Assembly (NCBI RefSeq): GCF_022695985.1
Contig: NZ_JAAPBF010000002.1
Coordinates: forward strand, 1-64,000
Source of the DNA: Streptomyces sp. NP-1717
GTDB taxonomy: Bacteria > Actinomycetota > Actinomycetes > Streptomycetales > Streptomycetaceae
Length of the DNA: 64,000 bases
Direction: 5' to 3'
Positions 1 to 64,000 of the stretch are shown piece by piece. A model generated the notes under the pieces. It ran no database searches. It was given only the letters and a program-made list of their open reading frames with translations, and had not been told where the DNA came from. The number at the start of each line of letters is the position of its first letter. Position 1 is the stretch's first letter. The translations under genes and the position numbers were made by a program.

Positions 1-535
1 CGACCACGTGGCGCTGAGCCACCCCTGGCACCATTTCGACGAGGCCGTGCTGTTCTACCGCACCGTCCTGGGGCTGCGCCCGCACGACAGCGTCGAGGTG
101 GCCGACCCGTACGGGCTGCTGCGAAGCCGCGCCATGTCGAACGCCGCCGGGACGGTACGCATGGCGCTCAACATCGCCCATCTCGGGGGCAAGGACCTGC
201 CACGACAGCACGTGGCGCTGGCGACCGACGACATCGTGGCCGTCGCCGAGAACCTGCGCGCACTGCCGGACGTGCTGCTGCCGATCCCGGACAACTACTA
301 CGACGACCTGGAAGCCCGGTACGACCTGGGGGCGCAGCGCCACCGGCAGCTGCGCGCGCTGGGGCTGCTGTACGACGCGGACCACGGCGGGGAGTTCCTC
401 CACCTCTACACCACCACGGTCGGGCAGGTCTTCTTCGAGATCGTCCAGCGGACCGGCGGCTACCGCGGCTTCGGCCTGCCGAACGCGGCGGTACGGCTGG
501 CCGCCCAGCACGTCCCCACGCCGGCACGGTTCTGA
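1..535 (+). CDS. 3-dehydroshikimate dehydratase-like protein, C-terminal HPPD-like domain (partial)
   Basis: The gene enters from the left edge; the reading frame is open from base 2 and ends at a TGA at 533-535. The visible 177 residues are a vicinal-oxygen-chelate domain of the 4-hydroxyphenylpyruvate dioxygenase type. Metal-ligand candidates are the His of DHVAL at the edge, the His of QHVAL near visible residue 69 and the Glu of FFEIVQR. The motif FDEAVLFYRTVLGL is typical of the C-terminal half of two-domain bacterial 3-dehydroshikimate dehydratases, whose N-terminal half is a TIM barrel that makes protocatechuate. The barrel would lie outside the window, so the dehydratase call is inference; a stand-alone HPPD-like dioxygenase is the alternative. 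The first internal start codon is not the true start, because the domain begins before it. Confidence 0.75.
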   Translation, partial: DHVALSHPWHHFDEAVLFYRTVLGLRPHDSVEVADPYGLLRSRAMSNAAGTVRMALNIAHLGGKDLPRQHVALATDDIVAVAENLRALPDVLLPIPDNYYDDLEARYDLGAQRHRQLRALGLLYDADHGGEFLHLYTTTVGQVFFEIVQRTGGYRGFGLPNAAVRLAAQHVPTPARF

Positions 536-556
536 AGATCTCCAGGTCCACCAGGT

Positions 557-582
557 CCGGGGTACCGGCAGCGTTACCCCGG
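557..582. promoter_or_regulatory. Inverted repeat between the dehydratase and tetR genes
   Basis: CCGGGGTA (557-564) and TACCCCGG (575-582) form perfect 8-bp arms around a 10-base spacer. The repeat sits 22 bases after the upstream stop and 48 bases before the TetR start. It could be a short terminator for the upstream gene or an operator for the TetR protein. No T-run follows, so the sequence alone does not decide. Confidence 0.35.
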
Positions 583-630
583 GCCCGTACGCCTACGATG
601 GAGTCTCAACGCGTCGACCGGTGGAGTCCC

Positions 631-1284
631 ATGACCTCGAATCCCGCACCCCGAGTCGGCCGCGAACGTCAGCGGGACGCCGACCGGACGAAGGCGGAGA
701 TCCTTGAGATCGCCACGCGGGAATTCGCGAGGCACGGTTACACCGGCGCCCGGGTCGACGAGATCGCCGCCCTCACACGCACCACCAAGCGCATGATCTA
801 TTACTACTTCGGCGGCAAGGAGCAGCTGTACACCGCTGTGCTGGAGAACGCGTACGCCGAGGTAAGGGCCGCGGAGCGCGCCCTCGACGTCGATCATCTC
901 CGCCCCGTCGAGGCGATCCGCACCCTGGCGGAATTGACCTTCGACCACCATGACGCGCACCCCGACTTCATCCGGCTGGTGAGTATCGAGAACATCCACC
1001 AGGCCGAGCACATCCGAAAGTCTCCGGTGCTTGCGAGCCTCGGCACCCCGGCGCTCGACCTGATTACCCGGATCCTGGAGGCCGGCCGGGAGAGCGGCGA
1101 CTTCACCGCCTCGGCCGACGCCATCGACGTGCACATGGCGATCAGCTCGTTCTGCTTCTTCAGGATCTCCAACCAGCACACGTTCCATGCCCTGTTCGGC
1201 CGCGACCTGACCGCCGCCAAGCACCGCACCCGGCACCGCCGCATGCTCGGCGACATGATCGTGGCCTACCTCACCGGCCCATGA
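631..1284 (+). CDS. TetR/AcrR family transcriptional regulator
   Basis: This 217-residue DNA-binding repressor has the usual TetR layout. The N-terminal helix-turn-helix reads ILEIATREFARHGYTGARVD, followed by the IYYYFGGKEQLY recognition-helix signature. The C-terminal two thirds is an all-helical ligand and dimer domain of the TetR_C type. I chose the ATG at 631 over an in-frame ATG at 598 because GGTGGAG lies 5 bases upstream of 631 and the extra 11 residues are not family-like. It follows the dehydratase-like gene on the same strand, so it is a candidate regulator of that aromatic-acid pathway. The ligand is not predictable. Confidence 0.88.
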   Translation: MTSNPAPRVGRERQRDADRTKAEILEIATREFARHGYTGARVDEIAALTRTTKRMIYYYFGGKEQLYTAVLENAYAEVRAAERALDVDHLRPVEAIRTLAELTFDHHDAHPDFIRLVSIENIHQAEHIRKSPVLASLGTPALDLITRILEAGRESGDFTASADAIDVHMAISSFCFFRISNQHTFHALFGRDLTAAKHRTRHRRMLGDMIVAYLTGP

Positions 1285-1310
1285 CGTGACGCGACCCGGG
1301 CTCTGTCGCG

Positions 1311-1431
1311 CGGTACCGGGTGGAACAGGCCCTGGATGCTGCGGAACGACCCGCCACTCGGCTGTGCGTGCTGTGCGGTGCAGGAACTGGAGCCCATGTT
1401 GCGCGGGTTCGACCACACCGGCGCGAACTGA
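1311..1431 (+). pseudogene. Decayed DUF6233-like fragment
   Basis: Reading from 1311, one frame gives ARYRVEQALDAAERPATRL followed by CVLCGA. At about 1380 the sense continues in another frame as QELEPMLRGFDHTGAN and stops at 1429-1431. Joined, the two pieces resemble the C-terminal end of small Streptomyces DUF6233 proteins, in which a VxQALDAL helix precedes a CxxCGA pair. There is no start codon or N-terminal part, and the join needs a frameshift. I recognise the family from memory only. The rest of the gap, 1432-1657, shows no further gene. Confidence 0.35.
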
Positions 1432-1657
1432 TCTTCACCCGTTCGAGTGAGGGAGCTCCGGCACTGCCCGTCTAGGAGGTGGGCTGCTCCAGCACCGTCT
1501 GTCGCTACGTCGAGCTACGCGACGACGGGGCCCTGGCCGTCGGCCCTTTCCCGCCGCGCCGATTCGGCAATCCAGCCTTCGTCCCAGCGGAACGCCTCGC
1601 CCCTGGCAGTTTCAATGCCAGGGTGTGACTGAGTGCGCTAGTTGGCGGATGAGCGCT

Positions 1658-2458
1658 CTACTTGGCGGGTCCGGCGTCCTCCCCGTCGGGACCGGAGGTG
1701 GCCTGTCCCAGACCCCGGCGGATCGCGATCTCCACGGGTGAGTACGCGCCGTCGGCCCGCTCCAGTTCGTACGGCGCGGCCGGCATCAGCGGCGGCTGGG
1801 CCATGAAGCGTGGCCGCGCCCCGTGGTGCGGCTGCGCTGCGTGCACCAGGAACGGATGACATAGGAAGACGTCACCCGGGGACCCGGTGGCAAGGGCGAG
1901 CGGCCGGTGGGCGGATGCCGCTTCGAGGTCCGGCGCGATGGCCAGGCCGCTCGCGCCCTCCTCCCCGTACGGCTCCAACACCTTCGGCACGTCAAGGTGG
2001 GAGCCGACCCGGATCCGGGTCGGGGCGTCCTCTTCCCCCACCTCGCTGAACAGAAACAGCATCAGCAGGGCCCGGCCGCGTGAGCGGAGATTGGTGAAGG
2101 GCCAGGTCTCGCCCTCCACGGCATAGCTGCCCTCGATGTGCCAGCCCGCGTCTTCGGGCTCCTCCTCGTGCGGAAAGCGCAGCGGGAAGGTGCCGAGCGA
2201 GTAGCTCGGCTCCCACCGCCCGGCGCCGACCAGCAGGTCGTACGCCCAGTGCAGGGCCGGGGAGTTGGGTGCGGCGGCGAACGGTCCCTGTGCCATCCCA
2301 CCGACCCAGTGCACGGGCTGCGTCCACGTCTCCGGGTCGTCCGGGTCGCAGCCCGTCTCCCGCCACAGCAGCCGCGCGCAGCTCGCGGCCACGCGGGGCG
2401 CGACAGCGCCCTCCAGCTTGACGAAGCCGTCGCGGAGGAAGCGGGATCCCAAGGTCAT
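1658..2458 (-). CDS. Phytanoyl-CoA dioxygenase (PhyH) family protein
   Basis: This 266-residue protein belongs to the Fe(II)/2-oxoglutarate-dependent PhyH group. GWHIEGSY near residue 107 supplies the first His and a Glu in place of the more common Asp of the HxD facial triad. The distal His lies in FLCHPFLVHAAQPHHGARPRF, where the downstream Arg would bind 2-oxoglutarate. The substrate is unknown; family members hydroxylate CoA thioesters, amino acids and small metabolites. GGAGG lies 10 bases before the ATG at 2458 but only 1 base before the alternative ATG at 2467, so I prefer 2458. The gene diverges from an AraC-type regulator, which may control it. Confidence 0.8.
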   Translation of the reverse strand: MTLGSRFLRDGFVKLEGAVAPRVAASCARLLWRETGCDPDDPETWTQPVHWVGGMAQGPFAAAPNSPALHWAYDLLVGAGRWEPSYSLGTFPLRFPHEEEPEDAGWHIEGSYAVEGETWPFTNLRSRGRALLMLFLFSEVGEEDAPTRIRVGSHLDVPKVLEPYGEEGASGLAIAPDLEAASAHRPLALATGSPGDVFLCHPFLVHAAQPHHGARPRFMAQPPLMPAAPYELERADGAYSPVEIAIRRGLGQATSGPDGEDAGPAK

Positions 2459-2586
2459 GTCGTCCATGCCTCCATCGTGCGGCGCCGCCCGTCCCGGTCA
2501 CCCGACACTTGCCGCACCGCCTTTCTCGGGTGCGGCGTTCAGGGCCGCACCTGATTGAATTGATGGTCGGGATCTTGGAGGCGAGC

Positions 2587-3453
2587 GTGCTGGAACGGCT
2601 CAATCAGGCCATGGAGCACATCGAGCGGCAGCTCGACAGGTCCGTCGACGTAGGCGAGCTGGCGCGGTTCGCGGCCACCTCGGAGTACCACCTGCGGCGG
2701 ATGTTCTCGGCGCTCGCAGGGATGCCGCTGTCGGAGTACATCAGGCGCCGTCGGCTGACCGTCGCGGGCGCGGAGGTGCTGGCCGATGAGCGGACGCTGC
2801 TGGAGATCGCCGTGCGGTACGGATACGGCTCGGGAGAGGCCTTCGCGCGGGCGTTCCGCGCGGTGCACGGCGTGGGGCCCGGCGAGGCGCGGCGCACCGG
2901 CGCGGCGCTCAGTTCCCAGCCCCGGATGACCTTCCGCCTCATCGTTGAGGGGAGCAGCAGCATGCGCTACCGCGTTGTGCACAAGCCGGAGTTCAACGTC
3001 GTCGGGGCGAAGGCCCGGGTACCGCTCGTGCACTCGGGGCCGAACCAGGCGATCATCGATTTCGTCCGCGGGATCGGCGACCAGGCAAGGAAACTGCTGG
3101 AGGAGCTGTCCGACCAGGAGCCGCACGGCATTCTCGCGGTCTGCGACGACCTCGATCCCAGCCGGGCGGAGGGCACCGGCCTCGACTACTTCCACGGGGT
3201 CGTCACCTCGGCGTTCGCGCCGGAAGGCATGTCCACGCTGCCCGTACCGGCCGGGACATGGGCGGTCTTCACCACCTCGGGGCCGGCGCCGGAGGCGGTC
3301 CAGGCGCTGTGGCGGGATGTGTTCACCGAGTGGTTCCCATCGAACCCGTACCGGAGCCGGTCCGGGCCGGAGATCCTTCGCACGCGAATGTCGGCGGACG
3401 GCAGCGAGGCCGATGCCGAGCTGTGGCTGCCGGTGGAACGGGAGGCCTATTGA
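2587..3453 (+). CDS. AraC family regulator with GyrI-like effector domain
   Basis: The 288-residue protein has two parts. Residues 1 to about 110 form an AraC double helix-turn-helix: MLERLNQAMEHIERQLD, then FAATSEYHLRRMFSALAG and IAVRYGYGSGEAFARAFRAV. Residues about 125-288 form a GyrI-like/Rob C-terminal small-molecule domain, with YRVVHKPEFNVVGAKARVP and the closing WFPSNPYRSRSGPEIL. This order is that of Rob, SoxS-like and multidrug-sensing regulators. I start it at GTG 2587 because GGAGG lies 5 bases upstream (2577-2581) and the N-terminus then matches the family; TTG 2509 and ATG 2563 are poorer. It diverges from the PhyH-type gene. Confidence 0.88.
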   Translation: MLERLNQAMEHIERQLDRSVDVGELARFAATSEYHLRRMFSALAGMPLSEYIRRRRLTVAGAEVLADERTLLEIAVRYGYGSGEAFARAFRAVHGVGPGEARRTGAALSSQPRMTFRLIVEGSSSMRYRVVHKPEFNVVGAKARVPLVHSGPNQAIIDFVRGIGDQARKLLEELSDQEPHGILAVCDDLDPSRAEGTGLDYFHGVVTSAFAPEGMSTLPVPAGTWAVFTTSGPAPEAVQALWRDVFTEWFPSNPYRSRSGPEILRTRMSADGSEADAELWLPVEREAY

Positions 3454-3686
3454 TTCTGAAATCCCTTCCTGCCCTTGTTCGCCGGGGCCGGCGTGCTGGT
3501 ACCGGCGCAGACGGGCGGTCACCCGGCGTGCCGGGTCGCGGTAGTTGGCCGGCACCGTCGGGGAACGATTCTTGGCACCAGCGGCGTCGCCTCCTGGCAC
3601 CGACATCCATCACCCGGCGCGATCACCTCAGCTCCGGACGCTGAGTCTGCGGCCCCAGAATCAGGAGCCCGACCACACCTGAACAT

Positions 3687-3983
3687 TCAAGGGTGGTCAC
3701 TGGGAAGCGTGGGGGATCCCCATTTCTGCGCTTCAGGCCCTTCCGTGCAGCTGAACTCGTCGCCTGCCGAGCGGTCGTAGCGGCGAAGGACCAACAACCG
3801 GCCGGAGTTGGCTTTCTGGATCTGCCGGTAGCGGTCGGCGACGGCCAGGTAGTCGCCACTGCGCGCCGTTGCCGAACCCCACAGCCGGCCGCTGTCAGCG
3901 TCGTGGACGCGGTAATGGATCGGCTCCCGGTCCCGGACAGGACTCGCGTCGGCCAGGAGACGGTCGTTCCAGGTGTCGGGCAT
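3687..3983 (-). CDS. Hypothetical protein, 98 aa
   Basis: I do not recognise this small protein. It starts at ATG 3983 (MPDTWNDRLLADASPVRD), preceded by GGGGAG at a normal distance, and it is hydrophilic without a signal or membrane segment. The middle reads YRVHDADSGRLWGSATARSG and the end is rich in charged residues. Translation could begin further upstream in the same frame, but the codons there look unselected. The flanking DNA at 3454-3686 and 3984-4253 contains no other convincing gene. Confidence 0.5.
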   Translation of the reverse strand: MPDTWNDRLLADASPVRDREPIHYRVHDADSGRLWGSATARSGDYLAVADRYRQIQKANSGRLLVLRRYDRSAGDEFSCTEGPEAQKWGSPTLPSDHP

Positions 3984-4253
3984 CGACTCCCCGTGAGTAC
4001 GATCCGCGTGTTCGATCGGCGGACTCGAGCAGGTCGAACGGCCGGTGGGCCAGGAGAGCGGCGATGCCGCCCGGGCGGTGCAGGAGACTTTGGTTGGCGA
4101 CGGCTGTACCACCAGCAGACGAAGAACCTGCTGGTGTCGTACTCGCCGAAGAAGCTGGGGTTCTTCTAGACCCGCAAGGCCACTGTGCTGGGTACGTTCA
4201 TGCGAACGCCGAAACGCGGCCCGTCGATGAGGAACAAGCTCAGGGGTCTCGGC

Positions 4254-5615
4254 TCAACCGGTGGGCCTCGACACCGGCGGGCTGTCGTCCTCGGCCGTGG
4301 GGAAGGCCAGCCTGCGGTCGATGTCGGCGGTGACGCGGCCCTCGACCATGGTCGCGACGACGCGGTGGCGGAACGTCATGCCGTGGAACGGGGTGTTGTC
4401 CGACGCGCTGACCGACTCAGCACGGTCCACCTGCCAGTCGGCCCGGGGGTCCACCAAGGTGAACGTCGCGGGCTCCCCCGCGCGCAGCGGACGGCCCGCC
4501 ACGTCGGCGAGCCCCGCGATACGGGCGGGACGTGTCGACATCACCATGGCCACGAGACCCCAGTCCGGTTCGCCCCCGGCGCCCAGCGCCTCAGCGACCA
4601 CGGGGAGCGCGGTCTCCAGGCCCAGCATGCCGAAAGGCGCCTCGCACCAGTGGTTGTCCTTGCTCGACGCGGTGTGCGGGGCGTGGTCGGTGGCGGCGGC
4701 GTCGATGGTTCCGTCGCGCAGAGCCGCGCGCAGAGCCGCCACATCCTCGGCGCCGCGCAAGGGCGGATTCACCTTGTGCAGAGGGTCGGTGTCGCGCGTC
4801 ATGAGATCGGTGAGCAGCAGGTGGTGGGGGGTCACTTCGGCTGTTACCGGCCAGCCGCGCGACTTGGCCCACCTGACGATTTCGACGGTCCCCGCCGTGG
4901 AGACGTGACAGATGTGCAGGCGTCCGCCGGTGGCGCCGGCGAGTACCACGTCACGGGCGACGATCGTCTCCTCCCCCGTCGCCGGCCAGGGCGGCAGACC
5001 GGTGGCCCGCGCCGCCGCGCCCGCGTTGACCTGGCCTCGCTCCACGAGACGCGGGCACTGCGCGTGTTGGGCGACAAGGGTTCCGGTGCGGCGGGCCGCC
5101 TCCAGCGCCCGCAGCAGGAGCCTGGGGTCGTCGACGCATACGCCGTCGTCGGAGAACATCAGGGCGCCGGCGTCCGCCATGGCGTCGAGGGGTGCGAGGT
5201 CGCGGCCGGCGAGCCCGCTGGTGACGGCCCCCACCGGGTGCACCCGGCAGGACGCGGTTCGTGCCGCCCGCTCGATGATGTGCCGTACCCGCTCGGGGGT
5301 GTCGGTCACCGGCGCGCAGTTGGCCATGGCGAGCACGTCGGAGTATCCGCCGTGCGCCGCCGCCCTCGTGCCGCTCGCGATGGTCTCCGAGGCGGTGTCT
5401 CCGGGCTCGCGCAGGTGGGTATGGAGGTCCACCAAGGCCGGCAGCATGATCAGACCGTCACAGTCGGCTGTCGTCGCGTCCGCGGCACCCGTGCCGTCCC
5501 CCTTCCCGGGGGCCGTCACGGCGGCGATCCGGCTGCCCCGTACGGTCACGTCCCGGGGTGCGCCGCCGAGAGGCCGGACGCCCCGCAGGATCATCGTCCC
5601 CGCGGAGCCGTTCAC
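4254..5615 (-). CDS. Dihydroorotase-family amidohydrolase
   Basis: This 453-residue metal-dependent cyclic amidase of the dihydroorotase/allantoinase/hydantoinase superfamily has the N-terminal HxH pair in VDLHTHLREPG (His65, His67). Further ligand candidates are SDDG, the His of VAQHAQ, HICHVST and the Asp of ATDHAPHT. LREPG and the Asp-type bridging position are those of class I dihydroorotases. The enzyme interconverts dihydroorotate and N-carbamoyl-L-aspartate. The GTG start at 5615 overlaps the stop of the preceding electron-transfer gene (GTGA), implying translational coupling; ATG 5594 is an alternative. It is the last gene of the operon. With an amidohydrolase and a dihydroorotate dehydrogenase beside it, a breakdown role seems more likely than synthesis. 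Allantoinase or hydantoinase activity cannot be excluded. Confidence 0.85.
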   Translation of the reverse strand: MNGSAGTMILRGVRPLGGAPRDVTVRGSRIAAVTAPGKGDGTGAADATTADCDGLIMLPALVDLHTHLREPGDTASETIASGTRAAAHGGYSDVLAMANCAPVTDTPERVRHIIERAARTASCRVHPVGAVTSGLAGRDLAPLDAMADAGALMFSDDGVCVDDPRLLLRALEAARRTGTLVAQHAQCPRLVERGQVNAGAAARATGLPPWPATGEETIVARDVVLAGATGGRLHICHVSTAGTVEIVRWAKSRGWPVTAEVTPHHLLLTDLMTRDTDPLHKVNPPLRGAEDVAALRAALRDGTIDAAATDHAPHTASSKDNHWCEAPFGMLGLETALPVVAEALGAGGEPDWGLVAMVMSTRPARIAGLADVAGRPLRAGEPATFTLVDPRADWQVDRAESVSASDNTPFHGMTFRHRVVATMVEGRVTADIDRRLAFPTAEDDSPPVSRPTG

Positions 5616-6502
5616 CGGTCCACGTCCAGGTGCGTGTCCTGGTACGTGAGGCGGAAGACCGGTCCGTCCGTGCAGATCAGCGGTGACTCCTCGGGACCGC
5701 TTCTGGTCCCGGTCGCGCAGCCGTGGCAGTACCCGAGGCCGCAGGCCATGTGGGCTTCCAGCGATACCTGGACGTCCGCCGCCCAGCGTCGGCCGAGTTC
5801 CTCGCAGAGCCGGGCCAGCCGCTCCGAACCGCACGTCATGATCTGCTGTGGTGGGGCCTGGTCGAGGTCTGCGGTCAGCGTGTCCCGGAGCCGGGTCACG
5901 TCGCTGCTGCCGGTGTCGTCGGTGACCTCGTGCAGTCGTGTGACACCGGCCGCCCGGTAGACGTCTCCGCCCACCACTCGGTCCGCGCTTCTGCCGCTGG
6001 CCACGGCGACGATCTCGACGTCGGTCCCGGCGTATTCCTGGGCGACCGTGGTCAGCGAACAGGTGCCGATGCCGCGCCCGACCAGCAGGACGCGCCGCGT
6101 TCGCCGGGCGATCCGGAATCCCCGGCCCAGCGGTCCCACGACCAGCATGCGTTCGTCCGGCCGGAACGAGGCCAGCCGACGGGTGCCGTCACCGACCACT
6201 CCGAGGAGGATGTCGATGGTGCCGGCCGCCGGGTTCCGGCCGTACACCGCCATCGGGCGGGGCAGTACGGGGTCACTGTCCCCGTCCCTTGCGGCCGTCA
6301 GCATCACGAACTGCCCTGCCTGGCAGGTCCGGGCGATGCTCGGTGCTTCCAGGCGCAGGAAGTGGTAGCCGCGGCCGTGCGGGGTGGAGGCGAGGACCCG
6401 GGCACGGTGCCAGGTCGGGGCGGGGAGGCCGTTACCGGAACCGCGCAGCGGTGTCACGCGGTCCCGGACCGGTATGCCGGCCTCTGTGTCGAGGGTGTTC
6501 AT
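5612..6502 (-). CDS. PyrK-like FAD/[2Fe-2S] electron-transfer subunit
   Basis: The 296-residue protein belongs to the ferredoxin reductase-like family of dihydroorotate dehydrogenase electron-transfer subunits. An FAD-binding beta barrel carries LPRPMAVYG, followed by an NAD-binding fold (RRVLLVGRGIGTC) and a C-terminal [2Fe-2S] site. The Cys cluster is seen in MACGLGYCHGCATG with a fourth Cys in LICTDGP. In family-1B dihydroorotate dehydrogenases this subunit passes electrons between NAD(H) and the PyrD flavin. The ATG at 6502 overlaps the previous stop (ATGA) and its own stop overlaps the next start. The first 45 residues are an unusual extension before the barrel. Pairing with the dehydrogenase at 8935-9912 is inferred from operon membership. 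Confidence 0.86.
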   Translation of the reverse strand: MNTLDTEAGIPVRDRVTPLRGSGNGLPAPTWHRARVLASTPHGRGYHFLRLEAPSIARTCQAGQFVMLTAARDGDSDPVLPRPMAVYGRNPAAGTIDILLGVVGDGTRRLASFRPDERMLVVGPLGRGFRIARRTRRVLLVGRGIGTCSLTTVAQEYAGTDVEIVAVASGRSADRVVGGDVYRAAGVTRLHEVTDDTGSSDVTRLRDTLTADLDQAPPQQIMTCGSERLARLCEELGRRWAADVQVSLEAHMACGLGYCHGCATGTRSGPEESPLICTDGPVFRLTYQDTHLDVDR

Positions 6503-7797
6503 GCTGCTGGGGCCTCCTGTGCGGACAGCCGGGCATCGAGCCGCAGAAGACCCGATGCCAGGATGTCGGTGCCGACGGCGAGTTCGGCCGAACGGGTCAG
6601 CTCCTCGGGACTGTGGCTCACCCCTCCGTTGTGACTGGGGACGAAGATCATGCCGGTGGGCACCACATGGTTGATCATCTGTGCGTCGTGGCTGGCCCCG
6701 CTGGGCATGACCCGGTGCGCGATCCCGGCCTCCGCCGTGGCCTCGGCGACGGTGTCGCGCAGCCATCTGGGGAGGATGACGGGGGAGGCGTCGGCCAGCA
6801 GCCGGGACTCGCAGCCGATCCCGCGCCGGGAACAGATGTTCTGCGCGCTGTCGACGATCTCGGCCGCGGTCAGCCGCTGCCGGTCGTTGTCGACGTCCCG
6901 GACGTCGACATACACCTCGGCGCTCCCGGCGATCGTGGTGAGGGAGCCCGGCGAGGCGTGCATGCGTCCGACGGTGGCACGGGTGCCGTGATGGCGGCTG
7001 TCGTTGGCGAGGGTCTCGATCATGAGGATGATCTCCGCCGCCGCGGCCATCGCGTCGGCCCTCATCCGCATCGGGGTTCCCCCGGTGTGCGAGGCCCGTC
7101 CGGTGAGATCGAGGCGCAGCCGGGTGCTGCCCGAGATCAGGTCGACGAGTCCGACGGGAACGGACTCGGACTCCAGCAGGGAGCCCTGTTCGATGTGCAG
7201 TTCCAGGAAGGCGGCCCAGTCCTCGCCGCGCCAGCGGGCCGCCTCGGTGTCGTCCGGGTCGAGGCCCACGGCCGTCATGGCCTGTGCCAGCGATACGCCT
7301 TCGGCGTCCTGTGTGGTCCTCAGGTCGGCGGGGCCGGTCAGTCCCGCGGCGATCCGGCTGCCCGTGCACGCCTGTCCGAAGCGGGCTCCCTCCTCGGCGG
7401 CGAAGGCCACGAAGCGGACCGGCCGGGTGAGCCGGATCCCGCCGGATACGAACAGGCGTGCCACCTCCATCGCCGCGACCACACCGGCTATGCCGTCGTA
7501 CGCGCCGGCTCCCGGCACGCTGTCGAGATGGGAGCCGGTTCCCAGGCCCGGCAGTCCGGTGGTCGTGCCGGGCAGTTCGGCGACGGTGTTGCCGGCCGTG
7601 TCCGTACGTACGTCCAGGCCGAGCGCGCGCATGTACGCCGCGTACACGCCATGGGCCTGCCGCTCCAGCGGGGTGTAGGCGAGGCGGGTGACGCCGGGGC
7701 CCCGGCCGGGCTCCGATATTCCGGCGAAGGTGTCCAGGTGCGTTCGGAGCCGGTCGGCGTCGGCGCGACGGGGAGCGGCGAGGGTCGGCGCGGTCAT
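6499..7797 (-). CDS. M20-family N-carbamoyl-amino-acid hydrolase (ureidosuccinase candidate)
   Basis: This 432-residue zinc amidohydrolase belongs to the allantoate amidohydrolase / N-carbamoyl-L-amino-acid hydrolase group of family M20. Ligand motifs are GSHLDSV (His90), AYDGIAGV (Asp about 101), AAEEGARF, LELHIEQG and, near the end, SGASHDAQ. These enzymes split N-carbamoyl groups to an amine, CO2 and ammonia. Next to a dihydroorotase, the natural substrate would be N-carbamoyl-L-aspartate, giving aspartate; that is inference. The ATG at 7797 shares one base with the previous stop (TGATG) and the stop overlaps the following start. Hydantoin-derived or beta-ureido acids are alternative substrates. 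Confidence 0.85.
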   Translation of the reverse strand: MTAPTLAAPRRADADRLRTHLDTFAGISEPGRGPGVTRLAYTPLERQAHGVYAAYMRALGLDVRTDTAGNTVAELPGTTTGLPGLGTGSHLDSVPGAGAYDGIAGVVAAMEVARLFVSGGIRLTRPVRFVAFAAEEGARFGQACTGSRIAAGLTGPADLRTTQDAEGVSLAQAMTAVGLDPDDTEAARWRGEDWAAFLELHIEQGSLLESESVPVGLVDLISGSTRLRLDLTGRASHTGGTPMRMRADAMAAAAEIILMIETLANDSRHHGTRATVGRMHASPGSLTTIAGSAEVYVDVRDVDNDRQRLTAAEIVDSAQNICSRRGIGCESRLLADASPVILPRWLRDTVAEATAEAGIAHRVMPSGASHDAQMINHVVPTGMIFVPSHNGGVSHSPEELTRSAELAVGTDILASGLLRLDARLSAQEAPAA

Positions 7798-8276
7798 CAG
7801 AGTCCGGCCGACGAGGCTTCCGCCTCGGAGAGCAGCGACACCACGGGGACGGAACCCGCGGCATCGAGGGTCGGCGTGTGCAGGACAGCGGCCACCGCGG
7901 TCACTTCGGCGCCGCCGCCCCGTAGCAGGCCGAGCATCGTCTGCAGTCGGCGCGGCTCCCAGGCGGTCGCCAGCAGGACGACCCGGTCGCCGGGGGTGAT
8001 CGCCGGGGTGACGGAGGTGATTCCGGACTCGTCGGTGACCCGTAGGACGGTCGCGCCCGTCGCCAGGGCCACGACGTGGGCGAGCACGGCTTCGTCGCTG
8101 CTCTCCCACACGGAGATGCGGTCCGGCGCCAGGTCCCGCACGGCGTCGGCGACGGCCCGGCCGACGAGGTCGGCCGCGGCCGGGGAAACCTGCGTGTTCA
8201 GGGTGGTGCCGTAGGCGTCCGTGGCCGCGCCGAGTTCACGGACGCCGGAGAGGATCGCGGAGGTGCTTTCGGTCAT
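7797..8276 (-). CDS. Phosphoribosyltransferase-fold protein, PRPP motif missing (B)
   Basis: The 159-residue protein has the alternating hydrophobic strands and helices of a type I phosphoribosyltransferase. GDRVVLLATAWEPRRLQTML stands where active enzymes have an acidic PRPP loop of the form VDDVxTTG, and it is followed by GAEVTAVAAVLHT as in orotate phosphoribosyltransferases. The two acidic residues and the TTG are absent, so catalysis is doubtful. Its start overlaps the stop of the next PRTase-like gene by 4 bases and its stop touches the amidohydrolase start. A ligand-binding or regulatory role, perhaps as a partner of protein A (8273-8857), is inference. Confidence 0.6.
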   Translation of the reverse strand: MTESTSAILSGVRELGAATDAYGTTLNTQVSPAAADLVGRAVADAVRDLAPDRISVWESSDEAVLAHVVALATGATVLRVTDESGITSVTPAITPGDRVVLLATAWEPRRLQTMLGLLRGGGAEVTAVAAVLHTPTLDAAGSVPVVSLLSEAEASSAGL

Positions 8277-8857
8277 CGGGGATCCACCTCTTTCTTGTCG
8301 GTCGCGGGCCCGAGCGGGGCCCGCGTCGGGGTGGCGGAGAAGAGCGCGTGGAACCGTACTCCGTACTGCTCAAGGAGCGTGTCCGCCACGCTGCTGTCGC
8401 CGCTGTCGAGCACGCTGAGGACGCGGGAGATCCGCATCCCTGCCTTCGTGGCGGTGAGTACCGGTGGTGCCGCGTCCCGCGCCGAGCCCACCAACGGCAC
8501 GACGACGACGGCGTGTTCGCCCGCGTGGGCCTCGCCGGTCAGCCGGGCGTCGTCCCGGGTACCGGTCACCGTCGCGAACGGCAGCCCCGTGTGCAGGGCC
8601 AGGGCGGTGGTGACGGCGATACCGTCGGGGGCGGCGCACACCAGCCGGTCGGTCCCGGGTGGGAGCGCTTCGGAAAGCAGCGCCGCGGTACGGCGCAGGA
8701 TGGAGGGCCGGCTCTGGACGGCTTCGGCGTCGAACCGGCCGTCGCCGCCGGGGGCCACCGCGAGTATGTCGGCGTACAGTTCGGCGCTTCGTTGCTCGGC
8801 GCTCTGGAAGGCGCTCGGGGCGTCAGGTGCCGTACGCAGGACCTGGGCGAGGTTCAT
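8273..8857 (-). CDS. Orotate phosphoribosyltransferase-like protein, PRPP motif degenerate (A)
   Basis: The 194-residue protein aligns in layout with orotate phosphoribosyltransferases: LVCAAPDGIAVTTALALHTG, then LPFATVTGTR, then a beta strand entering the PRPP loop. The loop reads HAVVVVPLVGSARDAAPP, without the paired Asp residues and TTG of active enzymes. After it come TKAGMRISRVLSVLDSG and GVRFHALFS, which match the C-terminal layout of the family. ATG 8857 has GGAG a short distance upstream. The protein overlaps the second PRTase-like gene by 4 bases. It may bind orotate or a nucleotide without catalysis; residual activity cannot be judged from sequence. Confidence 0.65.
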   Translation of the reverse strand: MNLAQVLRTAPDAPSAFQSAEQRSAELYADILAVAPGGDGRFDAEAVQSRPSILRRTAALLSEALPPGTDRLVCAAPDGIAVTTALALHTGLPFATVTGTRDDARLTGEAHAGEHAVVVVPLVGSARDAAPPVLTATKAGMRISRVLSVLDSGDSSVADTLLEQYGVRFHALFSATPTRAPLGPATDKKEVDPR

Positions 8858-8934
8858 GAGGGCTCCGGGGTGGGCGATCTGTGGACCGGACGGTCCGAGG
8901 ACGGCACGGTCCACAGGTGGTCCGCGGCTGAGGG

Positions 8935-9912
8935 TCAGGTCCGCACCGTGCCGCGTATGTCCGCGACACGGGCGATGCCGAGTTCGCCGCACAGGGCGTC
9001 GAGGTCCCGCAGGACCTGGGTCATCGCGTACGGGCGGGTGAACGTCGCGGTGCCCATCTGTACGGCCGTGGCTCCGGCCAGGACGAACTCCAGGACGTCC
9101 CGCGCGGTGCTGATGCCGCCGCATCCGATCACGGGTATCCGGACGGCCGCGGCGGCCTGCCACACCAGGCGCAGCACCATGGGCCGGACCGCGGGGCCGG
9201 AGAGTCCTCCCACCCCGTTGCCCAGGACCGCGCTCCGCCCGTCCAGGTCGATGGCCATGCCGGGGAAGGTGTTGGCGACGGTCACCGCGGTCGCGCCGGC
9301 CTGCTCGGCGGCCCGCGCGATGTCACCGATCGATGTCACGTTCGGGGTCAGTTTGACGAGGACGGGCAGCGACGTGCGTGCCACGACACCCGAGACGACG
9401 CGCTCCACGGTCGCCGCGTCCGTTCCGATGGCCAGCCCGCCGTGCTCAAGGTTCGGGCAGGAGACGTTCACCTCCAGTGCCTCGCAGGGGGCGTCGGCGA
9501 GATCCTCGGTGATCCGCAGGTACTCCTCCACGGCAAGACCCCCGACGCTCACCACGACGGGCACCCCGAACGACCGGTAGCGCGGCAGCACCGTGCGGAT
9601 GAACTCCGCCGAGCCCGGGCTGGGGATTCCCACACTGTTCAGCATCCCCTGCGCGCTCTCGGTGAGCCGGTGCGAGGGGTTGCCGGAACGCCGTTGCGAG
9701 AAGAGGGTCTTGGTGACCACCGCGCCCAGTTCGCGCACCGGCAGGAGACCGGCGAGTTCGGGACCGAAGCAGCCCGACGCGGGCATGACGGGGTTGGCCA
9801 GCCCCAGCGGGCCCAGCGAGACCGCGAGATCGGTCCGGAACGCCGCGTGGTCCGCGAAATGCCGGTCGCGGTCGTCGAGCACCGCGGGACTGTGGGTCTG
9901 GACCTCCGTCAT
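8935..9912 (-). CDS. Dihydroorotate dehydrogenase, class 1 type
   Basis: This 325-residue FMN TIM-barrel enzyme has NPVMPASGCFG at the first strand, TLFSQRRSGNPSHRL at the phosphate end, NVSCPN with the catalytic Cys that marks class 1 enzymes, LVKLTPN with the FMN-contacting Lys, and GCGGI with GATAVQMGTA at the C-terminal phosphate site. Class 1B enzymes work with a PyrK subunit and NAD(H), and such a subunit lies in the same operon. Streptomyces normally make pyrimidines with a class 2 enzyme, which has Ser here, so this is likely an extra catabolic enzyme able to reduce orotate. That direction is inference. The remote homologue dihydropyrimidine dehydrogenase (PydA) is the main alternative. 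Confidence 0.86.
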   Translation of the reverse strand: MTEVQTHSPAVLDDRDRHFADHAAFRTDLAVSLGPLGLANPVMPASGCFGPELAGLLPVRELGAVVTKTLFSQRRSGNPSHRLTESAQGMLNSVGIPSPGSAEFIRTVLPRYRSFGVPVVVSVGGLAVEEYLRITEDLADAPCEALEVNVSCPNLEHGGLAIGTDAATVERVVSGVVARTSLPVLVKLTPNVTSIGDIARAAEQAGATAVTVANTFPGMAIDLDGRSAVLGNGVGGLSGPAVRPMVLRLVWQAAAAVRIPVIGCGGISTARDVLEFVLAGATAVQMGTATFTRPYAMTQVLRDLDALCGELGIARVADIRGTVRT

Positions 9913-9969
9913 GGGGCCTGCCTTCCGCGTCGGGGGGATCGGGGGAGAAATGGGGCGGAAATGTGGGTG

Positions 9970-10782
9970 TCAGCCGCCGAATCGCTCGGTGAGCTTGCGC
10001 TCGGCCCAGCCGATGAGGGCGTACATGACCCAGGCCATGAGACAGAGCAGCCCGAGGCAGATGATCACGAGCTTGATGTCGTCGTTGTCCTGTGCCTGCT
10101 TCTCCAGGTAGCCGAGCCCCGACTGCGCTCCGATGAACTCACCGATGACCGCCGCCGTCACCGCCTGGAGAACTCCCAGGCGCAGACCTACGGCGATGGC
10201 CGGCAGGCTGTACGGCAGATCGATCTTGACGGCTCTGGCGACCGGTCCGATGCGCAGCAGGCGGGCCAGGTCGTCGACCCCTTTGGGAACGGACCGTAGC
10301 CGCGTCACCATGTTGATCATGACGGGGTAGAACGACACCAGTGCCACGAGCGCGATCTTGGAGCCGACACCGAGCCCCAGCCAGAGCACGATCAACGGGG
10401 CGATCGAGATCTTCGGGGTCACCTGCGCCACGATGACGAGCGGCATCAGCAGTCGTTCGACCAGCGGCACGCGGGTGAAGAGGATCGCCAGGACGACCCC
10501 TGCCAACGCCCCGATGAGTACACCTTGCAGGACCTCGGCCAGCGTCTGCTGGATGTGCACCGTGAGCACGTCGTCCCCGGCCAGCCGCCAGGCGTGCTCG
10601 GCCACGGCGGCCGGGCTCGGCAGCTTGTAGGCCGGTATCCCGAAAGCCACTGTGACCAGCCACCAGAGCCCGACACCGGCCAGCAGGGACAGCGTGCCGA
10701 CCACCACCGGCCGGACGGCGTCGGCCGTCCGGCCGGGGCGGGCGGAGCCGCCGGGGCGGGCGGGCGCCTCAGCCGAGGTCAT
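9970..10782 (-). CDS. ABC transporter permease (SsuC/TauC/ThiX type), second copy
   Basis: The 270-residue inner-membrane permease of the nitrate/sulfonate/taurine/thiamine-precursor importer group has six predicted hydrophobic segments between about residues 28 and 255. The cytoplasmic coupling motif lies in the stretch around KIDLPYSLPAIAVGLRLGVL. The N-terminus is a Pro/Gly/Ala-rich cytosolic tail. Its start overlaps the end of the binding-protein gene by 14 bases. It is about as similar in plan to the permease at 11830-12672 as two subunits of a heterodimer would be, so the importer probably uses one copy of each. Confidence 0.87.
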   Translation of the reverse strand: MTSAEAPARPGGSARPGRTADAVRPVVVGTLSLLAGVGLWWLVTVAFGIPAYKLPSPAAVAEHAWRLAGDDVLTVHIQQTLAEVLQGVLIGALAGVVLAILFTRVPLVERLLMPLVIVAQVTPKISIAPLIVLWLGLGVGSKIALVALVSFYPVMINMVTRLRSVPKGVDDLARLLRIGPVARAVKIDLPYSLPAIAVGLRLGVLQAVTAAVIGEFIGAQSGLGYLEKQAQDNDDIKLVIICLGLLCLMAWVMYALIGWAERKLTERFGG

Positions 10783-11797
10783 CCGGCTTCACCACCAGGT
10801 CACCGGCGTCGAAGGACGTGTCGAGGAGCTTGAACTCCTTCTGGGAGTCGATGGCCTGCTGCCAGCGCGCGAGGTCCGGAGAGCCCAGGCCGTTCTTCTT
10901 GGTGTTGTCCGACTGCCACAGGCTCTTGGCGAAGAGGTCCTCGATGATCGTGGTGATCTCGTTCTCCTGGCCCTTGAAGGAGGAGGCGTACTTCTTCACC
11001 GACATGTCGACCGCCGCGCGCGGGTTCTCGACGGTGTACTCGATGCCGCTGTTCAGCGCCTTGTCGAACGCCTTGACGGTGTCCGGGTCGTTCTTCACCT
11101 TGTCCTCGCCGGCGATGACCACGTTGCCGAAGGAGGGCAGGTACTTGTCGCTCAGTATCTGGTTCACGTCGACCCCGGCGGACTGGAGCGCGTAGTAGCG
11201 CAGGCGCGAGAAGACGATCGCGTCGACCTGCCCGTTCTTCAGCGCGTCCACGATGACGCCGGTGCCCAGGGTGCGGACCTTGACGTCGGAGAGCTTCAGT
11301 CCGGCGCTCTCCAGCATCGCTTGGAGCTGGATGTAGTTCGGGCTGCCGAGGTCGGTGACGGCGACGGTCTTGCCCTTCAGGTCGGCGGGGGACTTGATGT
11401 TCGCCGAGGGCTGCGACAGCAGCGCGCCGATGCCCTGCTGGTACGTGGTGTGCACGACCTTGGTCTTGATGCCCTTGCCGTACGCGGTGACGACCGAGTC
11501 GCCGTTCGGGAAGCCGAAGTCGACGTTCCCCGACGCCACGTTCTTCACGATGTCGGAGCCCTGGGCGTAGGTGAATTCGACGTCCAGGCCCGCGTCGGCG
11601 AAGTACCCCTGCTCCTTGGCCGCGTACAGCGGGGCGTAGTACGGCACGGCGGCGCCGTCGATCTGGATGGTGACCTTCTTGGTGCCGTCGGACGACGTCT
11701 TCGCCGACTCGGAGGAGCCGGGGCTACAGGCGGCGAGGAGGGCGGCGACGGCCACGGCGGCGGGGATGCCGACGAGCTTCAAAGGCCTTCTGTTCAT
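10769..11797 (-). CDS. ABC transporter substrate-binding lipoprotein (NMT1/SsuA type)
   Basis: The 342-residue periplasmic-type binding protein starts with a lipoprotein signal; the lipobox LLAAC places the lipidated Cys at residue 24, followed by a Ser-rich linker. The body has VTIQIDGAAVPYYAPLYAAKEQGYF, the hallmark opening of the NMT1/THI5 clan, then FAYAQGSD-like and TDLGSPNYIQLQ segments. Members bind sulfonates, pyrimidine precursors, nitrate or riboflavin-type compounds. The genes downstream suggest orotate, dihydroorotate or a related carbamoyl compound as substrate, which is inference. It lies between the two permease genes of the same operon. Confidence 0.88.
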   Translation of the reverse strand: MNRRPLKLVGIPAAVAVAALLAACSPGSSESAKTSSDGTKKVTIQIDGAAVPYYAPLYAAKEQGYFADAGLDVEFTYAQGSDIVKNVASGNVDFGFPNGDSVVTAYGKGIKTKVVHTTYQQGIGALLSQPSANIKSPADLKGKTVAVTDLGSPNYIQLQAMLESAGLKLSDVKVRTLGTGVIVDALKNGQVDAIVFSRLRYYALQSAGVDVNQILSDKYLPSFGNVVIAGEDKVKNDPDTVKAFDKALNSGIEYTVENPRAAVDMSVKKYASSFKGQENEITTIIEDLFAKSLWQSDNTKKNGLGSPDLARWQQAIDSQKEFKLLDTSFDAGDLVVKPDDLG

Positions 11798-11829
11798 GAT
11801 CTTTCCTTAGGGCGAAGTGGGAATGAGAA

Positions 11830-12672
11830 TCAGCGGCGTCCGCGCAGGAGCCTGCGCTCGGCCAGGGAGACGAGGCCGAAACCGAGGAGCCCGACCGCTA
11901 CCGTGATGAGGACCGCGGCGATCAACAGGGGTGTGTCACTGGATGTGTTGCCGAGCACCATGAGGTATCCCAGGCCGCGTTCGGAGGCGAGATACTCCGC
12001 CAGGAACGCGCCGGTCATGGCGTCGATAACGGCGATCTTGGCGCCGGCCAGCAGCGCGGGCACGGCCGCCGGCAGCTGGATCATCCGCAGGTACTGCCAT
12101 CGGGACAGATGCAGCAGCCGGCCCAGTGTGCCGATGTCGGCGGGAACGTCCTTCAGCCCGAGCATCGTGGCCATGGCCATCGGGAAGAAGACCAGCAGCA
12201 GGATGAGCGCGTACTGCGAGGTCAGGCTGAGACCGAACCACAGCACCAGCAGCGGCGCGACGGCGATCTTGGGAGCCGCCTGGAGCAGCACCATGTAGGG
12301 GGCGAGGATCTCCCGGACGGTGCGGGAGGCCCACAGGACCCAGCCCAGGGCGATACCGATCAGCGACCCGCCGACGAACCCCAGCACGATGTTGCGCAAG
12401 GTGTAGGTGAGGTTGGGCCAGAGGGTGCCGTCCTGTACCAGCTTCACCCCCGCGTCCAGCACGTCACCGGGGGCGGGCAGCAGATAGGACGGTACGTCGG
12501 CCAGCGTGACGTACGCGCTCCAGGCAACCAGCACGGCTGCCACATAGGCGAGCGGCGTCAGTACGCGTACGACTACCGTGCGGACGGTGCCGCTGTCACC
12601 GGGGCCGGACGCGGCGGAACCCTTCACATCCCGGTCGGTGCCCCGGCGGCGGGTGAGGGTCTCCATGCTCAC
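11830..12672 (-). CDS. ABC transporter permease (SsuC/TauC/ThiX type), first copy
   Basis: The 280-residue permease has a charged N-terminal tail and about six membrane segments from residue 30 on. The coupling loop carries MIQLPAAVPALLAGAKIAV, matching the EAA-type motif of the family. The GTG start at 12672 overlaps the ATPase stop (GTGA) and has AGGAG 5 bases before it; ATG 12666 is a possible alternative. It ends 32 bases before the binding-protein start. The partner permease is at 9970-10782. Confidence 0.88.
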   Translation of the reverse strand: MSMETLTRRRGTDRDVKGSAASGPGDSGTVRTVVVRVLTPLAYVAAVLVAWSAYVTLADVPSYLLPAPGDVLDAGVKLVQDGTLWPNLTYTLRNIVLGFVGGSLIGIALGWVLWASRTVREILAPYMVLLQAAPKIAVAPLLVLWFGLSLTSQYALILLLVFFPMAMATMLGLKDVPADIGTLGRLLHLSRWQYLRMIQLPAAVPALLAGAKIAVIDAMTGAFLAEYLASERGLGYLMVLGNTSSDTPLLIAAVLITVAVGLLGFGLVSLAERRLLRGRR

Positions 12673-13418
12673 ACCAGCTCCTGACGGAGCATGCCGGCGA
12701 ACTTCGCGAATTCGGGCAACTGCCTGGTCTCGGGGTTGCGTTCACGGCTCAGGGGAACGGTGTGGAGGGCCTTGATACGGCCCGGCCGTGCCGACATCAC
12801 GGCCACGCGGTCGGCGAGGTAGGTGGCCTCCTCGACGCTGTGGGTGACCAGGACGATGGTCTTGTGGGTCGTTTCCCAGATGCGCAACAGGTCGTCGTGG
12901 AGCCGGTCCCTGGTGATCGCGTCCAGAGCCCCGAAGGGCTCGTCCATGAGCAGGATCCGGGGGTTGTAGGCCAACGCCCTTGCGATGGCGGTGCGCTGGC
13001 GCATACCGCCGGACAGTTCCTTCGGGAACGAGTCGGCGAAGTCGGTGAGTCCGACCAGGTCGAGCAGGGTCGCCACCTGTTCGCGCCCCTGCTCCGAGGT
13101 GTCGCGCTGCGCCTCCAGACCCAGGGAGACATTGCGCCGCACCGTGCGCCAGGGAAGCAGCGCCGGCTCCTGGAAGACGAAGCCGATGTCCTTTCCCGGG
13201 CGCGGCGGGACGCTCCAGCTCAGGTCACCTTCGAAGTCCGTGTCCAGGCCGGCCATCATCCTCAGCAGCGTCGACTTGCCACACCCCGAGGGGCCGATGA
13301 GCGCGACGATCTCGCCCTCGCCCACGTCCAGGTCGACGTCCTCCAGAGCCACCACCTTCGAGCGCTTGGCGGCGGTGTAGGTCTTGTGGACGCCTCGCAC
13401 CGACAGGAGGGGGTTCAT
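12669..13418 (-). CDS. ABC transporter ATPase (SsuB/TauB type)
   Basis: The 249-residue ATP-binding subunit powers the importer encoded by the next three genes. Motifs are Walker A GPSGCGKST, Q-loop FVFQEPALLPW, signature LSGGMRQR, Walker B ILLMDEPFGALDA and the switch His in LVTHSVEEA. The FQEPALLPWRTV string is typical of the nitrate/sulfonate/taurine class. ATG 13418 is the first good start; an in-frame extension upstream looks non-coding. It is the first gene of the minus-strand operon and faces the uridine phosphorylase gene across a 405-base intergenic region. Confidence 0.9.
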   Translation of the reverse strand: MNPLLSVRGVHKTYTAAKRSKVVALEDVDLDVGEGEIVALIGPSGCGKSTLLRMMAGLDTDFEGDLSWSVPPRPGKDIGFVFQEPALLPWRTVRRNVSLGLEAQRDTSEQGREQVATLLDLVGLTDFADSFPKELSGGMRQRTAIARALAYNPRILLMDEPFGALDAITRDRLHDDLLRIWETTHKTIVLVTHSVEEATYLADRVAVMSARPGRIKALHTVPLSRERNPETRQLPEFAKFAGMLRQELV

Positions 13419-13602
13419 GCGGACCCCGCCCCCGGAGTCGCGCGGCCCGAGACGCCCGGGACGCGGTGACACCTGTCATCGGCGTATGTGGAGTGGTGCG
13501 GCATGAAGATCTCCTCAATAGTCACGGCGACTTGGTGTCCGTACGGAGCCCGGCGGGATCGTTCCGGGCACCGGCACACCACCGCCTCGCAGCTTCCGTA
13601 TC

Positions 13603-13619
13603 TGGAAATGGCGTTTCCA
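13603..13619. promoter_or_regulatory. Palindromic operator candidate for the IclR regulator
   Basis: TGGAAATGGCGTTTCCA is a perfect inverted repeat with 6-base arms and a 5-base spacer. The half-site TGGAAA/TTTCCA is that of the classic E. coli IclR operator, and an IclR-family gene lies 1.1 kb downstream. The position, central in the divergent region, would allow control in both directions. Binding is inference. Confidence 0.5.
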
Positions 13620-13779
13620 CTGCGCTGGTCAGAGGTTGGGCTGTTTTTCGGCCACAGTCAAGACCTAGATCTGGCCCGCAATTCGGTGTATACCGTGATG
13701 CGGGTTCGATTTTTCGCGGGATGGGGGCCTGTGCGACCACAACCCCGATGCCGAAAAGTTACGTCCCCGTCATCCATTC

Positions 13780-13795
13780 TTTCCACTAGCGGAAA
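13780..13795. promoter_or_regulatory. Second palindromic operator candidate
   Basis: TTTCCACTAGCGGAAA is symmetrical except for one base pair (arms TTTCC/GGAAA, core CTAG). It lies 14 bases before the GGAGG of the uridine phosphorylase gene, where a bound protein would block transcription. The half-sites repeat those at 13603-13619 in the opposite orientation. Confidence 0.4.
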
Positions 13796-13823
13796 TAGCG
13801 AACTCATATGGAGGTTCTCGACG

Positions 13824-14636
13824 ATGGCGAGAAGCGCCCAGGATCCATGGCACAGGGGGGCACCGCCCCATCTCCCGGCCGCCGCTGCGGCCGAACCTCT
13901 CCCACCGGTCTGTCTGCTGCCGGGAGACCCCGCCCGGGTCGACCTGGCCGCCGAGGTTCTCGACGACTTCCATGTCCTCGGCCAGAACCGGGAGTTCAGG
14001 ATCGGTACCGGCCGTGCGCCCGGCGGCCGGCGGATCGCGGTCTGCTCGACCGGCATCGGCGGCCCCTCCACCGAGATCGCCGTCGTCGAACTCGCCCGGC
14101 TCGGAGTGAAGACCGTGCTGCGCACCGGCGGCATGGGCGCTCTGACCGACCGCATACCGCCGGGCACCGTCTGCGCGGCCACCCGGGCGCTGCCGGGCAG
14201 CGGCGCCGCCTCGTACTACCCCGCCGACCCCGTCGGCCCGGCGGCCCATCCGGCCGTCCTGACCGCCCTGCGGCGTGCGGCACGCGACTTGGACGTACCG
14301 CTCACCGAGATCTCCGTCGCCACGGTCGACTCGTACTACCTCGGGCAGGGACGGCCTCTTCCCGGACACGAGGAACACGCGGCCACGAGGATGGACGTCC
14401 TGCGCGGACTGGGCGTCGACGGGGTGGAGATGGAGACCGAGACGGTGCTGGCGGTGGCCGGGACCCTCGGCGTACGAGCGGGCGCCGTTCTGGTCGCGCA
14501 CGCCAACCGTGCCACCGACGGCTGGCTGGAGGACTACCGTCCCGCCCAACTCGCCATGCTGAGGGTGGCGGTGAACGCCGCGGCGCTACTCTCGAACGAC
14601 GACGATCCGCAGGCGGACACCGCGGTCACGTCCTGA
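13824..14636 (+). CDS. Uridine phosphorylase-like nucleoside phosphorylase
   Basis: This 270-residue enzyme of the NP-I family splits pyrimidine nucleosides with phosphate to base and ribose-1-phosphate. Motifs are LLPGDPARVD near residue 30 (phosphate loop), GIGGPSTEI, LRTGGMGAL with the phosphate-binding Arg, and VEMETETVL with the nucleoside-binding Met-Glu pair. ATG 13824 has GGAGG 9 bases upstream; residues encoded further upstream in the same frame are not family-like. It diverges from the pyrimidine operon and is followed by an IclR regulator, so salvage or breakdown of pyrimidine nucleosides fits. Purine specificity is less likely but not excluded. Confidence 0.85.
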   Translation: MARSAQDPWHRGAPPHLPAAAAAEPLPPVCLLPGDPARVDLAAEVLDDFHVLGQNREFRIGTGRAPGGRRIAVCSTGIGGPSTEIAVVELARLGVKTVLRTGGMGALTDRIPPGTVCAATRALPGSGAASYYPADPVGPAAHPAVLTALRRAARDLDVPLTEISVATVDSYYLGQGRPLPGHEEHAATRMDVLRGLGVDGVEMETETVLAVAGTLGVRAGAVLVAHANRATDGWLEDYRPAQLAMLRVAVNAAALLSNDDDPQADTAVTS

Positions 14637-14759
14637 ACAGCGCCCGGTAGCCGCACATCAGTACCGGAGCCACGTACGAGCGGGCGTGACGACGGTGCCA
14701 GGACGGCGCCCCTATGTTCCCGCCCGGCAGTCCTTTGGCCCCAACGAACGGACAGACCG

Positions 14760-15563
14760 CTGAGTACCGACAGTTACACCAGAACGCTGCGCATCCTGCG
14801 GGCCATCGCGGCCCACTTGCGCGGTATGTCGTTGCAACAGTTGCACGAGGAGCTGGGCATCCCGATAGGCAGCCTGCACCGGGTGATGGCCGCGCTCGTC
14901 GAAGAACGCTACGTGACGCGCTCCGCCACAAACCGCCGCTACTTCCTCGGACCGGCCTTCACCGAGCTGTCCACCATGGCTCTCGCCTCCCAGGGCACGG
15001 CGGTCAGCCCGCCGCGCCCCATGGAAGAAGCCGCCAAGGAGAGCGGCGAGACCGTGTTCCTCACCGAACTGACCGGCACCCGCCTGCTCTGTGTGGCCCT
15101 GGTCGAGGGCGTGCACCCGCTCCGTCTGTTCGTCCGGGTGGGCCAGGACATGCCACCGCACGCGGCGGCCTCGGCACGCAGCATCCTCGCGTACCAGACA
15201 CCCGAGACCGTCGCCAGGGTGCTGCGTGCGCAGGAGTTGACGGCCTACACCGCGGACACCCCGCACACGGAGGAGCACGTGACCGCCCATCTCGTCCAGG
15301 TGCGGTTGCAGGGTTTCGACGTGTGCGAGAACGAACTGGACGACGACGTCTGGGCAGTGTCCGCCCCCGTCTTCGGATCCACCGGGCAGACCACGTCCAG
15401 CATCACCCTCGCCGCCGCGGGCCGGCGAATGCGGGACCCACTGGCCCGCACCCGCGCCACGGAGACCGCTCTGCGGGCCGCCCGCGCACTCTCGATGGAA
15501 CAGGGCTACGCCGGCGCCGCCTCCCCCGCCCGACATCGCCCCTCGCCCGAACCCGCCGGATAG
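14760..15563 (+). CDS. IclR family transcriptional regulator (non-standard start likely)
   Basis: The protein has a winged helix (TRTLRILRAIAAHLRGMSLQ, then GIPIGSLHRVMAALVEERYV) and a C-terminal effector domain with AKESGETVFLTEL and the Cys-containing CVALVEG strand. The first helix is encoded upstream of the first ATG (14826) and TTG (14817), and no ATG, GTG or TTG lies in frame before it. CTG 14760 is the only plausible initiator next to the conserved segment, giving 267 residues; ACGGA upstream is a weak ribosome site. It probably controls the divergent pyrimidine genes. The end of the protein is Pro/Ala-rich and variable. Confidence 0.8.
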   Translation: MSTDSYTRTLRILRAIAAHLRGMSLQQLHEELGIPIGSLHRVMAALVEERYVTRSATNRRYFLGPAFTELSTMALASQGTAVSPPRPMEEAAKESGETVFLTELTGTRLLCVALVEGVHPLRLFVRVGQDMPPHAAASARSILAYQTPETVARVLRAQELTAYTADTPHTEEHVTAHLVQVRLQGFDVCENELDDDVWAVSAPVFGSTGQTTSSITLAAAGRRMRDPLARTRATETALRAARALSMEQGYAGAASPARHRPSPEPAG

Positions 15564-15796
15564 GACCGGGCGTGCCCGGAGTGGCCAGAGTGAAGGAGAT
15601 CGCAGAACCGGAAGTCGCCCGCCGTCCCCACCAGTTCGGGCTGTACTCGTCGATATAGCCACGTCCCGCCAGGGCGACATCTACCCGGCCTTTCAAGGTT
15701 CTCTGCAGGTTTGTCCAAAGGCCGTCTGCCACGTTAGCCGTGGCCGGTGACGGAACGCCTGGAGTTGCTGTCGCTGCCACTAACCGGGGAGGACCT

Positions 15797-16174
15797 ATGA
15801 GGAAGTTCGTTATGGCAGTCGGAAGCGCGGCGGGGGCACTGATCCTCGCGTTCGCGGGAGCCGCGCCGGCGAGCGCTCACGATGGCACTGTGAGCGGGCC
15901 GTACGCGTGTGGCGCGAGCCGGGCTCAGTCGTGTGGCTGGGGTGGCACGACCGGCGGCCACCAGTGGGTGTCCGCATGTGATGGGGTGGCCGACGGGTAC
16001 GGGTACAGGGTCGACTACGAACTGGCAAACGGGAGTACCGGCAGCGTCAGCGACAGCAACGGCGCCGCATCCGGGTGCGGAAACCGGAAGGTCGGTACGG
16101 CCACCAATACGGTTGTGTGGCTTCAGCCGTGCAACTCCACTCTGGGTATCTGCGGCCCGATCGTCCGAGCCTAG
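15797..16174 (+). CDS. Small secreted Cys-rich protein
   Basis: The 125-residue precursor has a clear Sec signal (MRKFVMAVGSAAGALILAFA, cleavage after about APASA). The mature part of roughly 98 residues carries six Cys in a Gly/Ser-rich background: YACGAS, QSCGWG, SACDGV, SGCGNR, QPCNST and GICGP. Three disulfide bonds are therefore likely outside the cell. I do not recognise the family. ATG 15797 is preceded by GGGGAGGA. The TAG stop falls within a CTAG that is also the left target-site copy of the MITE at 16170-16352, so the insertion left the coding sequence intact. Confidence 0.8.
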   Translation: MRKFVMAVGSAAGALILAFAGAAPASAHDGTVSGPYACGASRAQSCGWGGTTGGHQWVSACDGVADGYGYRVDYELANGSTGSVSDSNGAASGCGNRKVGTATNTVVWLQPCNSTLGICGPIVRA

Positions 16175-16352
16175 GGCCTGTCTTCAAAGTAGCGCCATCC
16201 GCCCGTAGGGCGGGGCCCGCGGCGGATGGTGCGGTGCATCGCAAGGCGGAGGATCGGCCTCGTACCTGGCGTACTCGGCCGCGTCCGACAACGCGGCGAG
16301 GTGCCGTGCCAGCCGCCGCGGGCCAGGCGGGACTTTGAAGACAGGCCCTAGG
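16170..16352. mobile_element. MITE-like element with 21-bp perfect terminal inverted repeats
   Basis: The 21 bases at 16170-16190 are the exact reverse complement of 16332-16352 (left arm CCTAGGGCCTGTCTTCAAAG plus T). The likely element is 175 bp beginning GGCCTGTCTTCAAAGT, bounded by CTAG target copies at 16171-16174 and 16349-16352. The interior is GC-rich and contains no gene. Such short elements are usually mobilised by a full-length insertion sequence with the same ends, probably of the IS5 superfamily; the family assignment is inference. Because CTAG is itself a palindrome, the duplication cannot be told from an extension of the repeat. Confidence 0.75.
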
Positions 16353-16653
16353 AGCCTTCCGAGGTAGGCCATGCTGCGGCTCGCCCTCCGTCGCGGAAGC
16401 CTGCGAGGCGCAGGGCGCGGGTGGCGAGCTCGGCCTGGGCGTACAGGGGGTGGTCGCGATCGTCCAGGCCTGCGGGCATCTTCCCGTCCATGCCTGCAGG
16501 CAGACCAGGTAACTGGTAGGCCGACTCCCGCTGGAGTAGGCCGTGGCGACGTCGGCGGCCTGGAGTCAACACGGCATCCTGGAACGCCTCGCGTCCGAGG
16601 CGATCGACGGCGGTGCAGCAACTGGCTGCGGATGCGGTTCCTTGCCTGTCCAT
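16348..16653 (-). pseudogene. Possible gene fragment abutting the MITE
   Basis: The minus strand reads AGMDGKMPAGLDDRDHPLYA followed by ELATRALRLAGFRDGG, which looks like selected protein sequence. Its stop (16348-16350) lies inside the right CTAG of the MITE. The part before it is low-complexity and overlaps a plus-strand decayed gene. I cannot name a family. It may be the remaining C-terminus of a gene cut by rearrangement, or a chance frame. Confidence 0.28.
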
Positions 16654-16664
16654 AGCATGAACAC

Positions 16665-17117
16665 ATGAGCAACGATGTGATCGAGGCCTGGGAACGCATC
16701 GAGTCCTGGCTGAGACTCCACCCGCCAACCACCCCGATAGTTCCCGGCGCCTCCAACGAGCTGATCGCCGGGGCTGAAGCCGAGCTCGGTTTCCATCTCC
16801 CCGTCGACCTCCGAACGCTGTGACAGAGGTGCGCAGGGTCGGCCGCGCCGCTGACGCCCGAGGGCGAGGTATTGCTCGGAGTGCGCCACGCCCTGGATGC
16901 CTGCGACTTGCTGAATCACCCGGGGGTCTGGGAGACGGCGTGGATTCCGTTCACCGCCGATGAACCTGACGACCCGTTCTGTGGGACTTTCATCGACGCC
17001 GCGACGGGGTCGATCGGGTCGTGGAACCGGCAGGACGTCTCCCACCTGTACGACGACGGCAGCACCCTGGCCGGGTATCTGACCGAGGTGGCCGACGAAC
17101 TTCGAGCACTCCACTGA
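16665..17117 (+). pseudogene. SMI1/KNR4-like (SUKH) protein with in-frame stop
   Basis: From ATG 16665 the frame reads MSNDVIEAWERIESWLRLHP and then AELGFHLPVDLRTL, the N-terminal helix and LP-x-DLR motif of SMI1/KNR4 proteins. A TGA at 16821-16823 interrupts it. The same frame continues after the stop with PEGEVLLGVRHALDACDLL, then WIPFTADEPDD, FIDAATGSIGSW and a C-terminal helix, ending at TGA 17115-17117. Both halves belong to one SUKH domain, so one nonsense change, perhaps with a short deletion, explains the structure. A separate start after the stop would lack the N-terminal motif. SUKH proteins often act as immunity factors for secreted toxins; no toxin is visible here. Confidence 0.6.
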
Positions 17118-17200
17118 GAGCGCCGAACGGATCCCGCCCGTTGAGGAACTGATCCTGTAACGGGCGGGACGGCAGTTGTCGGATGGCCGTTGTCGAGGTG

Positions 17201-17575
17201 TCAGCGGCGCAGCGGGCTTAGCTTCGCCGACTGCCCCCTCTCGGGGAAACCATTGGCCCACGCGTCGCAGATGACCTTCTCCGCGAGCCAGTTGCATCCG
17301 GCGGTCGTCAGGCCCGTCCAGACGTAGTAGCCGTCGGCGTCCAGCAGCCGTTTCGACGACGAGAACTGGCCGAACAGACGCATCGCCCCCGAATTGACCT
17401 CCAGCGACATCGACGACCGCCCGCACTTGGCCTTCGTCCAGTCCGGCTCGGGGTAACGCCCATCGTCACGGAAGTGCAGCGTGCCGTCGTCGTTCAGGCC
17501 CTCGTAGGTCTGCACGCATTCCTCACTGTTGTTGAAGAGGTACGGGTGCGCGTTGCCGTCGGGCGTCTTGGGCAT
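17201..17575 (-). CDS. Hypothetical protein, possibly the 3' part of a truncated lipoprotein gene
   Basis: From ATG 17575 the frame gives 124 residues with four Cys (ECVQTY, AKCGRS, AGCNWL, VICDAW) and motifs GLNDDGTLHFRDDGRY and DADGYYVWTGLT. I do not recognise the family. The frame is open upstream to about 17690 and reads PACSGAPYGAPEQADASKKS then GPYAWGTYESGG, which resembles the start of a mature lipoprotein (Cys followed by a flexible linker). It has no start codon or signal peptide, and the 42-bp palindrome at 17629-17670 interrupts it. The gene may have lost its 5' end next to htpG. ATG 17575 has no good ribosome site. Confidence 0.55.
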   Translation of the reverse strand: MPKTPDGNAHPYLFNNSEECVQTYEGLNDDGTLHFRDDGRYPEPDWTKAKCGRSSMSLEVNSGAMRLFGQFSSSKRLLDADGYYVWTGLTTAGCNWLAEKVICDAWANGFPERGQSAKLSPLRR

Positions 17576-17628
17576 GCCACCGGACTCGTATGTGCCCCAC
17601 GCGTACGGACCGGACTTCTTCGAGGCAT

Positions 17629-17670
17629 CTGCCTGTTCCGGCGCCCCGTACGGGGCGCCGGAACAGGCAG
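17629..17670. terminator. Perfect 42-bp palindrome, probable htpG terminator
   Basis: Bases 17629-17649 (beginning CTGCCTGTTCCGGCG, ending CCCCGT) are the exact reverse complement of 17650-17670. The transcript would form a 17-19-bp GC-rich stem closed by GUAC. It begins 76 bases after the htpG stop, so a factor-independent or bidirectional terminator is the simplest reading, although no U-run follows. It also lies in the apparent upstream frame of the 17201-17575 gene. Confidence 0.6.
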
Positions 17671-17746
17671 GTTGATGAGGAGTGCGTCAGGGGGGAGGTC
17701 GGGTGGTTACGGCCGGGCTCTTCGGCTGTGCCGGGCCGCGTCCGGG

Positions 17747-19666
17747 TTACAGGGTGCCGGTCAGGCGGTCGGTGAGCAGCCGGGTGAAGCGGGCCGGGTC
17801 GGGCAGGTCGCCTCCTTCCGCGAGCAGCGCGCTGCCGTAGATCAGCTCGGCGGTCTCCGCCAGTGCGGGGTTCTCGGCGTTCGCGTCGTGCGCCGTGCGC
17901 AGGGCCGTGATGAGCGGGTGTGCGGGGTTGAGTTCCAGGATCCGCTTGACCGGGGGGATCTGCTGGCCCATGGCCCGGTACATCTTTTCCAGAGTCGGGG
18001 TCACGTCGTGGGCGTCGCCGACGATGCAGGCCGCCGAGGTGGTCAGGCGTGAGGACAGGCGGACCTGCTTGACCTGTTCGGACAGGCTGGTGGTCAGCCA
18101 GGGCAGCAGGGCGGCGAAGTCCTGCTCGCGCCGGGCCTTCTCGGCGTCGGCTTCCTTCTGGCCGTCGGCGGAGTCGTCGAGGTCGACCTGCCCCTTGGCG
18201 ATGGACTGCAGAGGATGGCCGTCGAAGGTGGGGACCTGGTCCACCCATACCTCGTCGATGGGGTCGGTGAGAATCAGGACCTCGTAGCCCTTGGCGGCGA
18301 AGGCTTCCATGTGCGGGGAGTTCTCCACCATCGCGCGGCTCTCGCCGGTCAGGTAGTAGATGGTGTCCTGGCCGTCCTTCATCCGCTCGACGTACTCGCG
18401 CAGCGTGGTGGTCTTCTCCGGGTCGTGAGTGGAGGCGGCCGACACCAGCTCCAGCAGGGCCTCGGTGTTGTCCGTGTCCTCGACCAGGCCTTCCTTGAGC
18501 GCCCGGCCGAACTGCTCCCACACCTTCGTGTAGCGCTCGGCGTCCTTGGACTGCATGCCCTTGATGGCGCCGAGGACCTTCTTGACCAGGCGCCGGCGTA
18601 CACCGCGGATCTGGCGGTCGTGCTGGAGGAGCTCGCGGGAGACGTTCAGCGACAGGTCGTGGGCATCCACGACGCCCTTGACGAAGCGCAGGTAGTTGGG
18701 CATGAGCGCTTCGCAGTCGTCCATGATGAACACCCGCTTGACGTACAGCTGCACGCCGCCCTTGGTCTCGCGGGAGAACAGGTCGAAGGGTGCCTGCGAG
18801 GGGATGAACAGCAGCGCCTCGTACTCGAAGGTGCCCTCGGCGCGCATGTGAATCGTCTCGGCGGGGGGCAGCCAGTCGTGGCTGATCTGCTGGTAGAACT
18901 CGTTGTACTCGTCCTCGGTCACCTCGCTGCGCGGACGGGCCCACAGCGCCTTCATCGAGTTGAGCGTGTCGATGTCGTGGGTGGTCTTGCCCTCGGCGTC
19001 GGTGCGCTCGGTGGCCATCCGGATCGGCCAGCGGATGAAGTCCGAGTACTGCTTGACGATCTGGCGGATCTTCGATTCGGAGAGGTAGTCGGCAAGCCCG
19101 TCCTCGTTGTCGGCGGGCTTGAGGTGCAGGGTGACCGAGGTGCCCACGGGCAGCCCGTCGACGGCCTGGATGCCGTAAGTGCCCTCGCCGTCGGACTCCC
19201 ACTGGGTGCCGGAGTCGGTGCCGGCCCGCCGGGTACGCAGGGTGACCTTGTCGGCGACCATGAACGACGAGTAGAAGCCGACGCCGAACTGACCGATCAG
19301 GCTCTCGGCGGTGGCGGCATCCTTGGACTCCTTGATCTTCTCCAGCAGGGCGGCGGTGCCGGACTTGGCGATGGTGCCGATCAGCTGCACGAGATCGTCC
19401 CGGGTCATGCCGATCCCGTTGTCACGGACGGTCAGTGTCCGGGCGTGCTTGTCGACCTCCAGCGAGATGTGCGGGTCAGTGATGCCGGTTTCGGCGAGGC
19501 TGGAGTCGGTCAGCGATTCCAGTCGCATCTTGTCCAAGGCGTCGGAGGCGTTCGAGATCAGCTCGCGCAGAAAGATGTCTTTGTTCGAGTAGATCGAGTG
19601 AATCACCAGTCGGAGCAACTGGCGGGTCTCGGCCTGGAATTCCAGCGTCTCGACACTGCTGCTCAT
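17747..19666 (-). CDS. htpG: Molecular chaperone HtpG (Hsp90)
   Basis: The 639-residue cytosolic Hsp90 is a normal full-length bacterial form. The N-terminal GHKL ATPase has LRELISNASDALDKMR (catalytic Glu), DNGIGMTRDDL, GTIAKSGT and GQFGVGFYSSFM. The middle domain has the conserved Arg in LNVSRELLQHDRQIRGVRRR, and the C-terminal dimer domain ends LTDRLTGTL. ATG 19666 (MSSSVETLEFQAETRQLL) is the standard start, with AGAGAGA before it. A RheA-like repressor gene lies 130 bases upstream on the same strand and a RheA-type operator lies before that, suggesting heat-inducible expression. A 42-bp palindrome follows the gene. Confidence 0.96.
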   Translation of the reverse strand: MSSSVETLEFQAETRQLLRLVIHSIYSNKDIFLRELISNASDALDKMRLESLTDSSLAETGITDPHISLEVDKHARTLTVRDNGIGMTRDDLVQLIGTIAKSGTAALLEKIKESKDAATAESLIGQFGVGFYSSFMVADKVTLRTRRAGTDSGTQWESDGEGTYGIQAVDGLPVGTSVTLHLKPADNEDGLADYLSESKIRQIVKQYSDFIRWPIRMATERTDAEGKTTHDIDTLNSMKALWARPRSEVTEDEYNEFYQQISHDWLPPAETIHMRAEGTFEYEALLFIPSQAPFDLFSRETKGGVQLYVKRVFIMDDCEALMPNYLRFVKGVVDAHDLSLNVSRELLQHDRQIRGVRRRLVKKVLGAIKGMQSKDAERYTKVWEQFGRALKEGLVEDTDNTEALLELVSAASTHDPEKTTTLREYVERMKDGQDTIYYLTGESRAMVENSPHMEAFAAKGYEVLILTDPIDEVWVDQVPTFDGHPLQSIAKGQVDLDDSADGQKEADAEKARREQDFAALLPWLTTSLSEQVKQVRLSSRLTTSAACIVGDAHDVTPTLEKMYRAMGQQIPPVKRILELNPAHPLITALRTAHDANAENPALAETAELIYGSALLAEGGDLPDPARFTRLLTDRLTGTL

Positions 19667-19796
19667 GGGGGTCTCTCTCTGTGGGTAGGTAATGAATGGA
19701 TGTGGACTCGGGCCGGGGACGGACCGCTGCCCGTCGTCGGCGTGGTTCGGGGTGGGCCGGAGCGCACGCGTGTGGCATGACCCTGCGTGGTGGGAG

Positions 19797-20447
19797 TCAG
19801 TCATCGTCAGCGACTGTCGTCGTGTGCCGGTCTTCGATGGCCTCCAGGGATTGGACGAGGCCGGTGTGGCGGGCATCGAGGTAGGGACGCATGCCGGTCA
19901 GGGGCGCAATGAGCTCGGCGGCGTCGGCGGCGCCGAGAGCGGCATGCAAGGCAGCCTGGGCTGAGCGCGCTTCGGGTGCGAGGTGGGCGAGCGCGGTGAT
20001 CTGTCCGGCGAGGCGGCGCAAGTCGCCGGCGTTGGCGCGGGCCCAGCTGACGGTGGCGCGTTCGGCGGCCCTGGCCTGGCGGGTGGCCGTCACGCGCTGC
20101 TCGCCGGTGGTGCCGACGGCGCCGGGGCGGCCACGCAGGTAGCGGCGCTCGGCGGCCTGGCGGCTGGCGACACCGAGGGGCGGGGCGAGGTCGGCCCAAC
20201 TGGCGCCCGCGTCGCGGGCGGTCTCGATCAGCCCGGTCTCCCAGCCGGCGAGCTGCTCGCGCACCTGCCGCAACAGCATCAGGGAGCCCAGCGCCTGCTC
20301 GGGGCCGGGAGCAGTGGCGTCGGGGGTCTCGCGCTGGGCATCGCGCAGCGCGTCGTCTATGGCGGCCAGGGTCGCCGCAGCGGCGAGGAAGGACGCCGGG
20401 CTGTGGGCGTCGGTACGGGTCATCGACGGCTGATCGGCTGCTGTCAC
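19797..20447 (-). CDS. RheA-like (HSP18) transcriptional regulator
   Basis: The 216-residue protein matches the family annotated in Streptomyces as HSP18 transcriptional regulator, the RheA type. It is mainly helical: AAAATLAAIDDALRDAQRET, LRQVREQLAGWETGLIETAR, and then a helix-turn-helix-like stretch GASWADLAPPLGVASRQAAE with RRYLRGRPG. RheA represses heat-shock genes at low temperature and is itself a thermosensor. GTG 20447 is preceded by GGGGGAGG at 5 bases; GTG 20453 lies too close to that site and ATG 20423 is internal. A matching operator lies 44 bases upstream. In S. albus the partner is hsp18; here the gene behind it is htpG. Confidence 0.72.
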   Translation of the reverse strand: MTAADQPSMTRTDAHSPASFLAAAATLAAIDDALRDAQRETPDATAPGPEQALGSLMLLRQVREQLAGWETGLIETARDAGASWADLAPPLGVASRQAAERRYLRGRPGAVGTTGEQRVTATRQARAAERATVSWARANAGDLRRLAGQITALAHLAPEARSAQAALHAALGAADAAELIAPLTGMRPYLDARHTGLVQSLEAIEDRHTTTVADDD

Positions 20448-20490
20448 GGGCACCTCCCCCAGAGAGTCATCAGGTCGATGACATCATGTT

Positions 20491-20509
20491 TGTCATCCAT
20501 TGGATGACA
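20491..20509. promoter_or_regulatory. RheA-type operator (TGTCATC-N5-GATGACA)
   Basis: TGTCATCCATTGGATGACA is a perfect 19-base palindrome that fits the published RheA consensus TGTCATC-N5-GATGACA. It lies 44 bases before the GTG of the RheA-like gene. A further GATGACAT half-site occurs just to its left at 20477-20484. Autorepression of the regulator and read-through control of htpG are inference. Confidence 0.7.
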
Positions 20510-20511
20510 TG

Positions 20512-20807
20512 TTACAACGATGTCGGTGGAGCGCGTTGGCAACTACCCGGTTGGGGGCGGCCGATGAGGTCGTAGCCGGCGGGGAGCTGGAGCAGGATCT
20601 CATTGTGGAGGTCGTCGTCGGCTGCGTCGGCGACGGTGGACAGCACGGCACTGACGTCCCAGGTCGCGGTCTGCTCGGTGGCACCCTCGATCCAGGCCGG
20701 GGTCGCCCGCACGAACCGCTCCGGCGACAGCGGCCCGGCGCTCTGCGGCCGGTTAGCAGGATCAGGGCGAATCCCTCGGGCAGGCGTGCCGTCACCGCCA
20801 TATTCAT
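20512..20807 (-). pseudogene. Frameshifted gene of unknown function
   Basis: From ATG 20807 the minus strand reads MNMAVTARLPEGFALILLTG and then loses sense. One base later, near 20748, another frame continues PQSAGPLSPERFVRATPAWI, then VSAVLSTVADAADDDLHNEI and LLQLPAGYDLIGRP, to a stop at 20512. A single missing C in the GGCC stretch would restore LLTGPQSAG. I do not recognise the protein; it would be about 98 residues and soluble. A sequencing error would give the same picture. An alternative start at 20846 overlaps the gene upstream. Confidence 0.4.
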
Positions 20808-20832
20808 CCGGTCAGCGAGGTGACCCGAGACC

Positions 20833-21408
20833 TCAACCTTCAGCACGGCACCGGTAGGTGTTGATCAATACGCCGGACGGTGTCGGCTCTGTGGCGGTGA
20901 GCCTCAGGCCGCGCGGGCTTCTGCGGTCGGTGAACAGCCGCTTCCCGCTCCCCAGGACGAGGGGGAAGACCAGCAGCCGGTACTCGTCGACGAGATCGGC
21001 CTCGATCAGCGTTCCGAGCAGCCCTCCGCCGCCCAGCACCACCGTCTCCCCTTCGGACGCGGCCTTGATACGTCCGATTTCCGCCGCCGGATCCGCGCCG
21101 AGCACGGTGGTGTTCGCCCAGCCCGGATCCCTGAGCGTGCGGGAGGCCACGTACTTGGGCATCGCGTTCATCGCGGCCATCGCGGGGTCGTTCATGTGGG
21201 CGTACGGCCATGTGGTGGCGAAGATCTCGTACGTTCTGCGGCCCAGGAGCAGGGCTCCGGCACCAGCCGTGGCCTCGCTCATGAACCGCTCCACCGCTTC
21301 GTCGACATGGGGCAGCACCCAGCCGCCGTGATCGAACCCACCGTCCCGGTCCTCGTCGGCCGAGAGGACCGACTGCATGACGCCGTCCAGCGAGACGAAG
21401 TTGACCAC
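20833..21408 (-). CDS. Dihydrofolate reductase-like (RibD C-terminal) protein
   Basis: The 191-residue protein has the RibD C-terminal/dihydrofolate reductase-like fold seen in many small actinobacterial oxidoreductases. It opens VNFVSLDGVMQS, carries LLLGRRTYEIFATTWPY, then YVASRTL and TVVLGGGGLLGTLIEADLVD (nucleotide-binding GGGG), and ends RLTATEPTPSGVLINTYR. These proteins are called dihydrofolate reductase family but rarely reduce folate; the substrate is unknown. GTG 21408 has GGAGGG upstream at a normal distance. It diverges from the metallophosphoesterase gene with 106 bases between the starts. Confidence 0.85.
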   Translation of the reverse strand: MVNFVSLDGVMQSVLSADEDRDGGFDHGGWVLPHVDEAVERFMSEATAGAGALLLGRRTYEIFATTWPYAHMNDPAMAAMNAMPKYVASRTLRDPGWANTTVLGADPAAEIGRIKAASEGETVVLGGGGLLGTLIEADLVDEYRLLVFPLVLGSGKRLFTDRRSPRGLRLTATEPTPSGVLINTYRCRAEG

Positions 21409-21514
21409 GGCCAGCCCTCCGTCCTGAGGGGCCGAGCCTATGAACGCCGGTCCGGTCGGCCCAAGGCGACCGGATACAGTGCGCGAGACGGCAGCCTGTT
21501 CCAGGAGGCGAAGC

Positions 21515-22735
21515 GTGACCGACACCAGCGACACCCGGCCCGCCGAGGGCGAAGCGCAAGCGCCGCGGCGGAGCCGACTGCGCCGACTGATGCGCTACAT
21601 CCCCCTGATCGCCCCCATCCTGCTCTGGGCCGTGCCCTGCTGGGTGCTCCTGTACACCGGCCAGCACTGGCCACTGCCGGTCACGCTCGTCGGCACCGCT
21701 CTGTTTGCCGTTGGTCTCGTCGGTATGCCGCTCGCGATGGCGCGCGGCCACGGCCGGCGGCAGCAGGATCGGGCGGCGATCGTAGGTGACACCCTGCTGG
21801 GCACGAGCTGGGTTCTGTTCACCTGGTCCGTTCTGATCGGCGGCCTCTTGCGGCTTGTCCTGACCATGGCCGGGGTCGGCGAGGGTCAGGATGGGGCCCG
21901 GACCGTCACCTGGGCCGTCCTCGCCGTCAGCGCCATACTGCTCTGCTGGGGATACGCCGAGGCCCGTCGCGTGCCGCGCGTGCGCCGGCTCGACGTGCGA
22001 CTGCCACGGCTGGGTGCCGGGTTGGACGGCCTCCGGGTCGTCCTCATCACTGACACCCACTACGGCCCGCTCGATCGCGCTCGCTGGTCGGCGCGGGTGT
22101 GCGAGACGGTGAACACGCTGGAAGCCGACCTGGTCTGCCACACCGGCGACATCGCGGACGGCACCGCTGAGCGCCGCCGGGCCCAGGCCGTGCCACTCGG
22201 TACGGTGCGGGCAACCCGGGCCCGTGTGTACGTCACCGGGAATCATGAGTACTACAGCGAGGCCCAGGGCTGGGTCGACCTGATGGAGGAGCTGGGCTGG
22301 GAGCCGCTGCGCAACCGCCATCTCCTGCTCGAACGTGGCGGCGACACCCTCGTGGTGGCCGGCGTGGACGATGTCACCGCCGAGTCCTCCGGCCTGGCCG
22401 GACACCGAGCCCACCTCGCCGGAGCTCTGGAGGGGGCCGACCCCGATCTGCCCGTCCTGCTCCTGGCCCATCAGCCCACGTTCGTCGACCGGGCCGCGGC
22501 GGGCGGTGTCGACCTCCAGCTCTCCGGACACACCCACGGCGGTCAGATCTGGCCCTTCCACCACCTGGTCCGCCTCGACCAGCCCGCCCTCGCCGGACTC
22601 AGCCGCCACGGCGCCCGCACGCTTCTCTACACCAGCCGCGGCACCGGCTTCTGGGGCCCGCCGTTCCGCGTCTTCGCGCCCAGCGAGATCACACTGCTCG
22701 TACTCCGCTCCCCGCACCCCACCACCTCACCCTGA
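21515..22735 (+). CDS. Membrane-anchored metallophosphoesterase (YkuE/YaeI type)
   Basis: The 406-residue protein has about four membrane segments in residues 25-155 followed by a calcineurin-like phosphoesterase domain. Metal motifs appear in the standard order: ITDTHYGP (DxH), HTGDIADG (GD), VTGNHEYY (GNHE), LLLAHQP (H) and SGHTHGGQIWP (GHTH). Relatives act on membrane lipids or surface-linked phosphoesters; the substrate here is unknown. GTG 21515 has AGGAGG 6 bases upstream. The catalytic domain follows the last membrane segment directly, and its side of the membrane cannot be fixed from sequence. Confidence 0.9.
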   Translation: MTDTSDTRPAEGEAQAPRRSRLRRLMRYIPLIAPILLWAVPCWVLLYTGQHWPLPVTLVGTALFAVGLVGMPLAMARGHGRRQQDRAAIVGDTLLGTSWVLFTWSVLIGGLLRLVLTMAGVGEGQDGARTVTWAVLAVSAILLCWGYAEARRVPRVRRLDVRLPRLGAGLDGLRVVLITDTHYGPLDRARWSARVCETVNTLEADLVCHTGDIADGTAERRRAQAVPLGTVRATRARVYVTGNHEYYSEAQGWVDLMEELGWEPLRNRHLLLERGGDTLVVAGVDDVTAESSGLAGHRAHLAGALEGADPDLPVLLLAHQPTFVDRAAAGGVDLQLSGHTHGGQIWPFHHLVRLDQPALAGLSRHGARTLLYTSRGTGFWGPPFRVFAPSEITLLVLRSPHPTTSP

Positions 22736-22825
22736 GGGCTGTGCCGCATCACGAGGCACCACGGCTACCTCCGGCATTTCGGCTTCATTCAGATTGGAGG
22801 CAGCGCGGCGCGCGGCGCTGGGTGG

Positions 22826-22960
22826 TCGGGCGGCGAAGCGCTGCACATATGTGAGGAGTGGGTGGCGACAAAGCTGCGGTGGTCCCTGTCCGTCGACCAG
22901 GCGGAGCGTGACGCCCTGCCGCGTGTCGCCGACGGCTGCGTGCACCAGCGGGTGACGTAG
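22826..22960 (+). pseudogene. C-terminal remnant resembling HNH (DUF1524) proteins
   Basis: The frame reads GEALHICEEWVATKLRWSLS then VDQAERDALPRVADGC and stops at 22958-22960. A W-V-x-x-K-x-x-W-x-L-S helix, a D-x-A-E-x-x-A-L helix and a final Cys are how secreted HNH/DUF1524 endonuclease-like proteins of actinomycetes end. No start codon, HNH motif or signal peptide precedes it; the upstream 90 bases are unrelated. The family call is from memory. The rest of 22736-23217 holds nothing else I can support. Confidence 0.35.
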
Positions 22961-23217
22961 GAGTCAGCCGCGTAACGATCGCAACGGTCGCCCGCCCCCG
23001 GTTCCGGTGTTACTGGGGGCGGGCGTCGGTGTTGTACGGGTGAGACGGCGTCAGGCGCCCCGGCGCGGGCCTACGAGGCCGCCCGTGCGGTTGGCTGGAG
23101 CGGCGCGATCGGCGGTGGCGGCGGGATCTGCATGCGGAGCCCGGACTCGCTGCGGTGGCCGAGTCAGCCGTTGTCAGCCCGGTGCATCAGTTCGCCTGCG
23201 TTCGAGGTTTCGCGGGC

Positions 23218-23601
23218 TTACTCGTTCTCCTTGAAGACTCGGGAGACCACGCAGGCGCCACCGCCATTCCAACACAGCACCATGTCATGGGCCGTGTTGC
23301 CGCGGACGTCGAAATTCCCTCCGTCGCAGCCGCTGTCGCCGCCGTCGTCCCAGCTCTTGAGAGTGACGATCTGGCCGGTGAGGTGGTTGAGGGCCCTCAG
23401 ATATCCGGTCACACCATGACCGTCGGCCCTGCTGTCGCAGACCCTGAAGCGGTCCCCGTCGTCGATGAACGTCATGTCGCCACGATCGTACGGAAGCTCG
23501 ACACCGGCGTTGGCGGCCGACGCCGGAGCCGCCGCGAAACCGATCGTCACAGCAGTCGCCGCACCGATCAGGGCCCCACGTTTGAACATTCTCTTAGCCA
23601 T
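23218..23601 (-). CDS. Small secreted protein
   Basis: The 127-residue precursor begins MAKRMFKRGALIGAATAVTI and has a Sec signal cleaved after about APASA. The mature part of some 98 residues has Cys in FRVCDS, SGCDGG, LCWNGG and GACVVS and motifs ELPYDRGDMTFIDDGDRF and NFDVRGNTAHDMVL. I do not recognise a named family; short Streptomyces exoproteins of this kind are common. ATG 23601 has GGGGGA 5-6 bases upstream. It lies alone, with 392 bases of apparently non-coding DNA before it. Confidence 0.78.
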   Translation of the reverse strand: MAKRMFKRGALIGAATAVTIGFAAAPASAANAGVELPYDRGDMTFIDDGDRFRVCDSRADGHGVTGYLRALNHLTGQIVTLKSWDDGGDSGCDGGNFDVRGNTAHDMVLCWNGGGACVVSRVFKENE

Positions 23602-23993
23602 TTGATTCCCCCAGTTTCGGACTCTTGCCCCAGGCACCGCAGGTTTCACTGGCGTCCGGGGTCAGGCCCATCTGTTCATGGCATCTGTGGGGGATCGGAG
23701 TGCAAACGACAGGAATGACCGGTACCGGTGGCCCATGTGTCCGAATCCGGCGGGGCCGCTACCGCTCCACAAGAAGTGGACCGGAGCCGCTGGAGTGAAC
23801 AAAGCCACTCAGGGGGCCACCCACGACCCGCCATGACCGAAGGAAATCAGTACGACGCCTGCTCCCCACGCCCGCGGGGATGGTTGACAATCCGCTCGGA
23901 CTCCGCGCCGACCGGCGCAAGGCCCCCTGTCACCGCCTCGGACATGCTCAACCTGTCGGCCCGCTCGGGTGAAATTGCCGGATGCGGCCGAGT
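23602..23993. other. Intergenic stretch without recognisable genes
   Basis: This 392-base stretch separates the secreted protein gene from the methyltransferase gene. Open frames here have poor codon bias and no ribosome site. It should contain the promoter of the secreted protein; I see no repeat or RNA signature. Confidence 0.5.
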
Positions 23994-24617
23994 TCATGCC
24001 GCGGCGGTGCGGCGCAGCGTGAACCAGAATGTCGGGACCGGGTTCGTGCCGGGCGTCACGTCGGCCAGATCCCACCCAGCGAACCTGGCTGTGAGTTCGT
24101 CCGCGGTGACGCCGGACCACGAGTCGTCAAACGCCCCGGGCCCGTACCCGAACATCAGCAATCGTGCACCGGGGGCGGCACGCTCGGTGAGGCCGGCGGC
24201 GTAGTCGTCGCGGCGGTGCGGTGGAATCCCGCAGTAGCAGCTCAGGTCGAAGAACAGGTCGTACGGGCCGGGCACGCCCACCTCGTCGAGTCGGGTGGCG
24301 TCCCCGCACAGCACCGTGACGTCCGCTCCGGCCGCGTCGGCCTTCTCCCTCGCCTGCCGGACCGCGCGGTCGACCAGGTCGACGGCCGTCACCCGCCAGC
24401 CGTGCCGGGCCAGGTACACCGCGTTGGTCCCGGTCCCGCAGCCGAGTTCGAGCACCCGGCCCGCCATCGGCGCGCCGGGCCCCTCTATCAGGGCCACCAG
24501 CTCGGGCGGCGTGATGCCGCTGTCCCACGGCGGCTTGCCGTCCCGGTAGAAGTCCTCCAACACGCGGCGCACAGCGGCCTCTTGGTCGAGCTCCGCAGCC
24601 GTCCGAGTCTCACTCAT
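23994..24617 (-). CDS. Class I SAM-dependent methyltransferase
   Basis: The 207-residue protein is a stand-alone Rossmann methyltransferase. SAM motifs are VLELGCGTGTNAVYLARHGW, VTAVDLVDRAV (acidic end of the second strand), VLCGDATRLDE and YDLFFDLSCYCGIP. It starts with a short helical tail, FYRDGKPPWDSGITPPELVA, seen in a Streptomyces subgroup near thiopurine S-methyltransferase and tellurite-resistance-like enzymes. The substrate is unknown. ATG 24617 is preceded by GAGGGG. It diverges from a TetR gene with a palindrome between them, so it is probably the repressor's target and may detoxify the inducer. Confidence 0.87.
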   Translation of the reverse strand: MSETRTAAELDQEAAVRRVLEDFYRDGKPPWDSGITPPELVALIEGPGAPMAGRVLELGCGTGTNAVYLARHGWRVTAVDLVDRAVRQAREKADAAGADVTVLCGDATRLDEVGVPGPYDLFFDLSCYCGIPPHRRDDYAAGLTERAAPGARLLMFGYGPGAFDDSWSGVTADELTARFAGWDLADVTPGTNPVPTFWFTLRRTAAA

Positions 24618-24643
24618 CACTACCCCTCAATAAATTAGAGTTC

Positions 24644-24668
24644 ATCTCTAGTGTCTGACTCTAGAGAT
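24644..24668. promoter_or_regulatory. Inverted repeat, candidate operator for the adjacent TetR protein
   Basis: ATCTCTAG (24644-24651) and CTAGAGAT (24661-24668) form perfect 8-base arms around a 9-base spacer. The repeat occupies most of the 62-base gap between the divergent methyltransferase and TetR starts. One protein bound here would cover both promoters, the usual arrangement for an autoregulated TetR pair. Confidence 0.6.
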
Positions 24669-24679
24669 AGACTCCCGGC

Positions 24680-25339
24680 ATGGATGCGGTCAAGGGATCC
24701 GACGGACAGAACATCAAGCGCCCCGACAAGCGGGCCGAGCGCTCGCGGCGTACCCGCGAGAAGATCGTGGTGGCTGCGCGGGAGCTGTTCGACGCGCAGG
24801 GGTACGGTGCGACAAGTCTTCAAGAGGTCGCGGATCGGGCGGGTGTGGCCGTCCAGACCGTGTACTTCGTGTTCCGCAACAAGCGTGCGCTGTTCAAGGA
24901 CGTCGTCGACGCATCCATCGCGGGCGACGTCGAACCGGTCGCCACGATGGACCGCGACTGGTTCCGCGCCGCGTGCGCCGAGCCCACCGCGGCCGGGCAA
25001 CTGCGCGCCCACGTACGGGGCGTACGCGACATCCTCGGCCGTGTCGCCCCGATCGTGCCGTTGATCGCCGCTGCCGCAGCCACGGACCCGGAGATCGCCG
25101 CGCAGTGGCCCGGCCCCGACCCGCGCTACACCGTCCAGCACGCCGCGGCGAAGGCACTGACCTCCAAGCCCGACGCCCGCCCCGACATCGACACCGCTCG
25201 CGCCGCCGACCTGCTCTACGGACTTCTCAGCCCGGAGCTGTACCTGATCTTCGTCCGCGACCGGGGCTGGTCCCCCGGCGCCTGGGAGAAGTGGGCCTGC
25301 ACAGCCCTGATTGCCGAGCTCTGCACCGAACACAAGTAA
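24680..25339 (+). CDS. TetR family transcriptional regulator
   Basis: The 219-residue repressor has a Lys/Arg-rich N-terminus (KRPDKRAERSRRTREKIVVA), then a helix-turn-helix with LFDAQGYGATSLQEVADRAG and the signature VAVQTVYFVFRNKRALFKDV. The C-terminal domain is all-helical, with a Trp-rich end (DRGWSPGAWEKWACTAL). It diverges from the class I methyltransferase gene and probably represses it and itself through the repeat at 24644-24668. After the gene, 263 bases run to the convergent M23-like gene, with a short CGGCTGCGGCT direct repeat but no clear hairpin. Confidence 0.9.
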   Translation: MDAVKGSDGQNIKRPDKRAERSRRTREKIVVAARELFDAQGYGATSLQEVADRAGVAVQTVYFVFRNKRALFKDVVDASIAGDVEPVATMDRDWFRAACAEPTAAGQLRAHVRGVRDILGRVAPIVPLIAAAAATDPEIAAQWPGPDPRYTVQHAAAKALTSKPDARPDIDTARAADLLYGLLSPELYLIFVRDRGWSPGAWEKWACTALIAELCTEHK

Positions 25340-25602
25340 GCCGCCGGCCCTCGGCAGCAACTGCCGAGGCAGGCCCGCGACCGGCTGCGGCTGCGGCTTA
25401 CGGCTGCGGCTGACGGAGACCGACCGGGGCGCTCAACTCCGCCGCACCGTCATCATTGTCGCGAGCGCCGCGGCGGCCGCACGCCCATGACGCGTCGCGC
25501 GAGTACGGGTGGTGGACGCGTGACGGCAGCCGCCGCCCTCACGGCCGTGGCACCGGCGGACACGGGACCGCCGCACCACGTGCCGCGAGGGCGGAAGGGC
25601 CG

Positions 25603-26175
25603 TCAGGCCCGGGTGTTGACGCTTACCGGCGCGGTCCCCGTGTAGGGCGTCCAGCCCTGGAGCGTGGCCGGAAGGCCGACACGGGTGTTGCAGTCGATCA
25701 CCTGGAAATGCAGGTGCGGCGCGGTGGAGGCTCCCGTACTGCCCGACCAGCCGATGATCCGGCCCTGCGGGACCCAGTCACCGGTGTTGAAGATCGCCCT
25801 GTTCAGATGCGCGTAGTGCGTGCACTGGCCGTTGGAGTGCCGGATGATGACCTCGATGCCGTTCTGCCAGTACGGCGACCAGTCCGACACGAGAACCGTG
25901 CCGCCCTGCGCGGCGGACACCTCGTAGTTCGCCGGCAGCCCGAAGTCCCACGCGTACTCGTTGTACGGCCCGGTGTGCGAGTACGTTCCCTCCGGCCCCT
26001 GGGTGACCGTGTACGCCTCTCCCGCCGGGTACGGGAGTTCGTAGTAGTAGTCGACTGCCGCGGCAGGACTTGCCCCGAGCAGGCCCGCCCCCACCGCGAT
26101 CAGCGTGGCGCTCGCGGTGGCTGCCAGGCGGTGCAGGACTCTTCTCGTGCTGAACACAATGCGTCTCCCGTTCAA
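25603..26175 (-). CDS. Secreted M23-like (LytM) domain protein
   Basis: The 190-residue precursor has an Arg-rich Sec signal ending ASPAAA (about residue 41). The mature protein of about 149 residues is a single M23-type beta fold. CTHYAHLN and APHLHFQVID give the central His and the HxH zinc motif. The first motif, normally HxxxD, reads EYAWDF, so the Asp is present but Glu replaces the His. It could be a peptidoglycan endopeptidase with an altered metal site or a non-catalytic cell-wall-binding derivative. Motifs GWSGSTGAST and QGGTVLVSDW are typical of the fold. A second protein of similar plan is encoded 0.5 kb further on. Confidence 0.75.
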   Translation of the reverse strand: MNGRRIVFSTRRVLHRLAATASATLIAVGAGLLGASPAAAVDYYYELPYPAGEAYTVTQGPEGTYSHTGPYNEYAWDFGLPANYEVSAAQGGTVLVSDWSPYWQNGIEVIIRHSNGQCTHYAHLNRAIFNTGDWVPQGRIIGWSGSTGASTAPHLHFQVIDCNTRVGLPATLQGWTPYTGTAPVSVNTRA

Positions 26176-26461
26176 TTGCCGGACGTAAATCGCCTTGAGC
26201 GTGTCATCAAATGGCTTGCGTTGAAAGGCATTTGGTGGACCGAATTATCGCGGCCCTGCCGGGAGTGTCACTTGCAGGAAATCGGGCGAGTTCCGGAACT
26301 GGATCAACTCCCCGGCAGATCTGCAGAACGCCTGACATAACGGCCCCTATTTTCACGATCCGGGCTGCTGCCTGATGAAAGGACACACGGTGACACGCGA
26401 GGTCAGGCGTCACGTGTGCCTGAACTCGTCGGGTCCTGGGAGACGAAAGGGTGAAGGCCTC

Positions 26462-26704
26462 ATGTCCCATCTGCTCGAAGTGTCCGACCAGCCCAGGCCG
26501 GAAACATTCCGCCTCGATAAATTCCAGTTGGTGGCGATGCCAGAGCGACCGATACACGGTCTTTCATTTCTTCGATCGAACGTGCCGCCTTGGCCATCAC
26601 CCAGATGGTGTCCTCACCCACTCCCAGAAGCGACAAGGCGCGGCATCGCGACCCGCCGGCCTCGCCGGCGATGTGGGCGTGACCTATTGGACGACAATTT
26701 CTAG
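26462..26704 (+). CDS. Doubtful small ORF
   Basis: ATG 26462 follows AAGGGTGAAGG at a usable distance and opens MSHLLEVSDQPRPETFRLDK. The first 40 residues look protein-like, but the rest becomes an Arg/Pro-rich shadow-type sequence, and the end overlaps the terminal bases of the minus-strand gene next to it. The leader-like start could suggest a short peptide precursor, but no modification enzyme lies nearby. I list it only because nothing else occupies 26176-26700. Confidence 0.22.
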   Translation: MSHLLEVSDQPRPETFRLDKFQLVAMPERPIHGLSFLRSNVPPWPSPRWCPHPLPEATRRGIATRRPRRRCGRDLLDDNF

Positions 26705-27399
26705 CAGGCTTGTTGCGGACCGGAGTTGAGAGTGCCTACGCGGCCTACGGAGGTCTCGTCGGAGAGGCCGGTGCCCGCCGGCCGGGCAATGAAGCAGGAG
26801 TACTTCGTCTTGTTGATCACCTCCAGATGGATGTGGGCACCGGTGTCGCCGTTCACCTGGTAGCAGGAGGAGTAGCGGAACCTGCCGGTCTGGCCGAGCC
26901 GGGTCCAGGGGCCGACGGTGGCGCCGACGCTGATCGCGTCGGGCTTCTGGTCGACGTGCATGACGTCGGCACGGCCCACGACGGCACCCGTCGCACCGTC
27001 GCTGGCCTCCAGCCCGATGCGCCAGCCCCCGTCCGCGAGGTTGCCCGTGGCGCAGCCGGGGGTGACGGTCACCACCTTCACGGTCACCGGGTTGCCCGCC
27101 GAGGTCTTGCTGCCGAACGGGGAGACGACCGTGGCGCCGGGGTTCTGATAGATGTCCACCGACCAGTCGTTGAGGTAGCCCCAGTTGGAGAAGACCCGGT
27201 GGTGGGAGGAGGGCGGTGTCTGCCCGAACCGGTCCCACAGGGAGGGGCCTTGGACAGGCGGGTAGACCGCGACGGTGTCGGCGGCCTGCGCCCGCGCGGG
27301 CCGGGTCTCCTGCGCCTGGCTGATCGGAGCGGTCAGCAGGACGGCGGTGGCGGACAGTACGGACACGATCGCTGGACGAGCGGCGCGACGGGGTGGCAT
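26701..27399 (-). CDS. Secreted protein with degenerate M23-like fold
   Basis: From ATG 27399 the 232-residue precursor has a Sec signal (MPPRRAARPAIVSVLSATAV, ending about ISQAQ). The mature part has WGYLNDWSVDIYQNPGATVV, the position of the M23 first motif with Asp in place of His. RADVMHVDQ follows, and near the end GAHIHLEVIN keeps an HxH. Four or five Cys suggest disulfides. The plan parallels the 25603-26175 protein with weak identity. A carbohydrate- or wall-binding role is as likely as hydrolysis. An in-frame start at 27480 would put charged residues before the signal and has no ribosome site. Confidence 0.7.
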   Translation of the reverse strand: MPPRRAARPAIVSVLSATAVLLTAPISQAQETRPARAQAADTVAVYPPVQGPSLWDRFGQTPPSSHHRVFSNWGYLNDWSVDIYQNPGATVVSPFGSKTSAGNPVTVKVVTVTPGCATGNLADGGWRIGLEASDGATGAVVGRADVMHVDQKPDAISVGATVGPWTRLGQTGRFRYSSCYQVNGDTGAHIHLEVINKTKYSCFIARPAGTGLSDETSVGRVGTLNSGPQQAC

Positions 27400-28118
27400 G
27401 GGGACTCCGCGGTGAGAAGTGGGGGCAGAGCGACGCATCAGCCAACCACTCAGCCCCCGGGCGGGACATCCCCCGAACAACCCATAGGGAGTACCAACTC
27501 GCGGCAGCTAAGGGTTTGTTAGTGGTGGGCCGTAAGACCCCCGGTCACGCTCGGAAGTGAGGGAGAGAATCACGACCAGGATGGTCCCCGATCAGGAGTA
27601 GGCCGGACAACAGGTGGGCGACGCGCGGGCATTCGTAGCCTGCGTCAGCACGATCAGGATCTCCGGATCGCCCGCGGCCCACTGGCGTGCGGCGACGAGC
27701 CGTCCGGAATCGGCGGGTGAAAGGGCGCACCAAAGCGACAACAGGGACTCCCTTGTGCTTCTCGGTCTTCAGCACTGAGGAGCTGCACCGGGGCCCTGCC
27801 CTTATCCGGCTGTCGCACTGCGACCACCCGTACGGGACGGCAACTACCCCTGAAGCCCGGTCGGTCCGGAGCCACGATGAGCCCTACGCAACGAAGACGA
27901 CCGGAGATCGTGTCCGGTTTGCGCGTCCGTCCCGGCGAGATAACGGCGGGGGCCGCCCGGAGAACCACCCGAGGCGGGAGATCGTCTTTACCGGCCGCCG
28001 CCGAGTTGGCCGTACGAGCTCTGAGCTGTGGCCACGCGTCGCGGATATGTTCCTGATGCCTTCGGTACGCTCTCCGAGGCTCGGATCGTGAGCTGATGGT
28101 GTGTCGGGGAGGACGAAC
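27400..28118. other. 719-base stretch without a supportable gene
   Basis: Several short frames occur on both strands (for example 27545-27775 minus and 27687-28091 plus), but they are Arg-rich, lack ribosome sites and match nothing I know. The last part must hold the promoter of the 28119 gene, whose GGGGAGG is at 28107-28112. I see no repeat, tRNA or CRISPR pattern. It separates the accessory genes from the lipopeptide cluster. Confidence 0.5.
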
Positions 28119-28616
28119 GTGTCCGGTGGGCGGCTCGACTCGGAGTGGGTGCGAGGTTGGTGTGAGCAGACTTCAGCTGCACTCGAGACCTTGATGTCAT
28201 CGTTTCTGCGGACGCATGGGTTCCCGCCCGGCGAGAACGCCGTCATCCTCGCCACCGATGCGAGCAGCGAGGCGACGGACGCGCTTGTGGACCTGACGCC
28301 GATTCCCTCGGACCTCACCACCCTTTACTGGGTGATTGGCGAAGTCTCCTTGCCTGATGTCGAGCACGGATACTTCATCCACTCGGCCTCGACGGCCGCC
28401 GACCAGTTCCGCGAATACGGCTCCGTTCAGGTTGATGACGATCCGTCGGCCATCGTGTTCGCCAGTGACGGTGGTGGCCATCTCTTCGCAGTGGCAGGCA
28501 GTGGCCGAGTCTGGAGGTCGACCACGGCATCCTGGTCCGACGGGTTCGAGGTTGCCGCGGAGTCCGTCCAAGGGTTCCTCGAACAGGTCGGTCACAGGGT
28601 GGCCGACCGGAACTGA
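28119..28616 (+). CDS. Hypothetical protein, SUKH-like size and style
   Basis: GTG 28119 has GGGGAGG 6 bases upstream and gives 165 residues; GTG 28101 would place the start before that site. The protein is acidic and soluble, with FGSDG-like text (IVFASDGGGHLFAVAGSGRV followed by WRSTTASW) reminiscent of the strand pair in SMI1/KNR4 immunity proteins. The N-terminal half does not match well. I do not assign a function. It is the last plus-strand gene before the minus-strand lipopeptide cluster and ends 40 bases from the convergent exporter gene. Confidence 0.65.
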   Translation: MSGGRLDSEWVRGWCEQTSAALETLMSSFLRTHGFPPGENAVILATDASSEATDALVDLTPIPSDLTTLYWVIGEVSLPDVEHGYFIHSASTAADQFREYGSVQVDDDPSAIVFASDGGGHLFAVAGSGRVWRSTTASWSDGFEVAAESVQGFLEQVGHRVADRN

Positions 28617-28656
28617 CCGATCAGTGACATGCGCGCAGCGTCCGCTTCCGTGCGTC

Positions 28657-29517
28657 TCAGGCTTCGGGGTTCCGCGTGAAGGCCCATGCGGACACAGTCA
28701 TCAGCACCACGATCAGAGCGATGCTCGACACCAGCGCGGCGGCCACCGCGCCGCCCGGCTCCCAGCCGAGCGCGAGGTGGCGCGATCCCTCCACGGCGTA
28801 CGTCACCGGGTTCACCCTCGCCACCGCGCCCAGCCAGCCGGGCAGGATCTCGGTGGGAACGAAGGCGCTGGACGCGAACATCAGCGGGAAGCTGACGAAG
28901 AAGCCGACGCTGGCGAGGACGTCAACCTTGCGCAGCCAGACCGCGAGCGCGATGAAGATCCAGATGAGGGACCAGATCACCACCAGCGAGAGCAGCGCCG
29001 CGCCCACCAGCCCCCCGACCCCGCCGGAACAGCTGTAGCCGAACAGCAGGGAGGCGCCGGCGATCAGAATGACGAGGTGGACGACGGAGCGGGTGAGGTC
29101 GGCGAGCGACCGGGCGACGAGGGTGAGCATCAGAGTGAGGGGCAGGACGCGAAAGCGGCGGACCATGCCGCTCTCGATGTCACGCAGGAGCCCGACGCCG
29201 GCCCCCTGTGCCATTCCGATGCCGGTCGTGACCAGCAGCGCGGGCAGGAGGAAGTCGATGTAGTCAACCTGTCGGGGCAGTATGGCCGGGGTCGCCATAC
29301 TGCCGAAGATCTGACTGAACAGGGTGAGCATGATGAGCGGCTGGGCGATACCGGCGAGGATGATCCGGTGGTCGGCGTAGACGATGCGAAGCTGCCGCAG
29401 CGTGAGCACCCACAGTTGCAGCGCCATGCCGCTGCCGCTCCACAGCGGTCCGGACCGTGACGGGGCTTCGCCGCGTGGTGCGGTCCGCGCCGCCTCCCGG
29501 GTCGGTACGGAGGTCAT
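28657..29517 (-). CDS. ABC-2 type exporter permease (DrrB-like)
   Basis: The 286-residue membrane protein has a soluble N-terminal tail of about 35 residues and six hydrophobic segments. It carries the DrrB/NodJ-type region LASVGFFVSFPLMFASSAFV followed by PTEILPGWLGAVARVNPVTY, which contains the conserved PxxxLP and NPVTY motifs. Together with the ATPase in the overlapping upstream gene (ATGA, 29514-29517) it would export the lipopeptide and give self-resistance. In daptomycin and A54145 clusters a similar pair (DptM/DptN type) lies beside the NRPS genes. It is the last gene of the cluster. Confidence 0.9.
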   Translation of the reverse strand: MTSVPTREAARTAPRGEAPSRSGPLWSGSGMALQLWVLTLRQLRIVYADHRIILAGIAQPLIMLTLFSQIFGSMATPAILPRQVDYIDFLLPALLVTTGIGMAQGAGVGLLRDIESGMVRRFRVLPLTLMLTLVARSLADLTRSVVHLVILIAGASLLFGYSCSGGVGGLVGAALLSLVVIWSLIWIFIALAVWLRKVDVLASVGFFVSFPLMFASSAFVPTEILPGWLGAVARVNPVTYAVEGSRHLALGWEPGGAVAAALVSSIALIVVLMTVSAWAFTRNPEA

Positions 29518-30461
29518 ACGGGCTCCTGAACTGAAGTCTGTGCGCCGTCACCGATCAGGGCCAGGTACACGTCGTCCAGCGACGGTTCGCGGTAGCGGAT
29601 CTCCGCGACCTCCTGGCCGGCCGCGTCCAGCAGCCGCACCACGACGGCCAGTTCCGTGGAGGCGACCGCCGGCACGCTCACCGAGCGGTCGTCGTGGTCG
29701 ACGGTGGGCCGCAGTCCGCCGGTCGCCAGCGTGCGGGCGGCCTCGTCCGGGGTGCAGTCACCCGCGAGCCGCAGGAATACCGACCCCGTACAGGTGCTGC
29801 CCTTGAGCTCGGCGGCCGTACCGGAGGCGATGACCTGCCCTTCGCCGAGGACGGTGATCCGGTCGGAGAGCCGGTCGGCCTCGTCCAGGTACTGCGTGGT
29901 GAGCAGGACGGTCGTCCCCGCGGCTGTCAGCTCCTCGACCATGTGCCACAGGGAGCGCCTGCTGGGCAGATCGAGGCCGGTGGTCGGCTCGTCCAGAAAG
30001 AGCACGTCCGGCCGGGAGACGAGCCCGATGGCCAGGTCCAGGCGCCTGCGCATGCCGCCCGAGTAGGTCCTGGCCGGACGGTTCGCGGCGTGCGTCAGAT
30101 CAAAGGCCTCGATCAGGTCGGCGGCACGCTGCCGCGCCTGTCGCCGGGTGGCACCGCTGAGCCGGGCCACCAGGACGAGGTTCCCGGTGCCCGAGAGCGC
30201 CTCGTCCAGCGCGGCGAACTGCCCGGTGACGCCGATCCTGCCGCGGACCGAGCGCGGGTCGCGGGCCACATCGAAGCCGGCGACCTCCGCGCTGCCCGAT
30301 GTGAGCGGGTACAGCGTGGACAGCACGTTGATCAGGGTGGTCTTCCCGGCGCCGTTGTGGCCCAGCAGGCCCAGCACCTCGCCGCGGGACACTTCCAGGT
30401 CCACGCCACGCAGGGCGTGGACCTGGCCGAACCGCTTGTGGATTCCCGTTGTTCGAATCAT
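29514..30461 (-). CDS. ABC exporter ATPase (DrrA-like)
   Basis: The 315-residue ATPase has Walker A GHNGAGKTT, signature YSGGMRRRLD, Walker B VLFLDEPTTGLD and switch text LLTTQYLDEADRL, all in the DrrA form. The C-terminal extension of about 90 residues ends EIRYREPSLDDVYLALIG, the DrrA-type assembly motif. ATG 30461 follows GAGAGGGG and lies 13 bases after the AsnO-like gene. Its product pairs with the permease at 28657-29517. Substrate assignment to the cluster's peptide is by context. Confidence 0.92.
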   Translation of the reverse strand: MIRTTGIHKRFGQVHALRGVDLEVSRGEVLGLLGHNGAGKTTLINVLSTLYPLTSGSAEVAGFDVARDPRSVRGRIGVTGQFAALDEALSGTGNLVLVARLSGATRRQARQRAADLIEAFDLTHAANRPARTYSGGMRRRLDLAIGLVSRPDVLFLDEPTTGLDLPSRRSLWHMVEELTAAGTTVLLTTQYLDEADRLSDRITVLGEGQVIASGTAAELKGSTCTGSVFLRLAGDCTPDEAARTLATGGLRPTVDHDDRSVSVPAVASTELAVVVRLLDAAGQEVAEIRYREPSLDDVYLALIGDGAQTSVQEPV

Positions 30462-30474
30462 GGTGGTGCCCCTC

Positions 30475-31434
30475 TCAGTCGAGCACGTGGCCGAGCGGGG
30501 CGCGCAGCACGCGGGAGCGCCGGTGGTTGAGATGGATGAAGGTGCGGTGCAGCCAGCGGTCACCGCCGTCGTAACGCGGGACGAACGCCGTACGGCCGTG
30601 CAGGGCCACCCGGTTGTCCAGCACGGCGAGGTCCCCGGCGACCAGACGCACCGACTCGGCGACCGTGTCCAGGCATCGTTCCAGGACGCGCGCGGCCCGC
30701 TCGGCCTCGTCGTCGACAGGGCGGGTGGCGTGGAAGTCGACCCGCACGTCCGGGTCGTCGGGGTCCCCGGTCAGGATCGGGTGCGGTTTGGCCGCGCCCT
30801 CCGGCTGCCCGAAGGAGGGTGGCGGGTCGGTGAGGAAGCGCGGCTGGCGCAGCACTTCCCGCGTCCGGTCGTCCAGCCCCTCGACGGCCCTGCGCACCGA
30901 GGCGGTGCGCAGCCCGGCGGTGGACTCGTGGTCGCTGCGTACGCACAGCAGGGTGACGTAGTCGGGGCGCCGCGGGTGGAAGGCGTTCTCCGTGTGGAGG
31001 GCGAGCACGGTGGATCCGGCGTTGCTCTGCTGGGCCTCCTGGCCCGGCACGGGGACCACGTTCTGGACCAAGGCGCCGGATTTCTCGTTCCGGAAGGCGA
31101 TGAGCTCACCCAACTCCATGGAGACCGCGCTGATCACCGACGCGCTCAGGGTGGCGGCCCGTTCGACGGAGTCGGACTCGACCGGCGTCGGCGGTACGTC
31201 GTCCGCGCCGGGCAGGTTGCGCAGCAGCAGCACGCCGTCGGGGCCGGGGTCGTGCCGGAAGGTGCGCAGGCGCTCGCGCAGCCGCGTGGGCAGCCGGCAG
31301 GAGGCGCTGCGGCAGGCCGCCAGCCAGCTCAGCTCGTCCACCAGCGCCGGTCTGGTCTCGGAGAGTCGCGTGGCGAGCCCGCGCAGGCCGGTACTCTCCT
31401 CATGGGTCAGCGCGAAGGTGCTCTCGGGCATCAT
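30475..31434 (-). CDS. AsnO/VioC-type Fe(II)/2-oxoglutarate amino acid hydroxylase
   Basis: The 319-residue oxygenase belongs to the clavaminate synthase-like group that hydroxylates free Asn or Arg at C3. The metal triad is His147 and Glu149 in LALHTENAFHPRRPD and His279 in VALHGRTAFVPRYDG. These are the HTE and distal-His contexts of AsnO of the CDA cluster and of VioC. RWLHRTF supplies the Arg for 2-oxoglutarate. In CDA, AsnO makes 3-hydroxy-Asn, and A54145 also contains hydroxy-Asn. The fourth module of NRPS-2 has an Asn/Asp-type pocket followed by an epimerase, the CDA position of hydroxy-Asn. The start overlaps the FkbM stop (ATGA). Confidence 0.88.
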   Translation of the reverse strand: MMPESTFALTHEESTGLRGLATRLSETRPALVDELSWLAACRSASCRLPTRLRERLRTFRHDPGPDGVLLLRNLPGADDVPPTPVESDSVERAATLSASVISAVSMELGELIAFRNEKSGALVQNVVPVPGQEAQQSNAGSTVLALHTENAFHPRRPDYVTLLCVRSDHESTAGLRTASVRRAVEGLDDRTREVLRQPRFLTDPPPSFGQPEGAAKPHPILTGDPDDPDVRVDFHATRPVDDEAERAARVLERCLDTVAESVRLVAGDLAVLDNRVALHGRTAFVPRYDGGDRWLHRTFIHLNHRRSRVLRAPLGHVLD

Positions 31435-32273
31435 GCGGGGTCGTCCTCCACTGGGCCTCGGCGCCCGGCGCCGTCCTGGCCGGTCGAATGCGTACTGTCT
31501 CGGTGGGCGAAGAGCGAGTGCCGGTCGCTGCCGGCCAGGTCCTCCTCCTGGCCGCTCGCCACGTGGAAGCCGCGGCGCCGCAGCGCCGCGGTCACGCCGG
31601 CGAGCCGGCCCGCGGTCGGGCCCGCGGGGTCGTCGTGCACCTCCATCACGATCTGCCGGACGAGCGGCCAGTGCCGGTCCTCGATGCCGTGCAGCACTTG
31701 CGTCTCGCCGCGCTGGACATCGATCTTGAGTACATCGATCCGGTCGACCGGGTGCTCGTCGAGCACCGCCGACAGCGGGCGCAGCGTGCAGCGGACCGGG
31801 TGCTCGCGGAAGCGGTGGTCGAGAAGCTCGTCGAGCAGCTGGAGCGCTTCCGGCGGCTGTCTCGCGGAGACCACGCGTTGTCTGACGAACGCCTTCTCGC
31901 CCGCGGTGTCCGCGAACGCCCTGCGTGTGGACATCGTGGAGTAGCCGGGGTAGTGGGTGAATTCCGTCTCCTGCTCGCTCTCTGCCAGTCCGTACGGGAA
32001 GACCCGGGTCCGCGCGGAGTGCCGCCGCGTGTTCTCGCGCAGCAGGTCGAAGACGGGCAGGATGGGCTCGAAGGCGAAGACCCGCGCACGCGGACGCTCG
32101 GAGAGGACGAAGAGGCTGTACATGCCGATGTTCGCGCCGACGTCGAAGACCACCGGTGCCTCGGGCAGCAGGAGCCCGGGCGGCTGATACACACGCCGGG
32201 TGAAGATCTCGTCGTAGAGCAGCTCCGTCTCGTGCGGGTTGACGCCTTTCACGTCGGTGAGTGAGATGTTCAT
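31431..32273 (-). CDS. FkbM family methyltransferase
   Basis: The 280-residue SAM-dependent O-methyltransferase has VVFDVGANIGMYSLFVLSER (motif I), RVFAFEPILPVFDLL (motif II) and DVLKIDVQRGETQVL (the LKIDVEG-type FkbM motif). FkbM enzymes methylate hydroxyls of natural products. A54145 contains 3-methoxy-Asp, and its cluster has a comparable oxygenase/methyltransferase pair. Here the gene sits between the SyrP-like and AsnO-like oxygenases, so O-methylation of a beta-hydroxy-Asp or -Asn is the simplest proposal. The C-terminal 20 residues are polar and probably disordered. Confidence 0.88.
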   Translation of the reverse strand: MNISLTDVKGVNPHETELLYDEIFTRRVYQPPGLLLPEAPVVFDVGANIGMYSLFVLSERPRARVFAFEPILPVFDLLRENTRRHSARTRVFPYGLAESEQETEFTHYPGYSTMSTRRAFADTAGEKAFVRQRVVSARQPPEALQLLDELLDHRFREHPVRCTLRPLSAVLDEHPVDRIDVLKIDVQRGETQVLHGIEDRHWPLVRQIVMEVHDDPAGPTAGRLAGVTAALRRRGFHVASGQEEDLAGSDRHSLFAHRDSTHSTGQDGAGRRGPVEDDPA

Positions 32274-32313
32274 GGGCTCCGCTTCCTTGGGGCTTTCGGG
32301 GGCGCTTCGGGGG

Positions 32314-33276
32314 TCAGTCGGACATGGCGACCAGGACCCGGCGGGACCCGGTGAACGGCCTGCGGCCGTGGGCGACCCGTACGTTGTCGATGAGCAGCAG
32401 GTCTCCTGTGCGCCAGTCGACGTCGATCGCGCACGCCAGGCCGCGGTCGCGGATCTGGAGGACGTACTCGGCGGGGATGGGCGAGCCGTCGGCGAAGGTG
32501 ACCGACTGGGGCAGGTCCGCCTGGGGCAGGGTCTGGAGCAGCGCGGCGCCCGCCTCGTCGCCGAGGGCGGCCGGGTGCCACTGGTCGGCCTGGTTGAACC
32601 AGAGGGTGGACCCGGTCGCCGGGTCCTCCACGACGGCCGGGCGGACCTGCGTGACGCGCAGGCCGCCGCCCGCCTTCCACTCCCAGTCGGTCCCGGCGGA
32701 GCCCAGGTAACGGTCGACCTCGTCGCGGTCCTCGGTCTCGAAGGTCTCCTGCCAGCTCTTGCCGAACCCCCGGCCGCCGTGCAGGTTCTGCGTATAGCGC
32801 AGCCCGTCGGCGAAGGCCTCCCGCACCACGGGATCGAGGGACCGGTACCACAGAGAGGTGTCGACGACCGGAGTGGCGCCGCCGGTCTCGGCCGCCTGCT
32901 GGCAGAAGAACAGCAGGCGCGCGGGCCATCGCGCCGCGTAGGACATCTCGCTGTGCATCGAGATGGTCAGTTCCCGTGGGTACTCGGTGGACGTGTAGAG
33001 GTTCTGGCCGACCTTCGTACGCGGCGAGTTGCCGTGCACGTACGCCAGACGGTCGGCCAGCAGGAGGGGCATGACGCGCTCCAGCGTCTCCGGGGTGATT
33101 GCGAAGCCGCGGAGAACGAGCGCGGCGTGCTCGGCCAGCAGCTCCGCGACGCGTCCGCCGTCGCCGAGCACGTCCGTCAGTCCGTCCGCCGTGGGCGCCA
33201 CGGCCGGGTATCGCGGCGAGATCACCTTGGGCCGCCAGTCGACCGCGGTGCTGCCTGCCTGCTCAGGTGTGTGCAC
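32314..33276 (-). CDS. SyrP-like TauD/TfdA-family hydroxylase
   Basis: The 320-residue Fe(II)/2-oxoglutarate oxygenase has His108 and Glu110 in ISMHSEMSYAARWPARLLFF and the distal His303 in NVRVAHGRRPFTGSRRVLVA, followed by the 2-oxoglutarate Arg. The HSE form, instead of HxD, and the FFC segment after it are those of SyrP, which hydroxylates Asp while it is bound to a peptidyl carrier protein. The likely target is one of the Asp residues loaded by NRPS-1 module 2 or NRPS-2 module 2. The latter is the methoxy-Asp position in A54145. Which Asp is modified cannot be read from sequence. Confidence 0.87.
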   Translation of the reverse strand: MHTPEQAGSTAVDWRPKVISPRYPAVAPTADGLTDVLGDGGRVAELLAEHAALVLRGFAITPETLERVMPLLLADRLAYVHGNSPRTKVGQNLYTSTEYPRELTISMHSEMSYAARWPARLLFFCQQAAETGGATPVVDTSLWYRSLDPVVREAFADGLRYTQNLHGGRGFGKSWQETFETEDRDEVDRYLGSAGTDWEWKAGGGLRVTQVRPAVVEDPATGSTLWFNQADQWHPAALGDEAGAALLQTLPQADLPQSVTFADGSPIPAEYVLQIRDRGLACAIDVDWRTGDLLLIDNVRVAHGRRPFTGSRRVLVAMSD

Positions 33277-33288
33277 GTGCTCTCCTCG

Positions 33289-34332
33289 TCAGTTCTTCGT
33301 CCCGGTCGCCAGCAGGGCGACACGTGGCAGTTCGGCCCGGAAGCGGGCCCCGGCACGGTGGACGGTGAGGTCCCGTACGGCACCGGGGGCGTCGTACGGC
33401 AGGTCGGCGTCGGTGTAGCGGAAGATGTCGCGCAGCATGCACAGCACCGTGTCGCGCGCGTCCGCGCGGCTCTGTGCGGCCTCGGTGATGAGGGCGAGGC
33501 CGTACATGTCGGTCATGTAGTCGGCGAGGCCCGCCAGCGCCTCCTCCTCGCTGTCGCCCTCGATCACGACGGGGTCGTACATCCGGTCCGCCTCGACGTC
33601 CGCGAACCCGGCCGATTCCAGGTAGCCGCGCATCTCCTCCGCCGTGAAGTGCGGGTAGGCGTGTCCGGCCCGCGAGTAGGGGGCGACCGCCTCCCGGAAC
33701 CAGCGCGCCACCGCGGAGCGCTCGTCGAAGTCGTGCAGCGCGACACGCCCGCCGCGGCCCAGGCAGCGGTACGCCTCCCGGAGGGCGGCCGGACGGTGCC
33801 CCACCTCCAGGTGGTGGGTGCCGTAGGCGAGCAGGACACCGTCGAGCACACCGTCACGGTGCAGCAGACTGTGTGCCTGCTGGCGGACCGCGGGCAGGCC
33901 GCGATCCAGGGCCGACCTGACCATGCCGGCGCTGACGTCACCCGTGATCAGGGGCACCGGGCCGGAGTTCCGGGCACCGCTCATGCCGCGCCACACACGG
34001 GTGAGAAGGCCGTCGCCGCCCAGTACGTCCAGGACGCGGCTCAGCGCGGCGTGGTCGGGGCCCGCCAACTCGGTGAAGAGACGTGCGATGCCCTGGCGGC
34101 GGGCTCCGTCGGCGCGCTGGGCCCGGCGGTAGGAGTCGCCGCGGCCGCCGTTGTCGTCGGTGTCGAATTCGTTGCGCCCTTCCAGCCAGCGCGCACCGGT
34201 TAGGGCAGCCATCCGGGCGGGGTCGAGGAGTTCGGCGACGTGCTGGTGGTACTCCTTCATGTGCTGCTCGTAGTCGTGCAGCGACATGCCGGGCAGGTAG
34301 CGGGTGTCGGTCCCTTGTGCCGTACCGCTCAT
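33289..34332 (-). CDS. SAM methyltransferase, candidate GlmT/DptI-type for 3-methylglutamate
   Basis: The 347-residue protein has a helical N-terminal region (MSLHDYEQHMKEYHQHVAEL) and a class I core. LSRVLDVLGGDGLLTRV is the SAM glycine loop, PLITGDVSAGMV the second strand region and LLAYGTHHL the motif IV position; FDERSAVARWFREAV follows. Length and context agree with GlmT, DptI and LptI, which methylate 2-oxoglutarate on the way to 3-methyl-Glu in CDA, daptomycin and A54145. The Glu-type pocket of NRPS-3 module 1 fits. The assignment to that group rests on context and general layout, not on an alignment. The start overlaps the previous stop (ATGA). Confidence 0.78.
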   Translation of the reverse strand: MSGTAQGTDTRYLPGMSLHDYEQHMKEYHQHVAELLDPARMAALTGARWLEGRNEFDTDDNGGRGDSYRRAQRADGARRQGIARLFTELAGPDHAALSRVLDVLGGDGLLTRVWRGMSGARNSGPVPLITGDVSAGMVRSALDRGLPAVRQQAHSLLHRDGVLDGVLLAYGTHHLEVGHRPAALREAYRCLGRGGRVALHDFDERSAVARWFREAVAPYSRAGHAYPHFTAEEMRGYLESAGFADVEADRMYDPVVIEGDSEEEALAGLADYMTDMYGLALITEAAQSRADARDTVLCMLRDIFRYTDADLPYDAPGAVRDLTVHRAGARFRAELPRVALLATGTKN

Positions 34333-35198
34333 GCGGATGCCTCCTTCGTCGCGGGTCGGATGTCGCCGGCGGGCACTCTCACGCCACCCGGTGTGGTCTG
34401 CCGCTCGGCGAGGAACTCGAGCACGAGCGCGTTGACCTCGTCGGGACGTTCCAGGTAGCCGTAGTGGCCGCACCCCTCGACCAGCCTGAAGTCGCAGTCG
34501 GGAATGGCTTGGGCGACCTCGCGGCCCAGGTGGGGCGGGCAGACGAGGTCGTCCGCGAAGCCGAGGACCCGGCAGGGCACGGAGACGTCGCGGTAGGCGG
34601 CGAGCCGGTCGGGGAAGGCGCCGAGGCCGATCTGCACGCGGGTGCCGGAACCGTCGTCGCCGGCGAGTTCGAAGAGCTCCAGCCAGTCGGCGGCCCGCCG
34701 GTCGTCGTCGAGGGTGCGCGGTGAGAGATTCTGCAGGGCCTTCATCGCGGCGTCGTAGGCGGCGGGCAGCCGCACTCCGCTGTCCCGGATCGCGATCTCC
34801 GCGTCGAGGGCTGCCCGCCGGGTGCGGTCCAGCCGGCCGCGGGTCGCCATGAGCAGCGCACCGCGGACCAGATCGGGCCGGGCCAGGGCGAGTTCCGTCG
34901 TGACGCGCGCGCCCAGGGAGGTACCGACGACGAGCGCGGGTCCGGCACCGAGGTGCTCGATGAGACCGGCCGTGTCGGTCACCATGTCGTCGATCGTGAA
35001 CGGCCCGACGCCGCGCGTGGCTCCCACGCCCCTGTTGTCGAAGGTGACCGCGCGGAACCCCGCACGGGTGAGCGCGCCCACCTGGTGCAGATGCCAGGCG
35101 CGTCCCGCGGCACCGGTACCCATGACGAGCACCACCATCGGCCCGTCTCCGGTGCTGTTGTAGTGCAGCGGGATCCCGTTGATCTCCGCAGTCGGCAT
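34329..35198 (-). CDS. Alpha/beta hydrolase, probable cluster-associated editing thioesterase
   Basis: The 289-residue hydrolase has a complete catalytic triad. Ser94 lies in LVVGTSLGARVT, the Asp candidate in GFADDLVCPP and the His in VEGCGHYGYLERPDEV. VVLVMGTGAAGRAWHLHQV provides the oxyanion HG-like loop in altered form. In the daptomycin and A54145 clusters a comparable hydrolase (DptH type) follows the MbtH gene, where it is viewed as a type II thioesterase. The same order holds here. It could also be a general esterase. A hairpin at 35283-35316 lies upstream. Confidence 0.82.
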   Translation of the reverse strand: MPTAEINGIPLHYNSTGDGPMVVLVMGTGAAGRAWHLHQVGALTRAGFRAVTFDNRGVGATRGVGPFTIDDMVTDTAGLIEHLGAGPALVVGTSLGARVTTELALARPDLVRGALLMATRGRLDRTRRAALDAEIAIRDSGVRLPAAYDAAMKALQNLSPRTLDDDRRAADWLELFELAGDDGSGTRVQIGLGAFPDRLAAYRDVSVPCRVLGFADDLVCPPHLGREVAQAIPDCDFRLVEGCGHYGYLERPDEVNALVLEFLAERQTTPGGVRVPAGDIRPATKEASA

Positions 35199-35282
35199 CG
35201 TGGTGTCCTTTCTCGCCGTTCTTCGCTCCGCGTGCGGGTTCGTGGCCGGGCGGGGGCGGTTGTGGGCAGGGTGAGGCCGGGC

Positions 35283-35316
35283 CGGGGCCGGTGGAAGTGA
35301 GTGACCACCGGCCCCG
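35283..35316. terminator. Intercistronic hairpin between mbtH-like and hydrolase genes
   Basis: GGGGCCGGTGG (35284-35294) pairs perfectly with CCACCGGCCCC (35305-35315) around a 10-base loop, and one further C-G pair closes the base. It begins 7 bases after the MbtH stop in the direction of transcription, inside the only sizeable gap (124 bases) of the cluster. Partial termination or mRNA stabilisation between the NRPS genes and the tailoring genes is plausible. Confidence 0.5.
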
Positions 35317-35322
35317 CCGGCG

Positions 35323-35559
35323 TCAGCTCGGGGTGGAGCCGGTCCGCTCGTGCTCCTCCATCGCCCTGACCAGGCTGTTGGGGCGCATGTCGGTCCAGTT
35401 GGTCTCGATGTGGTCGAGGCACTCCTGCCGTCCGGAATCCCGCACGACCGCCTTCCAGCCGTCCGGGATCTCCACGAACGCGGGCCAGAGCGAGTACTGA
35501 CCCTCGTCGTTCACGAGCACGTGGAAGGTGCCTTCCGGGTCTTCGAAGGGGTTGGTCAT
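35323..35559 (-). CDS. MbtH-like NRPS accessory protein
   Basis: The 78-residue protein shows the MbtH signature in full: [33 protein letters not shown], the Cys-containing [14 protein letters not shown] and SLVRAME. The Trp, Pro and Ser residues that hold adenylation domains are all present. It binds and activates adenylation domains of the neighbouring NRPSs in the cytosol. It starts 3 bases after the NRPS-3 stop, so it is made together with them. Daptomycin and A54145 clusters have the same protein at the same place. Confidence 0.96.
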
Positions 35560-35562
35560 CTC

Positions 35563-38500
35563 TCATACCTCTTGCTTCTTCTCGGAATGTCCCCGCAGGG
35601 CTTTCATCTGCTGAGCCAGGACGTGGCCGACCTGCGCGGCCGACTCCGGCTCGGTGAGCATGGACTTGTGTTCCGCGTCGATGCCGTGGACCTCGACGCC
35701 GCCGCCGGTGTGGGGCAGCCAGGAGTCCGGCGTGCGGCCGGGGCGTGCCGCGCGGGTCCTGTCGGCGGTGAGGTGGAGGATGCGGGCCCGCACCCGGCCG
35801 GGGACGAAGGCGCGCATGAGCCGGACGTTGTTGACGTACACGTCCTTGGCGGCGAGGAGTTCCTCGTCCTCCAGGTACGCCATCGAATCGTCCTGGTCCT
35901 GGAGGAAGGCGCGGAACCGGGCGAGGGGGAAGCGCCCCTCCCCGATCTCGTCGTCGGAGAACTCGAATCCGGCGGCGCGCAGGTTGTCCGCGACGATCTC
36001 GGCCGCGGTGGGCTCCCCGACCGCCGGGTCGCGGTCCTCGACGGGGTAGGAGTCGAGCATGGCGAGCAGCTCGACCTCCTCGCCCTCGGCCTCCAGCAGC
36101 TCGGTCATGGCGTGGGCTATGTGGCCGCCGAGCGACCAGCCGAGAAAGCGGTAGGGGCCGCCGGGCTGCACGGAACGGACGAGCCCCACGTACTCGGCCG
36201 CCATCTCCACCAGGGTGGCCGGCAGACCGTCCCCGCCGGGTCCGGGGGTACGAGCCTGGATCGCGTGGAGCGGCGTGTCGGAGGTCAGATGGGTGAGCAG
36301 CGGCGCGTAGCACCAGCCGAGCCCGGCGCCCGGGTGCAGGCAGAACAGCGGGGGTTCGGCACCGCGCTCGCGCAGCGCCAGCATCCGCAGCGGCGCGCGC
36401 CGTTCCGTCGCGCCGTCGATACGGGCGGCGAGCCGCGCGACCGTAGGGGCCTGGAAGAGGTCGCGTATGCCCAGCTCCGGCGCGCCCAGCCGGGAGCGGA
36501 TGCGGGAGACGAGCCGGATGGCGAGCATCGAGTGCCCGCCCGACTCGAAGAACCCGTCGTCGATGCCGATCAGGTCGATGCCGAGGACCTCCGCGAACAG
36601 CTCGCAGAGCAGCGCCTCGCGCTCGGTGCGCGGCGGGTTGCCGGTGCCGCCCTGGTGGCCGGGTGCGGGCAGGGCGCGGCGGTCGAGCTTGCCGTTGGGC
36701 GTGACCGGCAGCGTGTCCATGGGGACGAAGACCGAGGGGACCATGTAGTCGGGCAGTTTCGCCTCGGCGTACCGGCGCAGGGCGGCGAGGTCGGGTGGAG
36801 CGGCGTCGCGGCCTGGCGTCACGTACGCGACGAGCCGCTTGTCCCCCGGGCGGTCCTCGCGGACCAGCACCGCGGCCCGCGCGATCTCCGGGCGCGCGGC
36901 GAGCACGTTCTCCACTTCCCCCGGTTCCACCCGGAAGCCGCGCAGTTTGACCTGGTGGTCGAGTCGGCCCAGGTGGTGCAGCGCGCCGTCCTTGTCCCAC
37001 CGTACGAGGTCGCCGGTGCGGTACATCCGCTCGCCGGGGGCGCCGAAGGGGCAGGCCACGAAGCGCTCGGCGGTGAGCCCGGGCCGATTGCCGTAGCCGC
37101 GCGCGAGACTGCGGCCGGCGATGTACAACTCGCCCGGTACACCGGGGGGCACGGGCCGCAGCGCGGTGTCGAGGACGTACACGCGCGCGTTGCGGATCGG
37201 CGTGCCGACGGATGGCGTGGCGGGCCAGGAGTCCACGTCCGCCGGCAGGTTGGCGACGGTGACGACGTGGGTCTCGGTTGGCCCGTAGTGGTTGTACAGC
37301 CGCAGCGCGGGGTTGCCGCGGTGCAGGGAGCGGACCGGCTCGCCGGCGGTCAGCGTCTCGCCGCCCTGGACCAGGCCTGTCAACGCGGGCAGCGTGGTGC
37401 CCAGTTCCCCGGCCGCCTCGCACACGGCCTCGACCATCAGGTTGGGGGCGTACAGCTCGGACACCTGCTGGGCGTCCAGCCAGCGGACCAGCTCCACCGG
37501 GTCCCGGCGCAGCTCGTCGTCCGGGATCACGAGGCAGCTGCCCGAGGTGAGGGCGGCCAGGGTCTCCTGCGCCGATACGTCGAAGCCGATGGCCGCGAAC
37601 TGCGCGATGCGGTGGCCGGGGCCGCGGGGCACCGTCTCGGCGTACCAGGCGAGGAGGTTGGCGAGTGCGCCACCGGACATGGTGACGCCCTTGGGGCGGC
37701 CGGTGGAGCCGGAGGTGTAGATGACGTACGCGAGGGAGTCCGGGTGCGGTGGCGAGAGGCGGTCGGCGTCCGTCGGGTCCGTGGCGGGCAGCTCGGCCAG
37801 TGCCCGGCGCGTCTCCGTAGCCCCGGGAAGCAGCACGGGCGTAGCGGGTGCCGTGTCGGTGAGACCGGCGGCGAGTTCGGCGGTCGTGACGAGCAGCCCG
37901 GGGCCGGCGTCCGCCAGCATGTACGTGAGGCGGTCCGGGGGGTATTCCGGGTCGAGCGGCAGGTAGGCGGCGCCTGTCTTGAGGACGGCGAGGATGGCGG
38001 TGACCAGGTCGGCGGAGCGGGGCAGGAGCAGGGCGACGGTGGACTCGGGGCCGACGCCGCGGCTGATCATCAGCCTGGCCAGTCGGTTGGCGCGGCTGTT
38101 CAGCTCGCTGTAGTTCAGCCGCTCGCCGGGCGCGATGACGGCCGGCGCCTCGGGGTCCCGCGCGGCGCGCTCTTCGAACATCTCCGGCAGCGAGGCGCCG
38201 GCAGGGGGACGTGCCGTGTCGTTCCAGCGGCTGAGCACGCTGTCTCGTTCCTCGCCCGAAAGGATCTCCGCCCGGCCGATGGTCCGGCGCGGGTCCGCGG
38301 TGACGTCGGCCAGCAAGCGGTGGAAGCGGGTGAGGAGACCGGTGGCCGTGTCACGGTCGAACACATCGGTGCTGTACTCCAGGGACAGGGCGATGCCGGT
38401 TGCCTCTCCTTCCTCGTCGTAGGACTCGACGAAGGACAGGAGCAGGTCGAACTTGGCGGTGGCCGACTCGACGGGCTGCGGGCTCACCGTGACCCCCGGT

Positions 38501-41500
38501 ACTCCCCCGTTCTGGCCGGAGAGCTGCGCCTCGGTGTTGTTGCAGGTGAGCGCGGCCTGGAAGAGCGGGTGCCGGGAGAGGGTGCGGTCGGGGTTGAGCC
38601 GCTCGGCCAGCCGCTCGAACGGCAGGTCCTGGTGCGCGTACGCGGCGAGAGCCGTCTCCCGGACCCGTCCGACCAGTTCGCCGAACGACGGGTCGCCGGA
38701 GGTGTCCACGCGCATGACGAGCGTGTTGACGAAGAAGCCGACCAGTTCCTCCAGCGCGTCGTCGGTGCGGCCGGCGACGGGGGTACCCAGCGGGATGTCG
38801 TCGCCGGCGCCCATCCGGCTGAGGAGGGCCGCGAACGCGGCCTGCACGACCATGAACACGCTGGCTTGGTGAGTACGGGCCAGCTCGGCCGTCCGGGTGT
38901 GCACGCCGGGACCGGTCTCGGCGAAGACCTGCGCCCCGGTCTGGGTGGAGACGGACGGCCGGGGCCGGTCGAAGGGCAGGGTCAGCTCCTCGGGAAGGCC
39001 GCGCAGGGCCTCCTCCCAGTAGGCGAGCTGGGCGGCGCCGACACTGCCGGAGTCGTCCGGGTCGCCGAGGAACTCCCGCTGCCACAGGGCGTAGTCGGCG
39101 TACTGGACGGGCAGCGGCCGCCAGCCGGGGGCCGCGCCCGCGGAGCGCGCCCGGTAGGCGGTGAGCAGGTCGCGCAGGAGCCGCTTGGTGGACCAGCCGT
39201 CGCCGGCGATGTGGTGCACGACGAGGACGAGGACGTGCGCCTCGGGACCGGCCGCGAACAGCCGGGCACGCAGCGGGAACTCGCCCGCCAGGTCGAAGGA
39301 GTACGCGATGGCCTCGGCGACCGCCGCGTCCATGCCGTCCTCGGGTACGTCACGGGCGTCGAGCAAGGGGCGCGCCTCGACCGGTGTGGCGATGACCTGG
39401 TACGGCCCCTGCTCGTCCTCCTCGTAGCGGGTGCGCAGGCTCTCGTGCCGGGCCACGACGTCCTCGAGGGCGGAGCGGAGCGCGCCGGCGTCGAGGGCGC
39501 CGTCGAGGCGCAGGGTCGCGTGGATGTTGTACGTGGGGCTCGGGCCGTTCAACTGGTGCAGGATCCACAGCCGCTGCTGCGCGTGGGAGAGCGGGACGCG
39601 CTCGGGACGCGGGACCGGCCGTACGGATGGGCGGACGGCGTGGGAGGTGTCGAGGAGTCCGGCGAGAGCGCCGACCGTCGGGTTCTCGAACATCTGCTTG
39701 ATGGACAGTTCGACGTCGAGTGTCGAACGGACCCTGCTCACCAGTCTGGTGGCGAGGAGTGAGTGGCCGCCGAGCGCGAAGAAGTCGTCATCGATGCCGA
39801 CCTGGGGCCGGCGCAGGATCTCCGCGAACAGTCGGCAGAGGATCTCCTCACGGGGCGACCTCGGAGCACGCCCGGCGCGGGTCGCGTCATCCGGGCGCGG
39901 CCGGGGCAGCGCGCCGCGGTCGATCTTTCCGTTGGGGGTCAGCGGCAGCGCGTCGAGCCCGACGTACAGCGCGGGCACCATGTGGGCGGGCAGTGAACGG
40001 TGCAGGTGGGCGGTCAGGTCGTCGGTTCCGGGGAGGCCGTCGGGTCCGGTGCCGGCCGTGGTGGGAACGATGTAGGCGACCAACCGCGCGTGGGCCGGGT
40101 CGTCCTCCTCGGTGACGACGACGGCGGCCCGCTCCACCACGGGGTGTGCGGCCAGCGCCGCCTCGATCTCGCCGGCTTCGATCCGGAAGCCGCGCAGGTT
40201 GATCTGGGTGTCGGTGCGGGCGATGTACTCCAGGGCGCCGTCGGCGTTCCAGCGGACGAGGTCGCCGGTGCGGTACATCCGCTCACCCGGCGCGCCGAAC
40301 GGGCAGGCCACGAAGCGCTCCGCGGTCCCCGCGGGCCGGTGGACGTAGCCGTGCGCGACGCCTTCGCCGGCCACGTACAGCTCGCCGGGGACACCGGCGG
40401 GCACGGGCCGGAGGCCGGAACCGAGCACGTACAGGCGGGTGTTCCACACCGGCCGCCCGATGGGCACGGGCCCGTCCGGGGTCGGGTCGCCGGGTGCCAG
40501 CCGGTGTTCGGAACAGTTGACGGTCGTCTCGGTGGGGCCGTAGACGTTGTAGACCGTGACACCGGGGTGGTCCGCGCGCCAGCGGCGCAGCGGAGCGCCG
40601 AGAAGCTGCTCGCCGCCGAAGGTGATGGCGCCGGTGGGGCAGACCCGGCCGGGCAGGGTGTCGAGCAGCGTGAGGTGGCTGGGGGTCGCCTTCATGAAGT
40701 CGGGCGGCGCCTCGTCCGGCCCCAGCACCGGGTCGTCCTCCAGCGACGCGAGGCGTACGCAGCCGCCGCTGATGAGCGGGACGTACAGCGCGCCCACGGT
40801 GAGGTCGAAGGACACCGGAGAGTGCACGAGGGCGCGCCCCGTGGCGGGGTATTCGCCCGCGGCACGCAACAGATAGCCCACCAGAGAGCGGTGCGCGACG
40901 ACGACGCCCTTGGGCCGGCCGGTGGAGCCGGAGGTGTAGATGACGTACGCGGGGTGGGCGGGCAGCAACGGCGCGAGGCGGTCCGCGTCGAGGACGGAGC
41001 CGTCCTCGACCGAGCCCCGGGCGGCGGTCTCGCGTGGGTCGTCCAGCACCACCACGGGACACTCGGTGGCGGGGAGCAGGGGGGCTGCCGCGGTGTCGGT
41101 GAGTACGAGCAGCGGCCGGACGTCGTCGAGCATGAAGGCGACGCGCTCGGGCGGGTATTCGGGGTCGACGGGCACGTAGGCGGCGCCGGTCTTCATGACG
41201 GCGAGGGCGGCGAGCACCAGCTCCGGCGAGCGGGGCAGCGCCACGGCGACGTTCGTGCCGGGGCCGGCGCCGCGTCCGATGAGCACCCGGGCCAGCCGGT
41301 CGGACTCCGCCGCCAGCTCCCGGTAGGTCAGCGTCCGCTTCGCGGTCGCCACGGCCGGGCTGTCGGGGGTGCGGGCGGCCTGGCGGGTGAAGAGCTGCGG
41401 CAGGGTGACGTCCTCGACCTCGCGGGCGGTGTCGTTCAGCCCGTCGATGAGGTGGACGCGCTCATCGGGGCTGAGGACGTCGACGCGCCCGGTGGGCAGG

Positions 41501-42779
41501 CCGGGATCGGCGACGAAGACGTCGACCACCCGCAGGAGCCGGTCGCGAAGGGCCGCGGCAGCCGCGGGATCCACGGCGGAGGGGCGATGGCCGATACGGA
41601 ACCGCAGGGGCGGTCCCGGCGAGGCGAGCAGGCACAGCGGGTAGTGCATGGCGTCGCGCATGCCGGTACCGGTGATCCGCAGTGGGCCGCGCCCGGGCGC
41701 GGCGACCGGGTCCGGGGCCCCGGAGGGCGCCGACGGGTAGTTCTCGAACGCCATCACGGAATCGAACAGTTCGGGGTGCCCGGTCTGGAGCTGGATGTCG
41801 GCGAGCCGGTGGTGCTGGTGGTCGAGCAGAGCGGTCTGCTCGACCTGGAGCCTGCGCAGGAACGCGTTCAGCGGCTCGTGTGCCCGGGTGCGGACGCGCA
41901 GCGGGAGGGTGTTGACGAACAGCCCGATCATGTTCTCGACGCCGTCGAGTTCGGGCGGGCGGCCGGAGACGGTCACTCCGTAGACGACGTCCTCGCGACC
42001 GGTGGCCCGGCCGAGCACCAGCCCCCACAGGCCCTGGACCACGGTGTTGAGGGTGACCCCGGTTCCGCGCGCCAGCCGGACCAGCGCCTCGGAGGTGTGC
42101 TCGGGCAGCGCGAAGCCGAGCCATGCGGGGGCCTCGGCGGCCCGGGGTGCCCGCGGCGCGACGAGGGTGGGCCCGTCGAGGCCGGTGAGCGCCGCGCGCC
42201 AGGCGGACTCGTCCGCGGCGCCGTCGCGCGCCGCCAGCCACCCGAGGTAGTCCCGGAAGGGGCGTACCGGAGGCAGCGCCGCGGGGTCGCCCGAGGACCG
42301 GTACAGGGTCATGAGTTCACGCAGCAACAAGGGCATCGACCAGCCGTCGAGCACGATGTGATGGTTGGTGAGGGCGAACCGGTACCGGTCGTCGGCCAGC
42401 CTCAGCAGCAGAAAGCGCACCAGCGGCGGCCGGGAGAGCCGGAAGCGGCGCCAGCGATGCTCGTCCAGCGCTTCGCGCGTCGTCTCCTCGGGATCGGCGG
42501 CCTGCCGCAGGTCGAGCTCCTCCCAGGGCGGCTCGACCTCGTGGGGCACGAACTGCACCGGGGACTTGGCGGCCTGGACGGAGAAACCCGCGCGCAGGTT
42601 GTCGTGTCGGCGCAGCAGCGTGGCGACGGCGTTCCGCAGGGCGGTGACGTCGAGGGTGCCGCGCAGGTCGACGACCGTCTGGACGGTGTAGACGTCCGGT
42701 TCGTCCTCGGTGTAGCTGCTGTGGAAGAGCAGCCCTTCCTGGAGAGGGGTGAGGGGCAGGACGTCCTTCAGGGATCGGC

Positions 42780-42783
<4 letters not shown>
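35563..42783 (-). CDS. NRPS-3, terminal two modules (C-A-PCP-C-A-PCP-TE; Glu-type, Pro-type)
   Basis: The 2406-residue synthetase starts at ATG 42783, overlapping the NRPS-2 stop. Module 1 has a condensation domain ([10 protein letters not shown] about residue 142) of the DCL subtype, since [12 protein letters not shown] follows and NRPS-2 ends in an epimerase. Its adenylation domain (TSGSTG about 615) has pocket residues DLGKTGVVN plus Lys, the Glu/3-methyl-Glu type, and its PCP has GGHS about 1004. Module 2 has an LCL condensation domain ([10 protein letters not shown] about 1193) and an adenylation domain (about 1688) with pocket DVQYVGHVV plus Lys, closest to proline or pipecolate types. 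Its PCP is at about 2083. The thioesterase has Ser in GWSLGGH (about 2217), an Asp in [11 protein letters not shown] and a His in DAEHKSML (about 2371), and should cyclise and release the peptide. Confidence 0.95.
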
Positions 42784-58612
<15,829 letters not shown>

Positions 58613-58613
<1 letters not shown>

Positions 58614-61600
58614 CAGGGATTCTCCGACCGCGACATCCGTCGCAACGCGGGGCGGGCTGTTCGTACGGGGGCGGCTGCCAGCCGGCCGGCCAGTCCGGCG
58701 ACCGTGCGGGTCTCGAACACGGCGCGCACGTCGAGTTCGACGGCCAGCTCCGACCTGATCCTGTTGGTCAGGCGGGTGGCGAGCAGGGAGTGCCCGCCCA
58801 GGGAGAAGAAGTCGTCGTCGACGGTCACCTCGGCCACGCCCAGGATCTCGGCGAAGATCGCGCACAACGCCTCCTCGCGGCCGTCGCGGGGTGCCCGCCC
58901 AGGACCGCGGCCCGATTTCGGCGGGGCCGGCAGGGCACGGCGGTCGAGCTTGCCGTGCGCCGTCAGCGGGAGGTCGTCGAGCAGGACGACGGCCGTCGGC
59001 GTCGTGTAGGCGGGCAGCCGCGCGGCGATGTGCCGCAGGAGGCCGGCGGGGTCGGGCGCCTCGGCGGCCGGTACGGGCACGGCGTACGCGGTGATCCGCT
59101 GGTCGCCGGGCTCGTCCTCGCGGACGGCCGCGGCGGCGCGGGCGACGGCCGGGTGAGCGGTGAGGGCCGCTTCGATCTCACCCAGCTCGACACGGAAGCC
59201 CCGCACCTTGACCTGTCCGTCGGCGCGGCCGACGAATACCAGAGCGCCGTCGGGGAGGCGGCGCACGAGGTCGCCGGTGCGGTACATCCGCGTACCCGGC
59301 CCGCTGTACGGGTCGGCGACGAAGCGTTCCCCGGTGTGCCCCGGCCGCCCCAGGTAGCCGCGCGCCGTCCCGGGGCCCGAGACGTACAACTCCCCCACCA
59401 CGCCGGCCGGGACCAGGGCGAGCCGGCCGTCCAGCACGAGCATCCGCACGCCCGGGTGGGGCCGCCCGAAGGGCACCGGCCCCTCGGGCACGTCGGCGCC
59501 GGGCGGAATCCGGTGCTCGGCACAGTTGACCGTGAGTTCGGTGGGTCCGTACGCGTTGACGACATGGGCGCCGGGATGGGCGTCCCGCCAGACCCGCAGG
59601 GCCCGGCCGGTCAGCGCCTCACCACCGAGAACCAGCGTCCCGTCGTCGGCCAGCGCGTCGGGCAGCGCCTCCAGCAGCGGCAGGTGGGAGGGAGTGGCCT
59701 TGGTGAACGAGGCCCGCAGCCCGGCCGCGCCGTCGAGTTCGCCGAGGACCGCGCAACCGCCGGCCGCGAGCGGGGTGAACATCGTCGTGACGGTCAGGTC
59801 GAAGGTGAGCGGGGAGTGCAGCAGGGCGGTGCCGGCCGCGTCGGGATACCGCTCACCGGCGCCGTCGACGTAGCCGGACAGCGCGTCCCGCGAGACCACC
59901 ACGCCCTTCGGCCGCCCGGTGGAGCCCGAGGTGAACAGGACGTAGGCGGCATGGGCACCGTGGACGGGCCGCACCGGCCGGAACTCCGCGCCGGTCGCCG
60001 GGCGCGTGAGGTCGTCGGCCCAGTCCCCGGCTCCGAGTACGGGCACCCCGTCGAGGCCGCCCAGGTCCGCGGCGTCCGTGCCACCGGGGACGAGCACCAG
60101 CCGCGGGGCCGCCTCGGCGAGCACGGCGCTCAGCCGCTCGCGCGGCCACGCCCGGTCCAGCGGTACGTACGCCGCACCCGCCTTGAACGCGCCCAGCAGC
60201 GCGGCCAGTACCTCGGGGCGGCGCGTGGCCACCACGCCGACGGTGTCATCGGCGCCGATGCCGCGGTCCGCCAGCAGCCGGGCCACCCGGCCGGCGGCGG
60301 CGTCGAGTTGCGCGTAGGTCAGTTCGCCGCCGGTCCAGCGCACGGCGGTGCGCCCGGGGTCGCGCGCGGCCCGTGCCGCGACGGCGTCGGTGAGCGGAGC
60401 CGGCGTCCGGGACAGAGGCGGTCCGCCGGCCTGGTCCAGGAGCCGGTCCCGCTCACCCGGCAACAGCACGTCCACCTCGCCGACGGGAGTGCCCGGCTTG
60501 CCGAGCACCTGCTCCAGCACACGGAGCAGCCGGTGCGCGAGGGCGTCGGCGGTGTCCTGGTCGAAGAGGTCACGGCTGTACTGGAGCACGCCGCCCAGCG
60601 CGCCCGTACCGGTGTCCGCGGGCGAGATGACGAGAGACAGATCGAACTTCACGCTCCCGGTCTCCACCGGGTACGCGGAGACCTCGATCCCGGGAAGCGT
60701 GTCGAGCCCGGCGGGTGGCGTGAGGCCCTCGAAGTCCTGGAAGGCGAGCGAGACCTGGAAGAGCGGGTGCCGGGACAGCGAGCGGGCGGGGCTCAACTCC
60801 TCGACCAGCCGCTCGAAGGGCACATCCTGGTGGGCGTAGGCGTCGAGGTCGGTCTGCCGGACCCGCTCCAGCAACCGATGAAACGTGGGGTCGCCCGACA
60901 GGTCGTTGCGGAGCACCAGCGTGTTCACGAACAGCCCGACCACGTCCTCGACCGCGGTGTCCGTGCGGCCCGCGACGGGGGTGCCGAGCGGGATGTCGTC
61001 GCCCGCGCCCAGCCGGAACAGCAGCACGGCGACGGCCGCCTGGAGCACCATGAAGGGGGTGGTGCCGGTGTTCCCGGCCAGGTCCCGCAGCCGCTGGTGG
61101 TCGGCGGCGGGGATCTCGAACCGGGCGGCGCCGCCGCGATGGGAGGGCTCGGCGGGGCGCGGCCGGTCCACGGGCAGCGCCAGCTCCTCCGGCAGACCGG
61201 CCAGCCGCTCCTTCCAGTGGGCGACCTGGTCGGCGATCACCCCGGCCGGGGCGCCGGGCGCGCCGTCGGGGTCACCCAGGACTTCGTGCTGCCACAGCGT
61301 GTGGTCGGCGTACTGGACGGTCGGGGGCGGGGAGAGCGGCGGTGAGGCATCGGCGCCGTCCGCCGTGTGAGCGGCGTAGCGGGCCGCGAGGTCGCGTGCG
61401 AGGGGACGGAGCGACCAGCCGTCCGCGGCGATGTGGTGGAGGACCAGGATCAGCACATGGTCACGCTCGTCGGTGCCCGCGCCCGCCCGGTACAGGCCGT
61501 ACCGGATCGGCAGGTCGTGTCCGAGGTCGAACGGCAGGGCCACCGCCCGCGCGAGCGCCGCGTCCAGGTCCCCGCCGGCGCCGGACCCGAGAGCCCGCGG

Positions 61601-64000
61601 GAGCAGTCCGGCGGCCGTGTCCGGGGGGAGGACGACCTGATGCGGTCCCCGCTCGTCCTCGGCGATGACCGTACGCAGTGCCTCGTGCCGGACCACGACG
61701 TCGGTGAGGGCCCGGTGCAGCGCCGGTACGTCCAGTTCGCCCTTCAGCCGCACCGCGAGCGGCACGTGGTAGCCGGCGTTCCCGCCCTGGAGCTTGTGCA
61801 GGAACCAGAGGCGACGCTGGGCGAAGGACAGGGGGACGCGTGCCGGGCGGAGGCGCTTGCGTGTCACGGGAGGGCGGCCGGGTCCCGCCCGGGTGAGCAG
61901 GCGGGCCAGGCCGGAGGGGGTGGGCGCCCCGAACATCTCGCGGACGCTGATCTCCGTCTCCAGGGTGCCCCGGACGCGGCTCACCAGCCGCATGGCGAGC
62001 AACGAATGCCCGCCGAGGGCGAAGAAGTCGTCGTCGGCGCCCACCTCGGGTACTCCGAGGACTTCGCGGAACAGCCCGCACAGGATCTCTTCCTGCGGGG
62101 TACGAGGGGCACGCGGGGTGGCGCTCGTACCGGTCTGCGGGGCGGGCAGCGCCGCCCGGTCGCGCTTGCCGCTGGCCGTGCTCGGCAGCTCGTCGAGGAC
62201 GACGAGGGCCGAGGGCACCATATGGCCGGGCAGCCGTTCGCGCAGGTGACCCAGCACGGCGGCGGCGTCGGGAGCCGCCCCGCGCGCGGGCACGATGTAG
62301 CCGACGAGGCGCGGACCGGCGGCACCGTCGTCCCGTACGGTCACGACGGCATCCGTGACCTGGGGGTGGGCCGCGAGGGCGGCCTCGATCTCGCCCGGTT
62401 CGATCCGGAACCCGCGCAGTTTCACCTGGTCGTCCGCGCGGCCCAGGAACTGGAGGTCCCCGTCCGGCAGCCGCCGCACCAGGTCGCCCGTGCGGTACAT
62501 CCGCGCGCCCGGCTCGCCGAAGGGGCAGGCGACGTACCGCTGGGCGGTGAGGCCCGGTTGCCGCCAGTAGCCGCGGGTGAGCTGGGCCCCGGCGAGGTGC
62601 AGTTCGCCGACGGTGCCGTCCGGTACGGGTTGCAGCCCGCCGTCCAGTACGTAGGCGCGGGTGCCGGGCAGCGGCCTGCCCATCGGCACCGGGTCCTCGC
62701 CGCCGTCCAGGAACCGGGCCGTGGCATAAACGGTGCTCTCGGTCGGCCCGTACGCGTTGACGAGGCCGGCGTCCGGGTATCGCGCGCGCAGCTCCCGCAC
62801 CAGCGAGGCCGGGGCCGCCTCCCCCGCCAGGACGATCGTGCCGACGTCCGGTGTCGCACCACGTTCCAGGAGCGCGGCGAGGGCGGACGGCACCGCGCAC
62901 AGCAGGTCGCCACTCGCGCCGGGGCCTCCTTCGCCGACGGCCAGCAAGTCGTCGGCGATGTCGATCCGGCCACCGGACAGCAACGGCACCAGCGTGTCGA
63001 ACACCGAGACGTCGAAGCTCTCCGAGGTGGCGGCCACGGCCGAGCGCAGACGTTCCGCGCCGAATCCGGTACGCGCCCAGGACAGCAGCGCCGCCACCTG
63101 GGCGTGCTCGACGACCACGCCCTTGGGCCGGCCGGTGGAGCCGGAGGTATGGATGAGGTACGCGGCGTGGCCGGGCAGCAGTGGTGCGGACCGCTCGGCG
63201 TCCGTCAGGGACAGCGGGGAGTGGTCGGCGAGCGTCTCCTCGTCGAGGACGATCCGCTCGGCACCAATCGGCTCGTCCGGGGACCAGGACACCTCGTCCG
63301 GCCGGTCGGTGAGGACGCAGTGGGCCGCGGTGTCGGCGAGCAGGAACGCCACCCGGTCCGGCGGGTGGTGGGCGTCGACGGGAACGTAGCAGCCGCCGGC
63401 CTTGAGCGTGCCGAGCAGCGCGACAGGGAGCCAGTGCGAGCGGGAGACGGAGACGGCCACCCGGCTCTCGGCGCCGACACCCCGGTCGCGCAGCAGCCGC
63501 GCGAGCCGGTTGGCGCCGGCGTCGAGCTCGCCGTACGTCAGCGATCGCGTACCGCACCGGACAGCGGGTGCCCCGGGGTCGCGGCGGACCTGGTCCTCGA
63601 AAGCGGCCACCATCGTCGTGACGGGTTCGGCGAGCGGCCCCCCGTCGCCGCGCGCGGCAAGCTCGCGCCGCTCGTCCTCCGGGATGCCGGTCACTCTCGC
63701 GGTGGGGCGTTCCGGTGCCTCGGCGACCGTGGCGAGGATGTTCCGCAGCCGCCCGGCGAGCCGGGCCGCCGTCGCCCCGTCGATCGCGTCGCTCCGGTGG
63801 TCGAGCCGCAGGCGCAGGGCGGTGCCGGGCAGAGCGCAGAGGTGGAGCGGGTAGTGGGTGGTGCTCGTGCCGTGCCCGCCCTCGGCCCGCAGTCCGGCGT
63901 GGTCGGACCGCGCGAGGGTGCCCAGGTCGTCCACCGGGAAGTTCTCGAAGGCCATGGAGGTGTCGAAGAGTTCCGTCAGGCCCGCCCGGCGCTGCACGTC
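58613..64000 (-). CDS. NRPS-1 (partial at its 5' end): ...C-A-PCP-C-A-PCP (Ala-like, Asp)
   Basis: The gene runs off the right edge; 1795 codons are visible. First comes the end of a condensation domain with [13 protein letters not shown], a feature of the DCL condensation domains in this cluster, so the residue added before should be a D-amino acid. Then an adenylation domain (HTSGSTG near 63155) with pocket DVFCVAAVY, small and Ala-like, and a PCP (GGHS near 62015). Next an LCL condensation domain ([10 protein letters not shown] near 61428), an adenylation domain (FTSGSTG near 59935) with pocket DLTKVGAVN, Asp type, and a PCP (GGHS near 58795). There is no epimerase before the stop. The Asp provides the first residue of the Asp-X-Asp-Gly motif completed by NRPS-2. 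Loading and N-terminal modules lie outside. Confidence 0.94.

Follow-up and report, generated by a model that had tools for sequence, protein, structure and literature searches.

Which amino acid closes the ring of the lipopeptide predicted from this Streptomyces locus is the question raised by the last adenylation (A) domain of its synthetase, whose pocket looks like that of a proline activator while the assembly line around it largely resembles that of A54145. The window, by which we mean the whole stretch of DNA analysed, spans the opening 64 kb of a contig of 109,469 bases in a genome of 8.03 Mb and 460 contigs, and the remainder of the contig was also read. Window and remainder together encode a nonribosomal peptide synthetase (NRPS) of 13 modules over four genes, split 5-2-4-2, which is the split of the A54145 synthetase itself.

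The synthetase and the pocket of module 13

The genes and domains of the window on which the argument draws are as follows.

58613..64000, minus strand: NRPS gene B (LptB-like), modules 6-7, running beyond the window to contig position 65020
42780..58865, minus strand: NRPS gene C (LptC-like), modules 8-11, with E-like domains after modules 8 and 11; bounds of the open reading frame, start unrefined
35563..42783, minus strand: NRPS gene D (LptD-like), C-A-T-C-A-T-TE by Pfam; stop at 35563, probable start at 42783
39784..41403, minus strand: module 12 A domain, DLGKTGVVN, the A54145/taromycin 3-methylglutamate (3mGlu) code
38239..39600, minus strand: module 13 condensation domain (C13), overall nearest the A54145 type, its first part not
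36649..38235, minus strand: module 13 A domain (A13), pocket DVQYVGHVV plus Lys, core of apparent proline-type ancestry
37261..37581, minus strand: module 13 pocket residues 235-331; Gly301 is GGC at 37363-37365, Val330 is GTC at 37264-37266
36688..36690, minus strand: Lys517 codon
36394..36633, minus strand: module 13 carrier (T) domain
35566..36363, minus strand: thioesterase (TE), 58-61% identical to the A54145-type TE
35323..35559, minus strand: MbtH-like protein, 71-73% identical to those of A54145-like loci
34329..35198, minus strand: alpha/beta hydrolase, presumably in the LptH/DptH position
33289..34473, minus strand: methyltransferase, probable 3-methylglutamate enzyme; annotated start probably too early
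32314..33276, minus strand: TauD-family dioxygenase, presumably LptJ-like
31431..32273, minus strand: FkbM-family methyltransferase, presumably LptK-like
30475..31434, minus strand: clavaminate-synthase/AsnO-like oxygenase, presumably LptL-like
29514..30563, minus strand: ABC transporter ATPase, DrrA family
28657..29517, minus strand: ABC transporter permease, DrrB-like

The codes of the thirteen A domains read, in module order, DAYCVAAVE, DMAKVASVN, DLTKVGDVN, DFWSVGMVH, DILQLGVIW, DVFCVAAVY, DLTKVGAVN, DADDAGTVD (or DAWDAGTVD, depending on the alignment), DLTKIGAIN, DILQLGLVW, DLTKVGDVS, DLGKTGVVN and DVQYVGHVV, and those of modules 7 to 10 may, by analogy with A54145, spell Asp-basic-Asp-Gly, a form of the calcium motif Asp-X-Asp-Gly. 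Condensation-family domains assigned as E-like from their position and low Condensation score follow modules 2, 8 and 11, and module 5 contains a methyltransferase domain (Pfam) that fits the expected sarcosine, a residue found in A54145 (PMC9113097). Upstream of the NRPS genes lie an acyl-carrier-like open reading frame and a fatty-acyl-AMP ligase; downstream the MbtH-like, hydrolase, methyltransferase, TauD oxygenase, FkbM methyltransferase and AsnO-like oxygenase genes and the ABC pair follow in series. We also observed, in L002 9765-18747 on the upstream side of the fatty-acyl-AMP ligase, genes for a DAO-Rieske protein, an SDR, a polyprenyl synthase, a UbiA prenyltransferase and an FAD oxygenase.

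In the second A domain of gene D the pocket consists of D235, V236, Q239, Y278, V299, G301, H322, V330 and V331 with K517, in what we take to be GrsA numbering, at columns placed by motif anchors rather than by alignment to GrsA. Re-reading of the codons returned exactly the pocket that an earlier note on this DNA had reported, DVQYVGHVV plus Lys with Val299 and Gly301; the note had placed it at 37100-37900, which holds the pocket codons (37261-37581) and just misses that of Lys517. In relatives, the codes read at these columns agree with those published, namely DGLFVGIAV in the A54145-type locus G391, DGWAVASVC in the CDA type and DVQYVAHVV in the friulimicin/laspartomycin type. The proline code listed for friulimicin and laspartomycin, DVQYVAHVVK (PMC9113097, Table 7), differs from the DVQYVGHVVK found here solely at position 301. 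A13 thus combines a DVQ..AHVV-type pocket, with Gly301 as its one change, with a place in the proline clade (see below), both of which are expected of a proline-activating domain, and the domains of gene D look intact by Pfam (AMP-binding 5.9e-158 over two copies, TE 6.2e-29).

Placement of the line and ancestry of its last A domain

Searches with the TE, one in 199 and one in 392 congeneric genomes, recovered two A54145-like loci, G391 and G082. The terminal codes of G391, DLGKTGVVN and DGLFVGIAV, are the A54145 pair given in Table 7 of PMC9113097, and those of G082 are DLGKTGVVN and DGLFAGVAV (DGLFAGVVT for the last in another alignment). The line is collinear with that of G082, the positional partner being the best match for 10 of the 13 A domains at 61-76% identity. 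The module 1 A domain, which lies beyond the window (contig C112, about 82050), is 53% identical to its G082 counterpart, and that of module 13 only 48%; the module 11 A domain (45644 region) is matched best by another G082 module (55%) and not by its positional partner, and may also have been exchanged. Accessory genes stand in the same order in G082 and G391 at 54-73% identity, the methyltransferase excepted, and the TauD-, FkbM- and AsnO-like (lptJ/K/L-like) genes beside the NRPS are collinear and 63-71% identical in both. The methyltransferase (33289-34473) is 39-40% identical to the G082 and G391 homologues, which sit elsewhere, and 55% identical to that of the daptomycin-type locus G156, and is a second mosaic element. 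The mismatches of the module 13 A domain and the methyltransferase make this an A54145-like cluster with more than one mosaic part: the 13 modules in four proteins, the 5-2-4-2 split and the 3mGlu code of module 12 are those of an A54145-type line, and module 13 carries DVQYVGHVV where an Ile/Val code would be expected.

The identity profile of gene D was compared chiefly with G391, since the gene D frame of G082 (L017) is broken and its first part is absent from the profile. In sliding comparisons the core of A13 (38013-37264) shares 39% identity with LptD of the A54145-type locus G391 against 54-57% with three friulimicin/laspartomycin-type proteins, whereas both C13 (62% to the A54145 type against 57-58% to the proline type) and the TE (61% against 44-45%) lean the opposite way. 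Informative sites switch in the same manner, with 19-24 for the A54145 side against 62-66 for the proline side in the core and 67-69 against 24-28 in the TE (Fisher, core against TE p<1e-9, core against C13 p 3e-6 to 6e-5). In module 12, C and T are nearest A54145, and the identity of the A domain is 65% to the A54145 type and 63% to the daptomycin type. Since the first part of C13 (windows 39543-39274 and 39363-39094) is equally near or nearer to the proline-type lines, the boundaries of the exchange are soft and the exchange may be old or repeated; the identity differences between the two sides are moderate.

A quick tree built from 40 A domains, in which only the side of the split is settled, places A13 on the proline-type side (32 proline-type rows against 8 others, SH-aLRT 99), which bears out the view of the earlier note that a proline-type domain stands here where related lines have Ile/Val, Trp or Kyn. 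No A domain more than 61% identical to A13 came up as a candidate donor, the best other match in the pocket search of 392 genomes being 59%. Profile and tree together are best read as indicating that A13, or at least its substrate-binding core, is a natural replacement of the A54145 Ile/Val domain by a proline-type domain.

Gly301, residue 330 and the choice of imino acid

Gly301 is present in 4 of 29 distinct DVQ/DIQ..H domains, A13 included, in a set gathered mainly through similarity to the A13 pocket and cleared of duplicates by hand. The other three (G197, G016 and G036) belong to clusters with a 4-methylproline cassette, and a further search added another Gly301 DVQ.GH domain in G337. 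The GriE-like genes of the first three have the griselimycin leucine hydroxylase as their best match of known structure (7.5e-105, 1.4e-102 and 1.1e-94, respectively), that of G337 is 52% identical to the G197 gene, and all four adjoin a zinc alcohol dehydrogenase; the G016 cassette and A domain are at the ends of separate contigs and are only presumably linked. In griselimycin, such a pair of hydroxylase and alcohol dehydrogenase (GriE/GriF) makes the 4-methylproline precursor (PMC5676206). Gly301 was counted in 5 of 7 cassette-linked proline-type domains against 0 of 10 controls, and a residue other than Val at 330 (Leu or Ala) in 6 of 7 against 0 of 10, with codes entered by hand, control genomes read for part of their proline-like matches and controls G309, G178 and G167 limited by contig ends; G197 with G016 and G036 with G337 look like same-cluster pairs, so that Fisher values on these counts overstate the evidence. 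None of 13 Ala301 genomes has a PhyH match within 250 kb of the A domain on the same contig, distances being judged by eye and several limited by contig ends.

One cluster, that of G197 (L024, 1466 and 12265), holds two proline-type A domains identical at 471 of 520 positions, which differ mainly in a block spanning 301-330 and again towards the C-terminus. The second of them reads Ala301/Val330, the cassette adjoins, and the two look like a natural near-isogenic pair for proline and 4-methylproline. Proline-type codes also accompany the GriE-like genes of G245 and G005 (DPQYAGLAA and DIQFAAHAV, the latter with Ala301). Twenty genomes have GriE-like genes, and the surroundings were read in 18, G072 and G171 (40-41% identity) being left out; since the stretches read in 13 of these 18 contain no A domain of the proline type, a GriE-like gene alone is no marker of such a domain. 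GriE-like genes of 52-53% identity were observed near DLF..GLAC A domains in G064, G090, G219, G158 and G001 (L073, L076, L078, L081 and L089).

These pockets suggest a two-residue rule, in which positions 301 and 330 together would separate 4-methylproline from proline pockets, a discrimination at which, by the griselimycin authors' account, the predictor they used fails (PMC5676206). A13 has Gly301 and keeps Val330, the residue of all 10 controls lacking a methylproline cassette nearby, and we regard Gly301 as a suggestive, not decisive, sign of a substituted proline. An equation of Gly301 with the channel residue of the lincomycin type was rejected: LmbC G308 (V306 in CcbC) is the seventh of the eight code letters in PMC3874040, counted here as position 330.

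As for precursors, a search of the genome at 1e-55 found no GriE-like gene, and on the contig neither a GriE-like nor a GriF-like gene was found; a search based on GriE would miss the unrelated leucine hydroxylases LdoA and EcdK, described as about 13% identical to it. A PhyH search of the genome gave only an EctD-like gene (L029) and one weak match. L029 was rejected as a GriE, its best match being ectoine hydroxylase, and window positions 1658-2467 were rejected as a leucine hydroxylase, the PhyH match being weak (1.7e-6) and no leucine hydroxylase of known structure matching at E<=1. PF02423, the OCD/mu-crystallin family that includes the lysine cyclodeaminases, has no match in the genome and matches in 8 of 14 control genomes. 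Neither a GriE/GriF-type cassette for 4-methylproline (GriE sought in the genome, GriF on the contig) nor a PF02423 lysine cyclodeaminase for pipecolate was thus found.

We consider it probable that the terminal module of this A54145-type 13-module line has had its A domain replaced by a proline-type one, which would most likely load L-proline, and that the TE would close the ring between Pro13 and Thr4. With Val330 retained and neither a GriE-like gene nor a PF02423 match found in the genome, plain proline is a better bet than methylproline or pipecolate. A preference of A13 for 4-methylproline or a different 4-substituted proline, supplied by enzymes unlinked to the cluster and giving a ring closed by a substituted proline, is conceivable but unlikely: Gly301 is common to malacidin MlcM (DVQYVGHAIK) and to most of the cassette-linked domains, and in griselimycin, proline is accepted even by the A domains with a preference for 4-methylproline (PMC5676206), but in 6 of those 7 domains and in MlcM residue 330 is Leu or Ala where A13 has Val, and neither a GriE-like gene in the genome nor a GriF-like one on the contig was found. 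The idea that Gly301 admits a substituted proline therefore survives as far as the recurrence of this residue in 4-methylproline clusters and MlcM goes, and falters on the residue 330 changed there and kept here and on the failure to find a GriE-like gene in the genome. There is a similarly small chance that an intermediate pocket, Gly301 with Val330, was captured through the A-domain replacement and would take proline and 4-methylproline according to supply, giving a 4-substituted-proline ring; griselimycin A8 prefers 4-methylproline and still yields mostly the proline product, an outcome that feeding of 4-methylproline shifts (PMC5676206).

The remaining readings appear fainter still. Pipecolate or another six-ring imino acid, which the earlier note had also thought admissible, would profit from a pocket enlarged by Gly301, and two proline-like domains with DFQFLGVAV, which we take to be a pipecolate code, have Gly301 as well; in these pockets, however, Phe occupies 236 and 278 and the His322 that A13 keeps is absent, and with PF02423 unmatched in the genome we hold this reading highly improbable. 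Vertical descent of A13 from the A54145 Ile/Val domain, with a proline-like code reached by point changes, agrees with the A54145-like TE and most of C13, but some 250 core residues and not the pocket alone are nearer the proline-type domains, among which the tree also places A13, and such descent is hardly to be expected. An inactive module or cluster, or a skipping of module 13, either of which would deprive the code of chemical consequence, is quite improbable: the cluster is known here from its genes alone, but the open frames are long, C-A-T-TE is complete by Pfam and the accessory genes match those of G082 and G391.

The predicted product, its family and known systems

Returning to L-proline as the preferred substrate of A13, the order and codes suggest that fatty-acid loading and the first twelve residues would be as in A54145. 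A13 would, from its code and clade, adenylate L-proline and load the last carrier, C13 would join the 3-methylglutamyl chain to it, and the TE, assuming that it accepts the prolyl thioester, would close the ring on Thr4, which is the ring-closing residue of A54145. The likely product is an A54145-like lipopeptide with its ring closed via L-Pro13, the ring of A54145 being ten-membered (PMC9113097). If it exists, it offers a test of whether a 3mGlu lipopeptide stays active with proline ring closure. In the laboratory, a dptD deletion has been complemented with whole lptD or CDA PSIII genes, altering the last residue of daptomycin (PMC9113097); the natural exchange is seemingly finer than such gene swaps, affecting only the A-domain core while the A54145-type TE and most of C13 were kept, and engineering could take its approximate boundaries, about 38.1 to 37.0 kb, as a template.

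Eight relatives with a 3mGlu-type code in the penultimate module were readable, and they end in an Ile/Val code in two cases (G391 and G082), a Trp code in five (G118, G136, G277, G246 and G260) and a Kyn code in one (G156), never in a Pro code; G156 was drawn from the looser search of 199 genomes, and G150, one of 19 genomes in the TE search of 392, was left out, its match lying at a contig edge. In Table 7 of PMC9113097, a pairing of 3mGlu and Pro is absent from all 30 rows, and the open-licence PMC literature, mostly as titles and abstract openings, yielded neither a 3mGlu-Pro or Pro13 family member nor a mention of the exact code DVQYVGHVV. Proline ring closure had been proposed as new for the family, but friulimicin, laspartomycin/glycinocin, malacidin and telomycin already end in Pro (Baltz 2021, PMC9113097). 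The contrast with Trp, Kyn, Ile or Val at the last place accordingly holds in the 3mGlu subfamily (eight loci) and not across the wider calcium-dependent lipopeptides, where Pro is common, and the novelty of closure through proline would be confined to the 3mGlu members covered here.

The cluster is a variant within a known antibiotic family, not a new kind of machine. With A54145 (lptABCD, Streptomyces fradiae type) it shares the 3mGlu code at module 12, the nearest TE and, as judged from G082 and G391, the order of modules and of the TauD/FkbM/AsnO-like genes; it differs in having DVQYVGHVV where A54145 has DGLFVGIAV (Ile/Val), in its divergent module 1 domain and in a methyltransferase with its best match in a daptomycin-type locus. 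Friulimicin/amphomycin and laspartomycin/glycinocin (PstD, LpmD) likewise have a proline-type last A domain, DVQYVAHVV or DVQYIAHVV, with a core 54-57% identical to that of A13, but theirs is a Val-Pro ending in a differently organised line with a TE of 44-45% identity, whereas 3mGlu-Pro is predicted here. Malacidin MlcM matches in Val299 and Gly301 of a DVQY.GH.. pocket and in a Pro-type last residue, called Pro for the code DVQYVGHAIK in PMC9113097, while 4-methylproline is among the residues reported for malacidin/cadaside (PMC12650660); it is unlike A13 in Ala330 and Ile331 and in belonging to a Val-Pro and not a 3mGlu-Pro dimodule. CDA PSIII and daptomycin DptD, finally, have the C-A-T-C-A-T-TE layout and place 3mGlu before the last residue as this line is predicted to do, but that residue is Trp or Kyn, and the A13 core is only 41% identical to the CDA-type domain of G246 and 36% to the daptomycin-type domain of G156.
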